Shown here: in pieces, positions 1 through 64,000 of the stretch
Layout of the letters: every line of letters starts with the position of its first letter
Numbering within the stretch: the first letter of the stretch is position 1
Notes under the pieces: model-generated
Told to the model about the DNA's origin: nothing
The model's input: only the letters and a program-made list of their open reading frames with translations
The model's database searches: none
Made by a program: the position numbers and the translations under genes
IMG/VR virus record: IMGVR_UViG_3300017772_002264
Span: 1-64,000 of that record
Direction: 5' to 3' (one strand)
Source: a virus
Length of the DNA stretch: 64,000 bases

Positions 1-59
1 GAATTAAGGTTCTCTGGGTTAACAACTGCGGTTGCGAATACTGATTCTAAATTTGTCAT
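1..59 (-). CDS. 5' end of a gene leaving the window (partial)
   Basis: Only the first 19 codons lie in the window; the product begins MTNLESVFATAVVNPENLN and reads out of the left edge without a stop. The start is supported by a GAGAG-type ribosome site about 9 bases upstream and by a strong promoter at 96-123. The fragment is too short to assign a function. Its placement fits the row of short, individually promoted early genes that follows. Confidence 0.7.
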   Translation of the reverse strand, partial: MTNLESVFATAVVNPENLN

Positions 60-95
60 ACTTGTTTCTCTCACTTTATTTCTCATTATGTATAT

Positions 96-123
96 ACTAT
101 AACATGATTCGCTATATTGTCAA
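96..123 (-). promoter_or_regulatory. Sigma70-type promoter with conserved spacer motif (copy 1)
   Basis: Read on the minus strand: -35 TTGACA (118-123), 16-base spacer containing AGCGAATCATGT, -10 TATAGT (96-101). It drives the partial gene at the left edge. The same spacer core recurs at 1060-1087, 31504-31531 and 39583-39610, with looser copies at 821-849 and 54020-54048. Confidence 0.85.
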
Positions 124-153
124 GTTTTTAATACCGGAGGCCAAACATATATA

Positions 154-370
154 TGATATAATATATATGATTAAAAAGGTTTAATGTTAAACCATTACCG
201 GGCGGTTTTGCATACGTATGCAAGGTTTCCCGGATAACCGTAACAGTACAGGTTCAGGGAGGCCAAAGGCCTCCCGTCACCGTTCTCTACAGTATTGCTT
301 AATTGCCTGATACCCTACGTATCCCAGCCTAGGTTTAAGCTACCCGAACTATGGGTTTTGTTTGTTTAAT
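154..370 (+). ncRNA. Candidate structured non-coding RNA
   Basis: The stretch 60-440 holds no convincing gene. On the plus strand an extended -10 box (TGATATAAT, 154-162) is followed by three hairpins: 178-193 (GGTTTAA/TTAAACC), 198-233 (centred on the palindrome TTGCATACGTATGCAA and extended by four G-U pairs to an outer GGGCC-type arm) and 257-275 (GGGAGGCC/GGCCTCCC). A weak ACCC/GGGT stem at 342-356 runs into TTTTGTTTGTTT, which may terminate it. The wobble pairs exist only in plus-strand RNA, which is the main argument for an RNA. No tRNA features were found. It could instead be an origin or protein-binding region. Confidence 0.3.
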
Positions 371-440
371 GACGTAAAAACCAGGGCAACCCTTAAAACT
401 CGTCATAGTCGTATACTTTCCCATCGTAGCCCATTAGACA

Positions 441-788
441 TTAGTTCAAGTAAAGAGGACCTGTCCATTGTATAGTGTAATCATCATCGAAGATATTACC
501 TCGAGCGGCGTTTAGAGCAGGAGCCTGCCATCCAGCGGCTTTAAGGATATCACCTTTGTTGAAACACTTACTTCCTTTATTAAAATCATCTTTAGCGATA
601 AAGCCCCATACTGAACTTCCGCTGATAACTTTGATATACTTTTGTCCCTCTTTAAGGGTAATCTTTGAATTGAATTCAGCAATCATGGATTTATTAACTT
701 CCGATAACTCTTTCGTACCATTACGTGAAGTCCAACGGTAATAATCGTCTTTGATATTCTGAATTAAATTATCTAACTGTTGTTGCAT
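441..788 (-). CDS. Small protein of unknown function
   Basis: The product is 115 aa (MQQQLDNLIQN...), soluble, with no motif I recognise. A longer start at 809 is possible but would sit almost at the predicted transcription start and has no ribosome site. The ATG at 788 has GAGGGA about 8 bases upstream, so I prefer it. The gene has its own promoter at 821-849 and is one of several single-gene units at this end, a layout typical of phage host-takeover genes. The function is unknown. Confidence 0.7.
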   Translation of the reverse strand: MQQQLDNLIQNIKDDYYRWTSRNGTKELSEVNKSMIAEFNSKITLKEGQKYIKVISGSSVWGFIAKDDFNKGSKCFNKGDILKAAGWQAPALNAARGNIFDDDYTIQWTGPLYLN

Positions 789-820
789 ATTTGTTCCCTC
801 ATCTTTCATTCTATACTTAT

Positions 821-849
821 AGTATACACTTGATTCGCGGTTTTGTCAA
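821..849 (-). promoter_or_regulatory. Sigma70-type promoter (copy 2, divergent spacer)
   Basis: -35 TTGACA (844-849), 17-base spacer with CGCGAATCAAGTG, -10 TATACT (821-826). It drives the gene at 441-788. The spacer keeps the GCGAATC core but differs after it. Confidence 0.8.
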
Positions 850-851
850 GT

Positions 852-1031
852 TTAATCGAAAAAGTTACCCAACACCCAAACGAACTTAGTATCACTTACT
901 TGACTCCATACTCCATCAGACCAATTATTCCACAATATAGCTTTATTGGCATCTTCCATAACATCAAGGCCGTTCTCTGCTTGTGCAGTAAATACGTCAC
1001 CTAAATGATTTTCAAATGTAAATGTTTTCAT
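852..1031 (-). CDS. Small protein of 59 aa, unknown function
   Basis: This short reading frame encodes MKTFTFENHLGDVFTAQAEN... and ends VWVLGNFFD. It is tryptophan-rich in its second half (four W) and acidic. A GAGAGTGAG ribosome site precedes the ATG, and a complete promoter lies at 1060-1087, so translation is likely despite the small size. The stop codon abuts the -35 box of the next promoter. No family was recognised. It is probably another early host-interaction protein, by position only. Confidence 0.65.
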   Translation of the reverse strand: MKTFTFENHLGDVFTAQAENGLDVMEDANKAILWNNWSDGVWSQVSDTKFVWVLGNFFD

Positions 1032-1059
1032 ATTCTCACTCTCTTGTTAGTATGTATAT

Positions 1060-1087
1060 ACTATAACACGATTCGCTGTATTGTCAA
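1060..1087 (-). promoter_or_regulatory. Sigma70-type promoter with conserved spacer motif (copy 3)
   Basis: -35 TTGACA (1082-1087), 16-base spacer ATACAGCGAATCGTGT, -10 TATAGT (1060-1065). The spacer is identical to that of the promoter at 31504-31531, some 30 kb away. Confidence 0.85.
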
Positions 1088-1123
1088 GTTTATGGCAAAA
1101 CTATTTCCCACGTAGGGCACGGT

Positions 1124-1142
1124 TTTAATTCACTATAGGGGA
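1124..1142 (+). repeat. 19-bp direct repeat with T7-like promoter core, copy A
   Basis: TTTAATTCACTATAGGGGA occurs here and again at 1351-1369. It contains TCACTATAGGG, the same bases as the -8 to +3 part of the bacteriophage T7 promoter consensus. The upstream recognition half of T7 is not matched. Confidence 0.6.
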
Positions 1143-1211
1143 ACAGTATAGGGTAACTGTAGAGCATAGTTGTGGAATACGCTATATAATTCATCCAGAA
1201 TGGTGGCGAAT

Positions 1212-1251
1212 CACGCTGTAACACGCTCTAAGGCGCTCTAAATGTACATTT
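1212..1251. repeat. Three 10-bp tandem repeats and a 12-bp palindrome
   Basis: CACGCTGTAA, CACGCTCTAA and GGCGCTCTAA follow each other without gaps (1212-1241), then the perfect palindrome AAATGTACATTT (1240-1251). About 80 bases on, a very AT-rich run (1331-1357) precedes the second 19-bp repeat. Helically phased repeats next to an AT-rich run resemble an iteron-type origin or regulator-binding site. No function is proven. Confidence 0.5.
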
Positions 1252-1350
1252 AGCCCATATGTTGCAGGAAAATAAAATAATTACCGCTAGGAAGAGGACG
1301 TTGTTCCTAAAAGGAATTATGAATATACCATTAATTAAATTAATTAATTA

Positions 1351-1369
1351 TTTAATTCACTATAGGGGA
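1351..1369 (+). repeat. 19-bp direct repeat with T7-like promoter core, copy B
   Basis: Exact second copy of TTTAATTCACTATAGGGGA, 227 bases downstream of the first and in the same orientation. No plus-strand gene follows within about 2 kb. Confidence 0.6.
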
Positions 1370-1810
1370 TACTTATCTTCTGAGAACCGTAACCAGAATA
1401 CCCATAACCGTTTAAGCACTGATACCTTTATCGTGGGTTCATTGTGTTCACCATGTATCTCTGGGAAGTATTTCTTATAGTTCTCGTTATAGTCTGGTTG
1501 ATTACTTAAATCATCACTGGGTAGTATCTTCACTTTGAGTTTCCCTATTTCTGGATTGTTTCGATGGTTCATCACTGTGTGACGTTCTGTTAGTAATGTA
1601 CTTGTATGTAATATACCTGTCCCGGACTGTGATATCACTATCTTTAGGCCCTAGTGAGTGTAAGAATCTATAAAGCAGTGGGAGAGAATGAGTAATCATA
1701 ACTACTATACCACGCACGTATGCAGTATGTTTATACCCACTACTGCTATGTTCTGTAATAATCTTGAACCGTCTGTATATAGTATAATCCCGTGAATAGG
1801 TTGTTTTCAT
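1360..1810 (-). pseudogene. Possible frameshifted small gene
   Basis: Two overlapping minus-strand frames read as one protein with a frame change near 1640. The first (start 1810) begins MKTTYSRDYTIYRRFKIITE and looks coding up to ...LYRFLHSLGPKDS, then turns into low-quality sequence. The second (from about 1638 to 1360) continues with HTVMNHRNNPEIGKLKVKI and ends FSEDKYPL. The upstream ATG has only a weak GAGA ribosome site and no clear promoter. It may be a decayed gene, programmed slippage, or chance. The function is unknown. Confidence 0.25.
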
Positions 1811-1872
1811 AGTCTGTCTCAGTTATGTTATTTAGCTCTGTTTATTACTATTACCTTTATCGTTATCTAGTG

Positions 1873-2088
1873 TTATCTGTATTTAACCAAAGTTATGAAT
1901 TCTCTTTCGGTAATATCATGCCCACTTCTAGCACGATATACTTTATAAGCTGTAGTACGGTCTGGAGTATCTATTATGGACATTGCACCGTTCATAATAG
2001 AATAAGTTCCCCATAGGCTACTGTATTCTATCGTTAGGTTATTGTAGCGTAGGTTTGTGGTGTCAGCGGGATTAGGTTTATCGCTCAT
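1873..2088 (-). CDS. Doubtful small open reading frame, 71 aa
   Basis: It encodes MSDKPNPADTTNLRYNNL... ending EREFITLVKYR. The composition is protein-like, but there is no ribosome site before the ATG and no promoter that I can see. It lies in the 1.1 kb interval (1032-2194) that otherwise lacks convincing genes. It could be a relic related to the possible frameshifted gene beside it. Confidence 0.3.
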   Translation of the reverse strand: MSDKPNPADTTNLRYNNLTIEYSSLWGTYSIMNGAMSIIDTPDRTTAYKVYRARSGHDITEREFITLVKYR

Positions 2089-2116
2089 TTAATTTAATCA
2101 GTTGTTAATTAGTTCA

Positions 2117-2160
2117 AAAAAATTTACCGAAGAAGTCGCTACGCTCCGGGCTTCGCCCTT
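2117..2160 (-). terminator. Possible terminator of the ACP operon
   Basis: Downstream of the ACP stop, the minus strand reads GGGCGAAGCCC, then CGAAG...CTTCG arms (2151-2155 and 2128-2132), then a run of seven T at 2117-2123. The last stem does not touch the T run, so this is a weak call. Confidence 0.35.
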
Positions 2161-2194
2161 GTTTTCTCTTTTATATCTAACTCTGAGTTGCGTT

Positions 2195-2428
2195 TTACTC
2201 GAATGTCCGCAAGTAGTCAGCTAAGTCTCGTAAGTTGTCTAGCTTGTCTAGTTCATCATCTGAGAATTCGCATCCCATTATATCTTCTATTGAGACTAGT
2301 AGTTCTATAGAATCTAAGCTATCAATACCTTTATCTTTAAGAGAAATGCCTGCATTAATATCCTCATCTGTAACTGTTATGTCTAATCGCTTGAGTATTT
2401 CGTCTTTGAGTATTTGTGTGCTATCCAT
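2195..2428 (-). CDS. acpP: Acyl carrier protein
   Basis: This 77-aa acidic protein has the size and four-helix pattern of acyl carrier proteins. Its GIDSLDS motif places the phosphopantetheine-accepting serine at residue 37 (D36-S37-L38). ACPs tether growing acyl or polyketide chains by a thioester. Its ATG overlaps the stop of the radical SAM gene before it (TAATG), with AAGGTG as ribosome site, so the two are translationally coupled. No holo-ACP synthase was seen, so activation would need a host enzyme. Its likely partners are the 3-oxoacyl-ACP synthase (32057) and acyl-activating enzyme (36985) encoded 30 kb away; that pairing is inference. Confidence 0.9.
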   Translation of the reverse strand: MDSTQILKDEILKRLDITVTDEDINAGISLKDKGIDSLDSIELLVSIEDIMGCEFSDDELDKLDNLRDLADYLRTFE

Positions 2429-3354
2429 TAGTATTCACCTTCGTTTAATTTAATATGTTCATATAGTGGGGCAACAGTCCAGTTTTCTGTTATTCTTCCG
2501 CGTCTACGTGAATTTGGGTCAGGTATTCCTGAGTCATTGTCTGTGTCCCAGTTTGTTATTTTAACCCAGTGTCCACGATTAACTAATTTATTACCTTCTT
2601 TGAGTGGGAATAATATAGTATTGGGTTCATCATTATATATTCCGTACATTGGATTATCGTGATGACTCCAGATATAGTCTTCTGATATGTTCATTTGTTC
2701 TGAGCATAACTTAACTAACTGATTTAATTTAACATTATCTGCGACTTCTGTTTGATATCTACCTAATTGTCCTACGTTTTTAATTCTCATAAAAGCATGA
2801 CGTATTGATTCACGTTCAAAGAGTTCTAATAACTGACCGGGTGCTGTTTCATTTACATCTGGAACAATGATTGTACCTGTGTCTAGTATCATTTTACGTG
2901 CTTTAATATTACGCAGGGCTTTTATTTTCTTTTCGGCACAGCGTAGTTCATCAATCTTTTCATACCAATCATCATTATCTACTCCATTGAGTGATAGGTA
3001 AACATGTCGTAAACCTGTATCATGTAATTCATCAACGTATCTGCGTGATGATAATCTTAATCCGTTTGTAAGTAAAATGCAACGATGTCCGAATTCAAAT
3101 ACTGAACGAATAAATTCACCACACTGTGGGTTCATTGTAGGTTCAGCACCAACTATTCGTATCATGCAACGACCATTTAAACGTGATAAGAAATCACGAA
3201 ACTTTTCTAAGTTCATGTCTGGGATTTCACGATTTGGTATGTAACAATTCTTGCAAGACATATTACATTTGTGTGTGATATCAGCCATGATATCCATAAA
3301 TGTGTTTTCTTCTGGGAGTTGTTCGTGATAATTAAGTAAGATGTTATCTATCAT
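2428..3354 (-). CDS. Radical SAM protein, partner of the ACP
   Basis: The protein is 308 aa. The CxxxCxxC cluster motif is C30-C34-C37 (CNMSCKNC), followed by a truncated radical SAM barrel with GAEPTMNP in the place of the GGEP SAM-binding motif. The C-terminal half resembles the MoaA-like/rSAM family in layout, but a substrate cannot be named. It is the first gene of a two-gene operon with the ACP, so its substrate may be ACP-bound or ACP itself. There is no Shine-Dalgarno sequence; a late-type box GATAAATAC (3361-3368 core) predicts transcription starting one base before the ATG. Confidence 0.85.
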   Translation of the reverse strand: MIDNILLNYHEQLPEENTFMDIMADITHKCNMSCKNCYIPNREIPDMNLEKFRDFLSRLNGRCMIRIVGAEPTMNPQCGEFIRSVFEFGHRCILLTNGLRLSSRRYVDELHDTGLRHVYLSLNGVDNDDWYEKIDELRCAEKKIKALRNIKARKMILDTGTIIVPDVNETAPGQLLELFERESIRHAFMRIKNVGQLGRYQTEVADNVKLNQLVKLCSEQMNISEDYIWSHHDNPMYGIYNDEPNTILFPLKEGNKLVNRGHWVKITNWDTDNDSGIPDPNSRRRGRITENWTVAPLYEHIKLNEGEY

Positions 3355-3369
3355 AAATAGTATTTATCA
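3353..3369. promoter_or_regulatory. Divergent palindromic late promoter pair
   Basis: ATAAATAGTATTTAT is a near-perfect palindrome carrying ATAAATA on the plus strand (3353-3359, towards the gene at 3382) and on the minus strand (3367-3361, towards the gene starting at 3354). T4-type late promoters consist of this box alone at -10. The plus-strand transcript would have a 17-base leader with a GGGAG ribosome site; the minus-strand one would be leaderless. Confidence 0.6.
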
Positions 3370-3381
3370 GGGAGTAAATTC

Positions 3382-4014
3382 ATGGATAAAAGAAGCGTAG
3401 CACGTAACCGAATTGATAAGCCATTATTTAATTGTCTTGGACATATGAGTTCGATGAACCTAGAATTAATTAATGAATTATATGATACCCAACCAGAAGA
3501 AGATGTACTGGATGTAAGTATTGGTTTGCGTAAGTCAGTTAACTTAGATGCATATAATATGAGTGATGAATTTATGACCTTAGTTAATACTCGTAACTAT
3601 CATCAGAAATTAATATCTAAACCCGCAGTTGCAGAACCTGTTAATGAATATGATTGGACTGTTCATAATGTAAAATATATACCTGTTATAAATGAATTAC
3701 GTGATATATTGTCTGTACCTGAGTTATATAGATTACGTATGGGATGGATGAAGTCAACAGAAAGAATAGAACCACATATAGACCAACCACATATCGATAG
3801 GTTTACTATGATTATGCGTGGGGAACATAGATTTGTTATTACTAAACGTGGGGTTGAACATGAGAGAATAATGAAGCCCGGAGAAGTTTGGTATATAAAT
3901 ACTAATTGGGATCATTCAGTATATATTGATACTGATGAGCCAAGAATAGCACTACTTGGATGTTTTAAATACGAGAAAACACTTGCTATTTCAGACGATT
4001 TGAGTTATAATTAA
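3382..4014 (+). CDS. Aspartyl/asparaginyl beta-hydroxylase-like dioxygenase
   Basis: The protein is 210 aa. The C-terminal half has the cupin pattern of Fe(II)/2-oxoglutarate aspartyl/asparaginyl hydroxylases: H...HID with PHIDRFTMIMRGEHRFVI, a downstream PGEVWYINTNWDHSV carrying the distal histidine, and an Arg for 2-oxoglutarate. The first 100 residues are unassigned. A GGGAG ribosome site fixes the start. This is the first gene of the long plus-strand operon, and two more proteins of the same general class occur at 18375 and 25472. The substrate (amino acid, peptide or other) is unknown. Confidence 0.65.
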   Translation: MDKRSVARNRIDKPLFNCLGHMSSMNLELINELYDTQPEEDVLDVSIGLRKSVNLDAYNMSDEFMTLVNTRNYHQKLISKPAVAEPVNEYDWTVHNVKYIPVINELRDILSVPELYRLRMGWMKSTERIEPHIDQPHIDRFTMIMRGEHRFVITKRGVEHERIMKPGEVWYINTNWDHSVYIDTDEPRIALLGCFKYEKTLAISDDLSYN

Positions 4015-4037
4015 GTTAATTAAAAAGGGAATATTAT

Positions 4038-4757
4038 ATGTTATATGCAAACGGATGCAGTTTCACATATGGAACTGGTCTAGCCCATAAAGACAGGGCA
4101 TGGCCTTTTGTACTTGCAGAAAAGTTAAACATTTCTGATGTAGAAACAGAGGCACAGCGTGGAGTATCGAATAATTATATTGTTCGTAATACTATTACTA
4201 CTGTAAGCGAGAAGCTATCAGCAGGTGAAAAAGTTGATTTTGTTGCTATTGGTATGACCGCTCCTACTCGTAGAGAGCATTTTATTGAGAGCAAGAATTT
4301 ATTAATTCATAATATTCCATCGCATGAGTATCATGGGAATATTAATTTAGATGAGCAAACTAACCGTGATTTAGATTTATTTAATCAATTATATATGAAG
4401 AACTTTTGGTCTCCTATATATGATTTTCATTGTTATCTAATTCATTTAATTACGTTACAGAGTTTCTTTAAGGCAAATAATATACCTTATTTAATATTTA
4501 ATTCACTTAATTTAACTCCTAATTTATTAGAGCCAACTAAGTTCACAGAGTTATGTGAGCAAAGTGATATGGTTTCAGTTTATAAACAATTAGATATGAG
4601 TAAAATTTACGAAGACCAAACGTTTTTTACTTATATGTATGAAAAGAAAATGTTCTTTCCTGTAGAAGGAGATGAACGTTATATGCATCCAGATGAAGAT
4701 GCTCACGCCGAATGGGCTGAGATATTACATCAGGATATCAAAGGAAGAAAATCATGA
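4038..4757 (+). CDS. SGNH/GDSL hydrolase-like protein
   Basis: The protein is 239 aa and opens MLYANGCSFTYGTGL, where GCSFTYG matches the nucleophile block of SGNH hydrolases (S at residue 8). HPDEDAHAEWA near the C terminus resembles the DxxH catalytic block. Members of the fold hydrolyse esters or acetyl groups on glycans and lipids. The ribosome site is AAGGGAA. The stop overlaps the next small gene by four bases. A second protein of similar type lies at 54574-55326. The substrate is unknown. Confidence 0.6.
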   Translation: MLYANGCSFTYGTGLAHKDRAWPFVLAEKLNISDVETEAQRGVSNNYIVRNTITTVSEKLSAGEKVDFVAIGMTAPTRREHFIESKNLLIHNIPSHEYHGNINLDEQTNRDLDLFNQLYMKNFWSPIYDFHCYLIHLITLQSFFKANNIPYLIFNSLNLTPNLLEPTKFTELCEQSDMVSVYKQLDMSKIYEDQTFFTYMYEKKMFFPVEGDERYMHPDEDAHAEWAEILHQDIKGRKS

Positions 4758-4870
4758 TTAAAAGAATAGTCGATATTATTCTTTACCCTTGGACAGAGTT
4801 CAAAAGACGTAGAGAAATGAAAAAAAGATTAGAGGAATTAAAGAAGCGTGATCCATTCATTTATAAATAG
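4754..4870 (+). CDS. 38-aa basic amphipathic protein
   Basis: The ATGA overlap with the preceding stop and an AAGGAAG ribosome site support translation of this short frame. The product starts MIKRIVDIILYPWTEFKRRR and ends KKRDPFIYK: a hydrophobic stretch, then a highly charged lysine/arginine-rich helix. It may be a membrane-associated helix. The last codons overlap a TATAAATA late promoter box that serves the next gene. The location among radical SAM genes leaves open a precursor-peptide role, but there is no direct evidence for that. Confidence 0.65.
   Translation: MIKRIVDIILYPWTEFKRRREMKKRLEELKKRDPFIYK
4862..4870 (+). promoter_or_regulatory. T4-type late promoter TATAAATAG
   Basis: An exact TATAAATA box (4862-4869) lies 17 bases before the ATG of the carbamoyltransferase gene and overlaps the end of the 38-aa gene. 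With late spacing, transcription would start near 4875, giving a leader of about 12 bases beginning with GAG. Confidence 0.55.
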
Positions 4871-4886
4871 GCGTGAGCCTGTTATA

Positions 4887-6413
4887 ATGGGTATCAGTGG
4901 TGCGATTAACCACGATGCCGCTGTATCAATCGTCCATGATGGCGAGATTTTATTTGCCGGGCATGCCGAACGATACTCTAAAAAGAAAAATGACTCTGAT
5001 TTAAATGATGCATTATTAAATGATGCTATTAATTATGGCGGTAAGCCTGATATAATTGCTTGGTATGAGAAGCCAATGCTTAAAAAATTACGTCAATTAC
5101 GTGCAGGTCAATGGCAATTAAGTTTAGATACCAGTGAATTACCGAGTCAATACTTAGAAAAATTCCCACAATTAAAACATATTCCAATTAAATATCAAAA
5201 GCATCATTATACTCATGCCGCAAGTGGTTATTTTACTTCGCCGTATGATGAAGCTACGATAGTTGTTATCGATTCAATAGGTGAATTCGAAACACTTACG
5301 TTCTGGAAGGGACGTGGAATGAGATTAGAGAAGGTATATTCTCAGAGTTATCCAAGTTCAATAGGTTTATTTTATTCAGCAATGACACAACGTCTTGGAT
5401 TAAAGCCTCAAGAAGATGAATATATTTTAATGGGTATGGCCGCTTATGGTGATCCACACAGATTATATGAAGGCAAAGAATTAATTCAACATATATATGA
5501 TGAGTTTGGTATTCTACATGAGTCTGGGTTAGTTGGTTACGGTATGGAGTCGAGTACTCTAATAAGATTTACAGAGAATTTGCATCGTGGTTGTCGATGG
5601 TTCTTACCTGAATTAAAAGAGGAACAAGACTTATTCGACTTAGCCGCCGCAACGCAATATGTTTATGAAATGATATTATCTGAAATATTAATTAAAGCAA
5701 AATTAAAATGTCATTCAGAGAATTTAGTTCTGATGGGCGGTTGTGCTTTGAATTGTAGTGCAAATAGTATAATAAAAGATTATTTCAAATCAGTATGGAT
5801 TATGCCTAATCCAGGTGATGCAGGTAGTTGTATCGGTGTCACTCAAAAATATTCACGTGAAAGAATTAAATGGAACAGCCCATATCTTGGACATGACATA
5901 CCTGGAGAGTATCCTGTCGAAGATGTTTACAATGCATTAATCAAAGGTTCAATTTGTGGCATTGCATCGGGTCGTGCAGAGTTCGGTCCACGTGCATTAG
6001 GCAATAGAACATTAACAGCAGACCCACGTGGTGATGATATTAAAGATAGAATGAATGAGATTAAACGTAGACAGAAGTTTAGACCATTTGCTCCTATGAT
6101 ATTAGAAGAATATGTCGATGAATACTTTGACGGTCCTTCGGGTCCTTACATGCAATTTATTGCAAAGTGTAAGCATCCAAAAGACTTCCCAGCAATTATT
6201 CACAAAGACGGTACTTCACGTGTGCAAACAGTTAACAAAGAACAACATGCAGGCCTACATGAATTATTAACACGATTTCATGATAAAACTGGTTGTCCTA
6301 TGTTAGTTAATACATCACTCAATATCAAGGGTATGCCAATCGTCAATGATGTTAAAGATGCAACAGATTTTGCTAACTTTTATCAAACTTTGGTCTTTAC
6401 AAGCAAGACGTAA
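4887..6413 (+). CDS. Carbamoyltransferase (NodU/CmcH family)
   Basis: The protein is 508 aa from the ATG at 4887, chosen because family members begin with ILGI-like sequence (here MGISGAINHDAAVSIV). The N-terminal Kae1-like ATPase half includes H/D residues and the GGCALNCSAN segment. The C-terminal YrdC-like half contains GRAEFGPRALGNRTLTADPR and VNTSLN blocks typical of O-carbamoyltransferases acting on sugars or antibiotics. Enzymes of this family transfer a carbamoyl group from carbamoyl phosphate via carbamoyl-AMP. Related genes occur in marine T4-like phages. Here it probably decorates a glycan or product of the surrounding operon, which is inference. Confidence 0.85.
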   Translation: MGISGAINHDAAVSIVHDGEILFAGHAERYSKKKNDSDLNDALLNDAINYGGKPDIIAWYEKPMLKKLRQLRAGQWQLSLDTSELPSQYLEKFPQLKHIPIKYQKHHYTHAASGYFTSPYDEATIVVIDSIGEFETLTFWKGRGMRLEKVYSQSYPSSIGLFYSAMTQRLGLKPQEDEYILMGMAAYGDPHRLYEGKELIQHIYDEFGILHESGLVGYGMESSTLIRFTENLHRGCRWFLPELKEEQDLFDLAAATQYVYEMILSEILIKAKLKCHSENLVLMGGCALNCSANSIIKDYFKSVWIMPNPGDAGSCIGVTQKYSRERIKWNSPYLGHDIPGEYPVEDVYNALIKGSICGIASGRAEFGPRALGNRTLTADPRGDDIKDRMNEIKRRQKFRPFAPMILEEYVDEYFDGPSGPYMQFIAKCKHPKDFPAIIHKDGTSRVQTVNKEQHAGLHELLTRFHDKTGCPMLVNTSLNIKGMPIVNDVKDATDFANFYQTLVFTSKT

Positions 6414-6424
6414 TCTGCTATAAT
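6396..6424 (+). promoter_or_regulatory. Sigma70-type promoter before the giant repeat gene
   Basis: -35 TTTACA (6396-6401), 17-base spacer, -10 TATAAT (6419-6424). It overlaps the end of the carbamoyltransferase gene, and the next gene starts 27 bases downstream of the -10 with an AGGAC ribosome site. Confidence 0.6.
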
Positions 6425-6450
6425 AATAGTATGAACATGACAGGACAACA

Positions 6451-9400
6451 ATGGCTTACGATGGATTCTTTCTAACCTATAAGAACGATAGAGAAACCAA
6501 TGAACGATATGATAAGATACAGAAAAAGTATCCTAACTTTCGTATGGTTAAAATCAATTTAGAAGATTGGAATGACCCTAAGATAACGTCAGCAATCAAG
6601 AAAATTGGTAGTGTCGCTAACACTAAACACTTCTGGGTTATTGATCCAGATGTTGAAGTTGATTTATCTTTTGATTATGATTTTCAGACTAATGAATGGG
6701 ATGAAGATATCATTCACGTATGGAATGCAGAAGAAAGAAATGTATGGCGTTCAGTTGTTGGTGTCAAATTATTTAAGACAAGCGAAGTTCTTAAGCAGTC
6801 CGAAGCATATATCAAAGATGCTTATTATTTGACTGGCGAGTTCAAATCGCATGACTCAAATAATGTTGTGTATAAGCCTACTACAGAAACATATGACATA
6901 TTTTATTGGGAGAAAGACTTTGGAGTCGATAACCTCAATAAATTACGTGAACGTTTTCCTGAAATTAAGACAGTAACTGGCGAAACTAATATCGATGTGC
7001 ATAGCAAGTGCAGAGAATTAGCCCGCACAGATTTTTATTATTTAATTCATCCAAACACAGAAGTATTTGATACATTTAAATTCGATTATTCTTTTGCATT
7101 TGGACTTGATAAAGAAAAACAAAAGGTTGTTGTCTGGCAAAAGCAAAATCCAATGACTAATTTGACACGTGAATATCATGGACTAGGATTATTCCCTAAA
7201 GAAGGACCTATGTTCAAGGAACGTGAGTATGAAATATTTAATTTCAGAAAGAAAGCAGTCTATGAGAAAGATGCTATATGCAAAGACTTAGAGTTTCCGA
7301 TTATCAGAACACGTGACATGCATGATTTGAGTCACAAAGTTGATACGGATATGTACTGGCTAATTCATGAGGATGTCGAAGAATTTACTACTGAATATTA
7401 TCCATTTAGTTATGATAGAGAATTCATTCATAACTTTAGAGTCATGTCTGGTAATAATGAAGTACGTAATGGCATCCGTCTCGTCCCTAATAAACCCGAT
7501 GAGGACAAACAAAAAGATATGCCAGATTGTATAGGTACAATCAAGCAAGTACCTATTATATCAGCAAGTACATTACAGGGAGGAATAGATTCAGTTGAAA
7601 CTTTTCCTGCTCTTATTGTTGATCCAGCAGTTGAGTTAGATAGCAATTATTCATTCTATCCTGACTTGTATGATTTGGCAACTGCTCATGCATTAGGTAA
7701 AGGTGTAGTATTCGTTGCAGGTGATTATGATGAATACAATATGCAGTTTTATGAAGATGCGGCAGAGATATCACATGTTCCTGACTATGATATATATTTC
7801 TGGGATCGTGGGTTTGGTAATAATAACTTTACTGAATTACAGCAACGTTTCCCACGTATTCAATCAATGAATACAGAAACATTAACAGAGTTGCATGAAC
7901 ATGCACAGAAGAATTCTACATATAACTATTACTACGTTATCACAAGTGATACGACCGTAACCGATTTTAACTTTGATTATGAGTTTGATTTTTCTTTAAC
8001 AGAGGCAAGCCGTCAGCAAATTGTAGTATGGCAGAAAACAGACTATAAGAATAATGTACTTGAATATCAAGGCGTAGGCTTATTCAGAAAAGATTTTAAT
8101 CTATTCACTGAAAATAAGTATCAGCGTTTTGATTTTAGACGCAAAGCATTATATATTCCTTCAGAAGTTATTAAGCCGGTTGAATATGATTTAGTTCGCA
8201 CAGATAATCTAATGGATTTATCGCAAATTAAATCATGTGATACTGAAATGGTTTGGTTAGTAAGTAATGATGTTGATGATTTTGTCACTGATTATTATCC
8301 TATGAGTTATGACAAAGATAATATTCATAACTTTAAAGTCACTATCGGTACTACAGAAGTTCGTAATGGAATTAGATTAGTTCCAAGAAATTACGATGAA
8401 GAAAAGCAGAAAGATGTTGACAAAGTACTTGGTACTTTGAAACGTATTCCTGTAATTCATTCAAGCACATTAAAAGGTGGGCTCTCACGTATTGAAACAT
8501 ATCCTACTATTATAGTGGATCCAGCAATAGAATCTAAATTTAATTTAGAACATACATTTGGTTGGTATCCTGATTTATATGACATGGTATCTGCCCATGT
8601 CCTAAGTAAGGGGTTAATTTATATTGCATCCGAATACGATGAATATAATATTAAAGAGCATGAATTAGACATGACATATATTCCAGACTATGATATATTT
8701 TTCTGGGATAAAGGTTGGGGTGAAAGCAATTTCAAAGAATTGCAAGATAAATTTGAACACAGAATTAAAAAACTATCTGGCAATGCCTTAGAAGTTCACG
8801 AACAAGCAAGAGAACAAAGTAAATATAATTATTATTATATTATTACACCAGATACTGCAATATGGGATTTTAAATTCGATTATGAGTTTGAATTTTCTAT
8901 GACAGAAGAAGCTAGACAGCAAATAGTTGTTTGGCAACGAACAAATAAAGATGGCACACCTAGAGAATACTATGGGTTAGGATTATTCAGAAAAGATATT
9001 AATTTATTCACAGAAAGTCAATATGAAAAGTTTAACTTTAAACGTAAAGCTATCTATGAAACTGATGAACAAGTTCGTGATGTAGAATTTCCTATTATTA
9101 AAACGACTAATCTATTAGATTTAAATTACGAAGTCGATACAGCAATGTACTGGTTAGTACACGAAGATGTAAAAGATTTTGACTGTAGTTATTATCCTAT
9201 GTTATATGATAGTGACGCAATTCATAACTTTAAAGTTAATACATCAACTGGTATGCCTGTGCGTAACGGTATAAGACTTGTACCTCGTAATCCTAACGAA
9301 GAAAAACAAAAAGATGTAGATTTAATCGTAGGTAAATTAAAAGAAATAGAAATAGTAGAAGCAAGAACGCTAGAAGAAGCAGTGGAACTTGCAAATAATT

Positions 9401-11019
9401 ATACTTTCTGGATGGTCAATCCTGACTTAAAACTTATTAATCCAATGATAGATGATTATTATCCTGACTTATATAATTTAGGTCCAAGTCATATTTGGAA
9501 ACAACGTTCAAGAAAAGGCAAAGATTTAGGTCATGGCGGACTAGCATTTAGTAATAAAGATTATCATTCAGAAAATGTTAATCTACATGATGAGTATGGT
9601 ATGAGAGTGCCGGACAAACATAATATTAAAAAGTATTTCACACGTGATCCTTTCAAAGCGTATAAGCAATCAAAAGGTAGGGTGTTTTATTGGGTAATAG
9701 ATACCGCGGTAGAGTTATTAGATACATTTGAATTTGATTACTATCCTGATATCTTTTCTATTGAAAATGTGTTTGCATTTAAAAGCGAAGAAGGAAAAGA
9801 AGCTGGAGTATATCTAGTTCATAGACCTCATCTTGAAAAATTTAATCCAAGTGAAGAAGACTTCTCATTCGATAGATTTAAAAATATTATCCGAGTTGAT
9901 GAGATAGCAAGTAGAGTTGTAGGACATCCTGCATTCTATTTTGATGAAGGTATGTACAAAGAACATGCCAAGTATTTTAATGAACATACGAATATCGATG
10001 TAATTGATGCAAGTAAAGGACTTGATAAAGCATATATGAAAGCCGCAGGTATGACCAAATCGGGTTACTTCTGGGCTATCAATAATGATGTAGAATTAAC
10101 AGAAGATTTCAGTAGAACATATTATGTAGACAGGCATCACAAGTCACACTTTCATGTATGGCCAAAAGAAAATCCCTACACTGGTTACGTTCATCAATAT
10201 GGTGGACTAAGCCTTATACCCACTGCCGCTCTAAAAGAGTTGAAGCCCGATGATGACAAACTTAGAAAAATGAATTTCAAGAATAAGAAACCAGTTAAGT
10301 CTAAGAAAGCGTCTTCAAAAGATATTGCCTTTGATGTAGTGTTTCTTTCCTATCGTGAAAAAGAAGCAGAAGAAAATTATGCTAAATTACTTTCACGTGT
10401 ACCAAATGCAAAACGAGTTCACGGAGTTAAAGGTATCTTTAATGCTCATAAACGTGCGGCTGAAATTGCAGATACTAAAATGTTTTATGTACTGGATGCT
10501 GATGCGATAATTACAGATGAATTCGAATTCGAATATTTCCCGACAGTATGGGACGAAGATGCAGTCCATGTTTGGAAGTCTAAAAATCCTATTAATGGAT
10601 TGATATATGGTTTCGGTGGACTAAAACTATTCCCAACACAATTAGTGCGTGATGCAAAAGATTGGAACATTGACTTTACAACGTCAATTTCAGATAAATT
10701 TAAACCAATGCCAGTTGTTGCAAACTACACAGCATTTAATACCAATCCATATGACACATGGAAGTCTGCATTCAGAGAATGTACTAAATTAAGTTCAAGC
10801 ATTATTCACAATCGTAAAGAGGGTGATGATAATGAAAGACTTAATATTTGGTGTACGGTTGCTGATGAGAATGTTCCCTATGGTAAGTATTCAATAGCAG
10901 GTGCAAACGCAGGCAGAAAGTTTGGAAGTGAAAATGCGGGCAACCCAGAAAAATTAGGACTAATCAATGACTATGATTGGTTGACTAAACAATTTAAACA
11001 GGACTTTAACGATGAGTAA
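6451..11019 (+). CDS. 1522-aa tandem-repeat protein, glycosyltransferase-like
   Basis: This is the largest product here. It is built from three near-complete repeats of about 300 residues, starting near residues 148, 446 and 747 (YDIFYWEKDFG, YDIYFWDRGFG, YDIFFWDKGWG), with half-repeats at both ends. Each repeat alternates blocks such as YYYIITPDT, FDYEFEFS, QQIVVWQ, GLGLFRK and NGIRLVPR. The last unit opens like a GT-A glycosyltransferase (FDVVFLSYREKEAEENY, then AHKRAAEIADTKMFYVLDAD), with D-x-D-like acid pairs in each unit. That suggests nucleotide-sugar-binding domains, though catalysis is unproven. The protein is very rich in Y, F, W and D. It has no signal peptide or membrane segment. 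It overlaps the next gene by eight bases. Confidence 0.6.
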   Translation: MAYDGFFLTYKNDRETNERYDKIQKKYPNFRMVKINLEDWNDPKITSAIKKIGSVANTKHFWVIDPDVEVDLSFDYDFQTNEWDEDIIHVWNAEERNVWRSVVGVKLFKTSEVLKQSEAYIKDAYYLTGEFKSHDSNNVVYKPTTETYDIFYWEKDFGVDNLNKLRERFPEIKTVTGETNIDVHSKCRELARTDFYYLIHPNTEVFDTFKFDYSFAFGLDKEKQKVVVWQKQNPMTNLTREYHGLGLFPKEGPMFKEREYEIFNFRKKAVYEKDAICKDLEFPIIRTRDMHDLSHKVDTDMYWLIHEDVEEFTTEYYPFSYDREFIHNFRVMSGNNEVRNGIRLVPNKPDEDKQKDMPDCIGTIKQVPIISASTLQGGIDSVETFPALIVDPAVELDSNYSFYPDLYDLATAHALGKGVVFVAGDYDEYNMQFYEDAAEISHVPDYDIYFWDRGFGNNNFTELQQRFPRIQSMNTETLTELHEHAQKNSTYNYYYVITSDTTVTDFNFDYEFDFSLTEASRQQIVVWQKTDYKNNVLEYQGVGLFRKDFNLFTENKYQRFDFRRKALYIPSEVIKPVEYDLVRTDNLMDLSQIKSCDTEMVWLVSNDVDDFVTDYYPMSYDKDNIHNFKVTIGTTEVRNGIRLVPRNYDEEKQKDVDKVLGTLKRIPVIHSSTLKGGLSRIETYPTIIVDPAIESKFNLEHTFGWYPDLYDMVSAHVLSKGLIYIASEYDEYNIKEHELDMTYIPDYDIFFWDKGWGESNFKELQDKFEHRIKKLSGNALEVHEQAREQSKYNYYYIITPDTAIWDFKFDYEFEFSMTEEARQQIVVWQRTNKDGTPREYYGLGLFRKDINLFTESQYEKFNFKRKAIYETDEQVRDVEFPIIKTTNLLDLNYEVDTAMYWLVHEDVKDFDCSYYPMLYDSDAIHNFKVNTSTGMPVRNGIRLVPRNPNEEKQKDVDLIVGKLKEIEIVEARTLEEAVELANNYTFWMVNPDLKLINPMIDDYYPDLYNLGPSHIWKQRSRKGKDLGHGGLAFSNKDYHSENVNLHDEYGMRVPDKHNIKKYFTRDPFKAYKQSKGRVFYWVIDTAVELLDTFEFDYYPDIFSIENVFAFKSEEGKEAGVYLVHRPHLEKFNPSEEDFSFDRFKNIIRVDEIASRVVGHPAFYFDEGMYKEHAKYFNEHTNIDVIDASKGLDKAYMKAAGMTKSGYFWAINNDVELTEDFSRTYYVDRHHKSHFHVWPKENPYTGYVHQYGGLSLIPTAALKELKPDDDKLRKMNFKNKKPVKSKKASSKDIAFDVVFLSYREKEAEENYAKLLSRVPNAKRVHGVKGIFNAHKRAAEIADTKMFYVLDADAIITDEFEFEYFPTVWDEDAVHVWKSKNPINGLIYGFGGLKLFPTQLVRDAKDWNIDFTTSISDKFKPMPVVANYTAFNTNPYDTWKSAFRECTKLSSSIIHNRKEGDDNERLNIWCTVADENVPYGKYSIAGANAGRKFGSENAGNPEKLGLINDYDWLTKQFKQDFNDE

Positions 11020-11956
11020 AATACAAGAAAGACGGAAGGCCAGATTTGATAAAAGTAAAATAACAAAGTCAGACGACCTTTATGATAGCAAAGACCCATC
11101 AGTGGATATTAGTTCAGAAGTAGTACAAGATATACCTGAAAGCGAAGCTATTAAAATAACATCTACACCTGGAAAACGTAGAAAGATTAAACGAGATATA
11201 CTTGCAAAAGATTATGATTATCAAACTATGGCAGTCGAATATTCAAAAGAAAACGTCAGCCAGCAATTATATAATTATAGATGTGCAATGGAGTTTTTAG
11301 CACATGTCAAGTTAACGGATAATGATGCAATCGTAGATAGATTTAAAGATATGATTTATAGTTATCCGAATGTAGATATCAGTTCGTTTGCTAATAAAGA
11401 AAATGCACAGTTGTATAGTTGGATTATACAGCAAATGATTTATGTATATGGTCAGAAATACATTGGCGTAGTATATCTACTAGGTGGTGGTATAGGCCTA
11501 TTGGCTTCTATGCTATTAGATACGAAGATGCGTTTTGAAAATATTCGTTCATTTGATATCAATGGTACTGGCCAATTCTTGGCAGATGAATTACATAAGA
11601 AAGAATTACTACAAGACTGGAGGTTCAAAGCAAACACTCAGGATTTATTTGATATTAATTACATTGAAAATGAATTTCAAACACGTTTGCAGAGTGGAAA
11701 ACTTTCAGCACCTTACAAAGAGATACCAGGTACTATTATTAATTGTAGTGTTAGTCATTTAACTAATTTCCAGGATTGGTATGAAATGATTCCAGATACA
11801 AAAAGAGTAATAGTAGTTGGTGAAACTGGTGATGTGCCAAGGCCGTTTCCAAGTTCACAAAATTTCAACTTAAGATTTCCGATGTCATTTGAACAATACA
11901 GCGGAGTGATTACAGTTGGAGATAAACAATTCTTTATGAAAATGGGGCTTAAGTAA
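11012..11956 (+). CDS. Class I methyltransferase-like protein (short paralogue)
   Basis: The protein is 314 aa. A basic N-terminal tail (about 90 residues, KRRKIKRD) precedes a Rossmann-like domain with VYLLGGGIGLLASMLL as the glycine loop and IRSFDING as the strand-2 acidic motif, then GTIINCSVSHLTNFQDWYEM. The same three blocks occur in the C-terminal half of the next gene, so the two are paralogues. SAM binding is plausible; the methyl acceptor is unknown. It overlaps the giant gene by eight bases and the next start by one. Confidence 0.5.
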   Translation: MSKIQERRKARFDKSKITKSDDLYDSKDPSVDISSEVVQDIPESEAIKITSTPGKRRKIKRDILAKDYDYQTMAVEYSKENVSQQLYNYRCAMEFLAHVKLTDNDAIVDRFKDMIYSYPNVDISSFANKENAQLYSWIIQQMIYVYGQKYIGVVYLLGGGIGLLASMLLDTKMRFENIRSFDINGTGQFLADELHKKELLQDWRFKANTQDLFDINYIENEFQTRLQSGKLSAPYKEIPGTIINCSVSHLTNFQDWYEMIPDTKRVIVVGETGDVPRPFPSSQNFNLRFPMSFEQYSGVITVGDKQFFMKMGLK

Positions 11957-13368
11957 TGAAGCCATATGAAATTGCAGATAGACTAAATCTACTTTATGGG
12001 AATAGTAGACCGATGCTATCTGAGTTAGAAAGAATTGTCAATACTGAGGAACTCAGTAGCGTGTTTACTTTATCTTCTTACTTCTTAGGTAAGAAACATA
12101 GAGCAAACATGAATGCTCTAATGAATCTTGTTTATGAGAGACAAGTTTGTGATAACACATTCGTCCTGTTCAAAGTGTTAGACAAAATATCTCAAGACAA
12201 AGATTCATTGGATGCATTACGTAACTTCATGGCATGTGAAACTATTGATAGAAAATCAATGTATCTTGTTTTCAGAGTTTTAAATGGGATGTACCCAAAT
12301 GAAACAGATGCCTTGGACGATTTAAAAAATATCGTTTGTGCCGAAGATGGCGAGTTTGATAGAGATTTAATATTCTTATTGTTTAATATATTAGAGAAAT
12401 TAATCGATGATGAGGAAGGGTTAGGTGCATTAAAAAATGTATGTGGTAATCATAACTTTATTAAATCACAAACTGAATTATTATTCAGAGTAATAATGAA
12501 TATTGAATATCCTGATGATGAAATATTTAGTGCATTAAAAAATATTATTGCAGTTGATACAGACCCAGACTTATTTTTATTGTTCAAAGTTATTCAAGGG
12601 TTCGATGAATCAAATGAAGAAATTTCACAAGTTAAAAGTGCAACAATATTTAAGACAAAGATATTTGAATTAGCACATACCATCACTGAGGGAAAGTATA
12701 CTATTCCTATGAACATGAAAAAGATGATTAATCGTTTTGAAGGCGATGCATTAACTGATGCATTCAGTAGAGGGCAATTACAATCTAAATTATGGTTAAC
12801 AGATATAGTAAATAATTATGAAATTGATTTGGGTAAAACAATATATACATGTGCAGGATGGTATGGTGTTCTACCAGCGTTGCTATTTGAACGTTGCAAG
12901 ATTGAAGGAAATATATACAGTTTTGATATAGATCCAAGTACGGACAATCCAGCAGACACACTTAATAAAGAATATATCATTGACCAAATGAAATTCAAAG
13001 CATTTGTTAAAGATGTCGCAGACTTAAAATTCTCAGAAGAAACACTACCGATAAAACATTATAAATACAGTGATGCAGTAAAGTTCGAAGTTATGGATAC
13101 GACACATACAATTGGACAACCAACATGTGTTATCAATACTAGTTGTGAGCATATTGCAGAATTTGATAAATGGTGGAATGCTATTCCAAAAGGAACGCTA
13201 GTGATATTACAAAATAATGATTTTATTGAACATGATGACGAAACTGTTGTTAATACTAAAACAGATGTTGATAGTTGGGCTAAAGAACTAAACATGTCAA
13301 AAGAATTATTCAGAGGAACATTAGCATTAGAGTATTATAACCGTTATATGATTATCGGAGAGAAATAA
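11956..13368 (+). CDS. Helical-repeat plus methyltransferase-like protein
   Basis: The protein is 470 aa. Residues 50-220 form four or five helical repeats of roughly 40 aa with recurring LLFKVL/LVFRVL and DALKNI segments. The C-terminal 200 residues are methyltransferase-like: TIYTCAGWYGVLPALLF, IYSFDIDPS, PTCVINTSCEHIAEFDKWW. This domain is paralogous to the preceding gene product. The helical repeats probably bind a partner protein. The product is cytosolic by sequence. It is followed immediately by a GTG-started radical SAM gene. The substrate is not identifiable. Confidence 0.55.
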   Translation: MKPYEIADRLNLLYGNSRPMLSELERIVNTEELSSVFTLSSYFLGKKHRANMNALMNLVYERQVCDNTFVLFKVLDKISQDKDSLDALRNFMACETIDRKSMYLVFRVLNGMYPNETDALDDLKNIVCAEDGEFDRDLIFLLFNILEKLIDDEEGLGALKNVCGNHNFIKSQTELLFRVIMNIEYPDDEIFSALKNIIAVDTDPDLFLLFKVIQGFDESNEEISQVKSATIFKTKIFELAHTITEGKYTIPMNMKKMINRFEGDALTDAFSRGQLQSKLWLTDIVNNYEIDLGKTIYTCAGWYGVLPALLFERCKIEGNIYSFDIDPSTDNPADTLNKEYIIDQMKFKAFVKDVADLKFSEETLPIKHYKYSDAVKFEVMDTTHTIGQPTCVINTSCEHIAEFDKWWNAIPKGTLVILQNNDFIEHDDETVVNTKTDVDSWAKELNMSKELFRGTLALEYYNRYMIIGEK

Positions 13369-14676
13369 GTGAAAAATGCTCGGGTCAGAGACTACATAAA
13401 CAAAGAAAAGGTAGAAGCAAGGCAAGCCTTGAAGAAATTGCTAATGGAACACCAAGATGGCAAGAGCGACACTAGTAATTTTTGTGCGGCTCCATTTGCT
13501 CATATGTATGTTCACAGTAATGAAGGCCAACGAGTTTGTTGTATGTCTGGTGAAAATAGTTTAGTAACAGATGACTTAGATTTAGATTTAGAAAAACGTT
13601 GGGGCAATGATTACTACCAAGAGTTTAGAAAACGATTTCTACGTAATGAGAGACCTAGTACTTGTGCGAAGTGTTATGACATAGAAGATGCAGGTGGCAG
13701 AAGCGATAGAATGAATTTCAATGCTATGTATAATCCAAAGATTCAACCAAATGTTGAAACAGGAAATCAATACAATGCTCCTTTGGATTTAGATATTAGA
13801 CCAGGCAATTTATGTAATCTAAAATGTCGTATGTGTGGACCTATATCAAGTTCACAGATGGAGAAAGAAATAAAAGATAATAGAGTAATACTGAAACCAA
13901 TGTTAGGTGATGGTATTATAAGAAAATCAAATGTGTTAGAGAATGAATACAATATTGAGTTCTTGTTACAAGCGGCTGATAAAGGAGAGAGAATTAAGTT
14001 CCTAGGTGGTGAGCCAACAATTATGCCAGAAGTAGATAAATTTTTAGATATTCTTATTGATAAAGAATACTTTGATGTTCCAATACATTTTACAACAAAC
14101 TGTACGAATAATAATAAAAGGTTCTTAGATAAATTATCTAAGTTCTCAAGGATATCATTTAATTATAGTATCGACGGTATAGGCAAAGTAGTAGAATATA
14201 TTAGAACACCAGTGAAGTTCTCAACAATAAATAAAACTATAAAGATATATCACAATATTGCACGTGGAGATAAATTAAAATCACGTAAAAACGTATCAGA
14301 AATAAGTTTTACGTTGCAAGCCTACAATCTATTTAATTTATATGATACAGTCGTGTGGGCAAAAGAATTAGGGGTCACAGTTAGACCAGAAGTTTTAAGA
14401 GTTCCTGAATGGGATTCGATACGAAGCATTCCTCTTAGTATAAGAATACCATACTTAGAAGAATTGATTGAGAGATTTAATAAATGGGATGACGTATATG
14501 CTGAACGAGTTATGCCTGCATTGATTTATGCCCAGTCAGACGATAAAGAATATTCTCCATTGCATCTTGCAAGAGCAACTAAAAGATTTGATAAAGTTAG
14601 AGAACAGCATATCAAAGATTTTGTACCAGAAGTTTGGGAAGTTATTAAAAAGGATTATAATGATTTACAGTTATGA
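13369..14676 (+). CDS. Radical SAM protein with twitch/SPASM-like N-terminal cysteines
   Basis: The protein is 435 aa from a GTG start with a GGAGAG ribosome site. Unusually, a cysteine-rich segment precedes the barrel (C39, C57-C58, C99, C102). The radical SAM motif is C149-C153-C156 (CNLKCRMC), followed by FLGGEPTIMP for SAM binding. This layout, with auxiliary-cluster-like cysteines before the barrel, recurs in the products at 16826, 21982 and 60524, so they form one paralogous family. Auxiliary Fe-S clusters usually contact peptide or carbohydrate substrates. The reaction is unknown. Confidence 0.85.
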   Translation: MKNARVRDYINKEKVEARQALKKLLMEHQDGKSDTSNFCAAPFAHMYVHSNEGQRVCCMSGENSLVTDDLDLDLEKRWGNDYYQEFRKRFLRNERPSTCAKCYDIEDAGGRSDRMNFNAMYNPKIQPNVETGNQYNAPLDLDIRPGNLCNLKCRMCGPISSSQMEKEIKDNRVILKPMLGDGIIRKSNVLENEYNIEFLLQAADKGERIKFLGGEPTIMPEVDKFLDILIDKEYFDVPIHFTTNCTNNNKRFLDKLSKFSRISFNYSIDGIGKVVEYIRTPVKFSTINKTIKIYHNIARGDKLKSRKNVSEISFTLQAYNLFNLYDTVVWAKELGVTVRPEVLRVPEWDSIRSIPLSIRIPYLEELIERFNKWDDVYAERVMPALIYAQSDDKEYSPLHLARATKRFDKVREQHIKDFVPEVWEVIKKDYNDLQL

Positions 14677-15748
14677 TGATGTAAGAGTAATACACTTGGA
14701 AATTACTGAGAAGTGCCAAGCGGCATGTCCTATGTGTGATAGAAATATACACGGTGGGGCTGATAATCCTAACCTTGGACTACATGAATTAACATTAAAA
14801 GATATCAGAAAGATGATGCCTCCAGAGTTTGTGAAGCAGTTAGATAGAATTTATATGTGTGGCAACTTTGGAGATCCAATTGTTGCAAAAGAAACACTGG
14901 AAGTATTTCAATACTTTCGTTCATGCAAGAAAGAACTTACTCTTGGTATGAATACAAATGCCGGAGCGAAGAAGCCAGAGTGGTGGAGAGAGTTAGCCAA
15001 GACATTGGGTAACTGGAGTTATGTTAAGTTTTCATTTGATGGATTGGGTGACACTAATCATTTATATAGACAGAATGTTAATTGGGATATAGCGTGGGAA
15101 AATGCAGTAGCATTTATCGAAGCAGGTGGCAAAGCACATTGGGATTATTTAATCTTTGAACACAACGAACATCAGGTAGAAGAGGCAAGAGCATTAGCAG
15201 AGAAGACAGGGTTTAAGAAGTTTATTCCTAAAAAGACCGGACGTTTCTTTTCAACGATGAAACAAGTTGGCAAAGATGAACACCAAGCTATGAATAGAAA
15301 AGGCGGAACAACGCAGTTACTACAGAAACCTAAGGAAGTTAAGTATCAAAATAAAGCACTAGAAAAGATTGAAGTGCTTAAAAAAGAACATGGGTCATTA
15401 GAAAACTATTTCGATAATGTAGAAATAAGTTGCAAAGTAGCCGCAGAGAAAAGCATATATGTTAGTGCAGAGGGTTTAATTTTGCCCTGTTGTTGGGTAG
15501 CAGGCAGTATGTATAAATGGTGGCAGAAGCCTGGCGAGAACCAAGTATGGGAATTGATACAACAATCAGGCGGCAAAGATGAGTTCAATGCAAAGGAACA
15601 TGGAGTCAAACAGGTATTGGGCAATGAATACTTTTCTAAAAGACTTGTTGATAGTTGGGGTAAACCAAATACACATGCAGGTAAACCAATGGTATGTTCA
15701 CAAAAATGTGGAAAACAGTTTGATGCATTTGCGGAGCAGTTTAAATAA
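14660..15748 (+). CDS. Radical SAM/SPASM protein
   Basis: The protein is 362 aa from the ATG at 14660 (AAAAAGG ribosome site); a longer upstream frame into the previous gene is unlikely. The cluster motif is C19-C23-C26 (CQAACPMC). CGNFGDPIVAKE replaces the usual GGEP motif. The C-terminal cysteines (ISCKVAAEKS, ILPCCWVAG, MVCSQKCGK) fit a SPASM-type auxiliary cluster domain. It is a close paralogue of the protein at 20754, sharing GNFGDPI, HWDYLIFEHNEHQ-type and PCCW blocks. It overlaps the preceding gene by 17 bases. The substrate is unknown. Confidence 0.85.
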   Translation: MIYSYDDVRVIHLEITEKCQAACPMCDRNIHGGADNPNLGLHELTLKDIRKMMPPEFVKQLDRIYMCGNFGDPIVAKETLEVFQYFRSCKKELTLGMNTNAGAKKPEWWRELAKTLGNWSYVKFSFDGLGDTNHLYRQNVNWDIAWENAVAFIEAGGKAHWDYLIFEHNEHQVEEARALAEKTGFKKFIPKKTGRFFSTMKQVGKDEHQAMNRKGGTTQLLQKPKEVKYQNKALEKIEVLKKEHGSLENYFDNVEISCKVAAEKSIYVSAEGLILPCCWVAGSMYKWWQKPGENQVWELIQQSGGKDEFNAKEHGVKQVLGNEYFSKRLVDSWGKPNTHAGKPMVCSQKCGKQFDAFAEQFK

Positions 15749-16818
15749 TGGCTGAATTAAAACTCAGGATGAAAGCAGATACTTCATACCACGATATGTA
15801 TGACAGATACGAGCCTATTGCTGGGAATGATTATATTATCGTTGATTGGATGATGGGGAATACTTGTAACTATGCCTGTACTTATTGTGATGATTACTTT
15901 CATGACGGCAGTCAGCCTTGGCCTGAGGTAGATGTATTTCTAAAGTTCACTAAAAGATTAACAGACCATTATAGAGTTGTTGCTCCTGGTAAGAGAATAC
16001 TATGGAACTTGTTAGGTGGTGAACCTACTGTCTGGCCTAAGTTTGAGGAAGTATTTCATAAGATGAAAGCATACGACCCAAATGCTAGTGTAAGAATATT
16101 GACTAACGGTTCAAGAACCCTACGATGGTGGGAGAAGAATGCAAACATATTCGATGAAGTTATTATAAGTTATCATCCACAAAGTGCAGACTATAAACAT
16201 ATAACAGAGGTATCAAACATACTTACTGACAAGGGAACGATATGTTCTATTCAGTCAGCTATATATCCTCCGTTAATAGAATTAAATTATGAAGCGGCTC
16301 AATATTACCATGAGAATTCTAAGTGCATAGTTCATAATTCGAAAGCATTACAAGAAACATTAGGCAGTGATAATACATTTGTATATCCAGAAGGTGCGTT
16401 TGATAAATTAAGACAATGGGATGGACAGACAAAGTATCGGCAAGAGATAGATGACGCAGTTGAAAATGAATATGAGCATATAATGACAATAAAGAAGTTC
16501 AAAAGAAAGAACTTTGGTAAGCAAATGCGATATATAAACACTAAGACGGGCAAATCAGAAGTGTTCGATAATGCAAATCACATAATGGAACAAGGACATA
16601 ACTCTTGGAAGGGCTGGAAATGTATGATTGGAATAGAAGCATTGGTTGTTAATTTAAATGGAACAGTAACAAGTGGTAACAGTTGTTTCTTACACTTGTC
16701 TCATGGTAACATAAACAAACCAGACGAAATAGTATTTCCAACTGATGGCAGAATATGTCCACAAACGTGGTGCAGTTGCGTATCTGACACAGAAGTAACG
16801 AAATTTAAGGTGAAATAA
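15748..16818 (+). CDS. Radical SAM protein
   Basis: The protein is 356 aa. The cluster motif is C40-C44-C47 (CNYACTYC) after a short basic leader, with LLGGEPTVWP as SAM motif and VRILTNGSRT in the barrel. C-terminal cysteines (SGNSCFLH, ICPQTWCSC) may ligate a second cluster. It is related to the protein at 23405, which also has CNYKCSYC and a late WKGWKC-type block. Its start shares a base with the preceding stop. The reaction is unknown. Confidence 0.85.
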   Translation: MAELKLRMKADTSYHDMYDRYEPIAGNDYIIVDWMMGNTCNYACTYCDDYFHDGSQPWPEVDVFLKFTKRLTDHYRVVAPGKRILWNLLGGEPTVWPKFEEVFHKMKAYDPNASVRILTNGSRTLRWWEKNANIFDEVIISYHPQSADYKHITEVSNILTDKGTICSIQSAIYPPLIELNYEAAQYYHENSKCIVHNSKALQETLGSDNTFVYPEGAFDKLRQWDGQTKYRQEIDDAVENEYEHIMTIKKFKRKNFGKQMRYINTKTGKSEVFDNANHIMEQGHNSWKGWKCMIGIEALVVNLNGTVTSGNSCFLHLSHGNINKPDEIVFPTDGRICPQTWCSCVSDTEVTKFKVK

Positions 16819-16822
16819 ATAC
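16815..16822 (+). promoter_or_regulatory. Doubtful late promoter box ATAAATAC
   Basis: ATAAATAC lies just before the ATG at 16826. Late-promoter spacing would put the transcription start inside the ATG, and the box includes the preceding stop codon. It may be chance; the gene has its own AAGGTG ribosome site 13 bases upstream. Confidence 0.2.
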
Positions 16823-16825
16823 AGT

Positions 16826-18385
16826 ATGACCAAGAAAAACAATCCAGAATTAGAGAAAAACCTAGAAGAATTTCAACGTAGAACAGGTGCTCCAACAAAG
16901 ACATTCTGCCTTTTGCCTTGGGTACATCTAAGCACACGACCTAATGGACATATGCGTGTTTGTTGTACAGCTAATGCGAGTTCAGTTGGTCCTACTAATG
17001 ACAAAGAACACGGCGGAGAAGTTGGTGTTCTAAAAAATGCTGATGGTAAACCTGCAAACTTAAATCACAGCGACTTGATGTCAAGTTGGAATAATGATTA
17101 CATGAAGAATGTGCGTAAGCAAATGCTTAATAACGAAATGCCTCCTAGTTGTATGAAATGTTACAAAGAGGAAGACGCAGGCCACATGTCAAAAAGATAT
17201 TGGGAAACAGAATACTGGTCACGCAGAGTAGATATGGAAGAGGTTATCGCCGAGACGGCAGAAGATGGTTCTATCCCTCCAAAGATTCGTTACTTGGATT
17301 TGCGACTTGGGTCGAAGTGTAACTTGAAATGTATCATGTGTTCACCACACGACAGTTCAATGTGGGTAAAAGATTGGATTAAATTACATCCTAGTATTGA
17401 AAATGAGTCATTGAAAGAAACTATGCAATGGGGCAATAAAGGCCAGATTGATGGTGCAAGTTATAACTGGCATAAAAAGAATGATGCATTCTGGGATCAG
17501 TTGTATGACCAAATACCACACATGAAACAATTATACTTTGCTGGTGGAGAAGCAACAATTATTGAAGAACATTACACGTTGCTAGAAGAAGTTGTCGAAA
17601 GAGGATATGCTCCTGGTATTGAGTTGCGTTATAATTCAAATGGACTTGAAATGCCACAGCGTTTATTTGATTTGTGGAAACAGTTCAAGCGTGTACGTTT
17701 TCATTATTCAGTAGATAGTATTGGTGTAATGAATGATTATATTCGTTATCCAAGTGAATGGGAACACACAGTAAAGCAGTTTCATCTATTAGACAACACA
17801 GGACCTAATGTAGAAGTTACAGTAGCATGTGCAGTTCAGGCTCTAAACATTTATTACTTACCAGACTTTGTTAAGTGGAAACTAGAACAAAACTTTAAGA
17901 AGATTAACTTATGGCCGCTAGGTGCAGGTATGATTAACTATCACTTTGTTTATCACCCACCTCATCTAAACGTTAAAGTTCTTCCTAACTGGTTCAAAGA
18001 AATGACACATAAGAAATATGATATCTTCATCAAATGGTTAGAAGAAAACTGGGAGTTATGTACTAAAGGTTCACTAACACCAGTAACATATGAAGATTGG
18101 CGCCAAGCATCATATGGTGTGAAAAGATTACAAGGTATGTTGCAGTTCTCAGAGAGCGGTGACTGGTCACGACAGCGTATGCCAGAGTTTATTGAATATA
18201 TTAACAAAATGGATGGGATACGTGAGACTAATTTCAGAGATGTATTCCCAGAGATGGCACCATTGCTAGATTGGACTCCAGATGACGGAGAAGATTGGGA
18301 TGGTGAGTTTGATGACAGACTATTAAAAGAATTAGAAGACAACGGTTTTCACGTAAATCAGCAGGAGTTGGACATTGACAATTAA
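16826..18385 (+). CDS. Radical SAM protein, twitch-type
   Basis: The protein is 519 aa, the longest of the set. N-terminal cysteines C28, C46-C47, C109 and C112 precede the radical SAM motif C165-C169-C172 (CNLKCIMC), and FAGGEATIIEE is a variant SAM motif. It is closely similar in plan to the protein at 21982: LPWVHLSTRPNGHMRVCC here against LPWINISTRANGDLRVCC there. The C terminus is acidic. The gene ends overlapping the next by 11 bases. Its substrate is unknown, but the duplication suggests sequential or parallel steps. Confidence 0.85.
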   Translation: MTKKNNPELEKNLEEFQRRTGAPTKTFCLLPWVHLSTRPNGHMRVCCTANASSVGPTNDKEHGGEVGVLKNADGKPANLNHSDLMSSWNNDYMKNVRKQMLNNEMPPSCMKCYKEEDAGHMSKRYWETEYWSRRVDMEEVIAETAEDGSIPPKIRYLDLRLGSKCNLKCIMCSPHDSSMWVKDWIKLHPSIENESLKETMQWGNKGQIDGASYNWHKKNDAFWDQLYDQIPHMKQLYFAGGEATIIEEHYTLLEEVVERGYAPGIELRYNSNGLEMPQRLFDLWKQFKRVRFHYSVDSIGVMNDYIRYPSEWEHTVKQFHLLDNTGPNVEVTVACAVQALNIYYLPDFVKWKLEQNFKKINLWPLGAGMINYHFVYHPPHLNVKVLPNWFKEMTHKKYDIFIKWLEENWELCTKGSLTPVTYEDWRQASYGVKRLQGMLQFSESGDWSRQRMPEFIEYINKMDGIRETNFRDVFPEMAPLLDWTPDDGEDWDGEFDDRLLKELEDNGFHVNQQELDIDN

Positions 18386-19181
18386 TTATCCAAATATAAT
18401 TAACGAAGAATTTAAGGATAGGCATAGTTATAGTTTTGATACAGTACCAGATACATTTGTAGATGCATTGATGAATGAACCTAGATTTCCAGAGTCAGCA
18501 AGATTCAGAAAAGTAAAATGGATTTCACATGAGTCAGGTATCCCTTGGTTAGTATTAGATGTACCGAAGTTTGACTGGAAAGCATGTTACGATGAAGCAA
18601 TGGCAGTATACGATGAAGCTATTCAACATAGAAAAAATGATTACGATGAAAGTAACCCTGATGATTACGGACACAGAGGCTGGCGTAGTTTAACATTACA
18701 TGGTTTAGGTAAACATGTATCTCAGCATTGGGATAGTAAAGATGTTAAAGCTATGGGTTTCGATTTTAAAAGTGAAGAAGAAGTAAGAGAAGCATATCAT
18801 TGGACAGAGATTGCAGATAAATGTCCTAAGACAGTAGAAATGATTAAGTCTATCCCAGGTTATATGTCATTCGATAGAGTTCGTTATATGTACTTAGAAC
18901 CAGGAGGATACATTACTCCTCACAATGATTATGAACACAATAAGCTAGGACCATTGAATATATCGCTAAACAATCCTGAGCATTGTTATTTTAAAATGAT
19001 TGATGATAATGCATATGTTCCGTGGAAGCCCGGTAAGATGATTAAGATGAATGTAGGACACCAACATGCAGTGATGAATGATACAGATGAAGTTAGAGTT
19101 CATATGATTGTTCATGGACAGTATGGTGGTAGAGGTTATGAAGATATTATGTTAAACAGTTGGAATAAAATTAATGAATAA
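18375..19181 (+). CDS. Aspartyl/asparaginyl hydroxylase-like dioxygenase
   Basis: The protein is 268 aa. The start appears to be TTG at 18375, with GGAG seven bases upstream; no in-frame ATG is near. The C-terminal domain carries RVRYMYLEPGGYITPHNDYE, the H-x-D pair and preceding Arg/Tyr typical of the family, then MNVGHQHAVMND with the distal His and RVHMIVHG. These enzymes use Fe(II), O2 and 2-oxoglutarate. It is the second of three such genes in the operon, each next to radical SAM genes. The substrate is unknown. Confidence 0.65.
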   Translation: MTINYPNIINEEFKDRHSYSFDTVPDTFVDALMNEPRFPESARFRKVKWISHESGIPWLVLDVPKFDWKACYDEAMAVYDEAIQHRKNDYDESNPDDYGHRGWRSLTLHGLGKHVSQHWDSKDVKAMGFDFKSEEEVREAYHWTEIADKCPKTVEMIKSIPGYMSFDRVRYMYLEPGGYITPHNDYEHNKLGPLNISLNNPEHCYFKMIDDNAYVPWKPGKMIKMNVGHQHAVMNDTDEVRVHMIVHGQYGGRGYEDIMLNSWNKINE

Positions 19182-20775
19182 ACACACAGACCATCAACGC
19201 TCAACCAATTTTATTAAAGCAATACGATGTGCAGTATTAGATACATCTAAAACTATTGGCGATGAAGAAGTATCAAACTATAATAGACAAATTACTTACA
19301 ATTTTCTTAGAAATAATTATAGTCATTATCGACATAAGATTTACGAAGAAGATTCAGTTGATAAGATATTAGCAGACTTAGCCAACGATCCAAACGAAGA
19401 AGATATTGTCCTTCTAGTAGTTCAGGCATATGGTAATATACTATATGACACGTGGCAACCATTGGAGCATGGATATAGTTTATTCAGAGAGTATTGTAAC
19501 TATGATTGGTTAGAAGATGCAAAGGCAAATAAATTCCTATTGATGGGACATATTCTTGACGAACAACACAAAGACCGATGGTTTAGATTACACGAACAAT
19601 GCTTTGTTATCAATTATCCTATGTGGAAAGCTATGGGTAGACCAGCGTTTGGGGACTTTGGAGTTAAACAACACGAAGTTAGACAAGCTATTCGTAGCAT
19701 GGAAAACTTCCACGACGGTCATACACCTAAATATTTGGCACCGGGGCCCGCACAAGAGACAATTAACAGAACAGGCTTTGGTTGGAACTTAATTGCAAAG
19801 AGTTTAGAGGCAGGACTACCAGTAAGAAACTTTGATGAACAGGCACGTAAGACTAAGACATACTTGTATCCAGAGATTAAAGAGGAACAGGAAGAGTTCA
19901 AAAAATTCTTTAGAGAAGGATGTGCAGAGTTTAAACCAGAGGAAAGCAACCTAGGAGATAGCAAAAAAGAATTCTTACAATATCAGAGTTACACAGTTAA
20001 ACGCTCACCAGATGCTATATGGGTTATGAATACAGAATCAGTTAATGATGTATACTTTGTTCCTAGAAAGTTTCCACTAAAGAATATCTATAGCGTAGCC
20101 GCAGGATTTAAAACATTTGCATTCTTAAATGGTTGGAACCCTGATACTGATGTAGAGACTGTAGGGATTAATTACTTTGATATATCAGCAAACAGTTTAG
20201 AAGCAAGAAAGTGGATGCACAATGAATGGGATCCGCAAGACTTTAATCAATACTTAGATTACTTGCATGACGAATGGTATAAAACTGATAAAGCGTTGAT
20301 ATCAATATACGAAGACTTTAACTTTGAAGCTCCTAACTGGGATAGTGAAAGAGAAAAGGCAAAAGAGGCATATCAGAAAAGTATTCTAAGAATATTTGAT
20401 ACGATGGAAGACTTCTACGCAATGCATGAAAAGGTAAAACATAATCCTAACATCACATATGGTGTTGCTGATTTATGTAGAAATGCACAGCCTCTTATAG
20501 ATAGAATTAAACCACACGAAGAAGGATATGACAGTGTGGTGTGGAGTAGTAATTATATTACTACAAGATATACAACATGGTTGCTATCATACGAAGAACG
20601 TAGAGCAGGCTACAAAGATGTAGTCAATAAAATGTGCGAGAAAAACAAACATCTTAGATTGCATAGTGCAGATTGGGATGGGTCTCCTACTAGGGGAATG
20701 AAACTAGAAGAAATTAATCATGCGTATGGATATCCGGAAGAGTTATTTTTAAAATGGCGAAGCAAAAAGAACTAA
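19174..20775 (+). CDS. Protein of unknown function, 533 aa
   Basis: I do not recognise a family with confidence. The N-terminal region contains DIVLLVVQAYGNILYD and a block with FLLMGHILDE and WFRLHEQCFVINYPMW. The C-terminal region has NIYSVAAGFKTFAFLNGW followed by NYFDISANSLEARKWMHNEW, which looks like a nucleotide-binding alpha/beta domain (methyltransferase- or glycosyltransferase-like). There is no membrane segment. It overlaps the genes on both sides (8 and 22 bases), so it is made with the neighbouring hydroxylase and radical SAM enzymes and probably acts in the same pathway. Confidence 0.6.
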   Translation: MNKHTDHQRSTNFIKAIRCAVLDTSKTIGDEEVSNYNRQITYNFLRNNYSHYRHKIYEEDSVDKILADLANDPNEEDIVLLVVQAYGNILYDTWQPLEHGYSLFREYCNYDWLEDAKANKFLLMGHILDEQHKDRWFRLHEQCFVINYPMWKAMGRPAFGDFGVKQHEVRQAIRSMENFHDGHTPKYLAPGPAQETINRTGFGWNLIAKSLEAGLPVRNFDEQARKTKTYLYPEIKEEQEEFKKFFREGCAEFKPEESNLGDSKKEFLQYQSYTVKRSPDAIWVMNTESVNDVYFVPRKFPLKNIYSVAAGFKTFAFLNGWNPDTDVETVGINYFDISANSLEARKWMHNEWDPQDFNQYLDYLHDEWYKTDKALISIYEDFNFEAPNWDSEREKAKEAYQKSILRIFDTMEDFYAMHEKVKHNPNITYGVADLCRNAQPLIDRIKPHEEGYDSVVWSSNYITTRYTTWLLSYEERRAGYKDVVNKMCEKNKHLRLHSADWDGSPTRGMKLEEINHAYGYPEELFLKWRSKKN

Positions 20776-21989
20776 AATATATTAAGTTTGATGTTGGTGT
20801 GTTACACCTAGAGTTAACCTCAAGATGTAATGCCCTTTGTCCTATGTGTGCGAGAACCACAGGACTAGACCATGACGGAGTTGTGTTAAAGAAACGTGAT
20901 GATTTGCAATTGGTTGATACAGATCCGCAGTTGCTTTATAATATGCTAGAAGAAATGAAACCTTTCTTGCCTAATCATGTTTTTATCAATGGCAACTTTG
21001 GTGATCCAATTATGTATCCTCACTTACAAGAGGTTATTAAGATGTACATTGATGCTGGTGTTCCACAAGTAACGCTTAGTACAAATGGTGGGGTGCATCC
21101 AGCAGAGTGGTGGGTTAAACTTGCTAAGATGATGCGTAAACAAGATAAAGTTATTTTTGCTATTGATGGATTAGAAGATACTAATCACTTATACAGAGTT
21201 AACACTAAATGGGATATTATCATGCGTAATGCGAAAGCATTTATAGGAGCAGGAGGATTTGCTAGATGGGATTATATTGCATTTGCACACAATGAACATC
21301 AGATTGAAGAAGCAAGACAGTTAGCAGATGAAATGGGTTTTATAAAATTTAGATATAAAAAATCAAATCGTTATGTAATACCTAAAGATTATAGTGCAGA
21401 TCCAGATACTCCTAGAGAAGATGAGTCAATAGAAAAGAAAACAACGATTAAGTTTGTATCAAAGCAACACCAGAAGAAAGACCCAATGCAAAAAGAAACA
21501 GTATTAGAAGCACCAAAGAAAACAGATGCATCTAATACTACAAAGAATTTTGAAGCAATACTAAAAGAACATAAGACATTTGATAACTATGTAAAGACAA
21601 CACAAATTGATTGTCAAACAGCTAGAGATAAAAGTATCTTTGTAGATTATAAAGGCAAAGTGTGGCCATGTTGTTGGCAGGGGCATTACTATAGTACAGT
21701 AGGCGAAGATAAAGGTACGCAGAAAAGAATAGATGACAGAATTGAGTTAGAAAATAAGTACGGAAAAGACTTTAATGACTTGTCAAAGCACTCAATTTTT
21801 GATATACTTAATACAGAATACTATGCAAAAGACCTAGTTGATAGCTGGCGTAACGAGAGCAAACGTCTATTCATATGTGGTAAAACATGTGGCAAAGATT
21901 TAGACTTTAGAGGCAATAGCAAGAAGAATTATGAGGACACAGAAATGAAAGATAACGAAGAAAAACAAACGAGCGTTCATCATGTCTGA
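20754..21989 (+). CDS. Radical SAM/SPASM protein
   Basis: The protein is 411 aa. The cluster motif is C25-C29-C32 (CNALCPMC). NGNFGDPIMYP stands at the GGEP position, as in the paralogue at 14660. A lysine-rich insertion (roughly residues 220-270) separates the barrel from a SPASM-like tail with TQIDCQTARDKS, PCCWQGHYY and FICGKTCGK. The ATG lies inside the end of the preceding gene. It overlaps the next gene by eight bases. The substrate is unknown. Confidence 0.85.
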   Translation: MAKQKELKYIKFDVGVLHLELTSRCNALCPMCARTTGLDHDGVVLKKRDDLQLVDTDPQLLYNMLEEMKPFLPNHVFINGNFGDPIMYPHLQEVIKMYIDAGVPQVTLSTNGGVHPAEWWVKLAKMMRKQDKVIFAIDGLEDTNHLYRVNTKWDIIMRNAKAFIGAGGFARWDYIAFAHNEHQIEEARQLADEMGFIKFRYKKSNRYVIPKDYSADPDTPREDESIEKKTTIKFVSKQHQKKDPMQKETVLEAPKKTDASNTTKNFEAILKEHKTFDNYVKTTQIDCQTARDKSIFVDYKGKVWPCCWQGHYYSTVGEDKGTQKRIDDRIELENKYGKDFNDLSKHSIFDILNTEYYAKDLVDSWRNESKRLFICGKTCGKDLDFRGNSKKNYEDTEMKDNEEKQTSVHHV

Positions 21990-23403
21990 TACATTTTGTA
22001 TCTTACCTTGGATAAACATATCAACACGTGCCAATGGCGATTTGCGTGTTTGTTGTCATGCCAATCAAGGGCCTACAAGAGGTATATATAAAAAAGAGAA
22101 TGGTGAAAATTATAATCTTAAACAAGATAAGATTACAGATGCAATCAATTCTCCTCTTGCAAAAGATATTCGTAAGACAATGCTTGAAGGCAAATGGCAT
22201 GCAGAATGCATTAGATGTTTACGTGAAGAAAAAGCAGGCATGAAGTCCAGACGTATCAATGATGGTGAAAGATTTGCTCAACATATAACATTAGAACAAG
22301 CACAAACACATACCTCAGAAGATGGCAAGATTGATTTAAATCATATTAAACAGACTTACTATGATATTAGATTGGGTAACTTCTGTAATCTTAAATGTCG
22401 CATGTGTTCTCCTATGGATAGTAGTTCTTGGTATGATGATTATGTTAAGATGTGGGGTACAAATAAGTTTAAAGATACTCATGGTATTGTTGAAATGTAC
22501 AAAAACAATAAAGGCAGATTTGTTGCACACGATTATGATTGGGTTAAGAAAGACCATTTCTGGGAGAACCTAAAAGAAAATGTATCAGGTATGCAACATG
22601 TATATCTAGTTGGTGGTGAACCTCTTATCATTGAAGAACATTATGATTTCTTAAAGTATTGTGTTGAAGTAGATAAAGCAAAAGAAATGACACTTGAATA
22701 CAATACTAACTTAACTAACATTCAGCCTAGAGCATTAGAGTTATGGAAACAATTTAAGCAAGTTCAGTTTGGTATATCAATGGACGGAATAGGGGAGACA
22801 TTAGAATATGTACGTAACCCACTTAAATCAAAACTGATGGAAAAGAATTTAAAGAGGCTAGATGAAGTTGGATTAGAGAAAATGAATTTCAGAGCCTGGA
22901 TAGCATTTACTATTGGTGCCCTGAATGCTTTTCATTTTACAGATTTCTTAAAGTGGAAGATAGAACAAGACTTTGCAGTTATATCTCCTATGTTAAAGAA
23001 TAATCCTAAGCCATTTATTAACGCACACCCAATACATAGACCACATGAATTAGCAACAAGATTTCTACCATTAGAAGTAAAAGACCAAGTACGAGACAAA
23101 TGGGAAGAATTTAGAACAGAGTTCAAAACAGAAATAGTAAATAACATTGACTATCATTCACTTGCTAAGAAGAACCCTATGGCAATGGGAATGATTAAGC
23201 CTGCAAATAAAGAGTGGGCTATAATGAAGATGGACCAATTACTTGATAATAATATTAAGTTCATGTATGATGAAGATTGGTTCACAGAAGAAAATAATAA
23301 GAAGTTCTGGCAATACAATGAAAAACTTGATGGAATCAGAAACGAAAACATGGAAAAACAATTACCAGAGTTGTATAATGCAATGAAGAAATATAAGGTT
23401 TAA
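21982..23403 (+). CDS. Radical SAM protein, twitch-type
   Basis: The protein is 473 aa. It starts MSDTFCILPWINISTR, with leading cysteines C6, C24-C25, C76 and C79 before the radical SAM motif C135-C139-C142 (CNLKCRMC) and YLVGGEPLIIEEHYDF. It is the nearest relative of the protein at 16826 and shares its N-terminal cysteine pattern and barrel, so this is a gene duplication inside the operon. The stop is followed after one base by the next ATG. The reaction is unknown. Confidence 0.85.
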   Translation: MSDTFCILPWINISTRANGDLRVCCHANQGPTRGIYKKENGENYNLKQDKITDAINSPLAKDIRKTMLEGKWHAECIRCLREEKAGMKSRRINDGERFAQHITLEQAQTHTSEDGKIDLNHIKQTYYDIRLGNFCNLKCRMCSPMDSSSWYDDYVKMWGTNKFKDTHGIVEMYKNNKGRFVAHDYDWVKKDHFWENLKENVSGMQHVYLVGGEPLIIEEHYDFLKYCVEVDKAKEMTLEYNTNLTNIQPRALELWKQFKQVQFGISMDGIGETLEYVRNPLKSKLMEKNLKRLDEVGLEKMNFRAWIAFTIGALNAFHFTDFLKWKIEQDFAVISPMLKNNPKPFINAHPIHRPHELATRFLPLEVKDQVRDKWEEFRTEFKTEIVNNIDYHSLAKKNPMAMGMIKPANKEWAIMKMDQLLDNNIKFMYDEDWFTEENNKKFWQYNEKLDGIRNENMEKQLPELYNAMKKYKV

Positions 23404-23404
23404 T

Positions 23405-24571
23405 ATGGATAATATAGATAAAGACTCTCTCAAGTGGTCACAATATGACTTTACTCAGATACCATTTGATGATATTGTCAAAGTAGGACAACGTACTCTA
23501 TTATATAGAGATTTGTTTTCAGTATCTTGGTTACTAGGTCGTTTCTGTAACTACAAGTGTAGTTATTGTTGGCCTTATGCTAGGTCAGATAGAAAAGACC
23601 ATAGACCTACAGAATTGTGTTTAGCAACTATTGATGAAATAAAGAGACAAGCACGTGCTAATGGATTTAATAGTTTTCACTTTAGTTTAAGTGGAGGTGA
23701 GCCTACATTCCATCCAGGATACCTTGACATGTTGGAGCATCTGGCTAATGACGTTCCTAACTGTAATTATACTAGTGTACACATGACCTCAAATATATCT
23801 CGTAAAATGGATTGGTTTAAAAAGTATTGCGAGATTGTAGGCAAAGTACACCGTGCCAGTATTACTGCATCATTTCATAGAGAGTTTGCGGACAAAGTAG
23901 AGTTTGCAGATAAACTATTGTTATGCATGGAATATGATGTACAAGTAACAATCAATATGGTTTTAGTACCAGATAGATTTGACGTTGATTGGGAGAATGC
24001 ATTGTACTTTCATAATCGTGGTATAAACGTTACTCTAAAGCCACAGAGTGACCCTACAGCGTCTTTCGTTGTAAAGGGATATACAGAGAAGCAATTAGAA
24101 ATTATGCAGAATGGTATGCCTCAACGTGCATACACAGATGATTTACAAAAGACAACAGGCAAAAAGATTATAAGACCTAAGCCAAAGAAAACTATGTGGA
24201 ACCAAGACATAATGAATGGTGATGATAAAGGTGTCCCACCAATTATGCAAGTAGAGTTTGAAGACAGCAAGGGAAAGAAATGGTACATGGACCAAGCAGA
24301 ACGTTTCAATGCTTTTAACTTTAATAAGTTCAAAGGTTGGGATTGTACGAGTGGGTTTAAAGGTATTATTATTAGAGAACCTGATGGCTCTATCAAGCGT
24401 TCATACAGTTGTTCGGATGAGCCTCTAGGATATGTAGAGAGTGGGTTCAAGTTGTTTGACGCACCTAAAGTATGTATCAGTGAGAGTTGCGTATCAAGTG
24501 CGGATAGCAAGATACCTAAACGTGCACCAGGCTCAATGGTCAGGATATACCCTAATGAAAAGATTGGATAA
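23405..24571 (+). CDS. Radical SAM protein
   Basis: The protein is 388 aa. The cluster motif is C48-C52-C55 (CNYKCSYC), followed by LSGGEPTFHPGYL as SAM motif. Late cysteines (WDCTSGFKGI, RSYSCSDE, VCISESCVSS) fit an auxiliary cluster. It resembles the protein at 15748. It overlaps the aminotransferase gene by 17 bases, suggesting consecutive action on one substrate. Confidence 0.85.
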   Translation: MDNIDKDSLKWSQYDFTQIPFDDIVKVGQRTLLYRDLFSVSWLLGRFCNYKCSYCWPYARSDRKDHRPTELCLATIDEIKRQARANGFNSFHFSLSGGEPTFHPGYLDMLEHLANDVPNCNYTSVHMTSNISRKMDWFKKYCEIVGKVHRASITASFHREFADKVEFADKLLLCMEYDVQVTINMVLVPDRFDVDWENALYFHNRGINVTLKPQSDPTASFVVKGYTEKQLEIMQNGMPQRAYTDDLQKTTGKKIIRPKPKKTMWNQDIMNGDDKGVPPIMQVEFEDSKGKKWYMDQAERFNAFNFNKFKGWDCTSGFKGIIIREPDGSIKRSYSCSDEPLGYVESGFKLFDAPKVCISESCVSSADSKIPKRAPGSMVRIYPNEKIG

Positions 24572-25475
24572 GATAGATTTATTTACAAGACATTGTGAGA
24601 ATAGACAACAGGCTATTCGTAAAGCAAAAGCTATTGTAGATGAAGATGTTATTAAAGTAGGAAGTTCAGTTAATATCTTTAATGACTCTTATGACTTTTC
24701 AATACTACATGACCAAATGGCATTCATAGAACAATATGACAAGTGGATACATTCTAGTAAAAAGTTTAAGATAAAAGGGTTAGATAAGTTTCCTATACGA
24801 TTAGTAACCAATGGTATTACTGATGCATTCACAGACTTCTATGAAAATGCAGTAGACTTAAACGTATTCAGAGGCGAGTACACGTATCATAAGGACTTAG
24901 GAATACCTGTATTAGAATCTTTCTCAGATATAGAAGAAAATATGTTTATTATCATAAGCTATCCATTTAGTGCTACAGGAAATGTACACCATGATTGGAG
25001 TAAGATTATGCGTATATGCGAGAAGAAAAATTGTGAAGTTTTTATAGACTGTTGCTTGTTTGGTGTCTCAGAAGTCGAGGCCTTGGATTTAAGCTACGAT
25101 TGTATTACACATGTAGCTTTTAGCTTTAGTAAAACATTTTCAACTGGCGGCCTGCGTACAGGCATTCTATATAAGAAATTACGTGAACAGACACCATTGC
25201 AGTTACAGAATGAACATTACTATACACAAATGGCAGGAATGAAAATACATTCAGAATTAATGAAAGCGTTCAGTCCTGACTATATGTGTAATAAATACAG
25301 AGATAAGCAAGTTGAGTTATGCAAAAAACTAGAGATAGAACCAAGTGATAGTGTTATATTTGGCATAAGCAACAAGGAAGAACACAAACACTTTGAAAGG
25401 GATGGGTATATTAATAGATTATGCCTGTCTTATGCATTGCAAGAACATGACAAGAAGTATGAGGATTTCGAATGA
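24555..25475 (+). CDS. PLP-dependent aminotransferase (fold type I)
   Basis: The protein is 306 aa from the ATG at 24555 (AGGATAT ribosome site). It has a class I/II-like core: LVTNGITDAF as the phosphate-contact loop, EVFIDCCLFG with the pyridine-N aspartate D165, and FSFSKTFSTGGLRTG with the Schiff-base lysine K193 and downstream Arg. It is shorter than the usual 380-400 aa, lacking parts of the small domain. Enzymes of this type transfer amino groups or cleave amino acids. Here it is the penultimate gene of the radical SAM operon and could install or remove an amino group on the product. Confidence 0.75.
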   Translation: MKRLDKIDLFTRHCENRQQAIRKAKAIVDEDVIKVGSSVNIFNDSYDFSILHDQMAFIEQYDKWIHSSKKFKIKGLDKFPIRLVTNGITDAFTDFYENAVDLNVFRGEYTYHKDLGIPVLESFSDIEENMFIIISYPFSATGNVHHDWSKIMRICEKKNCEVFIDCCLFGVSEVEALDLSYDCITHVAFSFSKTFSTGGLRTGILYKKLREQTPLQLQNEHYYTQMAGMKIHSELMKAFSPDYMCNKYRDKQVELCKKLEIEPSDSVIFGISNKEEHKHFERDGYINRLCLSYALQEHDKKYEDFE

Positions 25476-26092
25476 GTGTAGAAAAATTAGATATAGATTT
25501 TAATTACAAAAGACTTTTAGGTGAGTTTAAAGGATTAGGAATAGAACAGAAACTTATCGATAACGAAAAACAAATAGCAGTTCAATGCAGAGAAGGTATT
25601 AAAGGGGAGAAGCAACTATTAGATAGTTGTGGTAGTTTGATATATGATTGGGATGATTATTTTCCTGAGAAAGATTATGAAAACTCTGGTCCTAAAGTGC
25701 GTGACGTAATATTACAAGAGGAACAGTTTGATTTACTATGTGACCTATGGAAAGATACTTACATAGGGGAAGTAGTTAATGCGTTAAACGAGAAATATGG
25801 AGTCCTGAGAGGTAGATTTATGATGTTAGGCATGAAGACATGCTTAACTTATCATAAAGATAAGACGCCTAGATTGCATATTCCTCTAGTAACACATGAT
25901 GATTGCTTTATGGTTATAGATGATAAAGTATGTAGAATACCATATGGTGGTGTATATAAAGTTGATACAACTAAAGTACACACAGCCATAAATGCAAGTA
26001 AAATACTAAGAACCCATTTAGTGTTTTGTTTACCTAAACCTAAAATAGATAAATCAAAAAGATTACCTTGGGAAAATACTATACCTTTTTAA
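25472..26092 (+). CDS. Aspartyl/asparaginyl hydroxylase-like dioxygenase
   Basis: The protein is 206 aa and is the last gene of the plus operon, with a four-base overlap (ATGA) with the aminotransferase. TYHKDKTPRLHIPLVTHDDC has the H-x-D, Arg and His arrangement of the family; VYKVDTTKVHTAINASK supplies the distal His, and RTHLVF the terminal Arg. Iron and 2-oxoglutarate use is predicted by family. Its stop overlaps the stop of thyA on the other strand in the shared bases TTAA, leaving no terminator. Confidence 0.65.
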   Translation: MSVEKLDIDFNYKRLLGEFKGLGIEQKLIDNEKQIAVQCREGIKGEKQLLDSCGSLIYDWDDYFPEKDYENSGPKVRDVILQEEQFDLLCDLWKDTYIGEVVNALNEKYGVLRGRFMMLGMKTCLTYHKDKTPRLHIPLVTHDDCFMVIDDKVCRIPYGGVYKVDTTKVHTAINASKILRTHLVFCLPKPKIDKSKRLPWENTIPF

Positions 26093-26970
26093 ACAGCCAT
26101 TGGTGCTTTTATAAACGGTTCCGGGTCATAACCAACAAGTTCAAAGTCTTCCATTTTAAAATCATCTATTGATTCTACAGTTCTGTTGATTTTTAATTTA
26201 GGGTATGGTTTAGCAGTTCTACCTAATTGTGTTTTGATTGCATCACTATGATTGACATATACATGCACATCACCAAAGATATGATTCAGTTCACCTACAC
26301 CTAGTTTGCATACATGTGCAATCATATATGTTAATAAAGAATATGATGCAATGTTAAATGGAACTCCTAAGAATAAATCTGCACTACGTTGGTACATGTT
26401 ACAATGTAATCTATTATCATTGGATACATAAAACTGTGCCATAGTATGACATGGAGGTAAAGCCATCATATCTATATCACTTGGATTCCATGCATTAAGA
26501 ATATGCCTACGTGATTGTGGATTCTCTTTAATACCTTTTATTAGTTCAGCTATCTGGTCAACTCTACGTCTAGCACCGTTGTATGAGCGCCATTGGACGC
26601 CATATACGGGTCCTAAGTTCTTTTCTGTATCAGTGTTAGTAAAGCCTAAGTCTTTGCCTTGATTATCTGCATTAGCAGTCCAGATAGTATTCTTGTCTAT
26701 AAGTTCTTCTCTAGGTTTACCATAATGAATTTCTGCTAGTCTACGTTCATCACTGGAACCTTCTAAGAACCAAAGTAGTTCACTGAGTACTGCTTTAAAG
26801 TTTACTTTCTTTGTAGTTAGTAGGGGATATCCAGCTTCTAATTCAAAGTTTAAATGTGAAAAAAACTTACTACGAGTTCCGGTACCAGTTCTTTCTTGGT
26901 CTCTTAGTTCTCCTTGGTTGATAACATAGTATAGCAGTTCTAAATATTCTTCTTCACTCCAATTAGACAT
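26089..26970 (-). CDS. thyA: Thymidylate synthase
   Basis: At 293 aa this is close to bacterial ThyA length. It carries the full family signature: RTGTGTRSKF for phosphate binding, LWFLEGSSDERRL, the catalytic-cysteine block LPPCHTMAQFYV, QRSADLFLGVPFNIASY and HIFGDVHVYVNH. It methylates dUMP to dTMP with methylene-tetrahydrofolate, supplying thymine for phage DNA. DHFR, which regenerates the folate, lies two genes upstream in the same operon. It overlaps the endonuclease-like gene by eight bases. Confidence 0.97.
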   Translation of the reverse strand: MSNWSEEEYLELLYYVINQGELRDQERTGTGTRSKFFSHLNFELEAGYPLLTTKKVNFKAVLSELLWFLEGSSDERRLAEIHYGKPREELIDKNTIWTANADNQGKDLGFTNTDTEKNLGPVYGVQWRSYNGARRRVDQIAELIKGIKENPQSRRHILNAWNPSDIDMMALPPCHTMAQFYVSNDNRLHCNMYQRSADLFLGVPFNIASYSLLTYMIAHVCKLGVGELNHIFGDVHVYVNHSDAIKTQLGRTAKPYPKLKINRTVESIDDFKMEDFELVGYDPEPFIKAPMAV

Positions 26971-27433
26971 TCTTATTCCTCATTTTACTTTTTCTATTTA
27001 CTCTTTCAACATATACAACAGCCCGTTTTAACATATCGATATCGTCATAAAATCCACCAAGTGTTCTGTTACATTTATGACATAGCCAACCTTTGAATTC
27101 ATCTGTATCATGGTCATGGTCTACACACCAAACACTGCGATTCTTTCCGCCTATCCCTTGTAACTCTTGTTCGTTCTTTAAACATATAGGACAACAAAAA
27201 TCTTTAGCAGGTCTTACGTGTTGTTTTCTAAGTCTGGCTCTGACTGTTTGTAAATGCTTTTCGCATTTTTTACATTCATGTCTTTGTTTTCGTATACCAA
27301 AGTTTATTCCCCAACTAAAATTGTCAGATTCCAATATCTCATTGCATTTGGAACATTGTTTAAAAGTTGTTTCTGGTTCTTTATCACCATCGAAAAGATT
27401 ATTAAAGCTATTCAATTCTCTGCCACACTTCAA
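26963..27433 (-). CDS. Recombination endonuclease VII-like protein
   Basis: The protein is about 156 aa. It has two zinc-binding CxxC pairs (FKQCSKCNEIL, HECKKCEKH), then CCPICLK and the endonuclease VII core VDHDHDTDEFKGWLCHKCNR followed by TLGG. Family members resolve branched DNA such as Holliday junctions before packaging; T4 gp49 is the prototype. The start is unclear: no ATG fits, and a TTG near 27433 lies inside the DHFR gene without a good ribosome site. It could instead be a freestanding homing-type nuclease between dfr and thyA. Confidence 0.75.
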   Translation of the reverse strand: MKCGRELNSFNNLFDGDKEPETTFKQCSKCNEILESDNFSWGINFGIRKQRHECKKCEKHLQTVRARLRKQHVRPAKDFCCPICLKNEQELQGIGGKNRSVWCVDHDHDTDEFKGWLCHKCNRTLGGFYDDIDMLKRAVVYVERVNRKSKMRNKNV

Positions 27434-27932
27434 ATGTACAATGGGGTTCCGGGTGTGGGTTTAATTCTTTACTTGCTGTTAATTGTGTATAATCTTTTAA
27501 ATAAGTTGTTATATCACATGTAGTATCCACTGAATGAACACCATCTATCCTTGTCAAATAAATCTTATCACAAAATTTATAAGCATCATCGTATAAGTGT
27601 TTACCACCAATGATGAATATTTCTTTACTAGGGTGTCTTGATTGAATTGCAGTAACAATATTTTCTAATGAATATTCTGTATGGTCATATAAATCATGGG
27701 CACCTGTGAATTCATCCATACTCTTAGATGTTATTACGTAATTAATTCTATTCTTAAGTGGGGCTATTTTGCCTAAACTTTTCCATGTATTTGAACCCAT
27801 AACAACTACATTATCTGTAGTATGTTCCGAAAACCATTTCAAGTCTCGTTTGATTTTAGCCCAAGGTAAATCGTTGTTATAACCAATGCCACCGTAACTA
27901 TCAGCGGCGAGAATCATATTAGTCGCCATCAT
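27408..27932 (-). CDS. Dihydrofolate reductase
   Basis: The protein is 174 aa, with MILAADSYGGIGYNNDLPW (substrate loop), VVMGSNTWKSLG (NADPH phosphate binding), INYVITSK and EIFIIGGKHLY (GG motif). It reduces dihydrofolate, which thymidylate synthase generates, using NADPH. A GGAGAAGG ribosome site precedes the double-ATG start. It is in an operon with thyA, as in T4-like phages, though interrupted by the endonuclease-like gene. Confidence 0.93.
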   Translation of the reverse strand: MMATNMILAADSYGGIGYNNDLPWAKIKRDLKWFSEHTTDNVVVMGSNTWKSLGKIAPLKNRINYVITSKSMDEFTGAHDLYDHTEYSLENIVTAIQSRHPSKEIFIIGGKHLYDDAYKFCDKIYLTRIDGVHSVDTTCDITTYLKDYTQLTASKELNPHPEPHCTFEVWQRIE

Positions 27933-28263
27933 CCTTCTCCTGTTTCTTATTGGACTTAGTTTCTAAGTACTCTATGAAATGATTATTTAGTATCTTTTTC
28001 ACATTCATTACTACGTTTTGCCTAATAGCAGGCATATCAATGAATACTTGGATATCTTCTATTGCATCGAATTGCTCTACAAGTCTATCCCAACTAAAAT
28101 CATTAGCAACAGGTAAAGGATTTAGTAACTCATCGCCTTTGAGGACGACATGCTGACCGTTCGCTAGTTTAACACTTATGCTTTTAACAAAAGCTGAAGG
28201 AATACTTACTGGAAATATCTCTTCCATTACTCGGTCGAATTCTCCTTCTCTATCAAATTCCAT
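27919..28263 (-). CDS. Small conserved-type phage protein, unknown
   Basis: The protein is 114 aa with a charged N terminus (MEFDREGEFDRVMEEIFP), a beta-rich middle (AFVKSISVKLANGQHVVL) and a lysine/acid-rich C terminus ending KKQEKDDGD. No motif identifies a function. It overlaps DHFR by 14 bases and shares a base with the gene before it, so it is expressed with nucleotide-metabolism genes. Confidence 0.65.
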   Translation of the reverse strand: MEFDREGEFDRVMEEIFPVSIPSAFVKSISVKLANGQHVVLKGDELLNPLPVANDFSWDRLVEQFDAIEDIQVFIDMPAIRQNVVMNVKKILNNHFIEYLETKSNKKQEKDDGD

Positions 28264-28532
28264 TATGATAATTCGTCCTTGTCTTTCATAGAATCAATAT
28301 GCTCTATTGCGGCTAAGATTACTGCACCTGCTTTAATGAGGTTTTCTTTATAATCATCCGCTGTTGGTGGAGTAAGCATAGTGGCTCTCCGGGTGTTCTG
28401 TACAAGATAGTAAGAAGCTATTGCAACCCAATCATTGGGTGTGTTCTTAATATCTAATTCTGAACCTGGCATATCTGTATGCTTTTCACGTTCACGTGTA
28501 ATTGCATCTAATATTTCACTACGCTTACTCAT
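28263..28532 (-). CDS. Small all-helical protein, possibly MazG-like
   Basis: The protein is 89 aa from the ATG at 28532 (MSKRSEILDAITREREKH); a longer frame to 28685 overlaps the next gene and is unlikely. The EREKH...NDWVAIASYYL...NLIKAGAVILAAIEHI pattern is all-helical and resembles small MazG-like or dNTP-hydrolase-associated phage proteins. The ExxE metal motif of MazG is not clear, so that assignment is tentative. Confidence 0.6.
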   Translation of the reverse strand: MSKRSEILDAITREREKHTDMPGSELDIKNTPNDWVAIASYYLVQNTRRATMLTPPTADDYKENLIKAGAVILAAIEHIDSMKDKDELS

Positions 28533-28536
28533 AGTT

Positions 28537-29175
28537 TTACATCTCCGCTGAGGTTGTTTTTGCCGCGATAGCTTCCTTAGTAGTACCTTTTGGTCTACCT
28601 CTACCACGTTTAGGGGCTTCTGCCGCCTTTTGTGCCAGAGTTGGATCATATCTAACTGCCTCTGCACGTTTCTTTTCAGCTTCATTTTCTAATAGAATAG
28701 CCTGCTGTAAAAGATTTTGTGCGATTGATTTGTTATCTTGTTCACTATTTAGTGCAACTTGTTCATCAATCCTTTCGCCTGGCATTTCGCCAACATCTTC
28801 TGCTGGTCTTTCAGCACCATCGGCAATCCTTTCCATTTGTTCGAGAATATCTCCTAATGGAATTTGCTTTTGCGGAGTTGGTTGCATTATCACTGCATCC
28901 ACTGGTACCTTTTTCAAGTGACCTCTGGTATGTAGTGATTCTAACATTGTTTCCCCATTCCAAAATGTTTTACGTTGAAGTGCCTCATGCAATGAATTTG
29001 CCGCTTGGCCTTCTGGCGATACGATAGCCGCCATAAAATCATCATGGAATTTGTCTTGCAACATGTCCGAGTAAACTACTAGAGCATGTTCCTTGTCTTC
29101 TGGTATTTGCATAAAGACTACACTTAGGCGTTGACCTGTGCCTTTATGTCTACCAATGTGTTTAGTAATTGCCAT
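28537..29175 (-). CDS. Phage protein with AT-hook tail, unknown
   Basis: The protein is 212 aa. The N-terminal 110 residues (MAITKHIGRHKGTGQRLSVV...) form a folded domain that I know by general appearance from marine T4-like phages but without assigned function. A glutamate-rich helix follows, then KRGRGRPKGTTKEA, an AT-hook-like minor-groove DNA-binding motif. DNA binding is therefore likely. It sits between a 90-aa and an 89-aa gene in the thyA/dfr operon. Confidence 0.65.
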   Translation of the reverse strand: MAITKHIGRHKGTGQRLSVVFMQIPEDKEHALVVYSDMLQDKFHDDFMAAIVSPEGQAANSLHEALQRKTFWNGETMLESLHTRGHLKKVPVDAVIMQPTPQKQIPLGDILEQMERIADGAERPAEDVGEMPGERIDEQVALNSEQDNKSIAQNLLQQAILLENEAEKKRAEAVRYDPTLAQKAAEAPKRGRGRPKGTTKEAIAAKTTSAEM

Positions 29176-29448
29176 TTAACTAGCCGAACCTTCGCCCGTA
29201 GTTTCAGCAGGTTGTTCTCCTGCCGCCTCACCAGCCGCGTCCGCCGCCGCTTTTTGTTGTGCTTGGACATGGTCAACGAATGCCTTCACTTTGTTGGCGA
29301 TTGCTCCAACTGATGATAATTCCGCGGCTTGAAAAGCGCCACGCTTTGATGCTAAGTCAATAATATTGTAAATATTAACCAAGTCATTTACTGTTACCGA
29401 AGGTTGTTCTGATTGAACTTCCTCTGGATTTTTGTTTGCTTCTGTCAT
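29176..29448 (-). CDS. Small protein with Ala/Glu-rich tail, unknown
   Basis: The protein is 90 aa from the ATG at 29448 (MTEANKNPEEVQ), which has a GGAG ribosome site; an upstream ATG at 29469 lacks one. A helical core (VTVNDLVNIYNIIDLASKRG) is followed by AAADAAGEAAGEQ-type low-complexity sequence. It is the first gene of the thyA/dfr operon under the promoter at 29513-29541. The function is unknown. Confidence 0.65.
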   Translation of the reverse strand: MTEANKNPEEVQSEQPSVTVNDLVNIYNIIDLASKRGAFQAAELSSVGAIANKVKAFVDHVQAQQKAAADAAGEAAGEQPAETTGEGSAS

Positions 29449-29512
29449 TGTTGTATACTCCTTTGACATTAGATTATTATATATAATAGAATAACTTAAT
29501 TATTCAACTACT

Positions 29513-29541
29513 ATTATAACAAATTGAGGGAACGAAGTCAA
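29513..29541 (-). promoter_or_regulatory. Sigma70-type promoter of the thyA/dfr operon
   Basis: -35 TTGACT (29536-29541), 17-base spacer, -10 TATAAT (29513-29518). It lacks the GCGAATC spacer motif. Confidence 0.75.
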
Positions 29542-29555
29542 TACTTTATTTGAAA

Positions 29556-30098
29556 TTATGCTATAATTTTCACGTATTCTTCCGGCCAATCCAGATATCT
29601 GAGCCAAACCTGGTGCCTGACTTTCATTGTAAAATTCTTTTGAGCCATTAAACTAAAGAAATTTGGTTTGATTGGTGTTTTGACTGGCTTAATATCAGTA
29701 CGTGAGCCTTTAGTTGTATTACATTTTTTACATGCCGTCACCATATTTTCCCAACCAGACTTACCACCTTTGGATCTAGGTTTAACATGGTCCAAAGTCA
29801 AGTCTTTATGATTAAAAGAATCCAAACAATATTGACAAGTGTAATGGTCACGTATGAATACATTTTTACGTGAAAAGTTTATACCTTCTCTATCTTGGGA
29901 TACATATTCACGTACTGCAATTACGGCAGGAACTTTCATAGTATGACTAGGCGAATGTACTTCCCAATCATCATGCCATTCTAATACATTAATTTTATCC
30001 AACCAAATGAGTTTAATACTTTCTTGCCATGTTAAAGTAGAAAGTGGCGAGAGGCATAAAGGTTTGTAGTCCGCATTTAGTAGTAAGGTATCGCTCAT
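29556..30098 (-). CDS. HNH endonuclease
   Basis: The protein is 180 aa. FIRDHYTCQYCLDSF with a zinc CxxC, then LTLDHVKPRSKGGKSGWENM and ACKKCNTTKG, form a complete HNH nuclease domain (D-H, N, and second CxxC). The N-terminal 80 residues resemble the leader found in many free HNH proteins. It may be a homing endonuclease or a DNA-processing enzyme. There is no Shine-Dalgarno site; a GAATAAATA late box predicts transcription beginning one base before the ATG. Confidence 0.85.
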   Translation of the reverse strand: MSDTLLLNADYKPLCLSPLSTLTWQESIKLIWLDKINVLEWHDDWEVHSPSHTMKVPAVIAVREYVSQDREGINFSRKNVFIRDHYTCQYCLDSFNHKDLTLDHVKPRSKGGKSGWENMVTACKKCNTTKGSRTDIKPVKTPIKPNFFSLMAQKNFTMKVRHQVWLRYLDWPEEYVKIIA

Positions 30099-30104
30099 TA
30101 ATGA

Positions 30105-30113
30105 TATTTATTC
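30105..30113 (-). promoter_or_regulatory. Late promoter box GAATAAATA of the HNH gene
   Basis: The box ends six bases before 30099, so T4-type late spacing puts +1 at 30099 and the ATG at 30098. Confidence 0.45.
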
Positions 30114-30124
30114 TCGTATGAAAA

Positions 30125-30141
30125 GGGAGTTTTATACTCCC
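30125..30141 (-). terminator. Intrinsic terminator of the VWA gene
   Basis: On the minus strand, GGGAGT-ATAAA-ACTCCC followed by TTTT lies just after the stop codon of the metallopeptidase/VWA gene. Confidence 0.7.
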
Positions 30142-30143
30142 TA

Positions 30144-30153
30144 GTATTTATGC
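30144..30153 (-). promoter_or_regulatory. Doubtful late promoter box GCATAAATAC
   Basis: The box overlaps the stop codon of the VWA gene. Its predicted start would fall inside the terminator hairpin at 30125-30141, so it may be chance. Confidence 0.2.
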
Positions 30154-31470
30154 GGCTTCTTTGTGGTAGTAAGCGTGTTCACCGAACGGTGGGACGATTG
30201 AGTCACTGCCATGAATTACAAATAGTGTATCACAGTAATTTGGATTACCCCAACTACCAAATGGGTATCCATCAGTAAACATTACAAACTTATCAGGATT
30301 GATATCGTTTTGTTCCATGAAGTTAAAGTTACATTCAAAATCAGTACCACCTCCACCAACGATTTCATAATCTTTGATTTCTTCTTGGTTCATCGGAGTA
30401 AACTCCTTGAATGAAAATTCATTAACCTCAGTATCGAAAGTCCAAACTCTAAGTCTAAAGTCCTGAAACTGTTGCATGATGCCTCCAACTTCACCCATGA
30501 AGTCAGCTAACATTTTATTATCAATAGAACCTGAAACATCAAGTCCGATACCTAAGTCAACCATAGTATCATTGTCTTGACCTGGAAGATAAACACCCAT
30601 AGACCTAGATTTCCTTGATTGACGCATCCATGTAAAATCTGATTTAAGTAAACTTAAAATAGATGTATTAAGTAACTGTCGCCAATCCATTTTAGGTTCT
30701 GTCATAGACTTAACAAGTCTTTTGATATCACCAGGCATATTACCAGCACCAGCAGTTTGAGCCGCTTGAATAACAGCCTGTTTCATTTGGTCTTTAAGTT
30801 GTTTTGCTTCCTGTTTAGAAATTTTGATAGGCGCTTTACGTCCTGTAGGATCGTTACCACCTGTGCCACCTGTTTCATCATTGCCATTACCCATGATATG
30901 TTGGTCAAGTGTTTTTTTGTCTTCACCTTGACCTGTTTGTTTCAGATGTTGATAAATTTCCTCAGTGTATTTACCATGATACTTAGGATCGAATAGTGCA
31001 GATTTTGGCATAACACCAATTCTACTTTCAACACAACCTTGATTAACTTTATAGTCAGCGGCTACATTCCAAAGTTGAGCATCACGATCCTCCTCTTCAA
31101 AATCGAATAGACGACCGCCCTCACCACAATGGTCATATACACAGTGAAGAACCTCATGACCTACTACAAAGTCAATCTCTTCCGGTGTTAAAGTTCTGAA
31201 AAAATCACAGTTATAATAAAAATGTTTGCCATCAACTGCGGCTGTTGGGCACCATTCTGCCTCAACTAGTTTTAATCGTGTAGCAAGTGTACCAAAGAAC
31301 GGATGTTTGATAAGCATACGTACTCGACCGCCGACAATCATTTCTTTTACTTCTCGGTCAGTGTATTCGAATACTACGGGTTCTTCTGAATTTTCATCTA
31401 CTTCAATGCCTGCATCTTTCAATACATCATCTACTACTTCATCAACTGTTTTCTGATTTGATACTTGCAT
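30148..31470 (-). CDS. VWA-domain metallopeptidase-like protein
   Basis: The protein is 440 aa from the ATG at 31470 (AAGG site); a start at 31494 would lie at the predicted transcription start. An N-terminal zincin-like domain has HEVLHCVYDH (H105, E106, H109). A C-terminal von Willebrand A domain contains the MIDAS LDVSGSID. This combination is known as the VWA-like partner of MoxR ATPases. Such pairs act as chaperones or metal-insertion machines. The matching ATPase lies at 38421-39548, with the same promoter type but 7 kb away. The target is unknown. Confidence 0.8.
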   Translation of the reverse strand: MQVSNQKTVDEVVDDVLKDAGIEVDENSEEPVVFEYTDREVKEMIVGGRVRMLIKHPFFGTLATRLKLVEAEWCPTAAVDGKHFYYNCDFFRTLTPEEIDFVVGHEVLHCVYDHCGEGGRLFDFEEEDRDAQLWNVAADYKVNQGCVESRIGVMPKSALFDPKYHGKYTEEIYQHLKQTGQGEDKKTLDQHIMGNGNDETGGTGGNDPTGRKAPIKISKQEAKQLKDQMKQAVIQAAQTAGAGNMPGDIKRLVKSMTEPKMDWRQLLNTSILSLLKSDFTWMRQSRKSRSMGVYLPGQDNDTMVDLGIGLDVSGSIDNKMLADFMGEVGGIMQQFQDFRLRVWTFDTEVNEFSFKEFTPMNQEEIKDYEIVGGGGTDFECNFNFMEQNDINPDKFVMFTDGYPFGSWGNPNYCDTLFVIHGSDSIVPPFGEHAYYHKEAA

Positions 31471-31503
31471 GTGAACGTTACCTTTATCTTTCATTATGTA
31501 TAC

Positions 31504-31531
31504 ATATTAACACGATTCGCTGTATTGTCAA
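31504..31531 (-). promoter_or_regulatory. Sigma70-type promoter with conserved spacer motif (copy 4)
   Basis: -35 TTGACA (31526-31531), spacer ATACAGCGAATCGTGT (16 bases), -10 TAATAT (31504-31509). It drives the VWA gene. The spacer is identical to that of copy 3. Confidence 0.85.
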
Positions 31532-31698
31532 GTTTTCAATACTTCATTAATCGCATTACGTTCTTTAATTAGTTGTTCCCTGGTTAAAGCAAACTTAGTG
31601 TAATAATCCATATCACTTGTAGTAATCTTATGATATTTACCATCCCTATTGCCTTTTACGTATTTAACTGGCAATGACACATTTGATAGACTAGACAA
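31528..31698 (-). CDS. Small basic protein, unknown
   Basis: About 56 aa if it starts at TTG 31698, which has GGGAG eight bases upstream; a TTG at 31713 would give 61 aa. The product (SSLSNVSLPVKYVKGNRDGK...) ends ERNAINEVLKT. The start overlaps the stop of the preceding gene and its own stop lies against the next promoter. No family was recognised. Confidence 0.5.
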   Translation of the reverse strand: MSSLSNVSLPVKYVKGNRDGKYHKITTSDMDYYTKFALTREQLIKERNAINEVLKT

Positions 31699-31975
31699 TG
31701 TAAGCACTCCCAATATGAGCAGAAGGTCTATTATGCTCTACCGGCTTAGTAGCATATTCATCTGAACCAGGAACATATACACTTTCCACCATATATTCTA
31801 CATCTTTTCCTAACATAGGGACTCTAACACCTCTGTCCAATATCTTTTGTATGATATCTTTAGCATGGTCACTATCATAAGCAAACACTGATAATTGGTC
31901 AACTTCTCCAGCTGGAGCATCAACAGGTCTAATGTTTACTATATAGTCATTTTTTAGCGATTTTAGTGTTATCAT
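31691..31975 (-). CDS. Small protein, unknown
   Basis: The protein is 94 aa (MITLKSLKNDYIVNIRPVDA...), soluble, with an alpha/beta look (QLSVFAYDSDHAKDIIQKIL). It is transcribed from the promoter at 32006-32033 together with the 56-aa gene. The function is unknown. Confidence 0.6.
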   Translation of the reverse strand: MITLKSLKNDYIVNIRPVDAPAGEVDQLSVFAYDSDHAKDIIQKILDRGVRVPMLGKDVEYMVESVYVPGSDEYATKPVEHNRPSAHIGSAYIV

Positions 31976-32005
31976 TTGGTCTCTCTTTATTGTTAATATA
32001 CTTAT

Positions 32006-32033
32006 ATTATACTACAGATTTACAACCTGTCAA
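32006..32033 (-). promoter_or_regulatory. Sigma70-type promoter
   Basis: -35 TTGACA (32028-32033), 16-base spacer GGTTGTAAATCTGTAG, -10 TATAAT (32006-32011). Both hexamers match consensus. The GCGAATC motif is absent. Confidence 0.8.
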
Positions 32034-32056
32034 CCTTTTGAGAGATAAAAAACTAA

Positions 32057-33205
32057 TTATTTTATCAAAATACTAGCATTTGTGCCACCAAAACCGAAAG
32101 AATTGCACAATACAGAGGTTATTTCTGCACGTTCTGACTTACTACGTATGTTTGGACTATAACCTTCTTCAAACGCTTCTACGTTCACCGTAGGCGGTAT
32201 AATAGCGTGTTTTAGAGACATAATAGACATAGCAAGTTCTACAGAACCAGCGGCGCCCATACAGTGTCCTAACTGTGATTTGTTAGCAACTATGGGTACA
32301 TCCTGTAATCCTAATCTATTGATAGCATCTAGTTCCGCATAATCTCCCATAGGTGTTGATGTTCCGTGTACATTAATAAGACTAGGTGTTGTGTCTTTTA
32401 AAGCATCTTTCATGCATTCTTGTACAACCTTGCCGTCAGGATGAGGAGCAACAGTTTGATAGGCATCATTATTGATAGCATAACCATCAATCTCGCATAT
32501 TGTATTGTCCGTCTTATGTTTACTCAATAAGAATAACGCACCGCCTTCACTTAATACTAATCCATCACGTTGAGTATCATAAGGTCTTGATGCTTTTTCT
32601 GGTGTATCATTATATTTGGTTGATAAGGCTCTGAGTTTTCCCATCTGTTTGAATGCATCTGGGTGTATAGTTTTATCTACAGAACCTGCTATTACATTAT
32701 CTACCATACCCATTTCAATCATCATGGCCGCCCATATAACACTATAGATGCCTGTGCTACATGCAGTCAAGGTCATTGCACTAGCACCAGTTAAACCATA
32801 TTTCATGTTTATATTATGTGCAATCATATCAGGACAATAGTGATAAATGTTATCAGCATTTTCCTTATTTGACTGTAAAATTTCTAAGTACATAGAGAAG
32901 CCCGGAGATACAATAACACCTGTACGACTTTTATCTAATCCATCTAAGTTTATTTGACTTGCTAATGCTAAAGCCCATTGATTTGATTCTGGAAGTCTAT
33001 CACGTTCTGACTCAGTTATGATAGGATATTCTTTTGCATCGAAATGAAACTCTCCAGCTACTTTGCTTCGTGTCCATCTACTTTCATTTGGGTCAAACTT
33101 TGTAATTGGCCCATATGCTACTTTGTTATTGGTAACTCCTTTCCATGTTTCCTGTAAATCACCGAAGGGCGTGAAACATGAAAGGTCGTTAATATATACG
33201 GTCAT
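32057..33205 (-). CDS. 3-oxoacyl-ACP synthase (ketosynthase, FabF-like)
   Basis: The protein is 382 aa, slightly shorter than FabF (about 410). The thiolase-fold catalytic triad is present: C149 in LTACSTG, H280 in VHGTSTPMGD, and K309/H314 in NKSQLGHCMGAAG. It should condense an acyl chain with a malonyl unit on ACP. It is the last gene of the lipid-like operon, overlapping the desaturase by 17 bases. The phage ACP at 2195 is the obvious carrier. No ketoreductase, dehydratase or enoyl reductase was seen in the window, so full chain extension would need host enzymes or the product stays beta-keto. Confidence 0.92.
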   Translation of the reverse strand: MTVYINDLSCFTPFGDLQETWKGVTNNKVAYGPITKFDPNESRWTRSKVAGEFHFDAKEYPIITESERDRLPESNQWALALASQINLDGLDKSRTGVIVSPGFSMYLEILQSNKENADNIYHYCPDMIAHNINMKYGLTGASAMTLTACSTGIYSVIWAAMMIEMGMVDNVIAGSVDKTIHPDAFKQMGKLRALSTKYNDTPEKASRPYDTQRDGLVLSEGGALFLLSKHKTDNTICEIDGYAINNDAYQTVAPHPDGKVVQECMKDALKDTTPSLINVHGTSTPMGDYAELDAINRLGLQDVPIVANKSQLGHCMGAAGSVELAMSIMSLKHAIIPPTVNVEAFEEGYSPNIRSKSERAEITSVLCNSFGFGGTNASILIK

Positions 33206-33977
33206 ATTTTAAATCCGTTGCTATAATGTATTTGATGATTAATCCTGTTGGATCAAATTGATACCACTTCTCTTGTGTAGTGTAACTTAAACTGTTATTA
33301 TGATGGTTATTATGCCAACCTTCACCGAATGTGATTAATGCTAAGAACCAGTTATTCTTACTATCATCACCTGTATCGTGTTCTGGCTTACCAAATATGT
33401 GTAGTAAATGTACAATACCAAATGTACCTACCCAAAATTGATACACGCCTGTAATACCTAATACATATCCCGGTAAGATTGGATCGATAAGAAATAGAAT
33501 AATCATAGCAACTGTAATAATTTGAAAATAATAACGTTGCATAAATCTTACTTGCGGATCCATATATAAGTCTTTAAAAATTCTACGTTCAGGAGGAAAG
33601 TCTTCATAGAAACCCATTAAGTTTTCCCACCATGATTTTTCTCTTGGACTATGTATGTCCATACCTTCTACATCGGAATATTTGTGATGTAATCTATGTC
33701 CACCTATCGTTGCTAATGGTTTACCTGGAAAGCCTAATGCGCCCCACCAGAGCAATAGTACCTGACGTTTCCTTCCAGTCTGATAACTTCTATGTGCCCA
33801 ATATCTGTGCCAACCTGCAAATCCACCTATCATAGTTGTTATACAACCCCATGCAAACGAGTACCAAAAATACTCTGGTGCGGTTATAATACTAAAGAGT
33901 AATACCAGGTGCAAAACAATCCATAGTGTTCGCATCTTCCAACCATAAGTATATTTTTCTAGTAGACTTTTAATCAT
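33189..33977 (-). CDS. Acyl desaturase (Delta9-type, membrane)
   Basis: The protein is 262 aa. The three histidine boxes of the membrane di-iron desaturases are intact: HRYWAHRS, HRLHHK and EGWHNNHH. Several hydrophobic segments flank them (residues 15-60, 150-190). It resembles stearoyl-CoA/ACP desaturases, which place a cis double bond in a saturated chain with electrons from ferredoxin or a cytochrome. It overlaps the GNAT gene by eight bases. A second, divergent desaturase lies at 34581. Confidence 0.9.
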   Translation of the reverse strand: MIKSLLEKYTYGWKMRTLWIVLHLVLLFSIITAPEYFWYSFAWGCITTMIGGFAGWHRYWAHRSYQTGRKRQVLLLWWGALGFPGKPLATIGGHRLHHKYSDVEGMDIHSPREKSWWENLMGFYEDFPPERRIFKDLYMDPQVRFMQRYYFQIITVAMIILFLIDPILPGYVLGITGVYQFWVGTFGIVHLLHIFGKPEHDTGDDSKNNWFLALITFGEGWHNNHHNNSLSYTTQEKWYQFDPTGLIIKYIIATDLKYDRIY

Positions 33978-34584
33978 GTTTTTCTATCCTCTCTCCTGTT
34001 CTAAAGTTTCTCCAATTAAACTTCCAAACATCTTGCTTAATCCCATACAATGGGAAATCTTTATGTAATAGAGTTAGCTTATCTTCGTGTGGCCATGCCA
34101 CATAAGCAAATCTCCATATCTTGTGCATCGTGCCACTTCTATCTTCACTGTGGTCTTGTGATGCTGTTGTAACCACACAATCTGTGGCTCCTTGTTCATG
34201 TGCCCAATCTACCATAAAAGGAACTAATCTTGCAAATCCAAACTCATGATACATTCTTCTAGTATTCTGTCTATCGTCTGCCATATTACGCCACTCAGGT
34301 AGTGTTGCCAATCTATAGTTTATCATATAACATGTATCATGTACATGTGGCAAGTAATGTGCACCTGCCATTGATACTATCTTATCCTCGTGATAAACAA
34401 ACCACCAGTTCTCTTGTGAACCCCATTTGCCAAACTTCAATGCTTTGAGACTAGCATTATTTAGTATACCTGCATCACCACACTTATCGCAGAATTCTTC
34501 TAAGTCTGCTTTTAATGTGCTATCGTATTCTACTACTTTAAATTCGTAACCCTCTGCACCAGTGAATGTTTCTAATACTTTCAT
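33970..34584 (-). CDS. GNAT-like acyltransferase
   Basis: The protein is 204 aa. ENWWFVYHEDKIVSMAGAHYLP and YRLATLPEWRN have the strand pattern of Gcn5-type N-acetyltransferases, followed by FARLVPFMVDWAHEQGA (a helix after the cofactor-binding region) and DCVVTTASQDHS. The acetyl-CoA loop (Q/RxxGxG/A) is not canonical, so the call is moderate. Placed between two desaturases in a tight operon, it may transfer an acyl chain from ACP or CoA to an amine; that is inference. Confidence 0.5.
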   Translation of the reverse strand: MKVLETFTGAEGYEFKVVEYDSTLKADLEEFCDKCGDAGILNNASLKALKFGKWGSQENWWFVYHEDKIVSMAGAHYLPHVHDTCYMINYRLATLPEWRNMADDRQNTRRMYHEFGFARLVPFMVDWAHEQGATDCVVTTASQDHSEDRSGTMHKIWRFAYVAWPHEDKLTLLHKDFPLYGIKQDVWKFNWRNFRTGERIEKHD

Positions 34585-35306
34585 TTCTTAGCCAATAACA
34601 TTGGAATATAATATTTACCAGCCCAATCAGTTAGGTCATCACGTGACATATCAAGTCTTGCTGAATACTTGTGATGTATGTCGTGACATCCCTCTCCCAT
34701 CATCCAGATGTTTGAAAAGCCACCTAATCTAGCAGGCCCACCCTCTTTGTGTGCTGAGAAGTTTAACCAAGTAAGTGCTACCCACATGTGAGTAAAGTTA
34801 AATGCTTGCCATACAACTAACCACGGGCTGATTATTAAATGTATTAATGTGAATAATGCATATAGTTTCCAATAGTTTCTATCAACATAAACTACATCAC
34901 GTTTCTTTAATAGAAAACGTAAACTAATATAATCCTCTGGCGTCTTATAATGTCCTAACCACATTTTCCAGAAGCCTAGGTCAGCTGGATTATGCGTGTC
35001 CTTATCTGTATCTGAATTCTTATGATGATTTAAATGAGAGTACACATATTGTATTGGACTTCCATTTGCACTCATAATAATACCATACAACATTGCATAG
35101 CGTCCTACGATATGAGGAACAAATTGGTCATGACATAACCATCGATGATATGCAATCTGTGACAATGCATTTGTTACACAACCATATAAGGTAAATGTTA
35201 ATGCAAGTTGCCAAGATCCACCTGTAATAAAGTATGCCGGTATACCAATTAAGGTAATTGCTAACATGAAAAATACTTTTACTGTTACTTTATTTTGATA
35301 TGTCAT
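34581..35306 (-). CDS. Second acyl desaturase (membrane)
   Basis: The protein is 241 aa with histidine boxes HRWLCHDQ, HLNHHK and EGCHDIHHK and hydrophobic segments at residues 8-45 and 145-170. It is clearly diverged from the desaturase two genes on, which suggests a different double-bond position or substrate. It overlaps the halogenase stop by one base and the GNAT start by four. Confidence 0.88.
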   Translation of the reverse strand: MTYQNKVTVKVFFMLAITLIGIPAYFITGGSWQLALTFTLYGCVTNALSQIAYHRWLCHDQFVPHIVGRYAMLYGIIMSANGSPIQYVYSHLNHHKNSDTDKDTHNPADLGFWKMWLGHYKTPEDYISLRFLLKKRDVVYVDRNYWKLYALFTLIHLIISPWLVVWQAFNFTHMWVALTWLNFSAHKEGGPARLGGFSNIWMMGEGCHDIHHKYSARLDMSRDDLTDWAGKYYIPMLLAKK

Positions 35307-36982
35307 TACTTCTTTAGTGATTCCTCTAATACTTCTTCGTGGCTTTTGCCATCAAACAAAAACTTTCTATGCCAATCGTATGCATGTGGAGCCAAATCGC
35401 CTTGTGCCTTACTTAATTTCTTGCAATACTCGAACATTATATCTGCTTTGTCTAACAGTTCTTTCTTAGTATTTAGTTCAACTGAATCATCAAAACACCC
35501 CATAGCAGTGGCTACATTCATCCACATATAATCAGGATATAAACTATTACCTATATGATTGTCAGGGTTTCTATACTCTTCCCAACATGCTTTGGCATGA
35601 TTGTGCTTCTTGCCATACTCTTTTTGTTTCTTCCAGAAATTAGTATCTTCTCTATTTGATAATGTATAATGATATGCAATAAAGTTTGCAGTATGGTCTT
35701 CTAATTTATTCATACTCTTATTATATGCATGTACACTTCCAGGTGATATAGTTTTATCCTCGTCCCATGCACGTTTTACTAATCTATCTAATATCTGTAT
35801 GCCCCATTGTGTTATGTATAATGCATTACCTTCCATTGGTTCAATAAATGAATGACTCATTCCGATGCTTAGTACGTTTTTATTCCAAGGAGTAACCATA
35901 CGTCCTGCCTTCCATGAAATATGTTTTGGTGGTTTGATAAACTCATAACCTTCCCAATATTTCATAAACTTTGCTTTTGCATCTTCGACAGATATTTCAG
36001 TCTTATCAAAAATATAACCTGAACCCATTCTGTTATATAATGAAATAACAAAGTTCCAGCCTTCGTCTTGTGCATACGTTTGTGTATACGGTTTGAATTC
36101 GTTATATATGTCCTTGTACTTTAGTGGACCAACAATAGCATCTTGTGTATGAATAAAATCGTAATCATGCCATTCATTATTCATCCCATCCACTAATACT
36201 TTGTGGAAGCCTGAACAATCGATAAACAAATCACCTTCATGTTCTATGCCATCTTCCATTATTAGTTTTGTAATGTATCCATCCTCATCTTTAATGATAT
36301 CTTTGACATCACCAATGGAATGATTAACCCCTTTTGGTATGGCAACTTTATCTCTAATGATTTCTGGAAATCTATTTGCATCTAAATGATATGTATATGC
36401 TGACCAGTCACCGACTAAGCAGTTATCATCCATATCAAATGGTGCCTTGTTACCTTTCATTAAATAATGTTGTTCATGCATATCCTCTGAAAGTTCATTA
36501 ATGTTTTTTCTACCATCACGTACTAATTGCAACCAATAGTCGTTCCACTTATCATTTACTCCGGCTTCGCCTTTAGAATTAGTAAAGTAATCATCTGTAG
36601 TAAGTTGTCCATAAAAACTTCTGGTTAGATGTTTCTCAGGTAGTGCGAATGAAAATGAATAGTATTGTACATCTTCCTTTGGTGCATTCCAATGGTCTGT
36701 TACATGGTGTCGTTTACCTGGTGTACTCCAACCAACAAATTTGTTACCTAATTTATAAACTGAATTAGTATAACTCATCCAGTCTCTTTCCTCAAGACCC
36801 ATTGTTGATAATAAATCATTTACTTGAGGCACTACACTTTCACCTACACCTATTGTAGGAATGTTATCACTCTCAATTAAAGTAATGTCTAACCACGGGT
36901 GCTTATTTTTCATGTAACCTGCAGTGAACCAACCGTTTATTCCACCACCAACGATTACAAGTTTTTTTAGTTTGGCTTTCAT
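35306..36982 (-). CDS. Flavin-dependent halogenase (tryptophan halogenase family)
   Basis: The protein is 558 aa. The FAD loop is VIVGGGINGWFTAGYM, followed by TIGVGESVVPQVNDLL. The lysine equivalent to the catalytic Lys of PrnA appears in NKFVGW. SHSFIEPMEGNALYITQWG is the second flavin region. The WxWxIP motif of classical halogenases is replaced by EGWNFVISLYNRMG, so halogenation itself is uncertain; some relatives act as monooxygenases or on carrier-bound substrates. Family members are known in marine T4-like phages. The gene starts two bases after the ligase stop with a GGAG site. Confidence 0.8.
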   Translation of the reverse strand: MKAKLKKLVIVGGGINGWFTAGYMKNKHPWLDITLIESDNIPTIGVGESVVPQVNDLLSTMGLEERDWMSYTNSVYKLGNKFVGWSTPGKRHHVTDHWNAPKEDVQYYSFSFALPEKHLTRSFYGQLTTDDYFTNSKGEAGVNDKWNDYWLQLVRDGRKNINELSEDMHEQHYLMKGNKAPFDMDDNCLVGDWSAYTYHLDANRFPEIIRDKVAIPKGVNHSIGDVKDIIKDEDGYITKLIMEDGIEHEGDLFIDCSGFHKVLVDGMNNEWHDYDFIHTQDAIVGPLKYKDIYNEFKPYTQTYAQDEGWNFVISLYNRMGSGYIFDKTEISVEDAKAKFMKYWEGYEFIKPPKHISWKAGRMVTPWNKNVLSIGMSHSFIEPMEGNALYITQWGIQILDRLVKRAWDEDKTISPGSVHAYNKSMNKLEDHTANFIAYHYTLSNREDTNFWKKQKEYGKKHNHAKACWEEYRNPDNHIGNSLYPDYMWMNVATAMGCFDDSVELNTKKELLDKADIMFEYCKKLSKAQGDLAPHAYDWHRKFLFDGKSHEEVLEESLKK

Positions 36983-36984
36983 TT

Positions 36985-38349
36985 TTACTCCACAAATTGT
37001 TCTTTGACTACGTGTCTCTGAACTTTGCCCATAGGATTTCTAGGTAGTGGATCTTTGGTAATAACAATTTCTTTAGGTAATTCATACTGAAATAATTTAT
37101 CTTTAACAAAGTCCATCAACTCAAGACTATTTATCTCACTGTCCGCACTGACTACTGCAACAATTTCTTTTTCCCCTAGTCCTCTATCACGATATGTAAC
37201 ACAAACTTCGTTAACCTCTTCATGAGGTAATAACATATTTTCAATTTTAATAGGCGATACATTGAAACTGTTTACTTTTATTAAATCTGTTTTACGTGAT
37301 TTATAAAATAAAAGATTATGCTGAGTTTCTAATACATCACCAGTACACCAATAGCCATCATCATCTATAGGTGTTTCTTGATTCAGATATCCTTCTGTAA
37401 CACAACTACCTTTAATCCAAGCAACACCATATCTATCTAATTTGAAATCATAGTTATCAGTAATATGAATTTGTAAAGGATGTGGATCATCTGGAGTTGC
37501 CAAGTGTGTAAACATTGGTACATGTGTTTCAGTACAGCCATACAAGTTTCTTAATGCAGGTGCACCTTTATCAAATAGTTCTTGTAGCATTTCTTCCGGA
37601 CAAACTGTACTACCAAAACCTAACTCACGCCAATGAGACAAGTCTGCGTCTTTCCAACCACGTGTCTTAGACAGGGCCAACATCATTGCAGGAACCATAA
37701 TACCTATCGTAGGTTTCATTTCGTTACAAATCTTAATAAACTTTCTGGGATTAAACATTTCACAAATTACTGTACACCCTTTCATTAAACCAGGAAGTGT
37801 ATAAAGATACAGACCACCAATAGTCCAAGGAGGAAGTTGTGAGAGTATTACATCATCAGATGTTAAAGTTTGAATTAGAATGTTTTGTATTGAGCCTTGG
37901 ACACATGCCATTCTAGTATGTGGGACTGCCTTAGGCTCTCCTGTAGTACCGCTAGTAAATATAACAGTATATAAATCATCTGCACCTTTGGCAAATACTA
38001 ATCCTTTGTTATGAGGTTTTAGATTAGATGCATCATCCTCATTTAGAATAATATGATTTGGTTTACTGGCATTCTCAATACGAGATACCATACCTTCAGT
38101 TAGATTTGGCATAGTGGGCATGAATGTGACTCCTAACATATCACAAGCTAATACCATTCTTACATAATGATATTCTTTTTCACTTGAAAATAGTAGACGC
38201 TCACCAGGCCTGATGGCAGTAGACAACGTAGCACCTAGTTTTTCAACACTGGTGATTAGTTCGTTGTATGTATAACTCTTATCGTGGCAAATCAGGGCAG
38301 TCTTGCTACCGTGATTCTTTGCCTGTGCTTTTATTGTTTCCCAAATCAT
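36985..38349 (-). CDS. Acyl-activating enzyme (AMP-forming ligase)
   Basis: The protein is 454 aa of the ANL superfamily. Core motifs are TVIFTSGTTGEPKAVPHTR (P-loop-like A3), NLYGCTETH (A5), YWCTGDVLE (A7), SRKTDLIKVNSFNVSP (A8) and NPMGKVQR with the catalytic lysine (A10). It activates a carboxylic acid as acyl-AMP and passes it to CoA or ACP. It is the first gene of the operon, so it is the likely entry step. Its promoter at 38355-38383 overlaps the terminator of the upstream gene. Confidence 0.92.
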   Translation of the reverse strand: MIWETIKAQAKNHGSKTALICHDKSYTYNELITSVEKLGATLSTAIRPGERLLFSSEKEYHYVRMVLACDMLGVTFMPTMPNLTEGMVSRIENASKPNHIILNEDDASNLKPHNKGLVFAKGADDLYTVIFTSGTTGEPKAVPHTRMACVQGSIQNILIQTLTSDDVILSQLPPWTIGGLYLYTLPGLMKGCTVICEMFNPRKFIKICNEMKPTIGIMVPAMMLALSKTRGWKDADLSHWRELGFGSTVCPEEMLQELFDKGAPALRNLYGCTETHVPMFTHLATPDDPHPLQIHITDNYDFKLDRYGVAWIKGSCVTEGYLNQETPIDDDGYWCTGDVLETQHNLLFYKSRKTDLIKVNSFNVSPIKIENMLLPHEEVNEVCVTYRDRGLGEKEIVAVVSADSEINSLELMDFVKDKLFQYELPKEIVITKDPLPRNPMGKVQRHVVKEQFVE

Positions 38350-38354
38350 ATCTA

Positions 38355-38383
38355 ATTATAACAAAAAAAGGGAGAGAAGTCAA
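38355..38383 (-). promoter_or_regulatory. Sigma70-type promoter inside a terminator
   Basis: -35 TTGACT (38378-38383), 17-base spacer, -10 TATAAT (38355-38360). The -35 box is in the loop of the terminator hairpin and the spacer is its descending arm plus T run. It drives the lipid-like operon. Confidence 0.75.
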
Positions 38384-38397
38384 CACCTCTCTCCCTT
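38363..38397 (-). terminator. Intrinsic terminator of the MoxR gene
   Basis: The minus strand reads AAGGGAGAGA (38397-38388), a ten-base loop, TCTCTCCCTT (38377-38368), then a run of T to 38363. The stem is a perfect 10 bp. Confidence 0.85.
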
Positions 38398-38420
38398 AAA
38401 ACGCAATAAAGTGTCTGCTC

Positions 38421-39548
38421 TTATGCGTTATGAGCCTCGATAATTAGCTTACCGTATTTCTTAAAGAACTCCTCGATACAAGGAACCTTCCTAGGCTCAA
38501 GTGGAAGTTTGTAAACTTTTAGTGCAGTACGACCACCTAGAACAATCATTTCAGTTTCAAAGTTATCCATCATGAACCTGAAAAAGTTATCAGCCATTTT
38601 GTACAACTCATCCATTTTGCCTTTGTTTTTCTCTGCATGTTCTTTCAACTCATAACATAGTGAAGCAGTTAGTGAGAACATAGCTGAGATTTCCTTAGCT
38701 TCCCTAGACACCGTTTTTACCTTACCATTTAAGATATCAGTTGGATTAGGAAGTTTACCAGAAATTGCTCGGTGAGCCATAAACTTAGTAGCAACACCAT
38801 CACCAACAGTACCAGCAATTAAGTCATGCAGTTTACTATCATCGATATTTTCATCTTTCATTGGCATCAACTGTGATGCAAAAGTCCATGAACGAGGAGT
38901 TGCGAAAGCCCGTGATGCAGTTCGTGGGTCAAAGTTAAACAAGTCCATCTTATTAGATGTTAAGTAACCAACAACATCAGAATGGATTTTGTTTTCAAGA
39001 GCCCAAGTCTGCCAATCTTCAAAGTCAACACCCATTTCTAAGTGAACGAAACGGTTAGCAAGTGGGCTTGGCATACGATAAGCAACACCTCTATCACTCT
39101 CACGGTTACCAGCGGCAACAATAAGAACATTATCAGGTAGAGTGTAATTACCTAGACGCCTGTTAAGAATAAGTTGATAAGCCGCCGCTTGTACTGATTG
39201 CGGTGCTTGGTTCATTTCATCTAAAAACAATACAATGTTTTCAAACTGGTCAGCAAGTTCCTGACTAGGCAAATCAGACGGTGTCGCCCAATCCATAGTA
39301 TTTGTTTTCTCGTTATAGTATGGGATACCTCGTAAATCAGTAGGTTCCATAAGAGCAAGTCGTAAGTCAATCATATAACCTGAACGCTCTTGTGTGATTG
39401 AATCAACAATCTCAGATTTACCTACTCCCGGAGGACCCCAAATAAAGACGGGTCGTTGACGATTAAAAGCATAATTAATTTCAGCTTTAATATCACTCGG
39501 ACGTACAATTCGTACATCCATATCATTCATTGAAACTTGTGCAGACAT
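38421..39548 (-). CDS. MoxR-type AAA+ ATPase
   Basis: The protein is 375 aa from the ATG at 39548 (AAGGAA site). Walker A is GPPGVGKS (38-45), Walker B VLFLDEMNQAP, sensor 1 VAAGN. The family works with VWA-domain proteins such as the one at 30148. Usually the two genes are adjacent; here a lipid-like operon and two small genes lie between them. The promoter at 39583-39610 is of the same conserved type as that of the VWA gene, so the two halves could still be co-expressed. Confidence 0.88.
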   Translation of the reverse strand: MSAQVSMNDMDVRIVRPSDIKAEINYAFNRQRPVFIWGPPGVGKSEIVDSITQERSGYMIDLRLALMEPTDLRGIPYYNEKTNTMDWATPSDLPSQELADQFENIVLFLDEMNQAPQSVQAAAYQLILNRRLGNYTLPDNVLIVAAGNRESDRGVAYRMPSPLANRFVHLEMGVDFEDWQTWALENKIHSDVVGYLTSNKMDLFNFDPRTASRAFATPRSWTFASQLMPMKDENIDDSKLHDLIAGTVGDGVATKFMAHRAISGKLPNPTDILNGKVKTVSREAKEISAMFSLTASLCYELKEHAEKNKGKMDELYKMADNFFRFMMDNFETEMIVLGGRTALKVYKLPLEPRKVPCIEEFFKKYGKLIIEAHNA

Positions 39549-39582
39549 ATTTTCATTTCCTTTGTTTTGTATCATTAACTAT

Positions 39583-39610
39583 ATAATAGCACGATTCGTG
39601 ATTCTGTCAA
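39583..39610 (-). promoter_or_regulatory. Sigma70-type promoter with conserved spacer motif (copy 5)
   Basis: -35 TTGACA (39605-39610), spacer GAATCACGAATCGTGC (16 bases), -10 TATTAT (39583-39588). It drives the MoxR gene. Confidence 0.8.
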
Positions 39611-39639
39611 GTTTTTTGACCTAAATAAATGAAGTTTTT

Positions 39640-40029
39640 TTAAATTATATTGGAAATGCCATATATGGTGTGTTTTTGCTCAACCCAGTCTTGTAATCCA
39701 AGTAAGGATATCTCTGCGGCTATGCTTTCTTCAAACACTCGTAATCTATGGTTAGTAAGGATATATGGACTGTTAAGGTATCGGTCTAAGACGAGAATCA
39801 TCTTACCCGTTTGGTCAATCTTAAGATTGATACCAACTGAATTAGTATTTTTGATTACGTACTCTTTGAAATGTGACTTTAGTATACCAGCACCAAATGA
39901 TGTTAATCTAAAGTTCTTATCATTTTCAGAAGAACTAATGAAAATATCATTTGTACGAAACTCTTTACGGCCTGCTTTTCGACCTTTAGTGTTATCATTC
40001 AGATACTTTATTAGTTCATCTTTTAACAT
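39640..40029 (-). CDS. Protein of unknown function, 129 aa
   Basis: The product begins MLKDELIKYLNDNTKGRKAG and has a basic N terminus, then an alpha/beta region (FRLTSFGAGILKSHFKEYVI, KMILVLDRYLNSPYIL). It could bind nucleic acid from its charge, but no motif supports it. It follows the 96-aa gene after seven bases and shares its late-type promoters. Confidence 0.6.
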   Translation of the reverse strand: MLKDELIKYLNDNTKGRKAGRKEFRTNDIFISSSENDKNFRLTSFGAGILKSHFKEYVIKNTNSVGINLKIDQTGKMILVLDRYLNSPYILTNHRLRVFEESIAAEISLLGLQDWVEQKHTIYGISNII

Positions 40030-40036
40030 TTAACAT

Positions 40037-40327
40037 TTAGTCTAACTCAAGTTTTTCGCCCTTAGTCAAGACAAAAACTTCAAAATCATCGCAACGAAAT
40101 AAACTGTTTAGTCTCTGTGCCAGATTGATAGCATGTCCTGGATTAGAGAACGATACTTTTTTATATTTTGGTCCTGGGAAATTAACTAATGAGTTCAAGC
40201 TACGTAGATTTATTGCTACTCCTTTGTGGAATACCGCATACACGGCATCTGCTTTTAGGACTTGCTCACTACGATATGTTTTGTTATCCGTATGCTCAAG
40301 TAGAATTGTAGGTTTAGGTCTTGCCAT
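40037..40327 (-). CDS. Small basic protein, unknown
   Basis: The protein is 96 aa (MARPKPTILLEHTDNKTYRS...), with positive charge at the N terminus and an acid end (KGEKLELD). An AAGGA ribosome site precedes the ATG. Two late-type boxes lie 30-75 bases upstream. Small proteins with this general look are common in marine T4-like phages without assigned function. Confidence 0.6.
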   Translation of the reverse strand: MARPKPTILLEHTDNKTYRSEQVLKADAVYAVFHKGVAINLRSLNSLVNFPGPKYKKVSFSNPGHAINLAQRLNSLFRCDDFEVFVLTKGEKLELD

Positions 40328-40355
40328 ATGAAATCCTTGTTAATTATTACTACAT

Positions 40356-40364
40356 GTATTTATC
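40356..40364 (-). promoter_or_regulatory. Late promoter box GATAAATAC
   Basis: Predicted +1 near 40351, giving a 24-base leader with an AAGGA ribosome site for the 96-aa gene. Confidence 0.5.
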
Positions 40365-40394
40365 AAAATCTCTGAATATATATACGTAGTTAAT

Positions 40395-40403
40395 GTATTT
40401 ATA
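40395..40403 (-). promoter_or_regulatory. Late promoter box TATAAATAC
   Basis: An exact TATAAATA late box in the gap between the protease and the 96-aa gene, 39 bases upstream of another box. It may be a second start for the same gene. Confidence 0.45.
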
Positions 40404-40405
40404 CG

Positions 40406-41677
40406 TTACTTGCCTCGTGGTGTGTTCCTTTGGTCAAGCCAGCCTTGCAATTCTACTCTGTCTTTTTCAGTAAGTATAAAACTAAATTCAAGTTCTTCGT
40501 ACCCAGTAAATTCATCACCACGCTTAACTTTAAGTGTCATTGTTTCACCCGGAAACGAATGCAGACCTTCTTGCATAATATTCATGGGTCCGTATACTTT
40601 TTTACCATTTATCTCTAAAAAGAAATCACCAGTACGCAATCCAGCTTCATAGGCTGATGAATCTTCATTATCATCCATGAATGCATACATCATATGCCTG
40701 TCCTCTCTAGGCAAATCTAACATTTCCATTTCTTTTAATTCTTCATATGTATATATTTTAAATGTAAAAGGAAGTTCGGCATATGGTACCCAATCAACTA
40801 CGTCTGAAACATGAGTTTCTAAAATGTAATTCATTGCACGTTGGGCAATCTCAGATTGAACAGCTAATCCAACACCATCCCATCCTGGTATTGCTCTACC
40901 TGGTGACAAAATACTTAGTATAACACCTGCAACTTTGCCGTCTGTAGTTATAACAGGACCTCCACTATTGCCTTGATTGACAACTGCATCTACTTGTAGA
41001 TGTAATGTATAAGGACCAGTACCAAATCTATTTACATATGTAATTGCACCTACACTCGCAGTATATGGTAAAGACATTCCATGACCAATGACAACAACTG
41101 GATCACCTTCTGTTATATCTTTTCTGGAATCTTCTATAAATTCTAATGCTTCCCATTCTTCATTATCTTTCTTTTCAATTTTAATAACTGCAATATCGGC
41201 AACTGGATCAAACCCAATGATTTCACCGTCATACGGCCACCATTCAGTTGCAGTGTTTATTTGAAGTTTAAGATTTAATGGAAGTTCTGATTTGCGTTCT
41301 ATAACATGATAGTTTGTTACAATGTAAGCATGTTTATCTGTTACTTTGGCAAAGAAGCCCGTGCCCTGCCCGCCTAGATTTTGCACAAATGCATTATCTG
41401 ATGGCATGAGTTTTACCTGTACGATACTCTTATAGCTACGGTTGATTGCGTGTTTAATGTCACGTTCACCATCGAATCCCTTGCCATTAAATACGACACC
41501 ATTAAGGTCATACAGAAAATCACCTGTATCTCGTCCAAACTGGTCGTATGACCAGCCTATTCCTTTATGTATGGATTCTTGTATCTCTCTTACATATGAA
41601 TTAGTAACAAATGAAAACACCACTGCCACTAATAATAACCCTGACCACTTTAACAACTTCTTCATCATTAGAATCAT
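40406..41677 (-). CDS. HtrA/DegP-like secreted serine protease with PDZ domain
   Basis: The protein is 423 aa. A membrane or signal segment (residues 8-26, LLKWSGLLLVAVVFSFV) precedes a trypsin-fold domain with catalytic H124 (VTNYHVIE), D161 (DIAVIKIE) and S238 (NQGNSGGPV). A PDZ domain follows (SSAYEAGLRTGDFFLEINGKKV). The start at 41677 has a GGAG site. It would act in the periplasm or at the inner membrane, degrading or protecting envelope proteins. A phage copy may counter envelope stress or process virion proteins. Confidence 0.88.
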   Translation of the reverse strand: MILMMKKLLKWSGLLLVAVVFSFVTNSYVREIQESIHKGIGWSYDQFGRDTGDFLYDLNGVVFNGKGFDGERDIKHAINRSYKSIVQVKLMPSDNAFVQNLGGQGTGFFAKVTDKHAYIVTNYHVIERKSELPLNLKLQINTATEWWPYDGEIIGFDPVADIAVIKIEKKDNEEWEALEFIEDSRKDITEGDPVVVIGHGMSLPYTASVGAITYVNRFGTGPYTLHLQVDAVVNQGNSGGPVITTDGKVAGVILSILSPGRAIPGWDGVGLAVQSEIAQRAMNYILETHVSDVVDWVPYAELPFTFKIYTYEELKEMEMLDLPREDRHMMYAFMDDNEDSSAYEAGLRTGDFFLEINGKKVYGPMNIMQEGLHSFPGETMTLKVKRGDEFTGYEELEFSFILTEKDRVELQGWLDQRNTPRGK

Positions 41678-41692
41678 AAAGATTCTCCTTTA

Positions 41693-41881
41693 TTATGATT
41701 GGAATTGTCCTCCGTCTAGTGTTATGTTCTTATCCTTATCACTCTCTTTTAATTCTAGTAGAAGTTGTGCTAACTCACTTTCAACGCCGTTTGCAATGTC
41801 TATTGACAAACGAATACTTGTCTCGCCTCGTAAATTTGCCCTATTTACAATAGCAATGAAATCTTTTAAGTTTTTATACAT
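41693..41881 (-). CDS. Small protein, unknown
   Basis: The protein is 62 aa (MYKNLKDFIAIVNRANLRG...), helical and acidic in its second half. Its start shares a base with the stop of the 164-aa gene before it, so translation is coupled. No family was recognised. Confidence 0.6.
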   Translation of the reverse strand: MYKNLKDFIAIVNRANLRGETSIRLSIDIANGVESELAQLLLELKESDKDKNITLDGGQFQS

Positions 41882-42375
41882 TAATCTTGTTTACTAGCCT
41901 TTAGTACCTCTGCCTCAAGTTCTGATTTGGTCTTGAACGGACCGACGAATTCATAATTATCCAATGTTTCTAGTTTGACACAGTAAGTATTTCTCCATAC
42001 TCCGCTAAAATGTAATCCATAATAACCAGCCGCATAAAATGTCTTACTAGTGTCACTTTTTGTATACACAGGTATCTGTTTTCCTTGAACAGTTTGCATA
42101 CCTGAGTTACATGCCTTGTGTTTACACGGATAACCTTCAACTTCGTCTAGTGCCTTTCCGTACTCTACACTTTCAATCTTCTTAACAAGTTTTGGTGTGA
42201 GGATAGTTTTGCCATATTTTGTAGTTAGAGCATCGAGGTCTAGGTAGTCAACACCTTTGTTCCTCGTGATTACTTCAAAGTTAGCATCACTGTCCCCTTT
42301 CCTAATAGTGCCAAGTTTAACACCAGCATCTTCTAGGATCCAAAACTTATCTTTTATAATTTCTGTTGTATACAT
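41881..42375 (-). CDS. Protein of unknown function, 164 aa
   Basis: The product begins MYTTEIIKDKFWILEDAGVKLG and contains two halves, with a short cysteine-containing segment (YPCKHKACNSG) between. YAAGYYGLHFSGVWRNTYC is aromatic-rich. No catalytic motif is evident. A late-type box and an inverted repeat lie upstream. Confidence 0.6.
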   Translation of the reverse strand: MYTTEIIKDKFWILEDAGVKLGTIRKGDSDANFEVITRNKGVDYLDLDALTTKYGKTILTPKLVKKIESVEYGKALDEVEGYPCKHKACNSGMQTVQGKQIPVYTKSDTSKTFYAAGYYGLHFSGVWRNTYCVKLETLDNYEFVGPFKTKSELEAEVLKASKQD

Positions 42376-42392
42376 ATAATACCCATTGAAAC

Positions 42393-42424
42393 CATTTGTA
42401 CAAAGAGTTAACTTCGTACAAATG
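42393..42424. repeat. 9-bp inverted repeat (hairpin or operator)
   Basis: CATTTGTAC (42393-42401) and GTACAAATG (42416-42424) are perfect inverted copies with a 14-base loop. The repeat lies between the late box at 42424-42432 and the 164-aa gene. Confidence 0.6.
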
Positions 42425-42432
42425 TATTTATC
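42424..42432 (-). promoter_or_regulatory. Late promoter box GATAAATAC
   Basis: Predicted +1 near 42419, giving a 44-base leader for the gene starting at 42375. The +1 lies within one arm of the inverted repeat. Confidence 0.45.
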
Positions 42433-42451
42433 CTTTTCGTCTGTTCATTTT

Positions 42452-43423
42452 TTATTTTTCGTTGATTTGACGTTCAAATTCTCTTAAACGTTTGAATACA
42501 CTCATTAACTCAATAAGTGTTGGCCATGCTTTAAATAGATATTGAAGTGAGCCTTCTACTCTACCAAATGCACGAATAATCTGTTGCATTACACCAAGTG
42601 TTACAACGCCTGCTACAATAGCCGGTGCTAAGAACACATAAGCACTTAGTACGTTTGCTTGTAAGTATGTAATACGTCCTACATTAAAATACAAATAACG
42701 CAAGTAAGATTTAAAGTGAATACTACGAACGCCATCAAACAATTCGTTAATAGTCTTTGGTCTCACAGTTTCATCATCTTCTGCAATAACTAATATCTTT
42801 CGATATGCGGCTTCTTTCTTTTGTAAGTCATATTCAACTCCTACTAATCGTAGTAACCAACCTAGTCCAATTAAGAATAGTGTACCACCTACTGACCAAA
42901 CAATAGCACCTGTAATCAATCCATATTGCCAATCTCCAAAGAAGAAGATAGGAATACCTACTGATAAACCAAATAGAATAGGAACGAACTGAACTAGAAC
43001 CATAATCGATTCAATAAAACTTGTACCTAGTCCTTCCATAATACGACTAAACTTAATAGTATCTTCTTGTACCCTTTGTGCGGCACCTTCAATAGTTCTT
43101 GCTTTATCATATACTGAATGATACCATTCAACCATTGCCGTACGCCATCTAAACAAATAGTGTGCTGTAAAGTAACTTACTAGCACTGCAATAGCAACAT
43201 ATATCATTGCTAGATAGATAAACGTTCCTAAGCTGGCCCAATATTCACCTATAGTGATTGCATTAGGTGTTGCTAAAGCCGTTTGAATCATATCATAAAA
43301 CTGACCAAACCATTCGTTAATCTTAACATCAATCTCAACTTGTATCCAGAGTGATGATAAGATTAATGCTGACCCTAACCAGGCCCATAAGGACCATTTC
43401 TTTTCTGTAAAAAATCTAAACAT
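42452..43423 (-). CDS. SbmA/BacA-like membrane transporter domain
   Basis: The protein is 323 aa with six or so membrane segments (near residues 12-28, 62-85, 140-165, 165-200, 255-290). LFRWRTAMVEWYHSVY and GAAQRVQEDTIKFSRIMEGL match the SbmA/BacA peptide-transporter family, which lacks its own ATPase and imports peptide antibiotics and similar compounds using the proton gradient. Its length is near the transmembrane part of the family. A phage-carried copy could alter uptake by the host. It overlaps the HAD gene by eight bases. Confidence 0.75.
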   Translation of the reverse strand: MFRFFTEKKWSLWAWLGSALILSSLWIQVEIDVKINEWFGQFYDMIQTALATPNAITIGEYWASLGTFIYLAMIYVAIAVLVSYFTAHYLFRWRTAMVEWYHSVYDKARTIEGAAQRVQEDTIKFSRIMEGLGTSFIESIMVLVQFVPILFGLSVGIPIFFFGDWQYGLITGAIVWSVGGTLFLIGLGWLLRLVGVEYDLQKKEAAYRKILVIAEDDETVRPKTINELFDGVRSIHFKSYLRYLYFNVGRITYLQANVLSAYVFLAPAIVAGVVTLGVMQQIIRAFGRVEGSLQYLFKAWPTLIELMSVFKRLREFERQINEK

Positions 43424-44177
43424 TTTCTTTTCCTTTTAATATTTCCCAAGTATCTTTATAGCTTTCTACTTGATAACTCTTTCCATTTACCAATAGCTTC
43501 ACTGCTTCTGATATATCATAATCGTTACCACCATGCATAGTCTTATCACCTATAAAGATAATTTCATCTAAATCATTAAAATCTTTAATGATTTGCTGTT
43601 TTCCTTTACCTACTGGCATAATATCTAGCCCTGTCTCACCGGCTACTTGGGCTACTACTTTCTCTGAAACCATAAAATTATCGTTGAATTTCTTTGCGAT
43701 AGTCCAACGTTCTTTTGTTTCAGTGTCATACTTTACGTATTCTTCTCTTTGTTCCGTTGTTGCACCCCTGCCAACAACACTAAAATTCATTAGACCTGGC
43801 CTTGCATCAAAATGATTACCAGTTCTAGTAGTAAATTCACTTTGGAATAACTCTCTATCCAAAAACAACTGAGGTACTTTTGCTAATACCCAATCGTTGT
43901 TATATATGTTGATGCCGTTTTCCCATACTGAATTACCGCTACAATTATATACTCTTTCTACTGAGTTAAATAAGTCTTGTCCTATTTGTTCAATAGTTTT
44001 TGGTGCATCACTTCCTGTGGCTAAGTATACTTTATTTTCTTTTATGAATTCATTGAAAAATTCTAGGAACTCTGGATCTATTTTACCCCTACTTGGTGTT
44101 AAGGTTCCATCAACATCAAATATGTATTTGCGGTTCATGTTCTTGAATGCCTCAATATCTTCATTAGTTATATTCAT
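43416..44177 (-). CDS. HAD hydrolase, phosphomannomutase-like
   Basis: The protein is 253 aa. YIFDVDGTLTPSRGKI holds the two catalytic aspartates of HAD enzymes, and IIFIGDKTMHGGNDYDISE holds the Mg-binding acids and follows the eukaryotic-type phosphomannomutase pattern (family length about 250). The enzyme would interconvert mannose-6- and mannose-1-phosphate for GDP-sugar synthesis, or be a phosphatase. Its neighbours are RNase H upstream and the SbmA-like gene downstream. A role in supplying sugar nucleotides to the phage glycosyltransferases is inference. Confidence 0.75.
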   Translation of the reverse strand: MNITNEDIEAFKNMNRKYIFDVDGTLTPSRGKIDPEFLEFFNEFIKENKVYLATGSDAPKTIEQIGQDLFNSVERVYNCSGNSVWENGINIYNNDWVLAKVPQLFLDRELFQSEFTTRTGNHFDARPGLMNFSVVGRGATTEQREEYVKYDTETKERWTIAKKFNDNFMVSEKVVAQVAGETGLDIMPVGKGKQQIIKDFNDLDEIIFIGDKTMHGGNDYDISEAVKLLVNGKSYQVESYKDTWEILKGKENV

Positions 44178-44181
44178 TATA

Positions 44182-45183
44182 TTATCCGTGAGGATATGAT
44201 TTGTTTAAGATAGCGGCCATTTCATCAGGCGCTTTAGATAAGTTCTGTAAGTCCCACACCCCACACCACTTTAGAAAGTTAACACCGACGCCATTGATAT
44301 TCTTAGGCTTACTTGCTTCTGCTATAGTCTCTACAAAATCTACTTTTAACTCTGTAGGCTGTGCAGTCAAGTCAATAAGTTTTACATTGCGTTCATAGTC
44401 TTCACGTACTGTATGCTCATCACCATGATGGTCAGTCCATTTCTGTAACATGAAGTTATTCCAATTAAAACCGCCTGTTGCTTTATCTTCAAATGCTTCA
44501 ATCATACCTGTCTTATTGCGTGAACCCTTTTTACGTACACCAGGGTATGCACTAAAGATATTATCCGATGTATCACCACGAATACACTTCTCAAACAGTA
44601 ACCACTCAGGGTCTGGAGCAGGGAGAAGTTCTTTAGTCTTTTTGTCTTTCATTGGTGTCATGTTCTTATCATCTTTGAAGAAGCCTTCTTTAGTAATGAT
44701 ACGATTTTGTACACCATCATAAATCTTTACATTGTCTGTGACTAGTTGCATGTAATCACTGTCACTTGATACGATAATATGCTCATCGTCTGGATGTGAT
44801 TCAATAAACAAAGCAATCATATCATCTGCTTCTGCTTGTTTATTATGTAACATAGTACAATTAGTCTTTTTATCTAAGAAACCAATCATATCATCATACG
44901 CATCAAACATGATTTGATTTTCTTCTTGCTCACGTACTGATAATGACTCACGTGCAATCTTGCGATTAGCTTTATATGGCGTGTAAAAGTCTTTACGCCA
45001 ACTACGTCCTTCTAAACAAAATACTGCATGGTCGGCATTGAATTTGTTATAACACATTTTGACGCTTGACATCATAATGTGAAAAGCCATACCGATTTTC
45101 ATATCGACATTAGCACCACGCATTGCCACGTGTTTTGCTCTATGATACATGTTGAAACTATCAACAAGAATAAATGTAGCCAT
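44182..45183 (-). CDS. rnh: T4-type RNase H (5'-3' FEN-like nuclease)
   Basis: The protein is 333 aa, matching T4 RNase H (about 305). FILVDSFNMYHRAKH carries the first acidic residue, AVFCLEGRSWRKDFYTPYK the second block with basic residues, and ADDMIALFIE and VSSDSDYMQLV the acidic clusters of the FEN/5'-exonuclease fold; GDTSDNIFSAYPGV is the helix-hairpin region. It removes RNA primers from lagging-strand fragments. It has its own promoter at 45216-45244. Confidence 0.9.
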   Translation of the reverse strand: MATFILVDSFNMYHRAKHVAMRGANVDMKIGMAFHIMMSSVKMCYNKFNADHAVFCLEGRSWRKDFYTPYKANRKIARESLSVREQEENQIMFDAYDDMIGFLDKKTNCTMLHNKQAEADDMIALFIESHPDDEHIIVSSDSDYMQLVTDNVKIYDGVQNRIITKEGFFKDDKNMTPMKDKKTKELLPAPDPEWLLFEKCIRGDTSDNIFSAYPGVRKKGSRNKTGMIEAFEDKATGGFNWNNFMLQKWTDHHGDEHTVREDYERNVKLIDLTAQPTELKVDFVETIAEASKPKNINGVGVNFLKWCGVWDLQNLSKAPDEMAAILNKSYPHG

Positions 45184-45215
45184 TAGTAGATCCTCTTAGT
45201 TTTATATACAGTACT

Positions 45216-45244
45216 AGAATAACACACTTTGTGTTACTTGTCAA
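45216..45244 (-). promoter_or_regulatory. Sigma70-type promoter with inverted repeat in spacer
   Basis: -35 TTGACA (45239-45244), 17-base spacer, -10 TATTCT (45216-45221). The spacer contains AACACA-CTT-TGTGTT (45221-45235), a perfect 6-bp inverted repeat that could be an operator or a weak terminator stem. Confidence 0.7.
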
Positions 45245-45705
45245 GAATATTCGGCAGTGTCATCACCGGTTTTTAGTCTTTGAATGATTACACCATCTTT
45301 ACTTTTAGTGTCTGCACTTTTAGTGGTACCTTCATCATCTTCAAGTCCTTCCATTACAATGTTCTTACATAAATCATTGAACCAGTTGTCAACAATAGTA
45401 TCATTGTCAGAACCTTCATAGCCATTATTAGCAAGATACTCTACAAAGTCTTCGTTAAAGTCAATCTCAAAGAAACCTGAACCGGGTTTATTAAGTTCAA
45501 GTTCCATCTTTAATACTTTAACCCAAGGCTCTCCTTTTAAAGTAGCAACTTTTTTATCATGGTCATCGTTTGTAATATGGCCATATTTTAAATCAAGTCC
45601 AGCTAACGCAATGTCACGTTCTTTTTCGTTACTTAATTTTTTCGCTTGTATTCTATCAGTTTCTTCTTCTGACTTGAACCAAGTGTTTGGTTTCATTATA
45701 TCCAT
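45241..45705 (-). CDS. Conserved-type phage protein next to rnh, unknown
   Basis: The protein is 154 aa (MDIMKPNTWFKSEEETDRIQ...). A charged N-terminal helix is followed by an alpha/beta part with FFEIDFNEDFVEYLANNGY. AAAGGA precedes the ATG. Its stop overlaps the -35 box of the rnh promoter. Similar proteins accompany rnh in marine T4-like phages as far as I recall; no function is assigned. Confidence 0.65.
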   Translation of the reverse strand: MDIMKPNTWFKSEEETDRIQAKKLSNEKERDIALAGLDLKYGHITNDDHDKKVATLKGEPWVKVLKMELELNKPGSGFFEIDFNEDFVEYLANNGYEGSDNDTIVDNWFNDLCKNIVMEGLEDDEGTTKSADTKSKDGVIIQRLKTGDDTAEYS

Positions 45706-45710
45706 AATTA

Positions 45711-46049
45711 TTATCCTTTCAATTCAGGCACTGCCTGTATTAATTCGTCAATCCCTCCCTTGATATAAAGCATATTCTTATATCCATTATTCTTAAGATA
45801 CTTTGTTACTTGTTCTGACTTTGTACTGTCTTGGCATAAAATCAAACACACAATATGTGTAGGCGCCATTTCAATTTGGTCAGGTATTTCATACATTGAA
45901 ATATTAAACGTTTGTTTAACAACTCCTGCACTTTTACGTTCTTCTGTATCTCTGATATCGACAAGAATATAATCTTGTTTCTCATACCATTCATCAACGA
46001 ATTCTGTAACTGTAATTCCTAAAATTTCTTCATTAGTTTTATAAAACAT
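45711..46049 (-). CDS. Rhodanese-like protein
   Basis: The protein is 112 aa, a single rhodanese domain: YILVDIRDTEER at the first conserved block, and CQDSTKS, with its cysteine in the position of the active-site persulfide loop (CxxGxRS-like, but one residue differs), then YIKGGIDE. It could carry sulfane sulfur. It lies immediately after metK, with radical SAM Fe-S enzymes nearby, so sulfur supply is a plausible role but unproven. Confidence 0.75.
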   Translation of the reverse strand: MFYKTNEEILGITVTEFVDEWYEKQDYILVDIRDTEERKSAGVVKQTFNISMYEIPDQIEMAPTHIVCLILCQDSTKSEQVTKYLKNNGYKNMLYIKGGIDELIQAVPELKG

Positions 46050-46052
46050 ATT

Positions 46053-47198
46053 TTAGCATCCTCTATTGATTTCGGCTTCTAGTGCATCCGCATCTTCGTT
46101 CTGTACGCCGTTCCACCCTATTTGTTCCCATGGGACATTCTTGTCACCAAAGTGTCCATATGTACAGTTCTCACTATACTTATAAAAATTAAATAAATCA
46201 AATCTATCAATGATACCTTTAGGTGTCAAGTCGATATTGTTTCTAATAAACTTTTGAATTGAACGATTATGCCCGTTACTATCAACATAGATACTAGTTG
46301 GTTCCTTAACACCAATAGCATAGCTTAATTGTATATTGCACCAATCTGCCATGTTATCTGCTACAATATTCTTTGCTAACCATCTTGCCATATAAGCCGC
46401 TGACCTATCTACTTTCGTAGGATCTTTTCCACTAAAAGCACCCCCACCGTGAGGAGCAAAACCCCCATAGGTATCCACGATAATTTTGCGTCCGGTGAGT
46501 CCTGTATCACCATCAGGGCCACCAATAACAAACTTGCCAGTAGGATTGATATGCCATATAGTATCTTTATCAATTAAATCTCCCATTACATTATTAACTG
46601 CTTCACCAACTGTGCTTTTAAGAAGTTGCTCAGAACCCTCAGTATGTTGTGTACTTACAACAATCTGGTCAGCACGTTTTACTTTACCACCTTCATATTG
46701 TAAACTTACTTGTGATTTCGCATCTGGTAATAGAAATTTATAAGCAGTATTTCGTTTCTCTTTGAGGTCTTTAAGTATCTCATGTGCGTAATGTATCGGA
46801 GCAGGCATCATACTATCTGTGTGGTTACATGCATATCCGAACATCAACCCTTGGTCACCAGCACCGAAATCATCAGTACCTAGTCCAATGTCTCCACTCT
46901 GTGAATGAATTTCATTATAAATTTTTAATTTATTCCAATGAAATCCCATTTGTTCATATCCAATTTCTTTAACTTTATTACGTATAATACGTTCAACAGT
47001 CGCATCTGTTAGATTAAAGTTTTTTACTTCGCCCGCTACCGTTACATGGTTGGTGGTTACAAGTGTCTCAATGGCTACACGTGTTGTTTCATCACCCTTC
47101 TCAAGTCCAGCGTCAACTAGTGCATCACTAATTTGGTCTGCTACTTTATCTGGGTGCCCATCACTGACACTCTCGCTTGTAAAAATATAGTTATTCAT
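46053..47198 (-). CDS. metK: S-adenosylmethionine synthetase
   Basis: The protein is 381 aa, the full MetK length. FTSESVSDGHPDKVADQISD is the ATP-binding N-terminal signature, GAGDQGLMFGYA the second motif, and GGGAFSGKDPTKVDRSAAY the phosphate-loop motif. It makes SAM from methionine and ATP. The phage encodes ten radical SAM proteins and several methyltransferase-like proteins, so this gene probably raises the SAM supply during infection. It is preceded by an AAGGAG ribosome site and lies downstream of queE. Confidence 0.96.
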   Translation of the reverse strand: MNNYIFTSESVSDGHPDKVADQISDALVDAGLEKGDETTRVAIETLVTTNHVTVAGEVKNFNLTDATVERIIRNKVKEIGYEQMGFHWNKLKIYNEIHSQSGDIGLGTDDFGAGDQGLMFGYACNHTDSMMPAPIHYAHEILKDLKEKRNTAYKFLLPDAKSQVSLQYEGGKVKRADQIVVSTQHTEGSEQLLKSTVGEAVNNVMGDLIDKDTIWHINPTGKFVIGGPDGDTGLTGRKIIVDTYGGFAPHGGGAFSGKDPTKVDRSAAYMARWLAKNIVADNMADWCNIQLSYAIGVKEPTSIYVDSNGHNRSIQKFIRNNIDLTPKGIIDRFDLFNFYKYSENCTYGHFGDKNVPWEQIGWNGVQNEDADALEAEINRGC

Positions 47199-47210
47199 TT
47201 TAACTCCTTA

Positions 47211-47315
47211 TTAATATCCAGCTTCCCGAATTCTTTGTTCAAGTCCTGTTTTGTCTTTGACTTCATAATCTTCATCATGCCTTGAGGCAGTACCATCATC
47301 ATGTGCCCCATGCAT
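47211..47315 (-). CDS. Possible 34-aa protein overlapping queE
   Basis: The frame reads MHGAHDDGTASRHDEDYEVK and ends GLEQRIREAGY. The second half looks protein-like and fills the 88-base gap between queE and metK. The start lies inside queE with only a weak GGAA site. It may be genuine or chance. Confidence 0.3.
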   Translation of the reverse strand: MHGAHDDGTASRHDEDYEVKDKTGLEQRIREAGY

Positions 47316-48237
47316 TTCCGAATAAGTTGATGTGTAATCTGGGCGTGAAACGCCACCCTTTCTCCATGCAAAGTTGGGCCACCTGCTTGACTGTAAAATC
47401 ATATCCTTCACTTCTACCGCCCATTGGCATACAATAGACAGGGCACTCAACGCCCGCTTTCCTGTATAGTTCAACAGCTTTATGCACTTCATCAACATCA
47501 ATAGCATCAGCAACAACAAATTTGAGATAGATATCGCTACCATCAACAAGAGCATACTCATGAGCCACATCAGGCTTAATAGCAGTATCCCAAGATTCTC
47601 CAGAAACGGATAGCTTAGGCGAACAACTCCATGTGACTTTAATGCGGTCATTGTCTGTGAGATAGTCAAATAACTCGTTGTGTAATGCTTGTGTAGTGTT
47701 TGTTTCAAATGTGACATTTTTTAAGTCCTTCATACGTGGATGTTCGAATAGTTCTACGTACAATCGTTGCCACGCCAACAACGGTTCGCCTCCTGTTAAA
47801 ATTAAATGAATGTCTTGTCCATTGTCTTGAGTCCATTTTCCTTCTGGAGTAAGCGATAATAGATGCTCTACTACTTCATCAATAGTTTTGTCCATCACTA
47901 AATGCTTAAACTCTGGATAGATACTTGCATAAGTGTCACATCCTGTATGTATGATGGGTAAGTCTTCAAATTTCTTTGTAGTTTCATGTACACCATCTTT
48001 AATTAATTGTTCTACTTCTGGATTATAACGTGTCTTCTCTCTGCCTCGCTCAAGACCAAAGTTTTGACAACGTAAATTACAGCCGAAGGTTCGTAGGAAT
48101 ACACTAGGTACTCCTACAAACTTGCCTTCGCCTTGTACAGAATAAAATGCTTCTGAATATCTCAATTTCATAGCTGACTTTTTGTTAACTGCTTCGTAAG
48201 AAGGATAACCTTTTTCAAATACAGGTGCGCCTATCAT
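47299..48237 (-). CDS. queE: 7-carboxy-7-deazaguanine synthase (QueE), phage variant
   Basis: The protein is 312 aa. FYSVQGEGKFVGVPSVFLRT is the QueE N-terminal signature, followed by CNLRCQNFG. Only two cysteines of the CxxxCxxC motif are in place (C53, C57); phenylalanine takes the third position, and a later GCDTYAS cysteine (C100) probably completes the cluster. LTGGEPLL binds SAM, and RLHINLFGNAWGT is the typical end. It converts carboxy-tetrahydropterin to CDG, the 7-deazaguanine precursor. ATGA overlap with folE supports joint expression. Confidence 0.9.
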   Translation of the reverse strand: MIGAPVFEKGYPSYEAVNKKSAMKLRYSEAFYSVQGEGKFVGVPSVFLRTFGCNLRCQNFGLERGREKTRYNPEVEQLIKDGVHETTKKFEDLPIIHTGCDTYASIYPEFKHLVMDKTIDEVVEHLLSLTPEGKWTQDNGQDIHLILTGGEPLLAWQRLYVELFEHPRMKDLKNVTFETNTTQALHNELFDYLTDNDRIKVTWSCSPKLSVSGESWDTAIKPDVAHEYALVDGSDIYLKFVVADAIDVDEVHKAVELYRKAGVECPVYCMPMGGRSEGYDFTVKQVAQLCMEKGWRFTPRLHINLFGNAWGT

Positions 48238-48935
48238 CTTGGTGCAAACTCCTGTTGTAGTTTAATGTTATCCATAAATTCTGTTTTTACATGTGCATTC
48301 TCAAAAAAAGAACCTTTGAGAACAGTTGTTTGTGTAAGACTACTATGAGCCATTATACCTCTATTCTCACAACAACCATGTGTTGCTTGAATATACACAC
48401 CTACATCATCTGAGCCTGTAACTTTACGAATTTCTCTGTTTATGTCCATTGCTAGTTCTTCTTGTAGTGTACCACGCCTTGCACACCATTGTGCAATACG
48501 AGTATACTTGCTTAGACCAATAAGTTTGTCTGCGGCAATGATACCAATGTATGCAACACCTTTAACAGGTTGATGATGATGTGAACAGACACTTGTTAGT
48601 TCCGAGCGAACAACAAGCATACCTTCATACTTGTCACCTGTTACATTATCTGGTTCATTAGGAAATGCAGTTGCAGGAGGGGGTAATTCATACCTACCTG
48701 CCATGAGTTCGTTGATATACATTTTAGCTAAACGTCTACCTGTATCCATTGAATTTGGATCAGTTTTTCTGTCTATTACTAAACTGTCTAATACGCCTTC
48801 AAACTTTTCAGTGAGTTCGTCTATAAGATTTTCTTTATCACCTTTTTCGATAATATCTGATATATTATCTCCTGCCCAATAACGAGCGCCCGAGGCATCT
48901 AATCGTGCCTTTAATATTTCGGAAGTCTTTTTCAT
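48234..48935 (-). CDS. folE: GTP cyclohydrolase I
   Basis: The protein is 233 aa. SELTSVCSHHHQPVKGVAYI has the zinc and substrate residues; IGLSKYTRIAQWCARR and THGCCENRG complete the catalytic set (zinc cysteines and histidine). It makes dihydroneopterin triphosphate from GTP, the first step to both folate and 7-deazaguanine. The genomic link to queE points to the deazaguanine route. It is transcribed from the terminator-embedded promoter at 48998-49026. Confidence 0.95.
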   Translation of the reverse strand: MKKTSEILKARLDASGARYWAGDNISDIIEKGDKENLIDELTEKFEGVLDSLVIDRKTDPNSMDTGRRLAKMYINELMAGRYELPPPATAFPNEPDNVTGDKYEGMLVVRSELTSVCSHHHQPVKGVAYIGIIAADKLIGLSKYTRIAQWCARRGTLQEELAMDINREIRKVTGSDDVGVYIQATHGCCENRGIMAHSSLTQTTVLKGSFFENAHVKTEFMDNIKLQQEFAPR

Positions 48936-48977
48936 TTATACTATGTTCCTTATCTATATTGTTGTGTATGGTGGAAA

Positions 48978-49014
48978 ACCCACCCATATACAATACTATT
49001 ATATACGAGTGGGT
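48978..49014 (-). terminator. Terminator hairpin enclosing a promoter
   Basis: On the minus strand, ACCCAC (49014-49009) pairs with GTGGGT (48983-48978). The pairing continues inward through TCGTATAT/GTATATGG with G-U pairs, giving a stem of about 14 bp, followed by TTTT. It would end the 100-aa gene transcript. The -10 box of the folE promoter lies inside it. Confidence 0.65.
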
Positions 49015-49026
49015 CTGTAATGTCAA
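48998..49026 (-). promoter_or_regulatory. Sigma70-type promoter of folE-queE-metK
   Basis: -35 TTGACA (49021-49026), 17-base spacer, -10 TATAAT (48998-49003). Both hexamers match consensus. Part of the spacer and the -10 form the terminator stem and loop. Confidence 0.8.
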
Positions 49027-49044
49027 TAGCTAATTTAAAATAAA

Positions 49045-49347
49045 TTAATATTGATATGGTTCGTCATTATATCCAAGTCCAGTTCTAGCTGTTTCTGTGA
49101 TAGAACCCATGTCTTGTGTATCAACTACAACCAAGTCATTAACTGTTGAAAGATTAACATAACCTCTTGTGGCTGATGTTGAGCCTAAAGCGTCACCTCT
49201 ATGTGTTGCACCAGATGTTGGTAAGTCTTGCGTTGATTCCGTAATATTACCAAAGTCTGCCATTTCACGCATATCGATTGAACGTCTTACTTTAACCTTT
49301 GGACCAAGCCCTGTGTTATTCATAATCAGTGTTCTATATCTTGCCAT
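49045..49347 (-). CDS. 100-aa protein, unknown
   Basis: Starts at the ATG at 49347 (MARYRTLIMNNTGLGPKVKV) because GGGAGA lies eight bases upstream; an upstream frame to 49395 would run through the hairpin. Thr/Ser/Gly-rich repeats (NITESTQDLPTSGATHRGDA, SITETARTGLG) hint at a structural or surface protein. The function is unknown. It has its own late-type promoter and a hairpin leader. Confidence 0.65.
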   Translation of the reverse strand: MARYRTLIMNNTGLGPKVKVRRSIDMREMADFGNITESTQDLPTSGATHRGDALGSTSATRGYVNLSTVNDLVVVDTQDMGSITETARTGLGYNDEPYQY

Positions 49348-49368
49348 GTTGTATTCTCCCATAAAAGT

Positions 49369-49393
49369 GATAGCGAGTGGGAGACCCACTATC
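49369..49393 (-). other. Hairpin at the predicted 5' end of a late mRNA
   Basis: GATAG...TGGG-TCT-CCCA...CTATC folds with a small bulge. The predicted late start (49393) is exactly the first base of the hairpin. A 5'-terminal stem could protect the mRNA from decay. It also overlaps the stop of the glycosyltransferase gene and is followed by ACTTTT, so a weak terminator is an alternative. Confidence 0.5.
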
Positions 49394-50462
49394 ATCTGTA
49401 TTTATGCAATTCTTTAACTAAATTATCAACAGAGTAAAAGTTTCTTACATTTTCAATTTCTTTTGACATTGCATCTTCCATGTCAGAGTTTTTATTCATT
49501 AAGATACGAATATGTGTCTTAATTTGTTCTATGTTTTCTTTTACTGCATCTAAACTAGTTGTCCATTCGCTAGGATATTTGAACGTATCAGACCACATTT
49601 CTGTATATGATAGTCTATCTGGTACCAATGGGATAGCACCAACTACAAGTCCTTCAAATACAGATATACCTAAAGTTTCTTGTAAGTTAGCACTAAAAAC
49701 CATCTTTGCCTTACCAAGCATCGTGTGGTATTCTTCTTTCGATAAATTAAGTTCTTGACACTTCACCCAATTATACTCGGGCATTTGCTCTGCAAGATAG
49801 TCAAAAACTTCTGGTTGCTTTTCAGGCGCTAACCTGTGAGGAAATAAAATAGTATCCTCTTTTGCCATACCCTTATAGTCTGCTAAATCGCTTTCTATAT
49901 ATTCCATAGGCCAACCCACTTGTCGTATAGAGTGAAGGAGTTGCCGGTCGATATCCCTATCGTCTTCAAAAAATGTCTGGGTAAAAAGGTCAATATGAAA
50001 TCTAGTTGCAAAGAAGTTATCATCGAAACATTCATACATTGACATTTCAGCATTTCGAACCCATGGACGGTTCCCTATTAATCTACCTAAAAAGTCATGA
50101 GGGTCATACGAACCCGCATGCCACATACCCCCAATCCGGATATCAATACCCAACAGTTCAGCCATATATTTTAATTGGATAACTGTTGGGTTCCAAGCAT
50201 CAGTGTACAGAAAATAATCACCATCTTTAATTTTGCCTTCACAAAACAGTTGTGAAATTTTTGTAATCTGTGCCGCCTTGTAGATATTAGTACCACCGAA
50301 ATTCAAAAAAGCACCGGGTGTAGTGGCTTCGGGAATGCCTGCACTAGGGCCGTCTATCACCGTCACATTCAGTCCGTTGTTTTTTAGAACAGTTGGGAAA
50401 TGTGTCTTCCATTGCTTAGTGTAGCGGGATTCAACACTTTCCAAATCTACAAGATATATCAT
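49392..50462 (-). CDS. Glycosyltransferase (GT4-like)
   Basis: The protein is 356 aa with a GT-B look. An N-terminal domain (DYFLYTDAWNPTVIQLKYMA, RIGGMWHAGSYDP) is followed by TILFPHRLAPEKQPEVFDYL, where family members bind the sugar-nucleotide phosphates, and by SANLQETLGISVFEGLVVGA, the E-x7-E donor-binding motif. It lies amid 7-deazaguanine genes, so the acceptor may be a modified DNA base, but a virion or host glycan is equally possible. No signal peptide is seen. Confidence 0.75.
   Translation of the reverse strand: MIYLVDLESVESRYTKQWKTHFPTVLKNNGLNVTVIDGPSAGIPEATTPGAFLNFGGTNIYKAAQITKISQLFCEGKIKDGDYFLYTDAWNPTVIQLKYMAELLGIDIRIGGMWHAGSYDPHDFLGRLIGNRPWVRNAEMSMYECFDDNFFATRFHIDLFTQTFFEDDRDIDRQLLHSIRQVGWPMEYIESDLADYKGMAKEDTILFPHRLAPEKQPEVFDYLAEQMPEYNWVKCQELNLSKEEYHTMLGKAKMVFSANLQETLGISVFEGLVVGAIPLVPDRLSYTEMWSDTFKYPSEWTTSLDAVKENIEQIKTHIRILMNKNSDMEDAMSKEIENVRNFYSVDNLVKELHKYR
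49398..49407 (-). promoter_or_regulatory. Late promoter box GCATAAATAC
   Basis: Predicted +1 at 49393, leader of 46 bases beginning with the hairpin, serving the 100-aa gene. It overlaps the 3' end of the glycosyltransferase gene. Confidence 0.5.
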
Positions 50463-50465
50463 TCG

Positions 50466-51032
50466 TTACTCCTTTAGGATACTATAAACTTCGTACCCTT
50501 GAGATTTTAGTTTAGCAGAACCACCTAAGAAAGTCAAGTCCATAATACTTGCTATTCCTATAGTCTCTCCGCCTAGTCGTGTAATCAATGACGTTACTGC
50601 TTCCAGTGTTCCACCGGTTGCAATAACATCATCAAGTACTAAAACACGGTCGCCGTCTAACACTGAATCAGATTGTAGGTGTAGTTCGTCTGTACCGTAT
50701 TCAAGTTCGTATTCTGTAAAAATAGTTTCGCCTGGTAGTTTACCTTTTTTTCTTGCCATCGCAAATGGTCTATGCATTTCTGCACTAAGGGCTCCTGCTA
50801 ATGGGAATCCACGTGCATCTAATCCAACTATGCGATTGTAGTTATATGCAATTTCTGTTTCATATAACCAATCCTGAATGAGTGACATTACCTTAGATAG
50901 TCCTTGTGGCGTATTAAAAATACTTGCCATATCTTGGTACATAATACCAGGTTTAGGATGATCCGGTATAACTCGGACCATATCCTGTATATCCTGTGTT
51001 ATTAATTCTCTGTAATCAGGTGTCATACTCAA
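50466..51032 (-). CDS. apt: Adenine phosphoribosyltransferase
   Basis: The protein is 188 aa. IPDHPKPGIMYQDMASIF is the Apt N-terminal signature, GLDARGFPLAGAL the purine-side motif, and RVLVLDDVIATGGTLEAV the PRPP-binding loop. It salvages adenine to AMP. It sits between the QueD-like and glycosyltransferase genes; its place in a deazaguanine gene set may be simple salvage of bases from host DNA, or handling of bases released by DpdA exchange (guanine would be a different enzyme). It overlaps the QueD-like gene by 17 bases. Confidence 0.9.
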   Translation of the reverse strand: MSMTPDYRELITQDIQDMVRVIPDHPKPGIMYQDMASIFNTPQGLSKVMSLIQDWLYETEIAYNYNRIVGLDARGFPLAGALSAEMHRPFAMARKKGKLPGETIFTEYELEYGTDELHLQSDSVLDGDRVLVLDDVIATGGTLEAVTSLITRLGGETIGIASIMDLTFLGGSAKLKSQGYEVYSILKE

Positions 51033-51420
51033 TCAACGCCCCATTTTCTCCGTCTTCGGATACTTCAATTTTAACACTACGATTAGGATATTTCTCTGCA
51101 ATCTTATCGAACAAATCATCACTCATCATTTCACATGACTTGTAATCTAGTTCTAAAGTTTTCTCTGCATATAGCTTCTCTAACCAACGTTTAAATTGGA
51201 TAAACTCAATATCCCTGTCGTTGTGCGTGACTGTAATTGCTACACGAAAATGAAAGATATGTCGATGAGGATATCCTAGAAAACTAACATCATACTCATC
51301 GCCAGTTGCCAACGCAGGGTCATCAAGTGCCGCTGGATACTTGTGTATACCTTCTTTCTGAAACGTAACCCAAATCCATCTTGTTGCATTCTGTTTTTGT
51401 TTTTTAATATCGTCTGCCAT
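51016..51420 (-). CDS. QueD-like T-fold protein (6-carboxytetrahydropterin synthase?)
   Basis: The protein is 134 aa from the ATG at 51420 (AAAGG site); an earlier ATG at 51477 lacks one. GYPHRHIFHFRVAI resembles the zinc-histidine block of QueD/PTPS proteins, and SCEMMSDDLFDKIAEKYPNR plus VSEDGENGALIEY the C-terminal block. The fold call is tentative. It would convert dihydroneopterin triphosphate to carboxy-tetrahydropterin, the step between FolE and QueE, both of which are encoded nearby. That fit is the main support. Confidence 0.5.
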   Translation of the reverse strand: MADDIKKQKQNATRWIWVTFQKEGIHKYPAALDDPALATGDEYDVSFLGYPHRHIFHFRVAITVTHNDRDIEFIQFKRWLEKLYAEKTLELDYKSCEMMSDDLFDKIAEKYPNRSVKIEVSEDGENGALIEYDT

Positions 51421-51466
51421 ATTTGCCTTTCTACTTTCGTCTAACATAAAGTCGTAATAACCTTTT

Positions 51467-51670
51467 CTATTGGTCATCTAGTTGCTCTTGTTCTTTTTCA
51501 AGTGCTACAATTTCTTCTTTAATTCTCATCTTTTCTACTTTCTTAACCTGAACATCTTGATACTTATTATAATCTTTTGTAATCTGATTGTCAAGTGCCC
51601 GATGTACCTCTCTGAGTTTTTCTAATCGGCGTCCTTTCTTTTTAGCGAATGCTCTTTGTCCTTTTGCCAT
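51467..51670 (-). CDS. Small basic coiled-coil protein
   Basis: The protein is 67 aa, starting MAKGQRAFAKKKGRRLEKLR with a strong GGAGG site. It is lysine/arginine-rich at the front and a heptad-like helix at the back (EEIVALEKEQEQLDDQ). It probably binds nucleic acid or a protein partner. It lies directly after dpdA; the function is unknown. Confidence 0.6.
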   Translation of the reverse strand: MAKGQRAFAKKKGRRLEKLREVHRALDNQITKDYNKYQDVQVKKVEKMRIKEEIVALEKEQEQLDDQ

Positions 51671-51689
51671 TATTTCCTCCTTGGTTGAA

Positions 51690-53231
51690 TTAGCTAAACA
51701 AGTCTGAAACAGTATCAGGTGTATCATACTCTTTACGTTTACCTTTGACTGCTTCCACAAACTCATCTGTCTTTGTATTTGCATCTTCGAACTCCATAAA
51801 ATCTGGAGTTGTAGATATATTTTGAACACGTGATCCTTGACATTTGCGTAAAAATGCTTTGAAGTCTGATAACATGTTCATTGGATCATCTGATACAAAT
51901 AATTCTTCAACAAATTTTGCAAAATACAATACTGTATCAGGCACAACATCACTTAACACATTAGTTTTGCCTAAGTTCATGTTGTGTATATCAATCTTAT
52001 CATGTAACATTTCATATTCATGGTCAAATCTACGTAATGCATCTTGCATACCTTTGATATGATACTCTGTGTTATGTGCTTGAATTAATATATAAGATAG
52101 ACTATCCCAACTTGATTTGGCTTCTTTTTTGTTTCTATTCAACATGCCTGGTTGCATGTAATTGATATCTCTCATATTAAGTCGAGAACCAATTTCCCCA
52201 TCATACATCCAAGGTTGATCCGGATTAGAAATATCTTGTCTCCAGTTCAACTTCTTAGTCTTGTAAGACCAAGCGTTTCCATTCAAGTCGGGATAATCAT
52301 ATGCTAAACCTTTAGATGCAGTTATATATGGAGAAGCCGCATCAAAAGATATAGTGATATTTGGATTAACATGTTTTCGTAGTTGTCTCTGTATAGCAGT
52401 TAAGAAACAACCCCACGGGAGAACACTAATGCCTAGTGTATGTATCCAAACATCGTCACCTGCTAACATACCATCATCACGCATTGTGATTAATCGTCTT
52501 AGCAGAAGTTCTGCATCACCGGCATGGTCGCCAGCCATAGCCCAACCTTCAAATGCTCTATCACCATATACTTTTGGGTCATTGAACTTTTTGACTGCTT
52601 GGTACCATTTCTCGCTTGTTTCCCAATTAGCACCATGTAGTGTATTGAGAAATTTAGTCTTACCGGGAATACGATTGTCGATAAAAAATTGATGATTAAA
52701 GATTGTCTTTTCTAAACATTCATCTGCTGTTTTAAGACCTGTCTTATCACGATACTGCGGAAGATATCCCCACATAGGAATATCAAGTGTCATACTATAA
52801 TCACAGTATTCTTCTAACCATGTCATAATACTACAACGTGTCTTTTGCCAATCTGCACCAGTTTCGAAATTACTCCAGTCTAGCTTCCAAGCACCACTAC
52901 CAATTTGATAGCCGCCTGAATCACCTACTAATACTGTGTTTTCTCTATCACGGTTAACGACCATACCATCATCAATTTTAGAACCTTCTAAATCAAGATT
53001 GGCATGCCCTGCGGAGTAAAGACCATGAGCGTAATGTACATAGCCTTTATCTTTATCCAAGATATTTAATCCATCTAACCCGTGTTCAAATCCTTTAGGG
53101 ATACGTTCTGGTGGGAACATATCTGTCTTGTCCGCATAATGCTGAGAGATTTTGCGAACATAGAAATTTGAAATAGCCGGCAAAAAGATTGCATAACCGG
53201 AACTTAGATTATTTTTACCTAAGTCTTTCAC
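51690..53231 (-). CDS. dpdA: DpdA-like DNA 7-deazaguanine transglycosylase
   Basis: The protein is 513 aa. VLVGDSGGYQIGSG carries the catalytic aspartate (D104) and substrate loop of the tRNA-guanine transglycosylase fold. SMTLDIPMWGYLP and GWAMAGDHAGDAELLLRRL match the second conserved regions. DpdA exchanges guanine in DNA for a 7-deazaguanine. FolE, QueE and a QueD-like protein on the same strand support this rather than a tRNA enzyme. The zinc site of classical TGT was not identified. Confidence 0.75.
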   Translation of the reverse strand: MKDLGKNNLSSGYAIFLPAISNFYVRKISQHYADKTDMFPPERIPKGFEHGLDGLNILDKDKGYVHYAHGLYSAGHANLDLEGSKIDDGMVVNRDRENTVLVGDSGGYQIGSGAWKLDWSNFETGADWQKTRCSIMTWLEEYCDYSMTLDIPMWGYLPQYRDKTGLKTADECLEKTIFNHQFFIDNRIPGKTKFLNTLHGANWETSEKWYQAVKKFNDPKVYGDRAFEGWAMAGDHAGDAELLLRRLITMRDDGMLAGDDVWIHTLGISVLPWGCFLTAIQRQLRKHVNPNITISFDAASPYITASKGLAYDYPDLNGNAWSYKTKKLNWRQDISNPDQPWMYDGEIGSRLNMRDINYMQPGMLNRNKKEAKSSWDSLSYILIQAHNTEYHIKGMQDALRRFDHEYEMLHDKIDIHNMNLGKTNVLSDVVPDTVLYFAKFVEELFVSDDPMNMLSDFKAFLRKCQGSRVQNISTTPDFMEFEDANTKTDEFVEAVKGKRKEYDTPDTVSDLFS

Positions 53232-53234
53232 GCT

Positions 53235-53990
53235 TTAATTACCTGATTTAGCTGGTAAGATGTATTCGTATAGACCTAATCCGCTATCTACTTGAATCAT
53301 CATTGCACCTTGGTCTGAGATTTTAACACTCATTGTGCTAGTATCACCAAGTTTCAAAATTGTAAGTACAGTCGATAGAGGGAAACTCCAACCAGTGTTT
53401 AGTTCACCGTTAACATTCTGTGCGAATGGAAGTTCTACTCTGTCTGTTGAACGGTCACCGATAAAGAATTTCAGTACACCGTCTACTGTCTTAACAGTAA
53501 AGAGTGGATCAAATGCTCCTAGAATACCTGCAAAGTATTGTAAGTCTTTGATTGCTTTTTGTGTTGGCATAACTTCAACGTCCCATTTGGCACCTTTAAA
53601 GTTTGCTGTTTTAATCTGTGCATCAACAAGTTCACTTACGATTACACGATAAGTTGATTGCATTGCACCTTCGATTGAGAATGATAGTTGTGTAGGGACC
53701 ATTTCGCCATTGCGTTCCTCATGTCCAACTTCTACACCGGCTTTAACTGATTTACCTTCTCTATCTTCACCTTCATAGTTTAGATAACCGTTGAGTACGC
53801 CTAGTCTACCAAGACCAAACTTGCCTTTGAATTCGTTAACTGGTGTATGTAGTTTGCCTCGTAACACCACTGTTCTATCGTCATCCATAGCATCAATCGT
53901 TGTACCAGTATCATCTGTAGTGACTTTAGCCGCTTGAATGATACCTAACGAATGAGTATGCTTAACAATATCCTTTAAAATATCCTGCAT
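53235..53990 (-). CDS. 45: Sliding clamp (gp45-like)
   Basis: The protein is 251 aa; T4 gp45 is 228. The N-terminal half (TVVLRGKLHTPVNEFKGKFG, GRLGVLNGYLNYE) and the C-terminal PLSTVLTILKLGDTSTMSV fit the repeated clamp fold. The family forms a ring tethering DNA polymerase and also activates late transcription. It lies near the polymerase gene, two genes after it, and has its own promoter. Its product would be needed for the late promoters noted here. Confidence 0.85.
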   Translation of the reverse strand: MQDILKDIVKHTHSLGIIQAAKVTTDDTGTTIDAMDDDRTVVLRGKLHTPVNEFKGKFGLGRLGVLNGYLNYEGEDREGKSVKAGVEVGHEERNGEMVPTQLSFSIEGAMQSTYRVIVSELVDAQIKTANFKGAKWDVEVMPTQKAIKDLQYFAGILGAFDPLFTVKTVDGVLKFFIGDRSTDRVELPFAQNVNGELNTGWSFPLSTVLTILKLGDTSTMSVKISDQGAMMIQVDSGLGLYEYILPAKSGN

Positions 53991-54019
53991 TTTCTTTCTC
54001 CTTATGGTTTATTAATACT

Positions 54020-54048
54020 ATATTAACACTATTTGCTATCAATGTCAA
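54020..54048 (-). promoter_or_regulatory. Sigma70-type promoter of the clamp gene
   Basis: -35 TTGACA (54043-54048), 17-base spacer TTGATAGCAAATAGTGT, -10 TAATAT (54020-54025). The spacer has a degenerate form of the conserved motif (GCAAATAGTGT against GCGAATCGTGT). It lies within the end of the methyltransferase gene. Confidence 0.8.
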
Positions 54049-54574
54049 TACCCTTTTTAGTTTTTCCTGCTACTGGATTATCTACCCAATGTATTTGGTT
54101 TGGAGGCATAAAACCCCATATAAACCAAGCATTACCGAATGTAGGCGAACCTTTTCCAGTAAAATCAATACGATAATTATACACAAGTGCGGACATTCCT
54201 TTGTCCATAAACATCTTCCCTCGTCTTGCTCCCTGAAAACTTGTCACGGGAAGTAACAAAGCAAACGGCTTATCTAATGCATAACAATGCTCTAAGAATT
54301 GGTCTTTCTTGCTATACGGTGGATTAGTTATAATGCCATCATAGACATCACTCCGTGTACAATCAAAGAAATCCCTACCATCAGACCCAACAATATTATA
54401 ACCGTATTTGTTGAATCCGGAAACAATGCTACCGCTTTTTTCACTAGTCGCTTCATAATAAGTCTTATCCTTATCTAAATATTTTAGCAGAGGAAGTATT
54501 TGATCCTCTGGTGTATAGCATTCATCAGACGCTTCATTAGTCGCTCTACGATTAATTAAGTCAGTATATGACAT
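54029..54574 (-). CDS. DNA adenine methyltransferase-like protein
   Basis: The protein is 181 aa, small for the family. YEATSEKSGSIVSGF and NIVGSDGRDFF form a nucleotide-binding start, and ITNPPYSKKDQFLEHC contains the NPPY catalytic motif of N6-adenine and N4-cytosine methyltransferases. A target-recognition domain is not evident. It may methylate phage DNA or be a repurposed protein. GGAGAG is its ribosome site. Confidence 0.75.
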   Translation of the reverse strand: MSYTDLINRRATNEASDECYTPEDQILPLLKYLDKDKTYYEATSEKSGSIVSGFNKYGYNIVGSDGRDFFDCTRSDVYDGIITNPPYSKKDQFLEHCYALDKPFALLLPVTSFQGARRGKMFMDKGMSALVYNYRIDFTGKGSPTFGNAWFIWGFMPPNQIHWVDNPVAGKTKKGIDIDSK

Positions 54575-55326
54575 TATTTTATTCTCTCCAATTTAGGTGC
54601 AATAAAATCTCTTATCATTTCTTCATTAGTTTCATCATTGAAATGATTACCATCGCATGTAATATCTTTATCGGCATACTTCTTTGTATAATACTCATGT
54701 GCATTTGTACCATCAAAGTCTATATACAATGATTTCTGTAGCATTGATTCAAATCCAGGATAGTTATAGAAGTCCCACGATTTGTGCCATGTTACAACCT
54801 TTATATCTAATAGTTTGCATAATTTAATTGCCTGATACACATCTAACATGCCCCAAAACTCTGGTGACATATGATTTGCCGCCATCTGTTCTTGTGTTTC
54901 TTTCCAATGCTGAAAAGTTTTTCTAGTTTTTGCAAACCATTCTTCTTCCATATCTTGCGTTAATGCTCTCATAAATTCATATATCGATGCAGAATCTTTA
55001 TAAACATCATCTTCGATGATAGACATATCAGTGACATGTTTTATCTTTAGATAAGGTTCTGTAAGACATTTAAAGTTTAATTCTGACCTATTGTTTACTA
55101 ACTCCATTAACAGAATATCAATGTTATATTTTTCTTTTAAGTATACAATCTTATTTAGGTAAAGTTCTGTGCCCTTGCTAGAACATGCTGAATTAACAAA
55201 CGACATGTTTGTTGTATATTTCTCTAGCCATGTTTCAAATGGCAATGCTAAATTGTTTTCTCCGGTCTCTTTGTTATGGTGACAACCTACACTATAACTA
55301 GACCCTACTATTCCTACATTGTGCAT
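54574..55326 (-). CDS. SGNH-like protein
   Basis: The protein is 250 aa from the ATG at 55326 (MHNVGIVGSSYSVGCHHN); a start at 55374 is possible but lies within the polymerase gene. GSSYSVG suggests a GDSL-type nucleophile block; DILLMELVNNRSELNF and GNHFNDETNEEMIRD have a late Asn/His block. There is no ribosome site. It overlaps polymerase by a few bases and the methyltransferase by one base. The substrate is unknown. Confidence 0.5.
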   Translation of the reverse strand: MHNVGIVGSSYSVGCHHNKETGENNLALPFETWLEKYTTNMSFVNSACSSKGTELYLNKIVYLKEKYNIDILLMELVNNRSELNFKCLTEPYLKIKHVTDMSIIEDDVYKDSASIYEFMRALTQDMEEEWFAKTRKTFQHWKETQEQMAANHMSPEFWGMLDVYQAIKLCKLLDIKVVTWHKSWDFYNYPGFESMLQKSLYIDFDGTNAHEYYTKKYADKDITCDGNHFNDETNEEMIRDFIAPKLERIK

Positions 55327-55327
55327 A

Positions 55328-58123
55328 TCAAAAATCAAACAGATTGGTGAATTGCTCAGACGCATCAGCATCACTTAAGTCCCACTTAAGAACACCAATA
55401 AGATTATCTAGTTTCTTATCAATAATTGTTGATTCCATTAAATCATCATCAAAAGGAAGTTCTTGAAACCATTCAGGAATACGCTTTTCATCAATTGGAA
55501 TTGCAACACTTGTCATTTTTAAAGCGTTTGGTTTAAGTTTACATACAATAGTCTTCATACCATCGGTAATTTCAACAGAATATTTGTCACCATGTAATTC
55601 ACGTAGTGTATTCCAATTCAAAGCCGCACTAACATGTCCCGGCAAGTGTACTTTATCTTTTTTGCTATTATTTCCCTCTAGTTTGAAATCTTTGCCTTGT
55701 TGCTTTGCAATCTTTTTTACTTTATTTCTATACATAGTAAGATTATTAACACGTTTAGGAGTACCTTTCTCCCAACCAGGCTTTGCTCTGAATTCTTTCT
55801 TAAATATCTTAACCATATCGATTACGTTTTGTTCTGTACCGTCTGTTAGAATTGTAACAAGAACATCACTCAAAAAGTTCTGCATATAATCAGGAGTATC
55901 ACTACGTTTTAAATCGAGACCCATAGCTTTTACTTTACCAGGTTTACCATCTACGTCTTTTCTTACGCCTTCATCATCAAAGATAAGCATTGCGTATCGT
56001 TTCTTCTTAATGAAGATACCCATAGTTGCACAGTTCTCTCGACCCGCCGCAATAATCTCACCTTGTTTGCGTGGAGCATTAAAGAAGTCTTTCATAAAGT
56101 CAGGGAAACTTGCATTGACTTGATTTGCAATTTCATCGTACAGTTCAATAACTTTTTCTTTAGTCCATTCAATCTTACCTGCATCAATGTCTTCCTTGTA
56201 AACAGGATACATAGAATAATAGATACTATCTGTATCACCATAGATAATGGACTCGCCTTTGTAATCATAAGTACCAGCGATTACTTCATTAGTTTTAGCA
56301 CCCATGTGTCTTGTAATACAACGACCAGATAGAGTTGTACTTTGACCAATACGTTTGTCATAAAATCTACAACCAGCGTTCAAAATCGCACCATACAAAC
56401 TGTTCAAGTTAATCTTCTTAACTAGCTGTCGTTTATCCCAAAATGTAATAGCTTCTTTGTCGCCATCTTCAATAGCTTTTTTCTTGTTTGCTTGTAGTAT
56501 CTTACGTTCAGCATACCAACGTTCTAATAAACTAGGAATGATACCTTGTACGTCTTGTTTTAGAATTGTACCATTGGCAGTAATTGCCCATTGCAAGTCA
56601 CTTTGAAATACTAAGTTGTGTATCTCTGCGCCTGTCATTTCATTTCGAACATCTTTATTATCTTCTAATACAAGATTAATCTTTTCTGTTTTATCTTTTT
56701 CATTAACAAGTCTAAATTCTTCTGCACTAAACGTATCTTCCCAAGCCTGCGCCGCACCAAAGCCTTTACCGCCACCTCGTCTACCATTAGCAATTCTATC
56801 ACCAATCATTTTTTCTGTTAGAGTTGGTTCGAGTTGTGCAACAATAGTTTCTGGAGACATATTTAATGCACGAATAATAGATGGATAGAGTGAGTTAATA
56901 TCAATACCTGATACCCATCGTTGAATTCCAGTCTTTGGATCTGCAACAAAGGCGCCCGCGGCTTTCTGTTTCTCTGCCGCTTCTAACTCTGCGTCAGTGG
57001 GTTCAATATCTTCTTCTGTCCAGTCACGCTTCTTTCTATCTGGAACAACCATACCTCGTCTATGTGCTTCATTAATGATTGCTTGTTCTGTAACTGCAAC
57101 TGCACCCATAGTTGTTTTGATATTAACTGTATTGTCGTGTGCAATTTCATTTGCTAAATCAATAAATTGTAGCTTCTTATCCATTTCACCAAGAAGTGCA
57201 ACGTCCTGTCTGTTGTATTCAACAAACTTATAGAAGTCTCTGTTATACAATTGGTCTAGTGTGCCTTCATATGCAATTTTCTTTTCACCAAGTTCGTATT
57301 CGCCGATAGCATCAAGTGAGTACGAATGCATTTCGTGGTATGTATACTTACGATAAAGTTCAAGATAGTCTAGGTGAATTCGCCCTGACAAATCATATGT
57401 AATTTGTTCTCTGCCATATTTGACTACTTTTCTTTCATGCGGAAGCAAGTCCCATAAACACAGTTTGCGTGTATGTGATTTACTCATCATGCGAGTAATA
57501 CGTCTAACTGTATATGGAATATCAAAACCTTCTGAGTTCCAACCTGATAAAACATCTGCATCATCAATCAATGCAATGAAATCATTTAACATATCTACTT
57601 CATCAAGATATAAAAATGTATCATCAAATTGATTACAAATGCGTTCTGCTTCTTCAAGTCCTTCTCCCTCTTGCATATGTTTAGGAGGGATAGCGAATGT
57701 TACAAGTTTATCTAACCACTGTAGATAAACAGTGATTGCAGTGATAGGCATAAAGGGATCCTCTGGTGGAGCAAATCCCTTATCTGCATCAAAGTCTACT
57801 TCGATATCAAAAAAAGCAGTATGTAGCTTTGGAGAATCTACACCGTTGTAGTTCTCACTTAAGCATCTTACTTCTGGTTTGATATCGCTTTCGTATAGTG
57901 ACTTACCTGCATTTATTCTTCGTTCTTTGTGTAGGTCTTTGAGCCGTTTACACTTTACTTCACGGACTTTATCTCCGTGAATACTTAAGTGTTGTCCTCG
58001 AGGATCTTTCACATAGAAAGTTCGCCATGCAGGGAAATCGTTATAGACACGTTTTCCATCGACACGTTCTATTACTTGAACAATGTCTTTATCTCTATTG
58101 TAATAAGCGTCTACATAACTCAT
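55328..58123 (-). CDS. 43: DNA polymerase, family B (gp43-like)
   Basis: The protein is 931 aa, close to T4 gp43 (898). Proofreading motifs are FFDIEVDFD (Exo I) and SGWNSEGFDIPY (Exo II). Polymerase motifs are GIDINSLYPSIIRALNMS (A), KKINLNSLYGAILN (B) and SIIYGDTDSIYY (C). Near the C terminus FQELPFDDDLMES may contact the clamp. It is the replicative polymerase of the phage and fixes the T4-like affiliation. It directly follows the DsbA-like gene. Confidence 0.97.
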   Translation of the reverse strand: MSYVDAYYNRDKDIVQVIERVDGKRVYNDFPAWRTFYVKDPRGQHLSIHGDKVREVKCKRLKDLHKERRINAGKSLYESDIKPEVRCLSENYNGVDSPKLHTAFFDIEVDFDADKGFAPPEDPFMPITAITVYLQWLDKLVTFAIPPKHMQEGEGLEEAERICNQFDDTFLYLDEVDMLNDFIALIDDADVLSGWNSEGFDIPYTVRRITRMMSKSHTRKLCLWDLLPHERKVVKYGREQITYDLSGRIHLDYLELYRKYTYHEMHSYSLDAIGEYELGEKKIAYEGTLDQLYNRDFYKFVEYNRQDVALLGEMDKKLQFIDLANEIAHDNTVNIKTTMGAVAVTEQAIINEAHRRGMVVPDRKKRDWTEEDIEPTDAELEAAEKQKAAGAFVADPKTGIQRWVSGIDINSLYPSIIRALNMSPETIVAQLEPTLTEKMIGDRIANGRRGGGKGFGAAQAWEDTFSAEEFRLVNEKDKTEKINLVLEDNKDVRNEMTGAEIHNLVFQSDLQWAITANGTILKQDVQGIIPSLLERWYAERKILQANKKKAIEDGDKEAITFWDKRQLVKKINLNSLYGAILNAGCRFYDKRIGQSTTLSGRCITRHMGAKTNEVIAGTYDYKGESIIYGDTDSIYYSMYPVYKEDIDAGKIEWTKEKVIELYDEIANQVNASFPDFMKDFFNAPRKQGEIIAAGRENCATMGIFIKKKRYAMLIFDDEGVRKDVDGKPGKVKAMGLDLKRSDTPDYMQNFLSDVLVTILTDGTEQNVIDMVKIFKKEFRAKPGWEKGTPKRVNNLTMYRNKVKKIAKQQGKDFKLEGNNSKKDKVHLPGHVSAALNWNTLRELHGDKYSVEITDGMKTIVCKLKPNALKMTSVAIPIDEKRIPEWFQELPFDDDLMESTIIDKKLDNLIGVLKWDLSDADASEQFTNLFDF

Positions 58124-58384
58124 TTACAGGGTGCGTCCTACAGTCTCTAACACTTCTTCAACATCAGCAAAGTCTTGTTTTGCTTCTGTTAGTTTTGCCT
58201 TATGTGCTAGGCTAATCGCTTTATTTAGAACACCTGGTTTGATATCAAACTCATCTGCGATTGCTTTAACTGTATCACGTAGACCACCTTTAAGGTCTTC
58301 ACATTCCTGTAAAACTGAACAACCTTCATCCACGAGTTGTGTTAGTTTTGCTTTGTCTTCTGGACTTAATGTATCGATTGACAT
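58124..58384 (-). CDS. DsbA-like late-transcription accessory protein
   Basis: The protein is 86 aa, similar in size (89 aa in T4) and helical pattern to the T4 double-strand DNA-binding protein DsbA that binds near late promoters. The stretch GGLRDTVKAIADEFDIKPG with ALISLAHK-like continuation resembles its core. Identity is low, so the call is tentative. Its GGAGG ribosome site lies just after the promoter/terminator at 58408-58466. Position beside polymerase fits. Confidence 0.55.
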   Translation of the reverse strand: MSIDTLSPEDKAKLTQLVDEGCSVLQECEDLKGGLRDTVKAIADEFDIKPGVLNKAISLAHKAKLTEAKQDFADVEEVLETVGRTL

Positions 58385-58401
58385 ATAGTTGCCTCCTTAG
58401 G

Positions 58402-58435
58402 TTAAAAAAGAGCGCCCTATTTCTAGGACACTCTT
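58402..58435 (-). terminator. Intrinsic terminator overlapping a promoter
   Basis: Minus strand AAGAGTGTCCTA-GAAA-TAGGGCGCTCTT (58435-58408) with G-U pairs gives a 12-bp stem and GAAA loop, then a run of six T. It ends the transcript of the 599-aa gene. Confidence 0.85.
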
Positions 58436-58437
58436 TT

Positions 58438-58466
58438 ATAATACATTAAGTGACTACGAAAGTCAA
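58438..58466 (-). promoter_or_regulatory. Sigma70-type promoter of the DsbA-like/polymerase genes
   Basis: -35 TTGACT (58461-58466), 17-base spacer, -10 TATTAT (58438-58443). Predicted +1 near 58431 lies inside the first arm of the terminator, so the new transcript lacks the base of that stem. Confidence 0.75.
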
Positions 58467-58469
58467 TAG

Positions 58470-60269
58470 TTATTTTCGTTTTTTTCCATGTGAACCGCAA
58501 CTTGCGTCCATTAGTTTCTGTGCTACTACATCGATTTTTGCAAAGTCTGAGTCAGTTAGGTCAGACATTTTCTTTGGATTAGATTTTAGTTTGATGTTCT
58601 TACCACCAACTGAGATAGAGTCACCAGCTTTCTTACCTTGCTTAGCCGCTTTATCTAGTTCTTTGTAGAATTCATTGTACTCTGACATTGCAAGTCTAGC
58701 CGAATTGTTAACAATTCTGTCTGCTACATCGTCTGCATTGAATACTTTTTTCTTACTTGTTGGGATAGCACCACCACTAACACCAGATAGTTTGTTTTGC
58801 ATACCAATTGCCGCCGCTTTCGCAACACCACCGATACCTTTACCTACTGCTTTTGTGATTGGTGAATTCTTTACTGCTTTGCCAACTGCGATACCCTTTT
58901 CAATGCCTCTAGCTGTTTTAATTGCTGTTTTCTTATCCATTCCTGCTTTAGCCGCCATACCTACGCCTACTTTAGCAAGTGTGCCTAATTTGCCCTCTTT
59001 AAGTGAGGACATAGCAAAGTCGGCAATCTTTAACATACCAGCTTTAGTTTTTAGCATGTTGTCAATTTTTTCTTTGTTAGCATCGTTAACTTTATCATAA
59101 ACTTGTGTAACAGCCGATGCAGTAAATAAATCTACTTTCATCTGGCCATCATCAAATTTAACAGGCATATTTTGTTTGTCTGCTACGATTTTCTTTAGAG
59201 TATCCATTGCACCTTCTTCAATCATTGCTGATTCTTCTACTGCCAAATGTGCATCGATACCAGCAGTTGATTTCATCTTCCAATGTTCAGCCGCCTTTTT
59301 AGCCGCTCCGTATGAGGTAGTCGCATGACATTCGTGTTTGCCTTTTTTAGCATGTACACAAATGTATGGTTTTTCATCTGCTTCTGAAACTGATTCATTT
59401 GCGTGACCAAGTTCTGCCATTCTTTTAGCAACAATATCTCTAACGTCTTTGTTACCTTGTTCTTGTGCTTCGGCCATATCATCTAATAATTCATCATCAA
59501 ACACAAAAGACATAACCATATCAGTTGTTTCGTCATTTGCTTCACGTGGTTCATCCATGAATTCATTATATTTTGAAACTGCCTCAGCATATTCTTCTTC
59601 TGGTTGACCATCATATTTCATTAGTCCGCCAATCATAGTACCTTCTTTGATACCTGATGCTTTGGCTTCTGCATTAAGTGATGCTATTCTACGCATAAGT
59701 TCTGCTTTTAATTCTGGGTCTTTGCTTGTCTCAGGGTCCAACTGAATGTCTTGTAATGCTTTTCTTTTTGCATCGTAATCATCTTGGGTGAGCGACCCTG
59801 CTGATTCTTCCATGCTTTCTTCTGCGTCTGGCTTGTTGGCCATCACTGCATCATAGTCTGCCATTTCTTCATCGTTTGGCATTTCCTCTGCACCTGGAAC
59901 ATTCATGTCCATACCGCTCATTTCACCATCTTCTGGTTCTTCGGGAGACATATCAGGTGCCATGTCCATGTCGCTTGGTGCTTCTGGATCCATCGATGGG
60001 ATTTCACCAGGCATATCCATAGCCGGAGCCTGGTCATTACCTAATTCTAGTGTATGCATACGAGCCGCTAGACTATCAGACATACGTTCATATGCCTCAT
60101 AAGACTTATTATGCTGTTGCGAAAATGTTAAGGCTAAATCATGAACCGCATCACGGGCATTCTTTCCACCTTCTAATTCTGTTTTGAGTTGTTCCGTACC
60201 ACGGTTTAAGTAATCTTCAAACTCATCGTTGTTGATTACAAAACTCTCTGTTAATTGTGTAAGTTTCAT
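58470..60269 (-). CDS. Large acidic multi-domain protein, possibly virion-associated
   Basis: The protein is 599 aa. The start (MKLTQLTESFVINNDEFEDY, GAGAG site) precedes a low-complexity region rich in Met, Asp, Pro and Glu (roughly residues 75-150). A basic Ala/Lys/Gly-rich stretch follows (about 410-505, e.g. VGVGMAAKAGMDKKTAIKTA), then a basic end KKRK. KPYICVHAKKGKHECHATTS is a short separate module. The mix of acidic and basic low-complexity parts would suit an internal head or scaffold-type protein. No enzymatic motif is evident; the function is inferred from composition only. Confidence 0.6.
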   Translation of the reverse strand: MKLTQLTESFVINNDEFEDYLNRGTEQLKTELEGGKNARDAVHDLALTFSQQHNKSYEAYERMSDSLAARMHTLELGNDQAPAMDMPGEIPSMDPEAPSDMDMAPDMSPEEPEDGEMSGMDMNVPGAEEMPNDEEMADYDAVMANKPDAEESMEESAGSLTQDDYDAKRKALQDIQLDPETSKDPELKAELMRRIASLNAEAKASGIKEGTMIGGLMKYDGQPEEEYAEAVSKYNEFMDEPREANDETTDMVMSFVFDDELLDDMAEAQEQGNKDVRDIVAKRMAELGHANESVSEADEKPYICVHAKKGKHECHATTSYGAAKKAAEHWKMKSTAGIDAHLAVEESAMIEEGAMDTLKKIVADKQNMPVKFDDGQMKVDLFTASAVTQVYDKVNDANKEKIDNMLKTKAGMLKIADFAMSSLKEGKLGTLAKVGVGMAAKAGMDKKTAIKTARGIEKGIAVGKAVKNSPITKAVGKGIGGVAKAAAIGMQNKLSGVSGGAIPTSKKKVFNADDVADRIVNNSARLAMSEYNEFYKELDKAAKQGKKAGDSISVGGKNIKLKSNPKKMSDLTDSDFAKIDVVAQKLMDASCGSHGKKRK

Positions 60270-60499
60270 TATTTTGCTCTCTTAATCATTGGACTCTTGA
60301 CAGGCTTATTGTAAACTAAATTACCTACATTAGCAGAAAAACCCATCTTATAGTTCTTTTGTTTCTTACCAGGTGTCAAATACCCATATGGGTCTACTGC
60401 CTTTTTGGCATCCTTAGCTTTCGTACCCGGTGTCATTGGCATAGCCACACCTGCAAACGCTCCACTAAAATTTTCACCTAATAATTCTGTTAATTTCAT
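60269..60499 (-). CDS. Small basic protein, unknown
   Basis: The protein is 76 aa (MKLTELLGENFSGAFAGVAM...) with a basic C terminus (KSPMIKRAK). It begins like the next gene (MKLTQL), suggesting a shared leader. There is no ribosome site: a GATAAATAG late box ends just before the ATG, and the predicted +1 is the A of the ATG. An upstream TTG start would run through the box. The function is unknown. Confidence 0.6.
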   Translation of the reverse strand: MKLTELLGENFSGAFAGVAMPMTPGTKAKDAKKAVDPYGYLTPGKKQKNYKMGFSANVGNLVYNKPVKSPMIKRAK

Positions 60500-60503
60500 A
60501 TTA

Positions 60504-60512
60504 CTATTTATC
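60504..60512 (-). promoter_or_regulatory. Late promoter box GATAAATAG
   Basis: With T4 late spacing +1 falls at 60499, the first base of the ATG, giving a leaderless mRNA for the 76-aa gene. Confidence 0.5.
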
Positions 60513-60523
60513 AAATTAATTAA

Positions 60524-61846
60524 TTAATTGGAATTTACTAGTTCATTGAAGTGTGGGAAGCACTCTGAATATGAGATTTTGCGTCTATCTTCTAATATTT
60601 TAAACTGTTTTTGTGCTATTAGCTTAGTTTCTACTGGCACTTCGCTTTCTACTAGTGATTTCATTGTCTTCATTAATCTAATATATCTTTGTTTTTTATA
60701 GAAATTACCAGACATATTCTGAAAATATTCTATTTGTTCTTCTATTGCATCTGCATGATGTGGCTCTAATGAATCTACTGCTAAATGCACTGGATTATCT
60801 ACCCAATTCTGATGCATTAATATTGTCTTATCGTATTCATACTTATTTATTTTATCATTAAGGTACACTAAAAAATCTTTGAAGTAGGGAAGACTTAAAC
60901 TATTGTGGGCGCAACCAAAACCAATAATTAGATTATCAATATCCTTTGATTTCTCAAAAAATAAATCTAAGTTTTCATCCCATTTATTAAAATCTAATCC
61001 CCACCTAATCAATTCACTCTGCTTATTTAATGCTTCACCTGATAGTTGCATTTCGTAACGTATATTTGGAGTTCTATGTACTAGTTCAATAAATTTATCG
61101 AATTTCTTTTTAGGGAAGTTTAAATTTGTTGTAACAGTGATTACTACTATTTGTCCTTCAGTGTGAGTGTCATTGATGTTTACCATAAATTCTTCAATAA
61201 ACTTAAACATATGGTCAGTAAAAAACGGCTCTCCGCCTAGTAAACTAAAGTTAACATGTCCTTGTCCTACTAATTTCTTATCCCAATAATCATTTAAAAT
61301 ATTCAGTGTCTTATCAAACATTGCATCATCTGTATCTGGAAAACGCTGACCTACTTCTTTTTGCCAACGAGTACTAGAACCAGCCCAACAATATACACAC
61401 GCCATGTTGCATTTATTTGTTAATTCTATTTCAATAAACTTGAAGTTGTCACGTTCCATCATATCTCTATGAAATTGTTTAGCCATGTTTGGATGATTGC
61501 CAGCTTTTTGTAAACGCATTCTCCACGGATAATCGTAATTACTGTTATATGATGTTCTAACACTCTCTCCGCCTGCATCTTCTGTTCTCCAACAACCTGA
61601 ACAATCTGTACTGCGGGTGCCTCCACTTAATTCATACTTTCGTTGTTGTAGTATAGGATGATTAAATAAAAAATCTTCGGTAAGCGTATCTATGTCAAAT
61701 GTTAGTTCTTTCATTTGCTCAGGCGTATGTTGTGTTTTACAACACCACTTTACTGTTCTTTGAGGTAAGGATATTATAATGTCGTTCCAGTTTTTGAAAC
61801 ACATTGTATTTTTTAAATTATGAAGATTTGGATTTAGTTCATTCAT
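60524..61846 (-). CDS. Radical SAM protein, twitch-type
   Basis: The protein is 440 aa. Cysteines before the barrel (C35-C36 in VKWCCKT, C82 and C85 in DCSGCWRT) and the radical SAM motif C146-C150-C153 (CNMACVYC), then LLGGEPFFTDHMFKFI. The plan matches the proteins at 13369, 16826 and 21982, so a family member lies outside the main cluster. It overlaps the CCA-transferase gene by four bases (ATGA). The substrate is unknown. Confidence 0.85.
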   Translation of the reverse strand: MNELNPNLHNLKNTMCFKNWNDIIISLPQRTVKWCCKTQHTPEQMKELTFDIDTLTEDFLFNHPILQQRKYELSGGTRSTDCSGCWRTEDAGGESVRTSYNSNYDYPWRMRLQKAGNHPNMAKQFHRDMMERDNFKFIEIELTNKCNMACVYCWAGSSTRWQKEVGQRFPDTDDAMFDKTLNILNDYWDKKLVGQGHVNFSLLGGEPFFTDHMFKFIEEFMVNINDTHTEGQIVVITVTTNLNFPKKKFDKFIELVHRTPNIRYEMQLSGEALNKQSELIRWGLDFNKWDENLDLFFEKSKDIDNLIIGFGCAHNSLSLPYFKDFLVYLNDKINKYEYDKTILMHQNWVDNPVHLAVDSLEPHHADAIEEQIEYFQNMSGNFYKKQRYIRLMKTMKSLVESEVPVETKLIAQKQFKILEDRRKISYSECFPHFNELVNSN

Positions 61847-64000
61847 TTTTTCTTTGTACGCAGTAGCTTTTTAGGTTTCCCATCCTTGTCTACGTCATTA
61901 CCAAACTTTTTAGCTTGTTTAGTAATTTCATTGGGTCCTACATCAACTGTGGTATTTATACCTGGTACGACACGCCCTACGCCTGCCGCCTCTTTAACAT
62001 CTTTTCTACTGAATACTTTTTTAATTGCTTGTACTGTATTGGCTGTAGTCGTTGTGTGATGTTTAATTGCGATACCACCTGCTGATTGCCATCCTTTGAC
62101 ATTCTTACCAAAATCATCAATTAACAAGTTCGGTGTACCGTCTTGCTTAGTTGCATATTTTGATTTGTTATGGTCAATGATAACTTGCTCTGGTTTAAAG
62201 AAGTTTAAATGTTTTCTCACCCACTCTCTTTTACCAGGATCCACGTTTGGATCGTTTGCAAGAGGGGAACTTAATATTTTATATTTGCCTTTTGTGGCTT
62301 TAATTGTGTTGAGCAGTTCTTTATGACCTGCTAGTGTTGGCAAATCTTCCCAGAAGTTTGGAGTATTAACAATCTTCTTAAGTGCTTTGCCTATTTGCTC
62401 TTTTGGTATGTCTCTGTATGATTTGACATTCATAATTCTAGCCCACTCATTAAAGAAATCAACCAATACGCCATCCATATCCACATATACATCAGGAGTA
62501 TTATCTTCTAATAGTCTTTCGAAATCTTCATCTAATGATTTTTTATTCATCCAATTATCATACTTGCTTTCAGCCCAATTTGCAACCTTTTTCGTATCTG
62601 TTTTTACCCATGGTCCTCGATGCATGAATTTTGCTGAGATAGATACTTGTTTACCGAACAGTTCTTTTGGATGAAGTATGGATATATGATAAAGTCTCTT
62701 GTCATTATCAACACCTGTGACTTCAACTTCAATTTGTTCATACTTCTTACCAGCAAACTTGACATTATGTCCTGTCATAAACTTGCCTACTGCTTCTAAT
62801 ACTATGGTTTCTTTAACTGGAACTTTATTTAACAAGTCTTCCTTGCTTAGTTTGTAGTTAGATTTCATCCACTCATCTTTTAAATCAGCAATCATCTTAC
62901 CAAGATTAGGACCAGCTACATAACCTCTTGCTAGTAAGTCTTTACCATTGATTGGGAAGTCTGGTTGTTCAAATCCGTGTACTGCATCATATACATCATT
63001 CTTGCCATGCATGTTTGCCCATGCAAGTAAATGATCCTGTGAGGCACCATTGATAATCATATCTTGTGCTTGTTTTGGATTGATGTTTTCACCTTTGTGC
63101 TTGATTAAGAAGTCAAACATTTCTCTATCGTAATTGCTCATCTTCCAATCTCTTGCAATACCACTACTGTCCAGCATTCTTGCAAGGGCAATAATAGGTC
63201 CTGTAGGCTCACCTAATTTAGCTGGATTGATACCTTCAAGTCCAATCTTACTTGATACGCCTGTCTTGTTCATCCATTCAAGTGCTTCTTTGGCACTCGA
63301 ACCCATTAACAATTTGCTCATTTCTTGCCAAATTCTTTCAACAGATAAACCTGTCATGCCATCTGCATTATCTTTGATTGCATTTAATGTGACATCGTCC
63401 CACTTTGGACTATCTAACTTAGATTGAAATCTAAAGTATCTTAAGATACGCAAATAATCTTCTTTAATTCTTTCTTCTGGATCCCCTACGAACCTACTTA
63501 CTTTATCTTGCAAGTCGTCCATACCACCATTGTAATCATGTACTGTACCGTCAATGTCCATTGACATTGCGTTGTATGTTAAGTCTCTACGTTTGGCATC
63601 TTCTTCCCATGAACGTACAAATTCTACATCAGCATGTCTACCATCAGTATTTGTATCTGCACGTAGAGTTGTTATTTCAAAATCTTCACCATCGATAACC
63701 GCAGTTATTGTACCATGCTCTATGCCTGTAGGAATGTGTCTGATACCTTCTTTGTCAAGCATAGCAATCATTTCATCCGGTGTAGCATCTGTGGCAAAGT
63801 CAATATCTTTTGGCTCTTTACCTAATGCAATATCTCTTACAGCGCCACCTACTATTCTGACTTCATATTGATTCTTTTTAAATACTTTATCTAGCTTACG
63901 AATAGCCTGGGTAATGATAGGTTTGACGTTCAATGCTTCTTCTCTTAATGCTGATAACATAGTGTTCAGTGCTTCATTAACTCTTTCGTTTGTTTGTGGA
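61843..64000 (-). CDS. CCA-adding enzyme/poly(A) polymerase-HAD fusion (start may lie outside)
   Basis: At least 705 aa. The N-terminal nucleotidyltransferase domain has RIVGGAVRDIALGKEPKDID (GG...DxD), RRDLTYNAM and DYLRILRYFRFQ of class II CCA-adding enzymes and poly(A) polymerases. The C-terminal 200 residues form a HAD domain: DVYVDMDGVLVDFFNEW and NLLIDDFGKNVKGW, like 5'-nucleotidases. The ATG at 63960 is possible but has no ribosome site, and the frame stays open to the window edge, so the true start is probably beyond 64000. The fusion suggests tRNA or RNA 3'-end processing with phosphate removal; that is inference. Confidence 0.8.
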   Translation of the reverse strand, partial: PQTNERVNEALNTMLSALREEALNVKPIITQAIRKLDKVFKKNQYEVRIVGGAVRDIALGKEPKDIDFATDATPDEMIAMLDKEGIRHIPTGIEHGTITAVIDGEDFEITTLRADTNTDGRHADVEFVRSWEEDAKRRDLTYNAMSMDIDGTVHDYNGGMDDLQDKVSRFVGDPEERIKEDYLRILRYFRFQSKLDSPKWDDVTLNAIKDNADGMTGLSVERIWQEMSKLLMGSSAKEALEWMNKTGVSSKIGLEGINPAKLGEPTGPIIALARMLDSSGIARDWKMSNYDREMFDFLIKHKGENINPKQAQDMIINGASQDHLLAWANMHGKNDVYDAVHGFEQPDFPINGKDLLARGYVAGPNLGKMIADLKDEWMKSNYKLSKEDLLNKVPVKETIVLEAVGKFMTGHNVKFAGKKYEQIEVEVTGVDNDKRLYHISILHPKELFGKQVSISAKFMHRGPWVKTDTKKVANWAESKYDNWMNKKSLDEDFERLLEDNTPDVYVDMDGVLVDFFNEWARIMNVKSYRDIPKEQIGKALKKIVNTPNFWEDLPTLAGHKELLNTIKATKGKYKILSSPLANDPNVDPGKREWVRKHLNFFKPEQVIIDHNKSKYATKQDGTPNLLIDDFGKNVKGWQSAGGIAIKHHTTTTANTVQAIKKVFSRKDVKEAAGVGRVVPGINTTVDVGPNEITKQAKKFGNDVDKDGKPKKLLRTKKK

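Follow-up and report, generated by a model that had tools for sequence, protein, structure and literature searches.

Does a giant, aromatic-rich repeat protein encoded beside radical SAM genes serve as the substrate of those enzymes, or is it one of the enzymes itself? We addressed this question in a 64,000-nucleotide stretch of viral DNA (hereafter, the window), which is part of a 71-kb viral record; a near-identical contig of 116 kb and two relatives of 342 kb encode the T4-type capsid protein Gp23. An earlier note, made from the letters of the window and their open reading frames, had proposed that a 1522-residue product might be cross-linked, hydroxylated and carbamoylated by the enzymes of its operon, or else act as their scaffold.

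The open reading frame was confirmed (Table 1), and its position directly upstream of methyltransferase and radical SAM genes was upheld as to gene order, although the methyltransferase label derives from motifs and found no library match. That the gene has a sigma70-type promoter of its own, as had been claimed, is well supported: TTTACA-17-TATAAT with an extended -10 is the sole perfect match in a pattern scan of the window, and the pair is kept 27-40 nt upstream of the start in seven of eight homologues, the eighth having a weaker -35. Because the -35 element partly overlaps the end of the carbamoyltransferase gene, this conservation is partly coding.

Table 1. Positions of the gene, its units and its neighbours within the window.
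Feature	Position	Strand	Basis or remark
NolU/NodU-type O-carbamoyltransferase, conserved upstream neighbour	4848..6413	+	Pfam Carbam_trans_C 4e-52; phrog_1601; synteny
Promoter, sigma70-type, extended -10 (TTTACA-17-TATAAT), ahead of 1522-aa gene	6396..6424	+	11/12 consensus
CDS, 1522 aa: degenerate GT-A-like unit array and C-terminal intact GT-A-like domain	6451..11019	+
Unit N (aa 3-142), GT-A-like	6457..6876	+	45 bits with F profile; mostly retains DPD (some relatives: DPE)
Repeat R1 (aa 147-444), units A1, B1, C1	6889..7782	+	A1 38 bits, B1 ~1 bit; no conserved intact DxD pair
Repeat R2 (aa 445-747), units A2, B2, C2	7783..8691	+	A2 31 bits, B2 ~3 bits; missing in some relatives
Repeat R3 (aa 748-1048), units A3, B3, diverged C3	8692..9594	+	A3 19 bits; B3, C3 individually non-significant, placed by register with R1/R2
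Unit D (~aa 1050-1137), degenerate	9598..9861	+	10 bits; DTA/DTV where DxD expected
Unit E (~aa 1145-1285), degenerate GT-A-like	9883..10305	+	44 bits; AF2 pLDDT mostly 80-95; first D of DxD unconserved
F domain (aa 1294-1517), intact GT-A-like, with C-terminal helices	10330..11001	+	340 bits to family profile; AF2 and Foldseek
DxD motif D1349-A-D1351 of F domain	10495..10503	+	both D in 91/91 aligned relatives
Two related methyltransferase-like genes (starts 11012, 11956; 314, 470 aa)	11012..13368	+	motifs only, no curated family match
Four radical SAM genes, two with SPASM match	13369..18385	+	16826-18385 family also adjoins F in Bdellovibrionales

Repeats built from a smaller unit

Self-comparison of both DNA and protein recovered the three repeats of about 300 residues, spaced 891-903 nt from start to start. 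The earlier description of these as near-identical did not survive: their pairwise amino acid identities are 46, 49 and 58%, with saturated dS and dN/dS of about 0.2, indicating old repeats under purifying selection, and the basic unit is shorter than 300 residues. Each block consists of about three units (A, B and C) of roughly 90-140 residues, and further units (N, D, E and F) lie outside the blocks, giving about 13 units in total.

The C-terminal ~225 residues constitute a stand-alone domain family, here named F, and it is the profile of this domain that reveals the smaller unit. Five upstream units (N, A1, A2, A3 and E) match it in order at 19-45 bits, while 300 shuffled sequences never exceed 4.5 bits and reversing the sequence leaves no match; a profile built without the 1522-aa subfamily returns nearly equal unit scores, of up to 44 bits. 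At the level of sequence profiles, these matches show that the main units share a common ancestry, such that each ~300-residue repeat comprises three copies of a smaller unit, and one domain appears to have given rise to the entire protein. The B and C units give near-zero bits with the F profile yet fall in register; we assign them to the same domain provisionally, by register and motif, their individual scores being non-significant.

The composition of the protein is indeed rich in Y, F, W and D, as first noticed (F+Y+W 14.7%, D 8.9%), but this is not peculiar to the array: stand-alone relatives of the F domain contain 13.0 +/- 1.2% aromatics, only slightly less, which makes aromatic richness a property of the family.

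The whole protein occurs in 16 IMG/VR loci, as three-block (1522 aa), two-block (1219-1223 aa) and one-block (920-925 aa) forms. A one-block form (L005) joins R1 to R3 and a two-block form (L002) joins R1 to R2, both within unit B, consistent at the sequence level with recombination between repeats. We rejected a recent duplication or an assembly artefact: the repeats are 42-54% diverged in protein, the three-copy gene is also present on two further near-identical contigs from other assemblies, and the shorter forms have their joints inside unit B. Degenerate-unit arrays are also found in other parts of the F family: eight changes are required on a rapidly built tree of 122 F domains, at least two of them forced by well-supported branches.

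A GT-A-like fold with one conserved site

An AlphaFold2 (AF2) model of units E and F together, based on 91 sequences, reached a pLDDT of 87.6 and a pTM of 0.81, and the predicted core of F runs beta-alpha-beta-alpha-beta and then DAD, that is, a Rossmann-like core ending in DxD. A Foldseek search of this model against the PDB returned 58 matches at E <= 1e-3, and the best 50 of them comprise only GT-A enzymes, LH3 and the LH3 complex; human LH3 ranks at the top (E 5.4e-6), and K4 chondroitin polymerase (E 1.2e-5), WrtF, RmlT, PcManGT and SunS are among the other matches listed. The TM-scores range only from 0.13 to 0.38, a low level due in part to the joint alignment of two domains, and the likeness therefore stands at the level of the GT-A fold and not of an exact GT family. 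In BFVD, the two strong matches are uncharacterized phage proteins and most of the further ones carry a glycosyltransferase annotation; a Megavirus procollagen-lysine dioxygenase also appears among these further matches. A full-length model of a one-repeat homologue (15 sequences, pLDDT 53) is only suggestive, its listed matches being for the most part GT-A enzymes and nucleotidyltransferases. By structure prediction, the last two units are thus shown to have a GT-A-like fold, and the GT-A-like segments recognized by the earlier note are supported.

Besides the DxD motif, E1303, G1389, K1392, R1442 and W1467 of the F domain are invariant among the 91 aligned relatives. Most inverting GT-A enzymes typically have an xED-type catalytic base (PMC7185993). 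No clear xED base was located in the F domain from the AF2 model and the 91-sequence alignment; a candidate is E1443, which sits on the helix directly after invariant R1442 and is kept in 90 of the 91 relatives.

The DxD position has fared differently in the preceding units. Across homologues it reads DPD, DAD or DPE in unit N, HPN, MPN, MPG, TSD or TPD in A, HED, HDD or SND in B, NPD or DPA in C, and NND, SND or DND in E, such that units A to E maintain no aspartate pair and unit N keeps the motif in part. The earlier note had held that a clear GT-A fold with intact donor-binding residues in every repeat, together with an unmodified protein, would speak against a substrate. The fold is there, but intact residues are confined to the last domain and, partly, the first.

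A viral family tied to radical SAM genes

Attempts to name the 1522-aa protein through Pfam, PHROGs, NCBIfam, PDB sequences and INPHARED gave nothing usable, and searching the literature for the combination turned up no account of such a tandem protein. With Pfam, NCBIfam and PHROGs, the F family itself gave no above-threshold match and, at the sensitivity used, it had no relative in 50,697 phage records (a lone match had E 5). Sub-threshold similarity points to GT2 families: the 1522-aa protein scores 11.8 bits against PF13641 (cut-off 27), the best F relative without a fused GT2 domain scores 21.0 bits against PF00535 (cut-off 23.3), and weak Pfam GT2 matches around the DxD of relatives (PF00535, E 3e-4) remain below the cut-off. 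Among uncultured-virus contigs the family is widespread, with 49 loci in a narrow scan and at least 600 confirmed stretches in a broader one; seven further loci lie in bacterial genomes.

We counted neighbours in 100 representative F loci. Of these, 75 have a SPASM-type radical SAM family, 70 the cluster that includes homologues of the two methyltransferase-like genes, 33 another radical SAM family and 25 a carbamoyltransferase, while UDP-glucose/GDP-mannose dehydrogenase, AspH and SGNH/DUF6071 occur in 11 each. A recurrent cluster matching tail-fibre or virion proteins (PHROGs) was found in ten, and a DegT aminotransferase and epimerases also lie near family members. The window has no sugar-nucleotide synthesis gene beside the 1522-aa gene. 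Many radical SAM, AspH-type hydroxylase and carbamoyltransferase genes lie near it, and the gene run ends with a thymidylate synthase and a PLP enzyme.

The bacterial loci extend this association. Of 141 genomes searched in the order around a Bdellovibrionia MAG, 11 carry F, and in several of those examined it adjoins a radical SAM gene 59-68% identical to that starting at 16826 in the window. An Oligoflexia MAG encodes F as a fusion with a radical SAM/SPASM protein, and a genome of the order around the Bdellovibrionia MAG encodes F fused to two GT2 domains (PF00535, 1.4e-34; PF10111, 5.6e-17). The latter fusion protein also contains a CxxxCxxC stretch, recognized by eye.

Enzyme, substrate or scaffold

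We consider it probable that the 1522-aa protein represents a new family of GT-A glycosyltransferases and combines a single intact site with a long pseudo-glycosyltransferase arm, as part of a decoration cassette. Both glycosyl transfer and the role of the array are what we infer from fold, motif and neighbourhood. The C-terminal domain (aa ~1294-1517) would be the catalytic part, binding a nucleotide-sugar through the invariant D1349 and D1351 and handing its sugar on to an acceptor that is produced or modified jointly with the radical SAM, methyltransferase-like, carbamoyltransferase and hydroxylase neighbours. The ~12 preceding units would be ancient copies of this fold whose donor-binding residues have been lost and, by analogy with the dead glycosyltransferase domain beside the catalytic one of LH3, may form a non-catalytic arm for acceptor binding, spacing or the docking of partner enzymes. 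While a T4-like phage infects its host, the cassette probably decorates either a glycan of the host surface or a structural protein of the phage.

That the array is instead what the radical SAM enzymes cross-link, and the hydroxylase and carbamoyltransferase modify, is a reading to which the immediate vicinity of all these genes lends itself, and variable repeat copy number is known for repeat substrates. We nevertheless regard it as highly improbable. The array is absent from 62 of the 100 loci, among which 44 keep the SPASM-type radical SAM gene, 48 the methyltransferase-like gene and 14 the carbamoyltransferase cluster, a strong argument against the array being the substrate; moreover, the repeats derive from GT-A domains, their aromatic content is close to that of the family, no leader or core peptide was seen, the DxD and other polar residues of F are invariant in 91 relatives, and F is fused to enzymes (radical SAM and GT2). 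The protein is thus very probably part of the enzyme machinery beside the radical SAM genes and not acted upon by it. Hypermodification of phage DNA by the cassette (radical SAM, PLP enzyme, carbamoyltransferase and thymidylate synthase), with the 1522-aa protein as a DNA-sugar transferase, is very unlikely: phage carbamoyltransferases can act on hydroxymethylcytosine, and the thymidylate synthase and PLP enzyme that close the gene run would fit such a role, but F and the radical SAM set also occur in long contigs of Bdellovibrionales genomes, and other loci adjoin tail or structural genes and sugar-nucleotide genes.

It is likewise unlikely that F is a nucleotidyltransferase or another NDP-sugar-binding enzyme of the same fold class. 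GT-A enzymes and nucleotidyltransferases have this fold in common, and the first, low-confidence model drew matches of the IspD and glucose-1-phosphate thymidylyltransferase types; the good E+F model, however, has only glycosyltransferases or LH3 among the best 50 of its 58 matches, both aspartates of DxD are invariant, and F is fused to GT2 domains. As for the array, the term scaffold, already used in the earlier note, is still the best guess. A more specific version, in which the dead units form a length-adjustable scaffold that lets the radical SAM, methyltransferase-like and carbamoyltransferase partners work one after another on a glycan or peptide as it grows, and the number of repeats (one to three blocks) sets reach or product length, strikes us as unlikely.

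With at least 600 stretches of uncultured viruses, no entry in curated libraries, and ties to radical SAM enzymes through both neighbourhood and fusion, the F family has reach beyond this locus: once it is named as GT-A, a large number of viral radical SAM cassettes that lack an explanation can be tested as machinery that decorates glycans or proteins. The array is in itself unusual, in that repeated enzyme domains have shed their donor-binding motifs while the domains themselves are maintained by purifying selection.

Among known proteins, the evident relatives are the BFVD entries A0A6J5LK21 and A0A6J5L5L5 from uncultured Caudovirales phages (804 and 1076 aa; Foldseek E 1.7e-26 and 8e-26; 18-19% identity), which are uncharacterized and carry no proposed function. 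At the level of gene clusters, the host-recognition regions of pelagimyophages similarly combine glycosyltransferase, UDP-glucose dehydrogenase and radical SAM genes as cassettes in a variable region of T4-like marine phages, but GT8 is the commonest family there, and the passages on these clusters mention no tandem pseudo-glycosyltransferase protein (PMC7029224). The Pfam families Glycos_transf_2 and Glyco_tranf_2_3, which are GT-A, resemble F through the sub-threshold matches around the DxD of relatives and the genuine GT2 domains fused to it in one bacterium, whereas the 1522-aa protein lies under every Pfam and NCBIfam cut-off and has no PHROGs match. The K4 chondroitin polymerase of E. 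coli, a Foldseek match, also has tandem GT-A domains; both of its domains are active, whereas only one domain of the 1522-aa protein has a conserved DxD. Similar in arrangement to the reading that we prefer is LH3/PLOD3, the collagen lysyl hydroxylase and glycosyltransferase that is the best Foldseek match: it has tandem GT-A-like domains of which one is catalytic, the second being non-catalytic and accessory (PMC6082870). LH3 has a single dead domain, an N-terminal catalytic glycosyltransferase and a fused 2OG hydroxylase, whereas the 1522-aa protein, at ~8-9% identity, sets about 12 mostly degenerate units before a C-terminal domain of catalytic type and has its hydroxylases encoded by separate genes.

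Further genes of the window

The phage record carries a gene for an SbmA/BacA-like peptide transporter, listed with other genes of the window and two fusion proteins in the table.

Features of the window and of two bacterial loci
Feature	Sequence	Position	Strand	Remark
Radical SAM gene	window	2428-3354		outside main radical SAM run
Tryptophan halogenase family protein	window	35306-36982	-	phrog_2928, E 1.7e-90
DegP-like protease, trypsin + PDZ	window	40406-41677	-	
SbmA/BacA-like peptide transporter gene	window	42452-43423	-	PF05992, E 8.6e-140
Radical SAM gene	window	60524-61846		outside main radical SAM run
Radical SAM/SPASM + F	L069 (Oligoflexia MAG)	4747-6708		single protein
F + two GT2 domains	L173	1323-5054		1244 aa

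Fusions of the F domain

The F domain, the GT-A-like C-terminal domain of the window's 1522-aa ORF, is joined to different partners in the two bacterial proteins, and in the L173 protein a CxxxCxxC stretch, recognized by eye, lies between the two GT2 domains.

A bacterial gene group

L175, a 17-kb section of a 937-kb contig from a Bdellovibrionia MAG, holds F in one group with a methyltransferase-like gene, a PLP-enzyme-like gene and several radical SAM genes that belong to the same families as those in the window. This gene group is a bacterial counterpart of the phage cassette.
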